Virus record (IMG/VR): IMGVR_UViG_3300040810_000371
Location: 1-26,423 of that record
DNA from: a virus
Strand: one strand, 5' to 3'
DNA length: 26,423 nucleotides
Shown: positions 1-26,423 of the stretch, one piece after another
Layout of the letters: each line of letters opens with the position of its first letter
Numbering within the stretch: position 1 is the stretch's first letter
The notes under the pieces: generated by a model
What the model saw: the letters and a program-made list of their open reading frames with translations, nothing else
Databases searched by the model: none
What the model was told of the DNA's origin: nothing
Translations under genes and position numbers: made by a program

Positions 1-1955
1 GAAACGCTTAATGCAGGTTCATAAGTATTATCATAGTTATAACATTCTACTAGTTTTCCTTTGACGACATACTCTAATTCAGGCACAGTTGTTTGGTCTT
101 CATTGATAGTAGTAAGAGTAACTATATATGCAGTATCTAATAATCTATGGTTTGTTGACCAGTAAGGTAAAGTTCCTTCGTAATAATCATTCTGTCTTTT
201 AAATCCATTAGCTGCTGCTTTAGTAACTAATAAATTTGCTGCCCTTTGGTCTGCTTTACCAGAATAAAAATGAAACTCCATATTGTAGGGATGCTGAATA
301 CTTCCCATCTGTTCGTGATAAAGACCTCTAGCATCTCTTGTTCCTGAAACTAATCCTGCATCTCCTTCTGTGATTTCTGTATATATTTGATTTAGCTCAT
401 ATAACTCGGCTTCCAGTTCTAAAACTTGTTCTGATGCGTTGGCATTATCACTCTGTTCTAACTCTCGTATTGCTTTATTAAGTCCACTAATTTGAGCTAG
501 TAGTGCAGTTGCTCCTCCAGGATAAGAGGTTCCTGCCCCACCTAAAGTATCTCCTTTGTCAGCTCTTCCATAACACTGCAATTGTGAATTGTCTTTATCA
601 TTGCCTGTAGACGCATTTCTCAAATCAAAATCTGCTTTATCTGTACAAATTAAAGGAGCACCCTCTATATAAATATTATAAATTCCGTGAATTTCTCCTT
701 CTGATATTGCATAAGCCACATATACTTTTTTGGAATCATTTTTATCTGTGTCAGCAAAAATTGGTATACCATTTATTCTTTGAACACCATATACAATAGG
801 TAAATGCTTTCCTTGTAAATTAACACTTAAATCAACTTCATTATCAACTTGATATTTTTCTTCTACAGTATAATATTTTCTTCCACCAAACCAACCTGCA
901 GGGCCGCCTCTTCTCTTAGATTTCAGTTTAGAACGAGTTTCTGTTGTTTGATAAATTGCAATTTGATTTAATGTTGTTTCCGAGTGCATAAACCCTAAAT
1001 CTGTTGCATACTCTGGTTTTATTGCCATATTTGGCTGAGGTCTAGATTTTCCGTCTAGCGCTCTATGTATCTCGTCACTTGTTATTCTTCCATTAATTTG
1101 ATTGAAGTCTGCCCAGTGACTTGAAAGTGCCCATTTAACTCTTGAAGATGTTTCTCCCTCATTTAAGTTACATTTTGCAATTATACCTCTAAAAATAAGT
1201 ATACTTGAGTTTCCTGCAAGGTCTCCTGTTTCAGGGTCAATAAATACTTTATGAATAAATACTTCTCTATTTAGAAAAGAAGGGTTTGTAAGTGTAGAAA
1301 CTACTCTCTCATTTGTGATTGCACTTAATTCATCTGACTCTAAAGAAAGTGTTACTTGAGTATTTGAATCTGTTGGATAAGTAGTAGCGTCGTCTGTGTC
1401 ATTACCTGTAGTAGCTAATGTTATGACTGTGTTGTTTGTTGTAAATCCTGTGATGATATAAGTGAGGGTAGAAACTCCAGTAGAAAAATTACCTGAACTT
1501 TTTGTAAACTTTATTTTGTCGCCTTCTCTAAAACCTTCTTCTACGAAGTCTACGGGCTCTCCTTTATAAATTTGTGTTGTTGCTGTAAAAGTAGCACTTG
1601 TAAATGTTCCTTGTAAAACAATCGAAGTTCCTAAATGCTCTCCTGCAAAAGTAAGAGACATATTTGTAGCTCTTGGTGTAGTTGTTTCTGAGTAACTACC
1701 TACGTTTAATATTCTATTTGCTCTATAAACTTGTGAGCCGTTTGAGTTTCCATCTTGGTCAGTTGAACCATCGTCAAAAGAAATATCACGAGGACCATCT
1801 GTATAGTATGCATATCTATTTGCATTTGTTCTAAATTTATCTGTTTCTGAGTCAGGCGCAAAAGGTCTCTCAAATTTTATAAGATGAGCATACTCAAAAT
1901 CAGAATTACTGACTAGTATTTCTTCTATAGCTGTATTGACACTTTTCTTTGCCAT
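1..1955 (-). CDS. Tail tip / host-specificity (gpJ-like) protein, C-terminus cut by window edge
   Basis: This frame stays open from an ATG at 1955 to the window edge, giving about 651 codons with the C-terminus missing. A stretch LPIVYGVQRINGIPIFAD in the middle resembles the 'xPxxYGxxRxxGxxI' signature of lambda gpI/gpJ-type tail tip proteins. It is followed by a run about an induced activity (YVAYAISEGEIHGI), as in central tail-tip or hub proteins. A Glu/Leu-rich helical stretch (around LNKAIRELEQSDNASEQVL) follows. The start overlaps the upstream stop by one base (TAATG), and a GAGGAGG ribosome site lies about ten bases upstream. Position after the tape measure and distal-tail-like genes fits the tail tip. 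The family assignment rests on one motif and gene order. No receptor-binding part can be seen because the end is missing. Confidence 0.65.
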   Translation of the reverse strand, partial: MAKKSVNTAIEEILVSNSDFEYAHLIKFERPFAPDSETDKFRTNANRYAYYTDGPRDISFDDGSTDQDGNSNGSQVYRANRILNVGSYSETTTPRATNMSLTFAGEHLGTSIVLQGTFTSATFTATTQIYKGEPVDFVEEGFREGDKIKFTKSSGNFSTGVSTLTYIITGFTTNNTVITLATTGNDTDDATTYPTDSNTQVTLSLESDELSAITNERVVSTLTNPSFLNREVFIHKVFIDPETGDLAGNSSILIFRGIIAKCNLNEGETSSRVKWALSSHWADFNQINGRITSDEIHRALDGKSRPQPNMAIKPEYATDLGFMHSETTLNQIAIYQTTETRSKLKSKRRGGPAGWFGGRKYYTVEEKYQVDNEVDLSVNLQGKHLPIVYGVQRINGIPIFADTDKNDSKKVYVAYAISEGEIHGIYNIYIEGAPLICTDKADFDLRNASTGNDKDNSQLQCYGRADKGDTLGGAGTSYPGGATALLAQISGLNKAIRELEQSDNANASEQVLELEAELYELNQIYTEITEGDAGLVSGTRDARGLYHEQMGSIQHPYNMEFHFYSGKADQRAANLLVTKAAANGFKRQNDYYEGTLPYWSTNHRLLDTAYIVTLTTINEDQTTVPELEYVVKGKLVECYNYDNTYEPALSV

Positions 1956-2671
1956 TATGGTTGAGCCTCCTCTAAATTAAGACTAAATGTATATAAGTTA
2001 TTTACTCCAAGAGAATACTCTTGAACATCTGAAGTTTGTACAACTCGAATTAATGGATTTGTATATGTAATTGCAGAGTTATCTGTAACATCTTTTTCGA
2101 CTGGTGGAACGACATAAAGTCTTCTCTCATCACTAGAATCTAAAGCTGAATCACTGGACAATTTATTCGCACTTGTATGAACTCTTACAATTTGATATGC
2201 TTTTTTATGATTTGAATTTCCAGAATCTAAGAAATTTATCATATCCCCAGGACGTAATCCTCCAGTGACACTGTCCATTCCATCTATTAAAAAATTTGTA
2301 TCCCCTGATGTTATACTACCCGAAACTGAAATTGTTCCACTCGTTGCCGTTCTCGGTGACGCGTACTGTGGTAGTGCAACAAAGAAAGGTTTTAAACGCC
2401 CTCTTTTTTCCAATAAAAAATTATATACAGGTTCAAATTGGTCACGAGTCATAGGATTATAAGTTATTTGTACTTTCCATCTATGAGCTACGATTGCTCT
2501 TGTAATTACTCTTCCGCTGTTTGTTCTACTGATTGCAGTTGGTTGCTCACTTGTAAACTTGACACTTTTAAATCCAGGACCTGTTACAGTTGTATTGGAA
2601 GTAGAACCATCCTCTGCTATACCAAAATTTGGATCAGGTAATCTGTTTGCAAAACTAGTAAATGTTGCCAT
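1955..2671 (-). CDS. Distal-tail-like minor tail protein
   Basis: The product is 238 aa, soluble, rich in Ser, Thr and beta-forming residues, with no signal peptide or membrane segment. The segment 'HRWKVQITYNPMTRDQFEPV', followed by a stretch on adjusting to a wild sequence of ~aa 85-110 (LLEKRGRLKPFFVALPQ), recalls beta-sandwich proteins that join the tail tube to the tip. I do not recognise a named family with certainty. It lies between the tape measure and the tail-tip gene, the usual place of a distal tail or minor tail protein in siphophages. Both ends overlap neighbours by one base (TAATG), so translation is probably coupled to the tape measure upstream. The function is inferred mainly from gene order. 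Confidence 0.6.
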   Translation of the reverse strand: MATFTSFANRLPDPNFGIAEDGSTSNTTVTGPGFKSVKFTSEQPTAISRTNSGRVITRAIVAHRWKVQITYNPMTRDQFEPVYNFLLEKRGRLKPFFVALPQYASPRTATSGTISVSGSITSGDTNFLIDGMDSVTGGLRPGDMINFLDSGNSNHKKAYQIVRVHTSANKLSSDSALDSSDERRLYVVPPVEKDVTDNSAITYTNPLIRVVQTSDVQEYSLGVNNLYTFSLNLEEAQP

Positions 2672-5600
2672 TAGCTTTTACTCCCGTAAGCCATCGGGTC
2701 TACTTGTGTTAAAAAGTCTTCTCCGTTCTCATTGGCTGCTTCTCTTATCATTCTTATAATGTTTCCTCTTTGATTTACTAATAAGTCCTCTACTCCGGCT
2801 GCATCGACTGCATTGATTGTAAAGTTTACATTTGTTTCTCCGCCAAGTGCAAAGTTTGGTGTAATGTCTACTGGGTCTGCAGGAGTAATAATCTCAGGGC
2901 CTCTTTCTCCAACTACAACACCTTCTCCACCATTTGCGTAGCCTTTTCTACCCATAGCTGCTCCAGCCCCGCCGAGATTAGTTCCGTCTGTAGAACCTCC
3001 TCTTACGTAGTTAAGTTCTCCACCTGTAGCTTGTTGAGATACATCTACTGCTTTTGACCTAGAGCCTATTTGTAAAGCGGTGTTAGATGTTTCCGAAGTT
3101 TCTGCACCCCCTCCTTGATAGCTCATTTTTGCAATTAAAGCAACTTGAGCGGCTCCCATAGCTCCAATAGCTGCTGCAAGGATTCCTACTCCTACAGGGC
3201 CTATAAGTCCGGTTAAAGATAAAGCTCCTGCTACACCTGCAGCAGTTGAAATTATTGCTTGAGCGATCATTATTTTTTTATTTGTTTCAAATTCTTTCTT
3301 TTTTAGCTTTTCTTTCTGTGCTTCTAATTTTTTAAGATTTTGTATTGATTGTGCTGAGGCTCCATCTCTTTTCTTTTCGGCTGCTATAAGATTATCAATT
3401 TCTTTTATATTATTCTGCATATAAGCACTAAATACTGAAGATAAACCTGTAAGTGCGGAACTAATAGCTTCTGCAACAACAGCAACTGTAGCTGCGGCAG
3501 TTTCACTATAGTCTGTTTCCGTCTCATCTATTACCTTACCTGCCTCCAGTATACCGTCTATTACTTGTCGAGTAATAGATAGCATTGAAGCAGCAAAGTG
3601 TCCAAGAGCAGCAGGAAGCGTTCCTTGGTCTCCAAATGTTTCTGCTATTTTATTAGCAAAATTTACTAACTGAGTTTCCATTAGTCTTAACTGCAATGTT
3701 TCTTCTGTAAATAATGGATTGCCTTTTGCATCTGTAAGTTGCAGCATCTCTTGTATACCTTTCCCGGCTCCAAAAGCATTCATTAAATTGCTCATACCAC
3801 TACCAACATTTGCATCATTAAAAGTTTTATCTACTATAGAGGCTAAGTTTACAGCAAATTTCTCTGTTTCTGATGCATAAGTTCCTGCTATTGTTTTTGC
3901 AGTAGTTACTGCTGCTTCTCCTAAGTTTGCTTGAGTTGTCTCAATCCCTATATTTGCTTCTCTTAGTTCATTTAGTTGTCCTTGAATATTTTTTTCTTCG
4001 GTCTTTTCCGCACTAGAAAGAGGAGTGCCCCCTAATCTTTTATTAGTAAGTTCTAATTTTCTAGCGAACACTTCGTTCATTGTTGCTTTATTTCTTTGTT
4101 TAATTACCTCTAATTGTTGGTCTGCTAGTTTGAATTGAAATAAAGCTAAAGAGGTCTCTGCTTGTATTCTTTCTTGCAAATTTTTATTTCTTAGTTCTTC
4201 TTGCTTTGATATTACACTAATTTCATCAGATATAGATAATTTTGTAGAGCCACTTGTATTTACTTTATCAATTATTGCTTGATTTTTTACTCTACTAGAT
4301 AGCATTTTATTTAAGTTTTCTTGAACTTTTAAGAACTCTAAAGCTGCTTTGACTTTATCATTTTCTGCCCGTAACTCAACAGTAGCTAATCTCATTTGTT
4401 CTTTTGATTCTTCAGTTTGTAAGGCTTTCATAGAAGCAATAGCAGTTTGAACCATAGATATTTGTTCTGACTTTAAATTTAGTTCTTCTTCTCTGCCAAC
4501 TATAGAATCCATAAGACTTAACTCTCTGACTCTTTCTTCTGTTAATCCTGTAGCAGTAACCTTTCTTTTGAAATCATTTTTTAAACCCTCTAATTCTAAA
4601 TCTTTTCTCTTTTGTATAAGTTGTACTTGCATATCGATTGCAGTTTCTGAAAACTTTGTTAAAGAGTTTAACTGGGATTGAAGACCTGCAATTTCTTGTA
4701 ATTCTGATTTTTGTTTTATAAGTAATTCTTGTTGTCTTGCATATGATAACTCTATTTGATCCAGTACTGATAATACATCCTGACTAGAAGCTGTTACTTT
4801 TCTTACTTCTTTTCCGTTTATAACTTGTAACTCAGTCATTTCGTGTAATGCATTTCTTTGATCTTGAGTTAATAAAGCCAGAACTGCACTATCATTAACA
4901 GTTTGATTTAATAATACTTGTCTCTCTTTTTCTGTTATAATTTGATCTTCTAGAGCGGTAGTTATTTGTTTAAAACTAGCTAAAGGTTTATCAACATCTG
5001 TTTTTACAATAAGAGAATCACTAAAAGCTCTTGCAGAATCTCTGGCGCCGTCTATCGCGGATTTTACATTTTTATAAGCATCCACTTCTTTTTTTGCTAA
5101 TTCAAGAATTGCTAATTCTTCTTCTGAAGTATCGCCAAAAATACTAAAAGTATAATCTCCTATCATTTCAAGGAAAGCCGCTCTTTTAAATGCTTTTTCT
5201 AATTTTTTCATTTCGGAACTTATTCCGCTTTCTGAATCTCTTATAGTATCTAAAAGCTGGTTTATATTCTTTTGAATTTTTTCTTCTGCTGTTTTGCCAA
5301 ATAAGTCTGAAACAGCTTCATTTATTCTTTGTACAATAAAACCTGTTTCATCTCTATATGTTTCAAATGCGTCTATTTGCTCTTGAAGAGCACTAGAAGC
5401 AGAAAGTATGGATTCTTTCATAGCGAGTACTGAATCGGTCATTCCTTCAAAATTATGTTCTTGGTCAAACTTTCTAAACTGCTCTTGGTTATGCTCCATT
5501 TGTTTTGTAAGAGTTTTAAAAGTTTCTGCAGTTTCTTTATTTGCATCTTTTAATTTACTTTGGGCTTCTCCAAAAAATCCAAACATTTTACTTAGTACAG

Positions 5601-7305
5601 TAACTATTGGAATAGCAATCATAAGAGCGGTAATATAAGGAGTTAACACCATCATAGTAGCTTGTAATTTAACCCCTAATATTGCTGCAGTACCTCCGAG
5701 TCTCATTAAAATTTTATCAAATCTAGTAAAAGAGATTCCCGCAGCTTTTGCTTTACTATCAGTTATTTCTATTTGTCTGCCTAAAGCTCCGAATCCTGCA
5801 CTCATTCCTTTAAATTCAGCAGTAGCAGTAACAGAAGCTAAAGCATCTGCTTTTAATATATCTTTTTGATTTTTTAAGTCTACTAAATCTGCTAGACTAC
5901 CTTTATCTGCTTTTATATCTGCAGGGTCTTGAAAAAGAGTTGCTCCAATTTTATTTCTTATTTTTAAATGAGCTTCAAGAACTTTCTTTTCTCTTTCTAA
6001 AAGTATTAGTTCTTGTTTTGTTAGGTCATTTGCTAAACGCTGTTTTCTGCCTTTTTTAGTAGTTAAATCATCAATTCTTAATTTTACTAGTTCTAATCTT
6101 TTTTCTCCTTGTATACTGGTATCTTGAAGTTGTTTTTCTAAAGCTCTAGAAGCTTTTCTTCCTCCTACAGCTAATTGTTGAGGTTTGCGGCTAAACCTTG
6201 CTTCTGCAGCTTCTGCAGCTCTTGTTTTTTCTTGTAGTCTATCATACTCCATTCCTTCTAACTGAAGTTGTTTTATTTTTGCTTTACTAAGTGAAGCAGA
6301 CTCCATTGCTGCTTCTCTTGTTGCTGCGGCATTTGCTGCAATATTTAAAGTAAATGTACCAATTGCTGGGATAACCATTTTTGTTAACTGTAAAGCGACT
6401 ATTAAAAATAGTTGTCCGAATAATACTTTATTTCCTGAAAGCATCTTAATTAAAGGTCCAAGTCCTCTATTAACAAGGCTTAATATATTTTGAGTCATAT
6501 CAGAAAAAGTAGTTGCTAACTGAGCAAAGGGATCAATTTGTATAGATTCAAATGATTGGAATTTTGCTTGCCCTTGTTCTATTGCTTCATTTGCAAAAGC
6601 TTGTCTTTTTTGAAACTCAGTCAAATCTCCTACAGCTATTCCAAGTGAAGAAGCATATTTTGCTGCAGCTTCATTTACACGAACAAATAAACCAATTTCA
6701 TCTAAAAGTTCAGGTTCGACTTTAATAACACCACGAAAGATTCTATCTAACGCATCAGGTAAATTACGACCTAAGGAAACCGCAGCATTTCTTGCTACTT
6801 CTCCTAATTCAAAAATTTGTTTGCTTTCAAAACCTGCACTAAGAGCTAGTGAGGTTGACCTGAGAGATGCGGCGAAATCCATACCAAAACCAGAGGCTTC
6901 TTGTAAATCTCTTGCAATTGAACGTATTGATTTTCCTGAAACAACCTCTAATCTTTCCATAGAAGATATTAAAGTATCTACTTGAGCTCCTCTAGAAAGA
7001 ACTCCGAAAGCAGCACTAAGAGCAAAAACGTTAGCAGCTAGTAAGGCATAGGCTCTTACAAGTCCACCAGAACTTCCTCCACTCTCCATACCTTGTTGCA
7101 TTTTGGAAAAGTTTTTAGTAACATTTGAAGACATGTTTGCAGTGCCGTGCAATCCTCTTCTAGCAGAAACATTGGTTTTATTTAACTGCTCATTTGATTT
7201 ACTTACTTTATTTTGGGAGGCAAGGAGTTTGTCAAGCTCTTTTTTAGTGCCTGTTATATTTACTCCATTAACTTCAATAGTTATTTTATTGCTGCCTTTT
7301 GCCAT
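2671..7305 (-). CDS. Tail tape measure protein
   Basis: At 1544 aa this is by far the longest gene in the window. It is dominated by long alpha-helical, charged, Gln/Glu/Lys-rich stretches, with three hydrophobic patches: around LFGQLFLIVALQLTKMVIPA (near aa 295), around MMVLTPYITALMIAIPIVTV (near aa 550), and a C-terminal Gly/Ala-rich one (GLIGPVGVGILAAAIGAMGA). That is the standard make-up of a siphophage tape measure, which sets tail length and is ejected ahead of the DNA. By the rule of thumb of about 0.15 nm per residue, the tail would be roughly 230 nm. The C-terminal ~100 aa is Gly-rich and ends in a likely beta domain. It follows the tail chaperone pair immediately, sharing a TAATG overlap, as in lambda G-T-H. 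No lytic transglycosylase motif was seen. Confidence 0.93.
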   Translation of the reverse strand: MAKGSNKITIEVNGVNITGTKKELDKLLASQNKVSKSNEQLNKTNVSARRGLHGTANMSSNVTKNFSKMQQGMESGGSSGGLVRAYALLAANVFALSAAFGVLSRGAQVDTLISSMERLEVVSGKSIRSIARDLQEASGFGMDFAASLRSTSLALSAGFESKQIFELGEVARNAAVSLGRNLPDALDRIFRGVIKVEPELLDEIGLFVRVNEAAAKYASSLGIAVGDLTEFQKRQAFANEAIEQGQAKFQSFESIQIDPFAQLATTFSDMTQNILSLVNRGLGPLIKMLSGNKVLFGQLFLIVALQLTKMVIPAIGTFTLNIAANAAATREAAMESASLSKAKIKQLQLEGMEYDRLQEKTRAAEAAEARFSRKPQQLAVGGRKASRALEKQLQDTSIQGEKRLELVKLRIDDLTTKKGRKQRLANDLTKQELILLEREKKVLEAHLKIRNKIGATLFQDPADIKADKGSLADLVDLKNQKDILKADALASVTATAEFKGMSAGFGALGRQIEITDSKAKAAGISFTRFDKILMRLGGTAAILGVKLQATMMVLTPYITALMIAIPIVTVLSKMFGFFGEAQSKLKDANKETAETFKTLTKQMEHNQEQFRKFDQEHNFEGMTDSVLAMKESILSASSALQEQIDAFETYRDETGFIVQRINEAVSDLFGKTAEEKIQKNINQLLDTIRDSESGISSEMKKLEKAFKRAAFLEMIGDYTFSIFGDTSEEELAILELAKKEVDAYKNVKSAIDGARDSARAFSDSLIVKTDVDKPLASFKQITTALEDQIITEKERQVLLNQTVNDSAVLALLTQDQRNALHEMTELQVINGKEVRKVTASSQDVLSVLDQIELSYARQQELLIKQKSELQEIAGLQSQLNSLTKFSETAIDMQVQLIQKRKDLELEGLKNDFKRKVTATGLTEERVRELSLMDSIVGREEELNLKSEQISMVQTAIASMKALQTEESKEQMRLATVELRAENDKVKAALEFLKVQENLNKMLSSRVKNQAIIDKVNTSGSTKLSISDEISVISKQEELRNKNLQERIQAETSLALFQFKLADQQLEVIKQRNKATMNEVFARKLELTNKRLGGTPLSSAEKTEEKNIQGQLNELREANIGIETTQANLGEAAVTTAKTIAGTYASETEKFAVNLASIVDKTFNDANVGSGMSNLMNAFGAGKGIQEMLQLTDAKGNPLFTEETLQLRLMETQLVNFANKIAETFGDQGTLPAALGHFAASMLSITRQVIDGILEAGKVIDETETDYSETAAATVAVVAEAISSALTGLSSVFSAYMQNNIKEIDNLIAAEKKRDGASAQSIQNLKKLEAQKEKLKKKEFETNKKIMIAQAIISTAAGVAGALSLTGLIGPVGVGILAAAIGAMGAAQVALIAKMSYQGGGAETSETSNTALQIGSRSKAVDVSQQATGGELNYVRGGSTDGTNLGGAGAAMGRKGYANGGEGVVVGERGPEIITPADPVDITPNFALGGETNVNFTINAVDAAGVEDLLVNQRGNIIRMIREAANENGEDFLTQVDPMAYGSKS

Positions 7306-7628
7306 TACTTATTTTTCATTCTATCCATTTCACTTTTTATTCTTTTTTGTGAACTTTGAATAGCTCTACTGTCTAACCACAGTATAGTATTAAATATAAA
7401 TTCTATTTGGTAAGTTTCTACTTGATAATATTTTAATAAAAAATTAAAATTTGTAAAATCTTTTCCTATGTACCCTACATCAGGGTAAATTCTATCTCCT
7501 AGAGAATGAAATATATTGAAAGTAGTTATTACTACTTGAGGAAAATCTTCCCAATCAGGAGGACATTTTTCCCAGTCTATTTCTTGTCCAGTTTGCTCAC
7601 ACATCATGAGATACTGGTCTTTTGTCAT
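7305..7628 (-). CDS. Tail assembly chaperone, downstream (gpT-like) ORF
   Basis: This 107-aa ORF starts MTKDQYLMMCEQTG and carries a 'PPDWEDFP' motif, a pattern I recognise from the second ORF of siphophage tail chaperone pairs, directly before the tape measure. The ATG at 7628 has a poor ribosome site (AGGA is one base away). The same frame is open upstream to a TAG near 7690, and the upstream part reads as a sensible helix (KKRLEVYLNNSEIG) leading into the start. It is therefore probably made mainly as a C-terminal extension of the upstream chaperone through ribosomal frameshifting, as lambda gpG-T is. The fused product would be about 260 aa. In lambda the extension recruits the tape measure; that role here is by analogy. 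Stop and tape-measure start share a TAATG. Confidence 0.75.
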   Translation of the reverse strand: MTKDQYLMMCEQTGQEIDWEKCPPDWEDFPQVVITTFNIFHSLGDRIYPDVGYIGKDFTNFNFLLKYYQVETYQIEFIFNTILWLDSRAIQSSQKRIKSEMDRMKNK

Positions 7629-7641
7629 TCCTATTTCAGAA

Positions 7642-8088
7642 TTATTTAGATATACTTCCAGTCTCTTTTTTATTTTTTCCTGGTTCTCTAGTACGAAAGT
7701 TTTCTAAGTCAAAGACTACCTCATTGAGCCAGTTATCAAACTCAGAAGAGTTTTCTACAAGTACTATAGCGTTCTCTGAAGTATACTCCATTTCTTGTGC
7801 TAAATCTTGACCTTTTAAATCTACAAGAATTAAATCTTCTAAGTATGAAAGTTTTAAACCTTTCCAACCTTTTACAGTTGCTTCTGCAAACTCTTTTACA
7901 AATTTGTCATCATCTAACGATTCTTCAAAAGCTCTAGTTTTTCTATTAAACTTGTTTGTTGTACACTTTTTTCTTAAGTTTACTAATTCTTTTCTAGATA
8001 AATTCGCAAGTTCTACTTCAAACCCATCTAAGCCTGGGAATTCTACCCAAGTTGTTTTACTGTCTACCAGTAATGATTTTAAATCCAT
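7642..8088 (-). CDS. Tail assembly chaperone, upstream (gpG-like) ORF
   Basis: The product is 148 aa, acidic and mainly helical, starting MDLKSLLVDSKTTWVEFPG, with no signal or membrane segment. It sits between the tail tube genes and the tape measure, where siphophages encode the short form of the tail assembly chaperone that coats the tape measure before tube polymerisation. A slippery A-rich stretch near its 3' end leads into the gpT-like ORF. Its own ATG has a good ribosome site (AGGAG about nine bases upstream), and that site overlaps the stop of the upstream tube-like gene. The C-terminus is Lys-rich (GKNKKETGSISK), and those codons form the proposed slip site. Function rests on position, size and the frameshift arrangement, not on a recognised domain. 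Confidence 0.75.
   Translation of the reverse strand: MDLKSLLVDSKTTWVEFPGLDGFEVELANLSRKELVNLRKKCTTNKFNRKTRAFEESLDDDKFVKEFAEATVKGWKGLKLSYLEDLILVDLKGQDLAQEMEYTSENAIVLVENSSEFDNWLNEVVFDLENFRTREPGKNKKETGSISK
7663..7680 (-). other. Candidate programmed +1 or -2 frameshift site in the tail chaperone gene
   Basis: Read on the minus strand in the gpG-like frame, the codons are GGA AAA AAT AAA AAA GAG. The gpT-like ORF is in the +1 (equivalently -2) frame, and that frame is open across this stretch. A lysyl-tRNA on AAA at 7668-7666 can slip +1 onto AAG, or slip back two bases onto AAA. The run AAAAAAT also satisfies the -1 heptamer rule, but -1 does not reach the gpT-like frame. Fusion here would give about 141 residues of the first ORF plus 119 of the second. 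Conserved frameshifting in tail chaperone genes is well established for dsDNA phages; the exact slip point is inferred. Confidence 0.6.
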
Positions 8089-8100
8089 TTTATTTTTCTC

Positions 8101-9009
8101 CTAATATGTTATAATGGTTCCTAAATTTGCAGGACTATTAACTAATCGAAAGTCAAAAGTCTGCGTAAAAGCTTCAGCAACACTACTTCTTTTTGTAAAC
8201 ATACAACCTGTAAGATTGGCATTTAAAAAAGTACTACCATTTACTATGGTTTTTACTGCTACGTTTGCTGAAGTATCAAAAGATTGAAAAGTACTAGAAT
8301 TATTACTTGTTAAATATTGTGTAATATTTCCGCTTACTACTCTATCTCCTAATGTATAAGTTGTCGGGTACATTGCATTACTTGCTGAAGTAACTGACAA
8401 ACTATTTTGTAAAGTCTCAAAAGGAGTCCAATTGATATTGTTTTGCACTTGTAAAGTGGCGGTTGCTAGATTAGGTACATCTGTTGAATCTACCTCTACA
8501 TCTAACAAAGATAAGGTGGGAGTTCTAGTCGAACTGGCGCCTACCAGTGAACCTGGAAGCGAATAGCTGGCATCTCCTACTCTACTCAATTGTTTTGCTT
8601 GTCCACTTACACTTAATATAAGTGGTGAGCCTTTTGCTAAATTAAACTCTCCTTGAGTTATTACGCACCCTTCTAATTTAAGAGTGCTTTCTCCTGTTAC
8701 GATATACAAGTCAAAAGATTTTAATAATTGTTCTCCATTGCTTGTATCATAATCAGTTAAAAGACTTTTTACAATTGATTCATCTTTCTCTTGAGTTAGA
8801 TGAACTGCAAAACTAAAGTTTGCAGGATTTGCTTTTGTTACGCTTGTTCCCTGAAACATCTTTGTTTGATCGTGCAAAGTCTTAACTTCGTATGCATCTT
8901 CCGCAAATGTTTGTGAGAACGACACTTCAGGAGTCGTCTTTAATAAGTAACGACTCCCGTTGTGTACGATGTGTACACTACTTTCTCGAAGTAGATTGTA
9001 CGCTGTCAT
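8101..9009 (-). CDS. Tail tube-like protein, shorter paralogue
   Basis: The product is 302 aa, beta-rich, Ser/Thr-rich, with no membrane segment. Several segments line up with the larger protein encoded just upstream: LKLEGCVITQGEF against YRLNECQVNQAEI, NNINWTPFETL against NNITYVTPETLG, and RVVSGNITQYL against RQVSGSLTMYL. In each protein the segments come in the same order and with similar spacing, so I infer the two are paralogues from an old duplication. A two-tube-protein arrangement before the chaperone gene could mean a main tube protein and a minor or terminal ring, or two alternating tube subunits. This one lacks the Gly-rich insert of its partner. Only two bases separate it from the upstream gene, so the pair is co-translated. 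Confidence 0.6.
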   Translation of the reverse strand: MTAYNLLRESSVHIVHNGSRYLLKTTPEVSFSQTFAEDAYEVKTLHDQTKMFQGTSVTKANPANFSFAVHLTQEKDESIVKSLLTDYDTSNGEQLLKSFDLYIVTGESTLKLEGCVITQGEFNLAKGSPLILSVSGQAKQLSRVGDASYSLPGSLVGASSTRTPTLSLLDVEVDSTDVPNLATATLQVQNNINWTPFETLQNSLSVTSASNAMYPTTYTLGDRVVSGNITQYLTSNNSSTFQSFDTSANVAVKTIVNGSTFLNANLTGCMFTKRSSVAEAFTQTFDFRLVNSPANLGTIITY

Positions 9010-9011
9010 TG

Positions 9012-10562
9012 TTATACAGTATAGTCTGTTGCATAAGTAGAGTCTGAATGACTTGTTAAAGCTTTATATTTAACCGTCATTTCATCCCCTGTTAACAGGT
9101 CTGTACCTTGAGCAGCAAATTCAACGGTTGTTGATATAATATCTGCTGTTTCAATAGTAGGTATCTGTAAGTGAGCTTTTGGTAAATCAAATTCAACTAC
9201 TGGAGTTGAAGAAGAACCACCGCCCATAAATAGACTCATGTCAAATGCATTATTAACTAAGTCTGTAGCTGCTGATAAGTCAGATAGTAACGAGTTAGAA
9301 CCATTTGATTTAGTATCTAAATACATTGTTAAAGAACCACTTACTTGTCTAGCACCTGTAAAAGAACCTACTGGTACATCCACAAGACCTAAAGTTTCTG
9401 GTGTTACATAAGTAATATTATTAGCAATAGTTAGTGAGCCCCCTGTGATATTAATATCATAAGTAGTTGTACTATCTGATGCGCCAACTTCTAATATACC
9501 TGAAGCATTTTTTGCATGCGTTAAGCTTAGAGTTGATAGTTTATTTCTTAAGTAATCTGCATCATTAGGTGCAGTTGTGTCTACATAATTATATCCTTCT
9601 GTATAAGTTGCTGCTGTACTTGTTGACTGAGTTCCATCTGTACTAATTAAAGCTTTTGAAGGGTCTTCTATAACTGTTGATACTTGGTCAATAGTTGTAG
9701 CATTTCCTGACCATGTGATAGTAGCAATACCATCAATTGAAAAGTCAATTTCTGCTTGGTTTACTTGACACTCATTTAGTCTGTAAGTTGTATTTTCTAA
9801 TGCGAAGAAAATAGACATTTTTAATAGTTCGTGATGGTCTGACCTTACAAAAGATACATCTGCATCTGTTGAATCACAAGTTACTGCAGTAGCTGAAGTT
9901 CCAGTATTTGAACCTCCAGTAATGTCTTTACCTGCAATAGCTGCCCATAAAATGTTTTCACACATATCCATTGTGCCAGATGATCTATGACTATCTGTAC
10001 CATGCTTGTAAGGTCTTACGTAAGTACCGAAAGACCATTCTGCTGGTGGTAAAGAGTCATTAAATCTTTTTGAGCCTCTATTTGGCTCTGAACCTGCTTC
10101 ACTAATTGTTATATCAGTAGCGTCACTTCCTTGTGAGAAACTATAACCGTCTAATACACCAATTTTGAATGTATTTGCGTCAGTTCCATTTCCTTTAAAA
10201 AGACCTGTTGGTAATCTACTTCCTTGAGCCGTAGTAGCAGAAACTCCTTGTACTACTGCTGCAAATCCAGTTCCATTTGGTGCTGCTGATTGAGTTACTG
10301 TATCATCGTTTGCATATCCTGTTCCTCTAAAGTTATTAGGAATTGCTATAGCGGTAACAGCTCCAGAGCCTCCAATAGCAGTAACTACTACTTTTAGTCC
10401 TGAACCACTACCACTTGTTGTACCCATAGTAATTACATCACCAACAACGTGTCCTGAACCTGCGGTAAATCCGTCTAAGTTTAGTACTGAACCACCACTT
10501 GTGTGTACTCCATTACCTGTTGAGACAAATACCGAGGTATTTCTTGATAGATTTAAAGCCAT
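9012..10562 (-). CDS. Major tail tube-like protein with Gly-rich insert domain
   Basis: The product is 516 aa. After a short N-terminus comes an insert (about aa 22-113) of the 'GxGYxxxDxVT...GxGFxAxV' type (VGDVITMGTTSGSGSGLKV, RGTGYANDDTVTQ, GTGFAAVVQG). I associate this Gly/Thr-rich decoration with virion proteins of many marine phages. The remainder (aa ~130-516) is a beta-rich body that matches the 302-aa downstream protein in several blocks, including one with a VEFAAQGTDLLTGD end. A clear AGGAG ribosome site precedes the ATG. Size, beta content and place between the tail terminator and the chaperone make it the leading candidate for the main tube subunit, with the insert displayed on the outer surface. 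The family name is inferred, not recognised. Confidence 0.65.
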   Translation of the reverse strand: MALNLSRNTSVFVSTGNGVHTSGGSVLNLDGFTAGSGHVVGDVITMGTTSGSGSGLKVVVTAIGGSGAVTAIAIPNNFRGTGYANDDTVTQSAAPNGTGFAAVVQGVSATTAQGSRLPTGLFKGNGTDANTFKIGVLDGYSFSQGSDATDITISEAGSEPNRGSKRFNDSLPPAEWSFGTYVRPYKHGTDSHRSSGTMDMCENILWAAIAGKDITGGSNTGTSATAVTCDSTDADVSFVRSDHHELLKMSIFFALENTTYRLNECQVNQAEIDFSIDGIATITWSGNATTIDQVSTVIEDPSKALISTDGTQSTSTAATYTEGYNYVDTTAPNDADYLRNKLSTLSLTHAKNASGILEVGASDSTTTYDINITGGSLTIANNITYVTPETLGLVDVPVGSFTGARQVSGSLTMYLDTKSNGSNSLLSDLSAATDLVNNAFDMSLFMGGGSSSTPVVEFDLPKAHLQIPTIETADIISTTVEFAAQGTDLLTGDEMTVKYKALTSHSDSTYATDYTV

Positions 10563-10626
10563 TTTGCTTATCTCCTATATTTACTTTGGAAAGGGTTCAG
10601 CTAGAATTTTCTGCTTTACCTGTTTC

Positions 10627-11073
10627 CTAATATCGTACTTCAACTACCATTTCGCCTATGCCTAAAGGAGATATAACTCCCTCATCTGTACCTATCGATT
10701 GAATAGTTATAGATGTTGTTTGTAGGTTTGGCGATACAGTATCGTCATACACTAGTATGTCATTATCATCGATTACTCTTTCGATATCTTCGAGTAATAA
10801 CGACAAAATTTCTTGAGGGTCATTTGCATCTTCTACATATGCCCTGATTGTTACTGTTAAAAATCTCCATTTAAATCCTCCAGGCTGATATTGTCGTATT
10901 TCATCGCCTGCTACAACACATACTTTTGGGTATTGTTGTATTTCATCTAAAAATACTAAATGTGAGTCAGCATTTTGAAAGATGTTTGAATTAAAAGGAT
11001 GATTCCCATCAATTTCTTTAAATTTGTTAACAAGAGCTTCGGCTATTTTTTTTCTTTGTGTTCTGTATGCCAT
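10627..11073 (-). CDS. Tail terminator (gpU-like) protein
   Basis: The product is 148 aa: an N-terminal helix (QRKKIAEALVNKFKEIDG), then alternating strands (HLVFLDEIQQYPKVCVVAGD, RFLTVTIRAYVED), a helix (PQEILSLLLEDIERVIDD) and a final strand pair ending MVVEVRY. This is the order of the small alpha/beta tail terminator fold (lambda gpU, and DUF3168-like proteins) that caps the tube where it meets the head. It lies directly before the tube genes and after the 465-aa neck candidate, which is the expected place. Its ATG overlaps the upstream stop as TAATG. The 64 bases between its stop and the tube gene contain only the tube gene's ribosome site. Confidence 0.75.
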   Translation of the reverse strand: MAYRTQRKKIAEALVNKFKEIDGNHPFNSNIFQNADSHLVFLDEIQQYPKVCVVAGDEIRQYQPGGFKWRFLTVTIRAYVEDANDPQEILSLLLEDIERVIDDNDILVYDDTVSPNLQTTSITIQSIGTDEGVISPLGIGEMVVEVRY

Positions 11074-12470
11074 TATACTCTCCTAAGTGTAAATTTTTTC
11101 TCGGTATACTTCAATGCTAGATTTCTTATGCTTTTAGCTATTAAAGGTTTTGGATTATATCCCGAAGGCCATTGTTTGCTACCTAAATTTTCAAAAGTTG
11201 AGTAAACTCCTCTTTTATTTTTACTTTGTCCCCCGCCTGTTAAAGTATAAGTATATTCACCTGTTAATGTTTTTCCTGTATCTCTTAAACTTAAAAGTCT
11301 AGCGCTATTTGAAAATTGTCCTGTTCTATTTATTAGTGCAGGTCTTCCCATGTTTCTTCTAACTTCTGCACCTAAACTTCTATTAATATTATATTTAATT
11401 TTATTAAGAGAAAGAGCTTCATCATCAGTTGATTTACCTATAGAAGCGGTTGTTAGTATTTTATTTTGAGCTTCTAATTGTTTTGCAATTACAGTAGCTC
11501 CTGTTCCAACTTTTCTTGCTTTAGTAGTTATTTTTTGAGTATCAACAGATGTTTTTACTCTTGTTTTTCCTTTAGTTGTTTTTTTATAAGTTCTTTTCTT
11601 TTTACCTACTCCAGCTTCTACTAACTGCTCTCCTAATTCTTTTCCAATGCTTTTAGACCCTGTAATACTAGTAATGTCTGCTTCGCCTAGTGCTTTCGCT
11701 AAGTCGGAGGTCATTCCTTGAGCAGTTCCAGATACTAAAGCTTTTCTCATTGCTCCTAGTGTTTTCTGTTTAACTCCTTTGATATCTTTGTTTAAGTCTT
11801 CTGTTTCAATTTGATATCTTGCAAGAGTTCCATCATTTAATTTTAAGTCTAATTGTTTTAAGTGGCTTATATCTATGTGGCCATCTTTTTTCATATTCTT
11901 TAATTTAGCAACTATTTGTTTATTTTCTAAATCATTTTTCTTTTCTGCTTGAGAAATAACATGCCCTACAGCTCTTAATTTTCTTAGTCTTTCAGCTGTT
12001 ATTTGTTGTTTTCTGTAGAAAACTGTATTTGCTTCTCCTTTTGCTTCTAATTCTAATAATCCGCTTTGTATTGCCATTATTGTTAAAGAAATAGAAACAT
12101 TAATAGGCTCCATTGTTTTATGTCCTATATTCCACTGCGTAGGTAGTGCAGACCCTGCTCTTTTTAAATGTCCTGCTAATTGGGCTAATGCAGAACTTAG
12201 TTGTTTTTGGGTTGCTTCTCCTGTTAGCCTTTTATATGCTTTCATTACTTCAGGGTCATTACTTAATCCTGTTGCAGCAAGAGAGTCATTTAACTCTCTA
12301 AAAAATCCTTCACTTCCTTCTAACCTACCTAGTTGAACATTTCTAAGTTGTTTTCCTAAATCTGTTGCAGTTTTTCCTATATTTTTTGCTTGTTCCTGGA
12401 CTAGTTTTTCATAACTTATTCCAGTATTTTTATCTCTAGATAAGTACTTGAACTTAAATTTATCTGCCAT
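11073..12470 (-). CDS. Neck or tail-completion candidate, 465 aa
   Basis: I do not recognise this gene. The product is 465 aa and strongly basic in the middle (GVGKKKRTYKKTTKGKTRVK near aa 290-310). The N-terminal two thirds is helical and Lys/Gln-rich, and the last ~90 aa look folded, with RNMGRPALINRTGQFSNSARL and YSTFENLGSKQWPSGYNPKP. The C-terminal part could correspond to the small neck protein (HK97 gp10-like) usually encoded between adaptor and tail terminator, which has a similar 'RTGxFxxS' flavour, here with a long extra N-terminal helical part. It shares a TAATG with the genes on both sides. An internal scaffold or injected protein is an alternative because of the basic linker. Confidence 0.45.
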   Translation of the reverse strand: MADKFKFKYLSRDKNTGISYEKLVQEQAKNIGKTATDLGKQLRNVQLGRLEGSEGFFRELNDSLAATGLSNDPEVMKAYKRLTGEATQKQLSSALAQLAGHLKRAGSALPTQWNIGHKTMEPINVSISLTIMAIQSGLLELEAKGEANTVFYRKQQITAERLRKLRAVGHVISQAEKKNDLENKQIVAKLKNMKKDGHIDISHLKQLDLKLNDGTLARYQIETEDLNKDIKGVKQKTLGAMRKALVSGTAQGMTSDLAKALGEADITSITGSKSIGKELGEQLVEAGVGKKKRTYKKTTKGKTRVKTSVDTQKITTKARKVGTGATVIAKQLEAQNKILTTASIGKSTDDEALSLNKIKYNINRSLGAEVRRNMGRPALINRTGQFSNSARLLSLRDTGKTLTGEYTYTLTGGGQSKNKRGVYSTFENLGSKQWPSGYNPKPLIAKSIRNLALKYTEKKFTLRRV

Positions 12471-13081
12471 TACTTATGAATTTTATAAAAATCCAATATA
12501 CGTTTAATATGGTCAGGAAAACCTATGTTTTCTCTCAAACTTGTTGATACAGGATTTTGTATCTGTGCACCTGAAATGGTTAAGTTTTGTTTTCTTTCGT
12601 CTTTTAAATAGTACTTAACTAAATCAAAACATGCTAGTTTTAAATCTTCCGGTGTTGCTGAATATCCTGACTTGTATACTACTTTTACTGCTTTTCTTCC
12701 TTGTGGAAACATTTTGTCTCCTGTTGCAGTAGTTCTAAATATAGTATCTGCATTATAATCTACTACGTAGTCATACTTTCCGCTTGAGTCTGAATTTTCA
12801 AATATTAGAGTCGTATATGAGTCTGATTGATTCTTTCTTTCTTCAACTGAAGTCACGCTCACGATTGGACTCTCATCGAGTATTATTGCATTAGTGTATT
12901 TATCCTTAATATCGTAATATTCGGTCTTGTCACTAGAATAATAGTCTATAAAACTTGTGCCGCAATATGTTTTTACTGCTTGGCTGATAGCAGGTATGAT
13001 GACATTAATCTTCGCATTCTCACTTTCTCCAGTAAGTCCAGCGAAGTTTTTGTATTCTCTTAATGTTATTAAATCTGCCAT
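12470..13081 (-). CDS. Head-tail adaptor (gp6-like connector) protein
   Basis: The product is 203 aa. It begins with ADLITLREYKNFAGLTGESE, followed by helices (INVIIPAISQAVKTYCG), then a beta region with 'ILDESPIVSVTSVEE' and 'VKVVYKSGYSATPEDLKLAC', and ends with 'LVKYYLKDERK'. This is the standard arrangement of HK97 gp6/SPP1 gp15-type adaptors, which sit under the portal: an N-terminal helical bundle, the 'P(I/V)xSVxSV' strand, then 'GY...TPxDLKxAxxxLVxYY'. Gene order agrees. The ATG has no visible ribosome site. The bases before it are the U-tract of an intrinsic terminator, so translation probably depends on coupling, a weak leader, or read-through transcripts. Confidence 0.85.
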   Translation of the reverse strand: MADLITLREYKNFAGLTGESENAKINVIIPAISQAVKTYCGTSFIDYYSSDKTEYYDIKDKYTNAIILDESPIVSVTSVEERKNQSDSYTTLIFENSDSSGKYDYVVDYNADTIFRTTATGDKMFPQGRKAVKVVYKSGYSATPEDLKLACFDLVKYYLKDERKQNLTISGAQIQNPVSTSLRENIGFPDHIKRILDFYKIHK

Positions 13082-13114
13082 AATTAAAAAGAGGGAGTGT
13101 TAGGTACACTCCCT
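13082..13114 (-). terminator. Intrinsic terminator after the capsid gene
   Basis: On the minus strand AGGGAGTGT, a five-base loop ACCTA, then ACACTCCCT forms a perfect nine-base-pair stem. It is followed by CTTTTTAATTA. The stem is GC-rich compared with the surrounding DNA. It lies 28 bases beyond the capsid stop and ends at the base before the adaptor's ATG. It would stop most transcripts after the head genes, giving more capsid than tail mRNA. Confidence 0.85.
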
Positions 13115-13141
13115 GAAACCTTTAGCTTGTTAAGGTTAACC

Positions 13142-15181
13142 TTATGAAGCTTTATACATCCAAGCCCACTTAGAAGTAGCACCGTCAATTAAGTCGATAA
13201 ATCCTAATCTTTGAGAAGCCACTAAGACTCTTCTTTGATTAATTACTTCGTAGTCTGATTCTACTGTTACGCCTCTTAATCTTGGCATTACGTAGTTTCT
13301 TGGGTTAACAGCGATAGCTGCGAACTTAGATACTGCTGGTGTAGCGAATTCATCACAAAGAAGAACTCTTGAACCGAACACTTGTCCGATTTCACCAGAT
13401 AACTTAGTTGCCATGTCGCCAACTAGGTTAGCATCTTGGAACTCAGCATCTTCTAATAGTTCGTAGTATGATCTTTGTGAAACAATGTATACTACTTCAC
13501 TTGGGTTCACACCATATTTACCCATATTCTTTCTCATTTCAAGTAAGTCAGTTGCTACAATTTTATCAGTTGCAAAAGCAGTTGCTGATTGTGTGTAGTC
13601 ACTGTCATTTCTTGCTAAGTGTAGTAAACCTTCAAAAGAAGCTCCAGCTGTACCGAATACGCCGTCAGCATCATCACCAGCTAGGATTGAGTTTTCAATT
13701 GCTCTAGCATGTGACCTTACCATTGATTCTCTAATTAAAGGAAGGATCGGTAAGATTGCATCTTCTTCAGTTTCATTACCTAAGAATGACTGAGAAATAA
13801 GTTTCTTAGTTGAAAGAGTTCTTTCAGACATACTAACCCCTGCATCAGCACCATAAGCAGCAGACCTCATATCTAAGTTGTCATTTGCTACAGCAGAACC
13901 TGAAGTAAATTCAGCATAACCACTGTCTGGTAAGATTGGGATAATCATGTTTGCAGAAGTCATTGCTACTTCTCTGAATAGAGGAGCTAAGACTAATTCA
14001 TTTTGAATATCTCTTTCGATGTTAGTTGAAACGATTTGCTCGAAATCAGCTGATGAAACTTGAACACCTGAATGAGTGTTAACTTTTTCCATCACATTTT
14101 TAGCAACTTCACTGTCCCATCCTTTACCAGTAGCTAAACCAGCAAATTTTGCGTCAACGATATCTTGCTCAAAAGTTTTTTTCCAATCGCCTTGACCTTG
14201 TCTGTCTGAGAAGTGTCTTTTTGACTCTCTCATTTTTACGATTTCTTCTGATTTCTCAGCTAGTTCTGACTCAAGTCCTTTAACAACTGACTCTAAATTA
14301 GAGTAGTCTTCTTTAACTCTAGACTCAACATCATTCATAAGCTTTTCAGCTCCTGATAGACCTGCTTCAACTATAGTTTTAGTTTTTTCCTGATCTGCTA
14401 CTTCAGCAGCTTTTTGAACTTCGGCGTCGTTAGTTGCTTTTTGAGCAGCTTCGTCTGCAGCCTTCTGTTCAGCAGCTTTTTGTTCAGCTTGTTTCATTGC
14501 AATTTCAGCAGCTGTATCTGCAGCTACCTTTCTTGCAAACTCTTCAAGATTGAACTCTGAGTTGCTTTCAGGAGATTTATTTTCTTTTGACATATTTGTC
14601 TCCATGTTTTGGGATTCCTCCCGTCCTGGCTGCTCAACATTAACAGCGTCTGCTGATTCTGCTGGGTTAGCCTTATAAAAAGTTTGCTTATACTTGTTGT
14701 ATTCTTCCATACTATCAAATGATTTGCTCAATCCAAAAGTTGCCCCTTGGTTGCAAGGCACTGATACTACTGAAACTTCAAAAAGCTCCGCGTCCTTTAT
14801 CTTGTATCCGTCAGTTTCTGTCATATAATCCGCATCCTTGACTTTGAAACCAACAGAAAAAGCTCCAAGGACACCGTCTTTAATTAATTGAGTTACATCA
14901 CCTGCAGCTTTAGATATCTTTGCAGATATCTCTAAACCGTTTTCTGTAACTTGTAAATCTTTTGCACGACCAATAGGTTTGTCGTAATTGTGATTAAACA
15001 AAATAATTGGATTATTTTTAAAATTCTCTAATCCACCTTTTGTCCATGCGCCGCTTTCAATAATATCTCCAGCTCTATCAAGTCCATTAGTGCTTGCAGA
15101 GCCTTTAATATCAACGCCACCGTCTTCTGATTCACCGATTGCTTTAAAAGTGCTAGTCCAATGATAAATCTTATTTGCCAT
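13142..15181 (-). CDS. Fused prohead protease - scaffold - HK97-fold major capsid protein
   Basis: The product is 679 aa in three parts. Residues 1-150 match the U35 prohead protease family: IILFNHNYDKPIGRA with His64, GAFSVGFKV with Ser109, and the following LFEVSVVSVPCN. Residues about 195-320 are an Ala/Glu/Lys-rich coiled coil, the place of the HK97 delta/scaffold domain. Residues about 325-679 are the HK97-fold capsid: REVAMTSANMIIPILPD, SERTLSTKKLISQSFLG, a RSHARAIENSILAGDD spine helix, and FAAIAVNPRNYVMPRLRG near the end. In most phages protease and capsid are separate genes, so the fusion is notable but not unique. Two internal ATGs at codons 193 and 197, with an upstream GGGAGG, could yield a protease-free scaffold-capsid chain. 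Maturation cleavage near aa 320 is expected. The start overlaps the 88-aa gene by 11 bases, and a strong terminator follows. Confidence 0.93.
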   Translation of the reverse strand: MANKIYHWTSTFKAIGESEDGGVDIKGSASTNGLDRAGDIIESGAWTKGGLENFKNNPIILFNHNYDKPIGRAKDLQVTENGLEISAKISKAAGDVTQLIKDGVLGAFSVGFKVKDADYMTETDGYKIKDAELFEVSVVSVPCNQGATFGLSKSFDSMEEYNKYKQTFYKANPAESADAVNVEQPGREESQNMETNMSKENKSPESNSEFNLEEFARKVAADTAAEIAMKQAEQKAAEQKAADEAAQKATNDAEVQKAAEVADQEKTKTIVEAGLSGAEKLMNDVESRVKEDYSNLESVVKGLESELAEKSEEIVKMRESKRHFSDRQGQGDWKKTFEQDIVDAKFAGLATGKGWDSEVAKNVMEKVNTHSGVQVSSADFEQIVSTNIERDIQNELVLAPLFREVAMTSANMIIPILPDSGYAEFTSGSAVANDNLDMRSAAYGADAGVSMSERTLSTKKLISQSFLGNETEEDAILPILPLIRESMVRSHARAIENSILAGDDADGVFGTAGASFEGLLHLARNDSDYTQSATAFATDKIVATDLLEMRKNMGKYGVNPSEVVYIVSQRSYYELLEDAEFQDANLVGDMATKLSGEIGQVFGSRVLLCDEFATPAVSKFAAIAVNPRNYVMPRLRGVTVESDYEVINQRRVLVASQRLGFIDLIDGATSKWAWMYKAS
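14593..14622 (-). promoter_or_regulatory. Possible internal ribosome site for protease-free capsid
   Basis: Within the fused gene, the minus strand reads GGGAGG (14617-14622) and then ATG at 14605 (codon 193) and ATG at 14593 (codon 197). The spacing to the first ATG is 11 bases, longer than ideal but usable. Both codons lie precisely at the junction between the protease domain and the coiled coil, where a separate capsid gene would begin. A short product starting here would be about 487 aa. This is a suggestion from position; nothing in the sequence proves that it is used. Confidence 0.4.
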
Positions 15182-15437
15182 CTTTCTTCTCCACTTTTTT
15201 CTTAGCAGGTGCTTTCTTTTCGACAGGTGCTTCTTTAACTTCTGGTGCAGCTACTTCTACAGGATATCTTTTTGATACCACGCTGAGTACTCTACTCCAA
15301 GAACCAAATGCTCTTCTTAATAAATAATCCTTAACAGGAACATCATTTCCTTTTGCTTTATAAGCAGGCAAATCTATAGGACCGCCTTCTGCTTTAAAGT
15401 AATTGGAAAGAGCTTTTACCATCATATCTTTTGTCAT
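15171..15437 (-). CDS. Small protein with HNH-associated-repeat-like fold, basic tail
   Basis: The product is 88 aa. Residues 5-60 contain 'LPAYKAKGNDVPVKDYLLRRAFGSWSRVLSVV', which I read as a helix-turn-helix of the kind found as a homing-endonuclease-associated repeat: a '...xYxxxG...P...xxRRxFGSWxxxL' pattern. The last 25 residues are a low-complexity Ala/Pro/Lys/Glu tail. Alone and without a nuclease domain, it could bind DNA or serve as a small head-assembly factor. It lies between portal and capsid genes, with two bases to the portal stop and an 11-base overlap with the capsid start. In many phages this slot holds the protease, which here is already fused to the capsid. The resemblance is by eye and its role is unknown. 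Confidence 0.5.
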   Translation of the reverse strand: MTKDMMVKALSNYFKAEGGPIDLPAYKAKGNDVPVKDYLLRRAFGSWSRVLSVVSKRYPVEVAAPEVKEAPVEKKAPAKKKVEKKDGK

Positions 15438-15439
15438 AA

Positions 15440-16657
15440 TTATTCTTCCTCGCTTGGGGCAGCCTCTGAAGGTCTACCTCCTTGTTCTGGATTTACCGCA
15501 GAACCCGCTATATTAGCAGGTACTCTTGGTTCATCAAATCCATCCACAGGGTCTTTGCCTAAGGCCTCTCTAGCTTCGTTGGCACTCAATATGCCTGTGT
15601 TTACTAAAGTTGCGTAATAAGCTGCTTGGTCTCTTAACTCTGGTTGTAAAGCAGGAATACCTGTTACATCTTCAGATAGTGAAAAACCAAAAAATCTTTC
15701 TAGTGCGTATCCTACTTTTTTGACTATCGGTAAAACAGTCTCTAAGTAATATAGTCTATGGTTAGGTCTTATGTTTGCGTTATTGCCTCCATCCATTAAA
15801 ATTGGTGGTATTCCCATAGCTTCTAGAATAATTCTTTCATTTGCTTTTATGGACTCTGCAAAATCTAGTTCTTTAAAATTTATCTTTGTTAAAGGGTCAA
15901 CTTCTAACCCTCCGTCTAATATTAGAGGTCTTCTACCTCCAGTATTTGGATTATATCGAATACTCCAAGCCTGCATCATTCTTTCTTTTACTTTCTCAGA
16001 AAGAGTATTTGGTGACTTTAGTACTAATCCTGGAACTGCTCCATTCTTAAAAAAGTTATCTTGAAAATTTCTCATGCTACCAAGTAGTTGCATAGTTCTG
16101 TAAGCTGGTTTTAGCCTTGGAACTCCCCTGTAAATTGAATTGAAACTATTTTCTTTTATGTGTATAATTTCATCAGGGCTGTAATCTATTGAGTTATCAT
16201 ATGAATATCTTTCTACGTATGTTTTGTCATCAGTATGGATTGTTACTTTATCTGCTGGTAAATGATAGAGATGAGCTCCATCAAAGTAAATAAAGATGTT
16301 TCCATCTATAAGTAAGTCAATTATTAAATTTCTTTTAAAAGCACTAACATCTTGAAAAGGGTTAGGCTCAATATTTAGTAGTAAATTTACTTTTGACCTA
16401 CGAATATTTTTAAGAACGCTAGTAGTACCTACGAACTTTTCTCCTACAGCAAAGGGTATTTCGGAAACGTCATCAACAATCATATTGACTGCTCTATTAA
16501 CGATTTCTAACTGTTCATAGGCATTTCTGTAGTTAGTAATTATTTCCCTTGAGTCAATAGTCATACCCTCATTTCGGGATATTACATATTGAGCAGGATT
16601 CAATTTTTCATCGTCCACTACTGGAGTTCTGCCTAATAATCTATCATACCATGCCAT
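15440..16657 (-). CDS. Portal protein, HK97 family
   Basis: The product is 405 aa. It shows the recognisable features of HK97-type portals: an N-terminal helix rich in contacts (NYRNAYEQLEIVNRAVNMI), the 'LLNIEPNPFQDVSAFKRNLI' clip region with a 'LIDGNIFIYFDG' strand, 'IHIKENSFNSIYRGVPRLK' followed by the stem helices, 'FFKNGAVPGLVLKSPNTLSE', and the C-terminal 'LNTGILSANEAREALGKDP'-like pattern (TGILSANEAREALGKDPVDG). The portal forms the dodecameric ring at one capsid vertex through which the terminase pumps DNA. Length fits the family. The start overlaps the HNH gene by 14 bases. The C-terminus after GKDPVDG is a short disordered Pro/Glu tail, as in relatives. Confidence 0.95.
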   Translation of the reverse strand: MAWYDRLLGRTPVVDDEKLNPAQYVISRNEGMTIDSREIITNYRNAYEQLEIVNRAVNMIVDDVSEIPFAVGEKFVGTTSVLKNIRRSKVNLLLNIEPNPFQDVSAFKRNLIIDLLIDGNIFIYFDGAHLYHLPADKVTIHTDDKTYVERYSYDNSIDYSPDEIIHIKENSFNSIYRGVPRLKPAYRTMQLLGSMRNFQDNFFKNGAVPGLVLKSPNTLSEKVKERMMQAWSIRYNPNTGGRRPLILDGGLEVDPLTKINFKELDFAESIKANERIILEAMGIPPILMDGGNNANIRPNHRLYYLETVLPIVKKVGYALERFFGFSLSEDVTGIPALQPELRDQAAYYATLVNTGILSANEAREALGKDPVDGFDEPRVPANIAGSAVNPEQGGRPSEAAPSEEE

Positions 16658-17015
16658 ATTTGTCTCTCTGCTTCTCGACCCATCTTTTTTGTTTCTCTGC
16701 GTGTATCAACTTGGGTCGTTTTCCATAAATTGAATGTAATTTCATATGGTGACTGTGGCAGAGTGTTACAGTATCCTCGTAAAGTTCTTTGTAGTGTTCA
16801 TCAATAAAGGCTTGTCGAATCTCTAGTATTTCTTGCTCGTTTTCAATAATTAATTTTTTCTTTTTTATCCAAGTTTCTAGTAGTTCTGTAAGCCCGTGAT
16901 AGTGATGAAAATCTAACTGTTCGGTACTTCCACAGATATAACAATCGCTTGATTTTTTATATTGTGATTTCGCTTTATCTCGTACGTATTTAACTAAATC
17001 TCTTTTGAAATTCAT
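16644..17015 (-). CDS. HNH endonuclease next to terminase
   Basis: The product is about 123 aa from the ATG at 17015; a TTG 42 bases upstream is in frame but lies across the promoter, so I reject it as the start. Two zinc pairs are visible: CYICG near the N-terminus, and CHSHHMKLHS near the C-terminus. The central 'LDFHHYHGL' supplies the HNH first-strand histidines, and the final HxxxLH matches the second part of the beta-beta-alpha metal finger. HNH proteins beside terminase are known in cos-type phages such as HK97 (gp74), where they assist DNA maturation; selfish homing is the alternative. Its promoter is the strongest seen here, with a 13-base leader. It overlaps the portal by 14 bases, so HNH, portal, 88-aa protein and capsid form one transcript. 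Confidence 0.85.
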   Translation of the reverse strand: MNFKRDLVKYVRDKAKSQYKKSSDCYICGSTEQLDFHHYHGLTELLETWIKKKKLIIENEQEILEIRQAFIDEHYKELYEDTVTLCHSHHMKLHSIYGKRPKLIHAEKQKRWVEKQRDKYGMV

Positions 17016-17034
17016 ATTTCTACTCTTAATTAGA

Positions 17035-17064
17035 ATTATACCAAAAACATACAGCAAATGTCAA
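17035..17064 (-). promoter_or_regulatory. Consensus sigma70-type promoter for the head operon
   Basis: On the minus strand TTGACA (17059-17064), an 18-base spacer, and TATAAT (17035-17040) are both perfect matches to the consensus. The -10 is embedded in TTTTTGGTATAATT, shared with the second promoter at 21613. The expected start is about 17028, giving a very short leader before the HNH ATG at 17015. It lies in the only gap between the large terminase and the HNH gene. Confidence 0.88.
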
Positions 17065-17086
17065 GAACTGTTTTTTGTAGGTGTTA

Positions 17087-18388
17087 TTAAAACGTTGTGG
17101 CTGTAGTTTCAAATGTATATAACGCATATCGCATAGCATCAGCCATATGGGATGCCATATTATGCTTTGGTTTCTCTTTTAATAAATTAGGGTTTGGGTC
17201 CCATTGATATTGGTCTAGTGATATTAAGGCTTCTTTGCAAGTCTGATTAACAATAAGTTCATCATTATCAACTACTGTTGCAACATGTCCTATACCATCA
17301 AGTACTGATTTTTTAGCATTGATAGTACTAATATCGTAATTTTGTGCGAAGTCGTATCTTGTTTGTTGAGCTGCAGAGTCAATGTAAATGTAATCAATGT
17401 CCCATTTATGAATTAATTTTTGAATCTTCATTGCGTGGTGTTCTGTAGTCTTCTCCGCATCCATATATTCATCTATTAGATAATATTTTCTTTTATCCCA
17501 GTCGTAAGCAATTACACAAAATGCTGTAGGGTCTTTGTAACCTACGTCAAGACCCGCAAAAACATCCATCTGACTAACATCAAGTTGTGATAAATCTGCT
17601 ATACATTCTTCATGGTTAAATGCCCAGACTTGGCCTTCATAGACATTAAAGTCTGCTAAGTACTCTTGTGCAAATTCATTCTCAGACATTGTTTTCTTTG
17701 CTTCAATAATATCTGATTCTGCTACACGAGGATTTTCATGATAAGTTGCTTTTACTGAACACCACTCTGGAAACTCCTCACTAAAACCTCTGTAGTAAAA
17801 CTCAGCAAAGTAATTATTTCTACCCCTTGGAGTAGATATAAAGATTGCTTTTGAGTTTTCTTTGTCTAGTGTGGGCCTGAGCGCAACATTGAAAGCATCC
17901 CTCCCGTCTGTGAGAGCGGCCTCGTCGAATATGATGAGATCGTATGACCTACCCACAACCGAATCAACTTGGTTAATGGAGCCCATACGAATTGTAGAAT
18001 TGTTTGAAAGTTCAATAACTTTATCTTTTGCATTGTCTCTAAGTACCTCTAAATCAAAATGTTTAATAAGATTTCTTTGCAAATCAAATGAGATTTGCGA
18101 TAATGAATAGTTAGGTGACATTAATAGTACATGACTGTTTGGTACTAAACAAACCAGTTGTCCTATTATATTTGAAATGTAAGTTTTGCCCTGACGACGA
18201 GATATAGCCGCACAAACGAATCTATATTTGGGATTATTAACAGCATTTATAATTGCTTTTTGGGATGAGTTAGGTTCTATACCTAACAGTTCAAGATACT
18301 CCATTATGGGTAGTTTAATGAAACGACTCTCAGGACTTAAGTCCATAAGATAGTCGCCTAGTATATCTGTACGGCTAATTTCTATCAA
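17087..18388 (-). CDS. terL: Terminase large subunit
   Basis: The product is 433 aa with ATPase and nuclease parts. ATPase motifs are SRRQGKT (aa 63-69, Walker A with the Arg-rich variant typical of terminases), LIIFDEAA (aa 151-158, Walker B with the catalytic Glu) and STPRG (aa 185-189, coupling motif). The nuclease acidic residues are in GLDVGYKDP (Asp281), IYIDSAA (Asp337) and HMADAMRYA (Asp417). All are intact, so it should pump and cut DNA at the portal. The usual start is TTG at 18388, overlapping the upstream stop (TTGA). An ATG at 18346 (codon 15) is an alternative with an AGG about ten bases upstream. The TTG is preferred because it keeps coupling with the 75-aa gene. Length fits short TerL proteins of HK97-headed phages. 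Confidence 0.96.
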   Translation of the reverse strand: MIEISRTDILGDYLMDLSPESRFIKLPIMEYLELLGIEPNSSQKAIINAVNNPKYRFVCAAISRRQGKTYISNIIGQLVCLVPNSHVLLMSPNYSLSQISFDLQRNLIKHFDLEVLRDNAKDKVIELSNNSTIRMGSINQVDSVVGRSYDLIIFDEAALTDGRDAFNVALRPTLDKENSKAIFISTPRGRNNYFAEFYYRGFSEEFPEWCSVKATYHENPRVAESDIIEAKKTMSENEFAQEYLADFNVYEGQVWAFNHEECIADLSQLDVSQMDVFAGLDVGYKDPTAFCVIAYDWDKRKYYLIDEYMDAEKTTEHHAMKIQKLIHKWDIDYIYIDSAAQQTRYDFAQNYDISTINAKKSVLDGIGHVATVVDNDELIVNQTCKEALISLDQYQWDPNPNLLKEKPKHNMASHMADAMRYALYTFETTATTF

Positions 18389-18612
18389 TGTATTGTCTCG
18401 TCAGGGAATATATTATCTTCTGAATCTATTAGTAAATCCAGCTCTTTTAGTTTAGTGTAAAGGTAGCAGTAAGTAGCCGATACTGTTTTTATCTTCTTCT
18501 CTGCTGGTGATAAGTCTCTAAATTCTTCTACTTTGATTAAATCTTGTAGCATTTTTCCTGCATGTACTATGCCTTCTTCAAGCCATAGTTTTGTTCCGTT
18601 TGCAGTTGCCAT
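18385..18612 (-). CDS. Candidate terminase small subunit, 75 aa
   Basis: This 75-aa protein sits directly before the large terminase, with a four-base overlap, where the small DNA-recognition subunit is usually encoded. It is largely helical (KLWLEEGIVHAGKMLQDLIK, then ATYCYLYTKLKELDLLIDSE). I see no classic helix-turn-helix DNA-binding motif, and it is shorter than typical TerS proteins (about 100-180 aa). It could be a very reduced TerS with only an oligomerisation core, or an unrelated small protein with TerS encoded elsewhere. Its ATG overlaps the upstream basic-protein stop as TAATG. Assignment is by position only. Confidence 0.35.
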   Translation of the reverse strand: MATANGTKLWLEEGIVHAGKMLQDLIKVEEFRDLSPAEKKIKTVSATYCYLYTKLKELDLLIDSEDNIFPDETIH

Positions 18613-18953
18613 TATCTTCTCCTTTTTAGTCCTAATGTTCTTTTTTGTGATTTAGGCGGACGCTTCTTAGAGCCTCCTTTACCTGCCCAAAACACTTTGT
18701 TTGCCCAGTATGCTGCTGAAGATTTCCCTTTTCTAATGTTTTTAGCATGTCTTGCCTTAAAACTTCTTCTTGCTTCTGGACTGTAGTTATGGCCCATACC
18801 TTGAGCCCCAAATCTTATAATCTTTACTTTACCACCAACTTTTACAGCTACTACGGCTTTTTTGGTTTTATGGTTTGGGGTTCTTTTCGGTTTGTTAAGT
18901 CCGCTAAGACCTGCTCTTTTTAGCCTTGCTTTTTCTGCTGCTGTTAGTGCCAT
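18612..18953 (-). CDS. Basic phage protein, DUF6321-like
   Basis: The product is 113 aa and extremely basic. It opens ALTAAEKARLKRAGLSGLNK PKRTP, then VGGKVKIIRFGAQGM, then ARRSFKARHAKNIRKGKSSA AYWANK, and ends in RRR. I recognise this order (KARLKRAG, IIRFGAQG, SFKARHAKNIxKGKxSAAYWANK) from a small conserved family common in marine phages; I believe it is the DUF6321 type, but the number is from memory. The function is not established. Strong charge and the aromatic AYWANK suggest DNA binding, perhaps in the packaged genome or terminase complex. A ribosome site TAGGG lies about seven bases before the ATG. It is the gene before the TerS candidate and shares a TAATG with it. Confidence 0.65.
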   Translation of the reverse strand: MALTAAEKARLKRAGLSGLNKPKRTPNHKTKKAVVAVKVGGKVKIIRFGAQGMGHNYSPEARRSFKARHAKNIRKGKSSAAYWANKVFWAGKGGSKKRPPKSQKRTLGLKRRR

Positions 18954-19036
18954 CTTTCATCCCTATAAGTAAAGATTTCTTTACTACTTTGTCGAGTCTT
19001 CCCGACTTCATAATTTTATTGATTTGTTTTAAAATA

Positions 19037-19309
19037 CTATCTTCTTCTCCTTCTCGTCAATAAAGTAGAAGGTGTTTTCTTTCCAAACTTTGCTCTTTTA
19101 GGGTTGACTGTTTTACCAAATCTTGGCCCTACTGCTTTTGGTGCTGCACCATAAAATCCACCTGGTGTGGACATTGGTGACTTAGTGTTTACATAAGTTC
19201 CAGCTGCTGCATTTAAATCACGAGTTAAACCTCTTTTTAATACATGCTTTCTTAGCTTGGAAGTTGAGTGGACACTTGGTCCGCTTAAAAATCCGCCTTG
19301 TCTTGCCAT
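19037..19309 (-). CDS. Small basic protein with Arg-tail, 90 aa
   Basis: I do not recognise this protein. It is 90 aa with a strongly positive charge and a low-complexity make-up rich in Gly, Thr, Pro, Lys and Arg, ending TLLTRRRRR. Segments such as KLRKHVLKRGLTRDL and PRFGKTVNPKRAKFG are basic with few hydrophobics, so it is probably disordered without a partner such as DNA or RNA. The stop is 83 bases upstream of the next ORF, and its ATG follows a short gap after the 57-aa gene. It belongs to a series of such proteins here. DNA condensation or terminase/portal accessory function are both possible. Confidence 0.6.
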   Translation of the reverse strand: MARQGGFLSGPSVHSTSKLRKHVLKRGLTRDLNAAAGTYVNTKSPMSTPGGFYGAAPKAVGPRFGKTVNPKRAKFGKKTPSTLLTRRRRR

Positions 19310-19328
19310 TTTTAATTCCTATCTACTC

Positions 19329-19502
19329 TTAACGAGTACTTTGGCTTATTAGCCTATTAATGAGAACCTTATTATTTGGGGTTCTCGGTAAATTTAATAA
19401 CTTTTTTAGTTGGCAGCCATACTCTAATTCTAAGTGAACTGCCGTTTTTAATCTTTGTGATAAATCTAATACTTTTTCAATCTCTTGAGTTAGATTATTC
19501 AT
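19329..19502 (-). CDS. Small helical protein, 57 aa
   Basis: This 57-aa ORF is below the usual length cut-off. It starts MNNLTQEIEKVLDLSQRLKT and ends in a basic segment with ISQSTR. It begins three bases after the stop of the DUF5872-like gene, with a purine-rich AAGAAG upstream. The first ~38 residues form an amphipathic helix (EIEKVLDLSQRLK, HLELEYGCQLKKLLNL), so it may form a small coiled-coil oligomer. I see no known family. The gap between neighbours would otherwise be nearly 200 bases in a tightly packed operon, and this ORF fills it in the right orientation with a clear start. It is probably real, but the function is unknown. Confidence 0.5.
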   Translation of the reverse strand: MNNLTQEIEKVLDLSQRLKTAVHLELEYGCQLKKLLNLPRTPNNKVLINRLISQSTR

Positions 19503-19505
19503 ATT

Positions 19506-19787
19506 TTACTTCTTCTTTCGACGTCTCCGTTTAGTAAAAGTACGTACGTTAGTGGGTCTTCCACCAACGCCTTGAGGTACTGCCCTCTTACGGCGAACTG
19601 CCGACCTTTTCTGAGCTTTGCTCATTGTTCTTGCACGTGCTAAAGGAACACACTTTGGGTATCCTTTTCGTGAAGTTTTTGCAGACTTTCGTCCACAAGG
19701 TTGATATCTACCCTTTTTCTTAGGTCTAGATATATCTACCCATTTTTCTTTAAACCACTTTGATAATCCACCCTTAGGTTTAGCCAT
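19506..19787 (-). CDS. Basic protein, DUF5872-like
   Basis: The product is 93 aa, read from ATG at 19787. A longer reading from 19817 adds ten residues, but 19787 matches the family's first residues, MAKPKGGLSKWFKEKWVDIS, and overlaps the previous stop by eight bases for coupling. It continues RPKKKGRYQPCGRKSAKTSR and GYPKCVPLARARTMSKAQKR. The pattern 'GGLxxWFxExWVDIxRP...G.YxPCGR....GYPKCVP' is one I recall as DUF5872, found in tailed phages and also in large eukaryotic viruses. The function is unknown. Two cysteines (PCGR, PKCVP) are conserved in that pattern and might bind metal or form a disulfide. The end RRRRKKK is almost pure charge. Nucleic-acid binding is likely. Confidence 0.7.
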   Translation of the reverse strand: MAKPKGGLSKWFKEKWVDISRPKKKGRYQPCGRKSAKTSRKGYPKCVPLARARTMSKAQKRSAVRRKRAVPQGVGGRPTNVRTFTKRRRRKKK

Positions 19788-20031
19788 CTTGATGATGGTC
19801 CATCTCTCCATCTGCAATATAGTTTGCAGCAGATACTACTTCATATTCTGAAATTGCTATTTTATTTGTAAACCAAGTAGGTAAATCCGCTTCTGGATTA
19901 TCTAAATGGTCTAAAATCATTTGCGAATGTGAAATTATAGTCTTACAGGATTTAATTACTGATGCGGCATCAGTGTGCCCATCTTTCTGTACTAATACGA
20001 ATTTTCCGTCTTTTAAAAGTTTAGCTTCCAT
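19780..20031 (-). CDS. Conserved small phage protein, 83 aa
   Basis: The product is 83 aa and acidic to neutral, unlike its basic neighbours. The segment SCKTIISHSQMILDHLDN, followed by ADLPTWFTNKIAISEYEVVS and AANYIADGE, fits a recurring phage family pattern of 'helix - xLPxWxxxKIxxAxxYxxxxxxYI'. I have seen this as a C-terminal module in small virion-associated or hypothetical proteins of cyanophages and pelagiphages. Its biochemical role is not known to me. It overlaps the upstream 44-aa gene by 11 bases and the downstream basic protein by eight. Helical structure and the LPTW motif suggest a protein-protein adaptor. Confidence 0.6.
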   Translation of the reverse strand: MEAKLLKDGKFVLVQKDGHTDAASVIKSCKTIISHSQMILDHLDNPEADLPTWFTNKIAISEYEVVSAANYIADGEMDHHQDG

Positions 20032-20155
20032 TTTTTACTTTTTGCTCAGCTTCAATCAATTTGTCTTTGATGTCTACTGACCCGTCCCAGTTCTTATCTT
20101 TTCCTGTGACTATATTTAATATTTGTGTTAGTTTAAGTTTAAACCAATCTATCAT
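20021..20155 (-). CDS. 44-aa protein with EF-hand-like calcium loop
   Basis: This 44-aa ORF starts MIDWFKLKLTQILNIVTG, an amphipathic or short membrane-surface helix, and continues KDKNWDGSVDIKDKLIEAEQ. The stretch DKNWDGSVDIKD has Asp at position 1, Asn at 3, Asp at 5, Gly at 6, Val at 8, Asp at 9 and Asp at 12, matching the EF-hand/dockerin loop. It is flanked by a helix on each side, as expected. The ATG overlaps the upstream stop as ATGA, and the stop overlaps the next gene by 11 bases, so it is in the translational chain. It may be a small Ca-binding protein near holin and lysis genes, or a virion helper. Function is inferred only from the loop. Confidence 0.6.
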   Translation of the reverse strand: MIDWFKLKLTQILNIVTGKDKNWDGSVDIKDKLIEAEQKVKNGS

Positions 20156-20355
20156 TTTTTATTTTTCCTTGCAACGCCCATTCTGTATCGTCCGCCACGC
20201 TGCTTATATGTTTTTACTAACCATCCATTTGCATATGCACTTGGATAGACCTTAAATTTTCTTTTTGCTTCAGCTTTTACTCTTGCGTATAAAGCTGGAT
20301 TAGTTGGCACTGGCCTTTTCTTAGTGGCCTTCCTTTTTCTCTTTCTTACTGCCAT
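20152..20355 (-). CDS. Small basic conserved phage protein, 67 aa
   Basis: The product is 67 aa, beginning AVRKRKRKATKKRPVPTNP and containing ALYARVKAEAKRKFKVYPSA, then YANGWLVKTYKQRGGRYR. This 'ALYxxVKxEAKxKFxVYPSAYANGWxxxxYKxRGGxYR' pattern recurs in marine phages and is compact, helical and basic. I recognise it as a family but not a function. It overlaps the end of the preceding 138-aa gene by 35 bases. It sits in the same run as the DUF5872-like and DUF6321-like proteins and probably shares a nucleic-acid role. Confidence 0.65.
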   Translation of the reverse strand: MAVRKRKRKATKKRPVPTNPALYARVKAEAKRKFKVYPSAYANGWLVKTYKQRGGRYRMGVARKNKK

Positions 20356-20737
20356 TTCTTAATTCCATTAATCTTGCCCTGTCCTGTTGTATAATTACAG
20401 GTTTAGGCGTTTGATTGTTTCCACCTTTTGAAAAAGATGGGTGAGACCATAAATATTCACAAGTGTCCTGGACTTCATTTCTTTTTTCCACTATGGAGTC
20501 CATTTCGTCAAGAGTCTGATTCTCACCCATTGTGTAGATGATCACCTCCCATGGTTGCTCGTTCCAGTTAGATTCGTTTTCTATAAGAGTGTCTAACTTG
20601 AAGGGAACAATATTTGTAGTACCTGCTATAAATGATTTATAAGACCAGGGACATACGTTTTTTATCTTCCTAAAGTACCATAGCCAGACGGTAAAGTCTG
20701 GTAGAGGTTTAGCCTCTTGAACGCTTCTTCTTTCCAC
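20321..20737 (-). CDS. Conserved phage protein with CPWSYK motif, 138 aa
   Basis: The product is 138 aa. Near the N-terminus is PLPDFTVWLWYFRKIKNVCP WSYKSF, a pattern I recall from phage proteins of unknown function near the terminase. The middle region is acidic (NESNWNEQPWEVIIYTMG) and the end is basic (RLMELRNGSKKEKKEGH). The start used is a GTG at 20737; the frame is open only to a TAG about 50 bases upstream, with no ATG, so this or a frameshift from the overlapping 41-aa Lys-rich gene is the way in. The GTG has poor ribosome-site spacing. A role in packaging or virion structure is possible. The single Cys in CPWS is notable. Confidence 0.6.
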   Translation of the reverse strand: MERRSVQEAKPLPDFTVWLWYFRKIKNVCPWSYKSFIAGTTNIVPFKLDTLIENESNWNEQPWEVIIYTMGENQTLDEMDSIVEKRNEVQDTCEYLWSHPSFSKGGNNQTPKPVIIQQDRARLMELRNGSKKEKKEGH

Positions 20738-20834
20738 CCTTTTTCTTTTTCTTCTTACCCATACCTTTTTGCTTTGCTAAGAGAGCTCTTTGTAAAGCTT
20801 TTGGTAGTTTCTTTTGTTTAGCAGTTAGTGCCAT
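20709..20834 (-). CDS. 41-aa poly-lysine protein
   Basis: This 41-aa protein begins MALTAKQKKLPKALQRALLA and ends in a Lys-rich tail (KKKKKKGGKKKRSRG). It resembles the opening of the 113-aa DUF6321-like protein (ALTAAEK against ALTAKQK). It has an excellent ribosome site, AGGAG about seven bases before the ATG. The 3' third overlaps the start of the 138-aa gene in another frame. The pattern 'LTxxQxxLPxxLxxAIxxKKG' also occurs in small phage proteins near terminase. It is probably a nucleic-acid-binding mini-protein. Confidence 0.6.
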   Translation of the reverse strand: MALTAKQKKLPKALQRALLAKQKGMGKKKKKKGGKKKRSRG

Positions 20835-20843
20835 TTAGTGCTC

Positions 20844-20999
20844 CTATGTCCAACGCGGTGGTTTGTCTGGACACTCCGCCCATCTTATTTTTGTTTTGAG
20901 GGGCATAAAACAACTACAAAGTTCACAAACTTTCCACTTCTTTAAATGTGGACACTGTTTGCAAATTTCGTATCTTTCTTCAGGTGTTTTCTTTTTCAC
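20844..20999 (-). CDS. 51-aa zinc-ribbon protein
   Basis: This 51-aa ORF starts at a GTG that overlaps the upstream stop (GTGA). It has CKQC near residue 13, CELCSC near residue 25 and a final ECPDKPP, with a basic aromatic region between. The spacing CxxC-(~8)-CxxCxC-(~12)-CP fits small phage zinc-ribbon proteins that bind one or two zinc ions. I recall similar proteins ('CKxCPxL...CxxCGCFMPxKT...CP') in T4-like and marine phages, but not a proven role. It lies before the 41-aa protein with only nine bases between. It probably binds nucleic acid or a protein partner. Confidence 0.75.
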   Translation of the reverse strand: MKKKTPEERYEICKQCPHLKKWKVCELCSCFMPLKTKIRWAECPDKPPRWT

Positions 21000-21181
21000 C
21001 TTAAATTTTTAGGTAATTTTTGTCTCTTATTTCTTTGAAGATTTGTTTTTCTTGCAAGTAGTCTTTTTACTCTAGCAGAAAGAGGAGATGCTTCTGGTTC
21101 TGCTCCTTTGCCTTCTTGTACTGTTCCTGATTCTACTTGCTTGACTGCTTCTTTTAAAGCTTCTTCGATTGAGTTTGACAT
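20996..21181 (-). CDS. Small hypothetical, 61 aa
   Basis: The product is 61 aa with no recognised family. The N-terminal half is acidic and helical (IEEALKEAVKQVESG), the centre is flexible and Pro/Ser-rich, and the end is basic (RVKRLLARKTNLQRNKRQKL). A bipolar charge layout like this suits an adaptor joining a basic tail to nucleic acid. The ribosome site AAAGGAG about six bases before the ATG is among the best in the window. The stop overlaps the GTG of the zinc-ribbon gene. Confidence 0.6.
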   Translation of the reverse strand: MSNSIEEALKEAVKQVESGTVQEGKGAEPEASPLSARVKRLLARKTNLQRNKRQKLPKNLR

Positions 21182-21364
21182 CTATTCTCCTTTTGTTCTT
21201 TTTAGTGCAATTTCTGCATTTTCTAATTTGGTAAAGCCGTGAGTCTCTCCTTTCCAGATAAATTTGTAAACTTCATTGTCTTCAAATATTACGCCTTCTT
21301 TAACTTCTTTAACTTTTTTAGTTTTAGTAGCTTTTATGTCTTTTGTTTGATAATCTTTTTTCAT
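21182..21364 (-). CDS. Small hypothetical, 60 aa
   Basis: The product is 60 aa from ATG at 21364. An upstream in-frame start exists, but AGGAG lies six bases before 21364, so I use the shorter one. The N-terminal half is Lys-rich (KKDYQTKDIKATKTKKVKEV) and the C-terminal half reads as a small beta domain (EDNEVYKFIWKGETHGFTKL) followed by a helix. The 'DNxVYKFxWxGxTHGF' segment recalls a recurring small phage domain, but I cannot name it. It lies between the holin-like gene and the 61-aa gene. Confidence 0.55.
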   Translation of the reverse strand: MKKDYQTKDIKATKTKKVKEVKEGVIFEDNEVYKFIWKGETHGFTKLENAEIALKRTKGE

Positions 21365-21372
21365 TGTTTCTC

Positions 21373-21570
21373 CTAACCATGCATTGAAAACATAGTCCAT
21401 ATGATGCCAGCGCCCGCTACGATAAGGGTGCCTGACACACTAATTAATATTGTTTCTATTCTGCTTACGGAGTTTTCGATGTCGTCAAACTTATTGAAAC
21501 AAGTTTTCCACCGTTCTGCGCATACAGCTTCGTGCTTGGCAAGTTCCCCGGCCACTTCGTTAACATCCAT
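21373..21570 (-). CDS. XhlA/holin-like small membrane protein
   Basis: The product is 65 aa. Residues 1-38 form a charged helix (CAERWKTCFNKFDDIENSVS), and residues about 41-61 form one hydrophobic transmembrane segment (ILISVSGTLIVAGAGIIWTM). A coiled-coil helix followed by one membrane segment is the layout of XhlA-type haemolysin/holin proteins; a phage spanin or an anti-holin is possible too. No endolysin is visible next to it, and this window may not include one. It is the first gene after the promoter at 21613, so it is likely to be made strongly with the other late genes. Confidence 0.55.
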   Translation of the reverse strand: MDVNEVAGELAKHEAVCAERWKTCFNKFDDIENSVSRIETILISVSGTLIVAGAGIIWTMFSMHG

Positions 21571-21612
21571 GTTTATTCCCTAAAATCTTGTGAACATTTT
21601 GTTCTTGATTAA

Positions 21613-21641
21613 ATTATACCAAAATCAGAGGTGAAAGTCAA
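21613..21641 (-). promoter_or_regulatory. Consensus sigma70-type promoter for the late small-gene operon
   Basis: On the minus strand TTGACT (21636-21641), a 17-base spacer, and TATAAT (21613-21618). The -10 context TTTTGGTATAATT matches the promoter at 17035. The -35 begins three bases beyond the cyclase stop, so the curli/cyclase block and the late genes can be expressed separately. The first transcribed bases include GAACA-AAA-TGTTC (21592-21604), a small hairpin at the 5' end. Confidence 0.85.
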
Positions 21642-21644
21642 GTA

Positions 21645-23426
21645 TTATTTTCTGATGGTGTATATTTTAACTGGTTCGGACTTTCCTTTTACCGTCACTT
21701 CGTCGAGGAACTCGTAGTCAAAACCGTCAACTAAACTGTGTTCGGATATGATTAAATCCGCATCATAGTCTTTACAAGAGGACTCTAACCTTGCAGCCAG
21801 ATTAACCGCATCGCCAAGGACACTGTAATCGAAGCGAGTAGTAGAGCCAAAATTCCCAACCACGCAAGGACCTGTATTGATGCCAGCACCTGTATTAATT
21901 TGGTCAAGGCCTTCATTTTTAAGTGTTTCATTTAATTCTCCTAAAGCTACTCTCATTTCAAGGGCGGCTTCTGTAGCTTTTCTCTCTTGTTCTTCCACAT
22001 CAAGCGGAGCATTCCAAAAAGCCATAATACAATCGCCCATGTATTTATCAATTGTACCTTCGTGTTTTAAAATAATTTCAGTCTGGTTGTCAAGAAAACG
22101 ATTAATTAAGCGAGTAAGACCTTGGGGGTCTTTTTGGTATTTTTCAGAAATTGGTGTGAATCCTCGAATATCTGAAAAAAGAAAAGTAAGTCGTTTTGTC
22201 TCCCCACCCAATCTCAGTAATGTTGGGTCGTCCTGTAATTTTTTCACTAAGTCTGGACTTACGTACGTGCCAAATTGTTGTTTAATTTGTAATCGAAGCA
22301 AATATTGCGTAATGAAGTTACGGAAACTTTCAATAGCCCAGAAAGTAAATGCGATAAAAATAGTGCCAGAAACGTCAACCAAGTAAGAAGATTTCCACAT
22401 TTCCAGCGTAAAGTAAATAAGCCCTCCAATAGTTAGTACTAAAACTGGAAGTGAAAGCCATATACGAGATACAGTAATTGAAAGTAATAGTAGAGCTAAA
22501 AGGGCGGCTCCTAACTCTACTGCTACATTCCATGTCGGGATGGACGGACTGTTTCCTTCTATAAGGGAGTGAAGTATATTTGCTTGAAGTTCATGTGGAT
22601 GTACAGCTCCTCGTGCTGTAGGCACGGGGTTAGTTACTCCTTCTGCTGTAACTCCGAAGATAACAAAAGGTGCTGGTATTGGGTTCTCCATATACTCAGC
22701 TGCAGTTTGTCTATGAAACTTTATATTTTGTTGTACCCATATTCTACCATTAGCATCAGTATTTATATTGGGATAGTTTGGTATTCTTATCCACTCTACT
22801 CCAGCTTCATTAGTTTTTATTTGATAGCTTGGGTCGCCTACTGCAACTCTTAACATTTCAAGTGCAAAACTTGGATATAGTTTGTCTTTGCTACCTACGA
22901 CGACGGGCATGCGCCTTACGACGCCGTCTATTTCTGGACTTGAGTTTATTAAGCCTACGCCCTCTGCGTTTAGCTGTAAGATTGATAGTTGTCGTAAAAT
23001 TCCCGGATAGTTCAATAGCCATGGTACTGGATTCTCCCCTAATTGTGCTGTGCCTATATGAGGCCCTGATTCAATAGATTGAGTGGTAGCCGCATAAGCT
23101 AACACCGTTGGTTTCTCAAACATTACTGCTCCTAATTTATAATCATTAGAAGAGTCTCTTAAGTCAGGGTCAGGCATCAATAGTGTAAGACCAGAAACAC
23201 CTTCTGTTCTATCTATCATGCTTGCAAATAAACTTCTTGGCAGAGGATATCCTCCGTAAGCTTCTACTATCTCTTCGTCAAGGTCGACAAGAAGTATATT
23301 TTCATTTTGAATTGTTGGGGATTTTGACATTAAGTAATCGAATGTACTTAATTCAAGTAATTTAAAAGGGTAAGGGTTCCAGATTAGGAGTCCCATTGAA
23401 AGTAGTATTAATATTAATCTAATCAT
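21645..23426 (-). CDS. Membrane CHASE2 - class III adenylate cyclase
   Basis: The product is 593 aa. A short N-terminal membrane anchor (MIRLILILLSMGLLIW) precedes an extracytoplasmic CHASE2 sensor (about aa 25-295; ILLVDLDEEIVEAYGGYPLP and RRMPVVVGSKDKLYPSFALE are typical). Three close transmembrane segments follow (about aa 300-365), then a class III cyclase domain (about aa 410-593). The catalytic set is complete: metal Asp419 (FSDIRGF) and Asp465 (KYMGD), Lys461 for adenine choice, Ser535 at the other adenine position, and Asn542 and Arg546 (NLAARLE) for catalysis. An adenylate cyclase making cAMP is therefore predicted. CHASE2 cyclases next to FecR-domain proteins are common in bacteria, and here they are in a phage. 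There is no clear ribosome site; the start overlaps the upstream stop by eight bases. The ligand is unknown. Confidence 0.95.
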   Translation of the reverse strand: MIRLILILLSMGLLIWNPYPFKLLELSTFDYLMSKSPTIQNENILLVDLDEEIVEAYGGYPLPRSLFASMIDRTEGVSGLTLLMPDPDLRDSSNDYKLGAVMFEKPTVLAYAATTQSIESGPHIGTAQLGENPVPWLLNYPGILRQLSILQLNAEGVGLINSSPEIDGVVRRMPVVVGSKDKLYPSFALEMLRVAVGDPSYQIKTNEAGVEWIRIPNYPNINTDANGRIWVQQNIKFHRQTAAEYMENPIPAPFVIFGVTAEGVTNPVPTARGAVHPHELQANILHSLIEGNSPSIPTWNVAVELGAALLALLLLSITVSRIWLSLPVLVLTIGGLIYFTLEMWKSSYLVDVSGTIFIAFTFWAIESFRNFITQYLLRLQIKQQFGTYVSPDLVKKLQDDPTLLRLGGETKRLTFLFSDIRGFTPISEKYQKDPQGLTRLINRFLDNQTEIILKHEGTIDKYMGDCIMAFWNAPLDVEEQERKATEAALEMRVALGELNETLKNEGLDQINTGAGINTGPCVVGNFGSTTRFDYSVLGDAVNLAARLESSCKDYDADLIISEHSLVDGFDYEFLDEVTVKGKSEPVKIYTIRK

Positions 23427-23856
23427 ATTTATTTATTAAGTATAGGTTATTAATTGTTGCTAGAGTTACCAAAAAGTTAATTAAAGATAAGGCTTCATCA
23501 GCGCCAGGAGTATTATCAAATATTCCTAATCTTTCAAGAGTATAAGATACTATAATTTTTTGAGCTAAAAGTTCTTCTATCTCTGGTGTATCATCAAGTA
23601 AAATATTTTGTTCATACAAATTATCTCGATTTTCTAAAGCATAGATTGTTGTGGCTAAATCAAGTGTATTAATTATTACGAAGTACTTGTGTTTTGGATT
23701 TTGAAAATTAAAACTATAGGAGTACTCAACAGCCTCTATCCTAGCTCCATCTTGTTGCATTTGCTCAAAGTCAAAAGGTTCATCAACCAGAAGATTGTTT
23801 GATTGTAATAGTGGAGCTACTGCCAGAATTAATAATAACGTTATATGCTTTGCCAT
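23419..23856 (-). CDS. Exported or membrane protein of unknown function, DUF5658-like
   Basis: The product is 145 aa. It starts with a signal-like stretch (MAKHITLLLILAVAPLLQSN). The central segment FVIINTLDLATTIYALEN, followed by an acidic 'NILLDDTPEIEELLAQKIIV' and a second hydrophobic part (INFLVTLATINNLYLI), resembles the DUF5658 pattern 'xxLNxxDxxxTxxxL...ExNPLL...KxxxxxL'. In that family the central motif is usually inside a membrane protein. The usual 'EANPLL' is NILL here. A role as a partner of FecR or the cyclase is inferred only from its position between them. The start overlaps the FecR end by 74 bases. A start at 23757 would avoid the overlap but lose the signal. Confidence 0.5.
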   Translation of the reverse strand: MAKHITLLLILAVAPLLQSNNLLVDEPFDFEQMQQDGARIEAVEYSYSFNFQNPKHKYFVIINTLDLATTIYALENRDNLYEQNILLDDTPEIEELLAQKIIVSYTLERLGIFDNTPGADEALSLINFLVTLATINNLYLINKYD

Positions 23857-24892
23857 CTTGTTCTATAATTATATTGTACTCGGTTTCGCCATTTAAATCT
23901 AACTGTACAGAGTGTGTAATACTACGTATTAAAGTTATTTTATCTGCGTCACCAAAGGTGGTTATTTGGGTAGAAGAGTCTGTACCATAGTTAGTACCTT
24001 TTATATCTAACTCTGTAAAAAGTTGTTCTCCTACAGTTTTTTGTTCTCTTATCTCAAGAGCGTCTAATTCTTCAATTACTTCGAGTAAGTCTTCGAGAAA
24101 GTTTACATCTAAGTAATCTATATCGAGTTCATCAAAGTATAAGTCATCTTCTGCTAAGTAGTCTTGATTTAATTCGTCAAATTCTAATAAGTCTACATCA
24201 AGTATGCCGCCTGCATTATTTGTACTTGTTTCTTCTTCTCCTGGTAATACTTCTTCTTTTGGAGGAGAAACTATCAACATATTATCAATAATATCTAAAC
24301 TTAAGTCTAATATTACTGGTTTGGTAGGTTGTTGCTCCCATACGCTTGTTACTGTAGATTGAAAAGGTTTACTTAGTATTACTTCTCCCATCGCTGTTGT
24401 GACAGTAATTTCACCTGATGAAATACCAAACTCATCAGGAAGAAGTATAACCAAACTACGACCCAGCTCATCAACAGTAACGGTAAAATCAGTGCCTCGA
24501 ATACCAATTTTAGATGTTGGCGTTTCGATTGAAATATTTTCTTTATTAATTGCACCTATCTTACCTGTTATGAAACGAGCCGTTCCACTTGCAAACTTCA
24601 TAGACATTTGTGACTTACTTGGATTTGGGTCAAAGATTACTTTGTCTATTATTAGTTTGCTATGTTCTGTTAGTCTTACTATTGAATCATCTAAAAATGT
24701 AATGCCTACTCGCCCATTAGCTGTTTGAACATTATCCATTTGTTCAATGTCAAATCCTAAGTCCGTTTCGTAGGGCTTGTCTCTAAGTACTTGCCCTACT
24801 CCACGTTGTTCTGTAATGCTTCCTATATTATCAGCATGTAGTGGTAGACCCACCATCATTCTGAATAACACAAATATTACTATTAGACGCAT
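23783..24892 (-). CDS. Secreted FecR-domain protein with acidic ladder
   Basis: The product is 369 aa from the ATG at 24892; a TTG nine bases upstream is an alternative. Signal peptide: MRLIVIFVLFRMMVGLPLHA. The FecR domain follows (about aa 25-190): NGRVGITFLDDSIVRLTEHS and the hallmark ETPTSKIGIRGTDFTVTVDE. After a Pro/Glu linker comes an Asp/Glu/Leu ladder (about aa 225-290; DVDLLEFDEL, LYFDELDIDY, LEDLLEVIEE). The last ~60 aa are beta-prone and end with EYNIIIEQDGKAYNVI and SSSTITIKQSSG, similar in rhythm to curlin repeats. FecR domains sense or scaffold in the periplasm; free-standing ones often pair with CHASE2 cyclases. It overlaps the curlin gene by 62 bases at its 5' end and the next gene by 74 bases. 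Confidence 0.9.
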   Translation of the reverse strand: MRLIVIFVLFRMMVGLPLHADNIGSITEQRGVGQVLRDKPYETDLGFDIEQMDNVQTANGRVGITFLDDSIVRLTEHSKLIIDKVIFDPNPSKSQMSMKFASGTARFITGKIGAINKENISIETPTSKIGIRGTDFTVTVDELGRSLVILLPDEFGISSGEITVTTAMGEVILSKPFQSTVTSVWEQQPTKPVILDLSLDIIDNMLIVSPPKEEVLPGEEETSTNNAGGILDVDLLEFDELNQDYLAEDDLYFDELDIDYLDVNFLEDLLEVIEELDALEIREQKTVGEQLFTELDIKGTNYGTDSSTQITTFGDADKITLIRSITHSVQLDLNGETEYNIIIEQDGKAYNVIINSGSSSTITIKQSSG

Positions 24893-25547
24893 TACTTTCA
24901 ATTTTTAACCAGTCTGCTGCCAGCGTTGATTGTTGTTTAATCACCGCTGTATTGTTACTACCATCTAAATCTAAATAGAAATATTTGGCGTCACTTGAAC
25001 TAGCTCCATACCCAGATTGGATAAATGTTAAGTCATTACTGTCTCCAAAAATATCCATATACATAGTCGCATAGTCTGCGTCTAAGTCTACTTCTGAATC
25101 GTTACTATCTCCATCAATAATCCAATCGATGTCTAAATAACTTGCTCCTGAGACTTCTGCAATATCAATGTCAGTCATGTTTAAACTACCAGTAATATCA
25201 ATATTTATATCGTTACTATCTGCAGTATTTAAACCTGTAGTATCCATACTAAACTCAAAAGTATTGCTGTCGCCATCAAACTCAAAAAAGCCTATAAGAC
25301 TATTTCCGAATATCCCATCAGTAAGAAACTTATTAGAACTTCCTATTTGGTTGATGTCGAGTGTCATACTTGTACCATTTAATACGGCTGCTGTCATTGT
25401 ACCCGCAACGGCATCTGTATCTCCAATCAAGTTGGTGCTTCCTAATTGCTCTATGTCAATGGATGCATTATTACCTGTTTGGTCAATATAGATTTCATTG
25501 TCTGCGTAAAGACCGATTGATAAAAATAAGGCTATTAAAGCTCTCAT
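24831..25547 (-). CDS. Curlin-like repeat protein, secreted
   Basis: The product is 238 aa with a signal peptide (MRALIALFLSIGLYA, cut before DNE). The rest consists of about eight repeats of the form hydrophobic/polar strand - G-x-x-N - strand: IYIDQTGNNASIDIEQLGST, INQIGSSNKF, FDGDSNTFEF, ITGSLNMTDIDI, IDGDSNDSEVDL, IFGDSNDLTFIQ, LDGSNNTAVIKQ. The rhythm fits CsgA/CsgB-type curlin repeats (xxQxGxxNxAxxxQ), but with many Asp residues (GDSN), which could give Ca binding or control of polymerisation. The end has ICVIQNDGG and a terminal Cys. It follows the CsgG gene by one base with a GGGAG ribosome site, so its export by that CsgG is likely. Whether it forms amyloid is inferred. No CsgE or CsgF is visible here. 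Confidence 0.85.
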   Translation of the reverse strand: MRALIALFLSIGLYADNEIYIDQTGNNASIDIEQLGSTNLIGDTDAVAGTMTAAVLNGTSMTLDINQIGSSNKFLTDGIFGNSLIGFFEFDGDSNTFEFSMDTTGLNTADSNDINIDITGSLNMTDIDIAEVSGASYLDIDWIIDGDSNDSEVDLDADYATMYMDIFGDSNDLTFIQSGYGASSSDAKYFYLDLDGSNNTAVIKQQSTLAADWLKIESNASNSNICVIQNDGGSTTTC

Positions 25548-25548
25548 T

Positions 25549-26412
25549 TCACTCTCCCATATAGTACTTCCAGTACCCTTTCTCTATTCCCTGAGTTACC
25601 AGTTCAACTATTGCCGTTTCAATAGCTGCCTGTACAGCAATGTATTTCGGCTCATTCATGGCGTTGCCACTTTCAGCTTCAATCAAATTATTATCAGCAT
25701 TAAATCTGAAATAATCATTGCTAATTCCCACGGAGAGAATTGCTTTAGATGCAAGGATTTCTATTAAAATTTCTCCTGTACTCACAGAAACCATTCTAAT
25801 TGAAACCACTACTTTATCCTCGCGATATTGTTTGGAGTTTCCTATACCTAAATAGCGGGCTCCTACTCCCCCTGTTAATAAATTGGTATTGTAATCAACG
25901 ATACCCCCTTCGATGATTAAGCCAGCATATAGTAGTGGTAGTTGCTTGTCTTCATCTTCAAATTTTTGTCTTGTTTGTCTTATAAGTTGTCTTTCTTTTG
26001 TAAGATGGTCTAAACCTTTTCTTTCAACAACTTTAAAAAATCCTGATTGTTTAAATGCACGAATTAAATATGCTTCGGGTGCTTGTGTCACTGCACTTGA
26101 AAAGTCTGCTATACCATCTCTGGACTTTCTTTGTCCTGTTAAATCTTCAAACTTATATATTGCCACCACAGGTGTTCTTGCTGGCATAGGTAAATTTTGT
26201 ATGGCTTTTGTTACAGGTTTTTCAATTATAGAATTACCAGAAAAACATTGCGCTTTCCCTATAACACTAACAACATCTTTGTAGTCTCCGTCTGGGTTTG
26301 TTACACAAGGTGACACATAACTGTAATGTGTCCAGTTTGCACAACTAGCCAGTAGGAAAACCGAAGTCGCCAATAGGAATTGTAATTGTGGTCGTTTCAC
26401 CTGTTGCCTCAT
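25549..26412 (-). CDS. csgG: CsgG-like curli secretion lipoprotein
   Basis: The product is 287 aa. Signal peptide with lipobox LASC, so Cys24 is the lipid attachment site. A 45-residue N-terminal part with two more Cys precedes the conserved domain. From VVAIYKFEDLTGQ onwards it follows E. coli CsgG closely: DFSSAVTQAPEAYLIRAFKQ, FFKVVERKGLDHLTKERQLI, LLYAGLIIEGGIVDYNTNLL, TGGVGARYLGIGNSKQY, VSIRMVSVSTGEILIEILAS, and AIETAIVELVTQGIEKGYW. CsgG forms the nonameric outer-membrane pore that exports curlin. The loop before DFSSAV, which forms the pore constriction, has lost the aromatic Tyr and has Asp instead of Asn. The ATG at 26412 appears to overlap an upstream stop (TAATG) at the window edge, so the operon probably extends beyond. 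Confidence 0.95.
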   Translation of the reverse strand: MRQQVKRPQLQFLLATSVFLLASCANWTHYSYVSPCVTNPDGDYKDVVSVIGKAQCFSGNSIIEKPVTKAIQNLPMPARTPVVAIYKFEDLTGQRKSRDGIADFSSAVTQAPEAYLIRAFKQSGFFKVVERKGLDHLTKERQLIRQTRQKFEDEDKQLPLLYAGLIIEGGIVDYNTNLLTGGVGARYLGIGNSKQYREDKVVVSIRMVSVSTGEILIEILASKAILSVGISNDYFRFNADNNLIEAESGNAMNEPKYIAVQAAIETAIVELVTQGIEKGYWKYYMGE

Positions 26413-26423
26413 TAAATATGGTC

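What the first reader, a model, noticed from the sequence alone, without database searches (positions are those of the whole stretch)
21645..26412. Phage-borne curli secretion, FecR and CHASE2-cyclase module
Seen: five genes in one tightly overlapping run encode a CsgG channel, a curlin-like repeat protein, a secreted FecR-domain protein, a small exported protein and a CHASE2 adenylate cyclase. They abut the late promoter and phage lysis/packaging/structure genes on the same strand. Known: CsgG exports curlin; FecR proteins frequently neighbour CHASE2 cyclases in bacteria. CsgG-like genes have been noted in marine viral genomes (from memory). Inference: the phage brings a complete sense-signal-secrete unit: an envelope signal read through FecR/CHASE2 raises host cAMP, while a surface fibre or plug is exported through CsgG. 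Possible roles are changing host surface adhesion, blocking other phages at the envelope, or clumping infected cells. I do not know of a described system that joins all five genes.
Basis: partly seen in the sequence, partly recalled or inferred. Interest (0 to 1): 0.9.

Follow-up and report, generated by a model that had tools for sequence, protein, structure and literature searches.

The report
T5-like phage's curli and cAMP-signal module
A marine T5-like phage carries a gene cassette for exporting curli-type surface fibres together with an envelope sensor and a cAMP-making enzyme; the cassette is already known from two other marine phage groups, but its near-universal presence in this third group, and the curli-like tail on its sensor protein, are new here and hint at how the parts work together.

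Summary
Five overlapping genes encode CsgG, a curlin-repeat protein, a secreted FecR-domain protein, a small exported protein and a CHASE2 class III cyclase with an intact active site. CsgF and two small membrane proteins lie just past the window end in a 98%-identical relative. It is phage DNA: a T5-like siphophage, not host flank.

The claim that no described system joins these genes is wrong. HTVC008M and Melnitz carry the module, and Wittmers 2022 described T8SS + FecR + cyclase in T4-like and podovirus pelagiphages.

New here: (1) a third carrier, a marine T5-like lineage, where the module splits terS from terL and occurs in 10 of 11 terL-centred loci with at least 5 kb upstream; (2) a DUF5658-like secreted protein replacing or joining the second curlin; (3) nearly every phage FecR protein (81/82) ends in a curlin-type strand, absent from 39 cellular FecR partners; (4) cellular CHASE2 cyclases related to the phage ones often neighbour giant FecR proteins, three of the six scanned carrying RTX or cadherin repeats, never csg genes.

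Best reading: curli-type export whose fibre-linked FecR protein reports to the cyclase. Genes and order are shown; fibre, cAMP and benefit are inferred. Host unknown.

The parts
25549..26412 (-). CsgG-family outer-membrane channel (287 aa, lipobox-like LLASC)
   Evidence: Pfam CsgG 2.7e-47, phrog_20175 1.7e-60
24831..25547 (-). curlin-repeat protein with N-terminal hydrophobic signal-like stretch (CsgA/B-like)
   Evidence: Pfam Curlin_rpt 2.9e-4 over cut-off; family HMM matches curlins beside cellular csgFG
23783..24901 (-). secreted FecR-domain protein: FecR fold ~24-208, disordered linker ~210-268, C-terminal beta domain ~300-369 ending in a curlin-type strand (ITIKQSSG)
   Evidence: Pfam FecR 2.5e-10; AF2 model and fold matches; terminal motif in 81/82 relatives, Q369 invariant
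23419..23856 (-). 145-aa exported helical protein, DUF5658-like family, in the slot where other members carry a second curlin
   Evidence: no Pfam hit for the window copy; family members hit DUF5658 at 1e-3 and 0.02, under the cut-off; alignment A3; model pLDDT 78.6, no PDB match with E under 1
21645..23426 (-). CHASE2 sensor + class III adenylate cyclase, catalytic D419, K461, D465, S535, N542, R546
   Evidence: Pfam; each active-site residue kept in at least 145 of 146 aligned phage homologues
21613..21641 (-). conserved sigma-70-type promoter TTGACT-N17-TATAAT directly after the cyclase stop, reading into holin-like/packaging genes
21373..21570 (-). 65-aa coiled-coil + C-terminal TM protein (XhlA/holin-like), first gene after the module; not part of the five
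   Evidence: phrog_38642; conserved in the T5-like loci; XhlA likeness is by eye

Best explanation
This is the T5-like-siphophage version of the known pelagiphage curli/FecR/cyclase module. CsgF and CsgG form an outer-membrane channel that exports curlin-repeat protein as a surface fibre on the infected cell. The FecR protein is not an iron regulator but the coupling piece: its folded periplasmic FecR domain sits next to the CHASE2 domain of the cyclase, and its curlin-type C-terminus docks into, or is exported with, the fibre machinery. The cyclase thus reads the state of fibre export and converts it into cAMP in the infected cell. The likely benefit is remodelling of the infected cell's surface (superinfection exclusion or aggregation). 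Shown: gene identities, order, conservation, intact active site, FecR terminal motif. Inferred: fibre, FecR-CHASE2 contact, cAMP production, benefit. The confidence is for the mechanism; that it is a member of this module family is close to certain.
For: Order TM1-TM2-CsgF-CsgG-curlin-FecR-(curlin2 and/or small protein)-cyclase holds in T5-like and T4-like contigs. FecR C-terminus: curlin-type strand phi-x-phi-x-Q-(0-4)-COOH in 44/44 T5-like and 37/38 T4-like/unassigned FecR proteins, also in 29/30 T5-like second curlins and 36/36 T4-like/unassigned first curlins, but in 2/795 other ORFs and 0/39 cellular FecR partners. The FecR model matches the PupR cell-surface signalling domain (Z 16.5) and, for residues 23-118, a 'cell surface anchoring domain' (5IX9, Z 9.1). 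In cells a FecR-domain gene was found near 39/80 related CHASE2 cyclases, 26 directly upstream, median 1517 aa; of six scanned, three carried RTX or cadherin/Ig repeats. Active site conserved.
Against: No amyloid or cAMP data. No CRP/cNMP-binding domain in the phage records searched; host and its cAMP receptor unknown. CsgE was not seen in the module, as in known members. Profile comparison of the FecR C-terminal domain with curlins is weak (hhalign probability 7%), so the terminal motif could be convergent; first curlins of the T5-like lineage end in this motif in only 2 of 39. Buchholz 2022 saw no clumping of Melnitz-infected cells.
Confidence: 0.5

Rival explanations
1. Repurposed pore: CsgGF acts as a gated secretin or pinholin that helps time lysis, and the other genes are accessory (Buchholz 2022 proposal).
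For: Proposed for Melnitz; in the T5-like lineage the module lies next to a holin-like TM gene and a conserved strong promoter.
Against: That proposal rests on absence of curlins, yet Melnitz and HTVC008M are annotated with curlin-associated proteins in the module, and at least one curlin is present in essentially every locus long enough to tell. FecR and the cyclase are unexplained.
Confidence: 0.15
2. Signalling module first: the phage raises host cAMP through the CHASE2 cyclase to reprogramme host transcription or metabolism, and the curli genes are a passenger or downstream output.
For: Catalytic residues of the cyclase are almost invariant; in gammaproteobacterial models cAMP feeds curli regulation through CsgD (stated in PMC9599517).
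Against: No CRP/cNMP protein in the phage records searched; the FecR partner carries the curlin-type terminus, tying the sensor to the fibre rather than to a diffusible cue.
Confidence: 0.2
3. Nutrient or cofactor uptake: an ungated CsgG channel imports iron chelates or cofactors, with FecR as iron regulator (one option in Wittmers 2022).
For: FecR name; absence of the gate CsgE (noted in PMC9599517).
Against: FecR here lacks a cytoplasmic anti-sigma part and its only strongly hydrophobic stretch is the N-terminal signal; no over-cut-off FecI-type sigma in the 12 records searched and a TonB plug domain in one only; the curlins would be unexplained.
Confidence: 0.07

Closest known systems
Pelagiphage T8SS (curli) module of Wittmers 2022 (PMC9599517), incl. 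Pelagibacter phage HTVC008M and Methylophilales phage Melnitz
   Same: CsgF, CsgG, curlin, FecR, CHASE2-cyclase in the same order; two small genes upstream of csgF
   Different: Carrier is a T5-like siphophage; module sits between terS and terL; a DUF5658-like secreted gene replaces or joins the second curlin; proteins only 35-44% identical. The 'histidine kinase' upstream is, here and in HTVC008M, probably the 80-115-aa TM/coiled-coil paralogues with no kinase domain
Bacterial curli / type VIII secretion (csg operons)
   Same: CsgF, CsgG, curlin repeats
   Different: No CsgE, CsgC or CsgD recognised; FecR and cyclase added. Five alphaproteobacterial csgFG loci have neither within about 9 kb
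Cellular FecR + CHASE2 class III cyclase pairs (mostly Alphaproteobacteria)
   Same: FecR-domain gene beside a CHASE2 cyclase 32-37% identical to the phage one
   Different: Cellular FecR partner is 486-3065 aa, three of six scanned bearing RTX or cadherin repeats; none of 80 loci has csg genes, nor do 20 of the genomes have CsgF

Membership tests
Pelagiphage T8SS module (Wittmers 2022) | CsgG + curlin + FecR + adenylate cyclase colocated in conserved order | tested here: met
Pelagiphage T8SS module (Wittmers 2022) | CsgF directly upstream of CsgG | tested here: met
   Beyond the window end; present in relative L002, whose cyclase is 98% identical (Pfam CsgF 3.3e-19)
Pelagiphage T8SS module (Wittmers 2022) | Histidine kinase(s) upstream of csgF | tested here: inconclusive
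   In relatives the two upstream genes are ~80-130-aa TM/coiled-coil paralogues without a kinase match; in HTVC008M homologous genes stand there, so the published label probably refers to the same genes, but the paper's gene list was not read
Pelagiphage T8SS module (Wittmers 2022) | Carried by T4-like myovirus or HTVC023P-type podovirus (as published so far; a matter of host range, not of the module's make-up) | tested here: not met
   T5-like markers: terL 49%, portal 41%, major tail 38% to T5-like phages; My1, Slocum and SP3 are Demerecviridae
Curli / T8SS | Exported amyloid fibre | not testable with these tools
   needs expression and staining
Class III adenylate cyclase | Two metal Asp, adenine-binding Lys and Ser/Thr/Asp, transition-state Asn and Arg | tested here: met
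   D419, D465, K461, S535, N542, R546; residue roles from established knowledge of the family
FecI/FecR iron regulator | Cytoplasmic anti-sigma region + single TM | tested here: not met
   N-terminal hydrophobic signal then FecR fold from residue ~24, no other TM-like stretch
FecI/FecR iron regulator | Cognate ECF sigma factor and TonB receptor | tested here: inconclusive
   Sigma70_r4_2: three of 12 records have weak hits, none over cut-off; TonB plug domain in one of 12; most records are fragments
Demerecviridae-like (T5-like) phage | T5-type terS/terL/HNH nuclease/portal/major tail gene order | tested here: met
   window order matches Serratia phage Slocum except that terS and terL are parted by the module in relatives

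The most novel reading that the evidence does not exclude
The FecR protein is a two-ended tether: a periplasmic retention/sensor domain, akin to the N-terminal anchors of giant surface adhesins, joined by a flexible linker to a curlin strand that engages the exported fibre or CsgG. CHASE2-cyclases, in cells and phages, are then surveillance enzymes that report on the biogenesis of a surface fibre or adhesin whose FecR end stays in the periplasm, and phages re-plugged this sensor from adhesin-type partners onto a curli exporter.
Probability: 0.3. Interest if true: 0.75.

Novelty: new variant of a known kind. Interest (0 to 1): 0.52.

Why it matters
A virus building an exported fibre plus its own envelope-to-cAMP signalling line would be an unusually elaborate takeover of the infected cell's surface. 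Finding it as a near-constant part of a third, unrelated tail-type lineage points to strong selection for it, and the curlin-type end of FecR gives a concrete, testable link between the secretion and signalling halves that published work left unexplained.

Tried and rejected
Host DNA at the edge of a prophage: rejected, since the module lies inside phage contigs up to 75 kb with T5-like replication and structural genes and between terS and terL. Phage-encoded cAMP receptor: none found with PF00027 or PF00325. Host from tRNAs: none in the 15 stretches scanned; distant DNA matches to Melnitz and HTVC008M are only ~100 bp and too weak to assign SAR11/OM43. Cellular csg operons with FecR/cyclase: none in five alphaproteobacterial loci. 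PDB fold of the small protein: no match with E under 1. Sequence profile of FecR against PDB: only a chance hit at E 0.24. Profile homology of the FecR C-terminus to curlins: weak. Podovirus versions were not retrieved; 34 of the 80 HTVC008M-like loci could not be assigned to a lineage by the T4-like/T5-like markers used. A paper search for curli with siphovirus/SAR11 or T5-like/marine found no report of this carrier, within the open-access library held.

Full report
Observation. The five ORFs exist at the stated places on the minus strand, with 1-nt spacing or 8-74-nt overlaps. Pfam names CsgG, Curlin_rpt, FecR and CHASE2 + class III cyclase; the 145-aa protein has no Pfam hit. Separate PHROG families already hold phage relatives of CsgG, FecR and the cyclase, so phages with these genes were in databases before.

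Phage identity. The rest of the window is a T5-like siphophage late region: terL, HNH nuclease, portal, protease/head protein, head-tail adaptor, tail terminator, major tail protein. Best matches are T5-like phages at 38-49% identity; My1, Slocum and SP3 among them are Demerecviridae. The record is a 26,423-base virus contig.

Already described. Pelagibacter phage HTVC008M and Methylophilales phage Melnitz carry CsgF-CsgG-curlin-FecR-curlin-cyclase in the same order. Zaragoza-Solas 2020 (PMC7029224) reported the csgFG cluster; Wittmers 2022 (PMC9599517) reported T8SS with FecR, 'HK' and adenylate cyclase in podovirus and myovirus pelagiphages, its ocean-wide spread and expression, and proposed aggregation and superinfection protection; Buchholz 2022 (PMC9004378) proposed a pinholin/secretin. 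Two corrections: Melnitz was said to lack curlins, yet its record annotates curlin-associated repeat proteins; and the two genes before csgF in HTVC008M and in the T5-like loci are homologous ~80-130-aa TM/coiled-coil proteins without a kinase domain, which are probably the published 'HK'.

What is new: a third lineage. Scanning viral contigs with the window cyclase gave 80 loci, T5-like where markers are present, with the module in the same order. To remove the query bias I scanned with terL: of loci with at least 5 kb upstream of terL, 10 of 11 carry the cyclase, and the five with 10 kb carry CsgF, CsgG, curlin and FecR too (several of these contigs are also in the first set). The exception, L311, has other secreted-looking proteins in the region. 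In a canonical relative terS and terL overlap (Slocum); here they are about 9 kb apart with the module between (terS = phrog_3802 at 1.3e-39). A near-consensus sigma-70 promoter follows the cyclase stop in 74 of 78 loci. In a maximum-likelihood tree of 85 cyclases, phage sequences are apart from 25 cellular ones, and the T5-like ones form one side of a fully supported branch (quick method, midpoint root).

Variable slot. My count (51 T5-like loci with both FecR and cyclase): about 19 have only the DUF5658-like protein between FecR and the cyclase, 18 only a second curlin, 7 both, 7 neither; in four of the last the second curlin sits before csgF. The window is of the first type. No T4-like/unassigned locus hit the small-protein HMM.

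FecR. The model has a FecR fold (24-208), a low-confidence linker and a C-terminal beta domain with strands about 10 residues apart. The fold matches the PupR cell-surface signalling domain (Z 16.5) and a cell-surface anchoring domain, 5IX9 (Z 9.1; from memory the N-terminal anchor of a giant RTX ice-binding adhesin). The C-terminus ends phi-x-phi-x-Q-(0-4 residues) in 81 of 82 phage FecR proteins, the same ending as many phage curlins, against 2 of 795 other ORFs and none of 39 cellular FecR partners. I defined the motif after seeing the T5-like sequences, so its count there is descriptive; the T4-like/unassigned set, counted afterwards, serves as a partial replication. Direct profile comparison of this domain with curlins is weak.

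Cellular counterparts. Of 80 related cellular CHASE2 cyclases, 39 have a FecR-domain gene in the fetched flank, 26 directly upstream on the same strand, median 1517 aa; of six scanned, two carry RTX repeats and one cadherin/Ig domains. None has csg genes, and 20 of the genomes hold no CsgF. Conversely five alphaproteobacterial csgFG loci have curlins but no FecR or cyclase. In these samples the two halves are apart in cells and joined in phages, as Wittmers 2022 also states.

Mechanism. Best reading, with inference marked in its field: curli-type export plus a FecR-tethered, CHASE2-read check on the fibre, feeding cAMP. The active site is intact; Melnitz alone in the A1 alignment has Ser at the transition-state Asn. 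No cAMP receptor is phage-borne in the records searched, and the host is unknown, so the downstream effect is open.

Verdict. Real and correctly read at the gene level; known as a kind; new as a lineage-wide T5-like variant with a swapped slot and a new structural clue for coupling.

Noticed in passing
L002:1148-1729, L007:5125-5712, L016 near 1441: A DNA/RNA non-specific endonuclease with an N-terminal signal-like stretch (Pfam Endonuclease_NS 1.7e-28 in L002) lies between terS and the module in a few relatives but not in most others; possibly a periplasmic nuclease against superinfecting DNA.
   Followed up: partly
L083 (Melnitz) cyclase, 7932-9980: The transition-state Asn of the cyclase is Ser in Melnitz although the other catalytic residues remain; the enzyme may be impaired or altered.
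   Followed up: no
L311:1442-4024: T5-like relative in which the gene before the holin-like one is not the cyclase; between the holin-like gene and terL it has several small secreted-looking proteins with no known family, perhaps another surface cassette.
   Followed up: partly
window 18612-20355: Cluster of small very basic proteins (57-113 aa, several ending in Arg/Lys runs) between the module and terL, conserved in relatives; one matches a phage 'minor head protein and DNA pilot' family (phrog_220).
   Followed up: no
Salmonella phage record OR851715.1 (1499 bp): A 1.5-kb 'phage' record that encodes CsgG; most likely a fragment of the host csg operon.
   Followed up: no
L342 (G007:C1:28163-28444): A T5-like contig carries a 1083-aa ORF with a TonB-receptor plug domain over the Pfam cut-off, unusual in a phage.
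   Followed up: no

Follow-up and report, generated by a model that had tools for sequence, protein, structure and literature searches.

The curlin encoded near one end of the window (the whole stretch of DNA analysed here, 26,423 nucleotides of the IMG/VR record IMGVR_UViG_3300040810_000371) probably supplies the fibre subunit of a curli (type VIII secretion) system encoded by a marine phage, and the acidic faces of this subunit would aid first solubility and then bundling. Curli are sticky amyloid fibres that bacteria display on their surface. The protein belongs to a known sort of phage curli cassette, reported previously in pelagimyophages (PMC7029224), in HTVC023P-type podophages, where explicit curli-repeat genes, FecR and a cyclase are present (PMC9599517), and in the phage Melnitz (PMC9004378). 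To these myo- and podovirus pelagiphages the present analysis adds a T5-like siphovirus lineage and the conservation of the end rungs of the curlin. No report of a siphovirus carrier was found in the literature searched, the coverage of which was partial, and no experiments on any phage curlin were found. The features are collected in Table 1.

Table 1. Features of the curli cassette in the window
Feature	Position	Strand	Description
CsgG	25549..26412	minus	Outer-membrane curli secretion pore, lipobox LASC; Pfam CsgG 2.7e-47
Curlin	24831..25547	minus	238 aa, ATG start; signal peptide and predicted 8-9 rung acidic beta-solenoid
Signal peptide	25503..25547	minus	MRALIALFLSIGLYA, from sequence
N-terminal rung	25425..25502	minus	Canonical curlin motifs NEIYIDQ-TGNN-ASIDIEQ-LGSTN
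GDSN turn 1, aa 92-95	25263..25274	minus	Rung 4, invariant, GDSN in 55/55
GDSN turn 2, aa 146-149	25101..25112	minus	Rung 6, GDSN in 45/55
GDSN turn 3, aa 168-171	25035..25046	minus	Rung 7, GDSN in 17/55, GSSN equally common
C-terminal rung and tail, aa 211-238	24834..24917	minus	Invariant C226 (24870-24872) and C238 (24834-24836)
Overlap of curlin 3' end and FecR-protein start	24831..24892	minus	62 bases
FecR-domain protein	23783..24892	minus	Secreted; acidic middle, beta-rich C-terminus; Pfam FecR 2.4e-10
145-aa protein	23419..23856	minus	No family match; position of second curlin in HTVC008M and Melnitz
CHASE2 sensor with adenylate/guanylate cyclase	21645..23426	minus	Pfam CHASE2 3.2e-28, Guanylate_cyc 1.2e-19

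The curlin and its predicted fold

The identity of the protein as a curlin is supported by a match to Pfam Curlin_rpt (PF07012), which extends over two stretches and scores 21.1 bits against a cut-off of 20.7, and by the predicted fold. At least 595 relatives are present in IMG/VR. Given an alignment of 55 sequences, AlphaFold2 predicts a two-sheet beta-solenoid (mean pLDDT 84.9, pTM 0.82) in which the Asn-ended turns are stacked along one edge, in agreement with the stacked solenoid that a previous sequence-only reading had expected. The count of "about eight" strand-turn-strand units given there is corrected by the model to approximately 17 strands, or 8-9 rungs. When the rungs are aligned on their turn glycines, hydrophobic residues are found in nearly all of them at positions -4, +5 and +7, and in the later rungs also at -2. 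The predicted fold thus consists of strand-arc-strand units with inward hydrophobic residues and without inward acid, as in a curlin.

All of the turns named in the sequence-only reading (GNN at residues 25-27, GSTN at 36-39, GSSN at 69-72, GSNN at 196-199 and GDSN three times) are present, together with an additional GSLN at 120-123. However, GDSN does not take the place of the curlin GxxN turn, as had been supposed, but is an instance of this turn (GxxN/XGXX). The mature curlin has seven GxxN, whereas shuffled sequences have a mean of 1.87 (P = 0.00085), and three GDSN were reached in none of 20,000 shuffles. GDSN does recur in the window protein, but across the relatives the first of the three turns alone is invariant. 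The N-x-psi-x-psi-x-Q motif is clear in the N-terminal rung and partial in rung 3 and in the last rung, and the Gln before the turn is lost in rungs 4-8. Only the first unit has a full Q-x-G pattern strong enough for a nucleotide-level family search, in which the N-terminal rung gave the sole PF07012 match.

The best named viral matches of the model in Foldseek are "Curlin associated" phage proteins with a probability of 1.00, although no E-value reached 0.001. Foldseek gave nothing below 0.001 against the PDB, and a curlin profile found no relative among the PDB sequences. The top fold matches found with VIA-align are solenoids of the SufB/SufD type (Z 16-17). The core solenoid of SufB/SufD is alike in its overall two-sheet shape (Z 17 over 207-210 residues), but the identity is approximately 7-9% and a functional relation is not implied. 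Curlin structures are absent among the fold matches, an absence that excludes nothing.

The signal peptide is the most variable segment of the curlin, having a mean column entropy of 1.61, compared to 0.5-1.05 elsewhere. The N-terminal rung has the lowest entropy, with 10 of its 26 columns invariant. Conservation is higher in the terminal rungs than in the middle of the chain (mean entropy 0.57 versus 0.90, P = 0.001 in a permutation test that ignores column dependence and phylogeny).

As the middle rungs are without the core Gln, the solenoid could be a stable monomer that does not polymerise. The curlin would then be a capped solenoid acting as a surface decoy, an adhesin or a plug of the CsgG pore, which we consider rather unlikely. 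The degeneracy of the middle rungs, the conserved, disulfide-ready tail at the C-terminal end, the soluble SufB/SufD-type proteins that are the best PDB fold matches, and the observation that cells infected by Melnitz do not clump (PMC9004378) all speak for such a protein. However, it is the end rungs and not the middle that have the canonical curlin motif and are the most strongly conserved, and degenerate rungs such as these fit the "degenerate" class of curlins known among bacterial CsgA (PMC10192328). To the extent that an alignment can indicate it, the stronger conservation of the ends fits end-to-end docking and polymerisation of a fibre subunit.

The Cys pair C226 and C238 is present in all 64 distinct sequences, and a Cys is indeed the very last residue, as had been noted earlier. 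By strand alternation, C226 faces outward on the last strand, making it plausible that the C-terminal tail is stapled to the last rung by a disulfide. The last 20 codons of the curlin coincide with the beginning of the FecR-protein gene. That this overlap alone gave rise to the last Cys is nevertheless disfavoured. Its codon is TGC in 35 relatives and TGT in 19, a difference that is silent in the curlin while the FecR residue changes between Ala and Val, suggesting that the final Cys is likely selected for itself.

The curlin resembles CsgA and CsgB of E. coli in its GxxN turns, in the Q-x-G-x-x-N pattern of the first units, in the predicted two-sheet solenoid and in its presumed export by CsgG. 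It differs from them in its net charge (-33, compared to -4 for CsgA and +5 for CsgB), its Cys pair and its degenerate middle rungs, and it has no N22-like segment, whereas CsgA and CsgB have no Cys, five regular repeats and the N22 targeting segment (PMC10192328).

The cassette and the phage that carries it

In the window CsgG adjoins the curlin. The window ends inside the cassette, before CsgF, which is seen in relatives. The order CsgG-curlin-FecR-cyclase holds in nearly all of the 80 IMG/VR loci that are long enough to show it, and agrees with the order CsgF-CsgG-curlin-FecR-(second curlin)-cyclase of Wittmers 2022 (PMC9599517), except that in the window the 145-aa protein occupies the place of the second curlin. 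Neither CsgE nor CsgC was seen in the parts of the cassette examined. Three alphaproteobacterial curli loci have no obvious FecR or cyclase, as judged from ORF starts alone.

The curli-repeat proteins of pelagiphages (Wittmers 2022, PMC9599517; HTVC008M gp016; Melnitz_101) occupy the same slot between CsgG and the FecR protein, and the window curlin is homologous by profile to those of HTVC008M (2.9e-28) and Melnitz (1.2e-24). However, the pelagiphage cassettes have two curlins and are carried by myo- or podoviruses, whereas the window has a single curlin in a T5-like siphovirus. The Cys pair is C-terminal in the window curlin, which ends in Cys, but is located in a mid loop in curlin 1 of HTVC008M.

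The FecR-domain protein has a signal peptide, and its FecR-domain fold is like the cell-surface signalling domain of PupR (Z 16.3). A weaker fold match is to the adhesin anchoring domain 5ix9 (Z 6.2, 26% identity). For this protein, a secreted role is a better fit than that of an iron-dependent regulator. The C-terminus has a visual likeness to a curlin, but a hidden curlin or nucleator was rejected here, the profile comparison giving a probability of 0.3% over 11 columns.

CsgF is preceded in relatives by membrane or coiled-coil proteins of 84-122 aa, the scanned pair of which belongs to phrog_18771. Examples are situated at positions 4175-4706, 3862-4576 and 4375-4725 of the loci L019, L004 and L062, respectively. 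No kinase domain was found in the scanned pair, and no histidine kinase was encountered preceding the cassette. By position, the published "histidine kinase" before CsgF is probably one of these small proteins, which suggests a doubtful label in print rather than a different cassette. The small proteins could be holin-like.

Their presence before CsgF, and the spanin-like and lysozyme-like genes (named by inspection) that follow the cassette in L062 and L086, lend some support to a cassette that serves chiefly as a pore, for the timing of lysis or for uptake, with a pinholin- or secretin-like CsgG (Buchholz 2022) that the curlin merely gates. This is very unlikely, because the curlin stays beside CsgG throughout. 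Melnitz, moreover, is stated to lack csgA and csgB (PMC9004378), yet this conflicts with its own GenBank record (MZ577097, our locus L135), which annotates two curlin repeat proteins at 2516-3235 and 4294-5310.

The rest of the window is that of a T5-like siphovirus. The terminase is up to 49% identical to those of T5-like Vibrio, Serratia and Klebsiella phages and the major tail protein up to 40% identical to those of T5-like phages; a tape measure and a pb9-like distal tail protein are also encoded. The structural genes that place the phage with the T5-like siphoviruses extend over positions 3-18388. A sheath gene is lacking in six related records. Six related records with terminases 81-84% identical to that of the window carry the cassette. 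A CsgG tree places the T5-like sequences within a single phage clade (MRCA support 0.887), which also holds contigs of untested type.

A cellular origin of the curlin subfamily was considered and set aside. A genome scan gave five loci (L082 to L086). The two that were read in detail, L085 and L086, look like phage contigs binned in MAGs, and L083 and L084 are opposite ends of a single contig. This 60.8-kb contig (PBPT01000002.1), with a curlin at both ends, is binned as Neomarinimicrobiota and is probably a misbinned circular phage genome.

Three very basic small ORFs of 113, 90 and 103 aa (pI 12.0 computed for two of them) are situated at positions 18612-19817 of the window, and several relatives also retain them close to the cassette. 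They are possibly protamine-like or head-packed DNA-binding proteins. A single ORF of 679 aa (13142-15181) matches the profiles of both a head maturation protease and a major head protein, suggesting a fused protease-capsid protein. Residues 652-705 of the tape measure (5191-5352) have a weak PAS-like match (2.9e-4), below the cut-off.

Acidity and calcium

Asp or Glu occupies 23 of the 49 outward strand positions and none of the 49 inward ones, in agreement with the many outward Asp residues noted earlier. Judging from the sequences, acidity is a real trait of the family, since the net charge is between -27 and -37 in 64 of 64 distinct sequences and the curlins of HTVC008M (-26) and Melnitz (-27) are equally acidic. 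Curlin ORFs from alphaproteobacterial genomes have net charges of +8 to -19, apart from a single protein of 609 aa at -61. For the Melnitz CsgGF, a lumen with positive charge has been predicted (PMC9004378); an acidic substrate would be well matched to it.

The acidic "ladder" is interrupted and no more than partial. At the third residue ahead of the turn glycine, 87-100% of sequences have an acid in rungs 1, 4, 5, 7 and 8, but rung 3 has an invariant Asn and rung 6 an Ile or another hydrophobic residue. Rung 4 alone has an invariant Asp inside the turn, and at rungs 7 and 8 the turn Asp is unconserved. Taken singly, the outward columns of the window curlin are in no case more acidic than its outward surface in general (P = 0.81).

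A curlin solenoid with outward-facing ladders of acids is also known from R15.5 of Pontibacter korlensis, which differs in having 15.5 regular, centrosymmetric repeats (PMC10192328). R15.5, with its regular grid of Asp and Glu, forms fibrils in 10 mM EDTA, and 10 mM CaCl2 merely raised fibrillar aggregation (PMC10192328). In that study, neighbouring fibrils are proposed to be bridged by cations, and mineral encrustation was observed at high calcium (PMC10192328). By analogy, this speaks against calcium being required and for bundling with the help of calcium.

A calcium-switch mechanism is unlikely. The sequence-only reading, in which calcium is bound by the Asp ladder and the GDSN turns so that fibre assembly has to await the calcium of the external sea water, is favoured by the high negative charge with every acid outward and on one DGDSN turn (GDSN invariant, Asp or Glu before the turn in 82%) that is possibly a single DxDxN cation site, but is highly improbable in view of the broken ladder, the unconserved turn Asp, the behaviour of R15.5 in EDTA and the lack in the curlin sequence of RTX-type GGxGxD or GGxGxDxUx nonapeptides, the sole GG being in the C-terminal NDGGSTTTC. 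Small ions, furthermore, exchange between the periplasm and sea water through porins, so that sea-water calcium could not mark the "outside" for a periplasmic protein.

A proposed model of the curli fibre

The fibre-subunit reading would imply the following sequence of events. During infection, probably late, the phage would make CsgG, the curlin, the secreted FecR-domain protein and, assuming that the gene order of the relatives continues beyond the window end, an upstream CsgF. The curlin would cross the inner membrane by means of its signal peptide and exit through CsgG, its negative outward faces keeping the chain soluble before secretion. Outside the cell it would fold into the solenoid of 8-9 rungs and stack end to end via the well-conserved terminal rungs, while C226 and C238 would probably form a disulfide stapling the tail. 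In sea water, divalent cations may screen or bridge the acidic faces, causing the fibrils to bundle; calcium would not be required for polymerisation itself.

A benefit to the phage, such as aggregation of siblings or exclusion of rivals, is speculative. It appears quite unlikely, as a broader generalisation, that ocean phages including the T5-like siphoviruses coat infected cells with a fibre of strongly acidic, disulfide-stapled curlin adapted to sea water, the divalent ions of which would bridge fibrils and glue infected cells to uninfected ones.

Phage-encoded curli have been puzzling because the proposed hosts are without the system and because it is disputed whether the phage proteins form fibres. 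The puzzle is narrowed by the findings that the curlin is kept with the pore in nearly every sufficiently long locus, that its end rungs are the most constrained and that a T5-like lineage also carries the cassette. As the cultured carriers HTVC008M and Melnitz both encode curlins, the question of the fibre can be tested at the bench.
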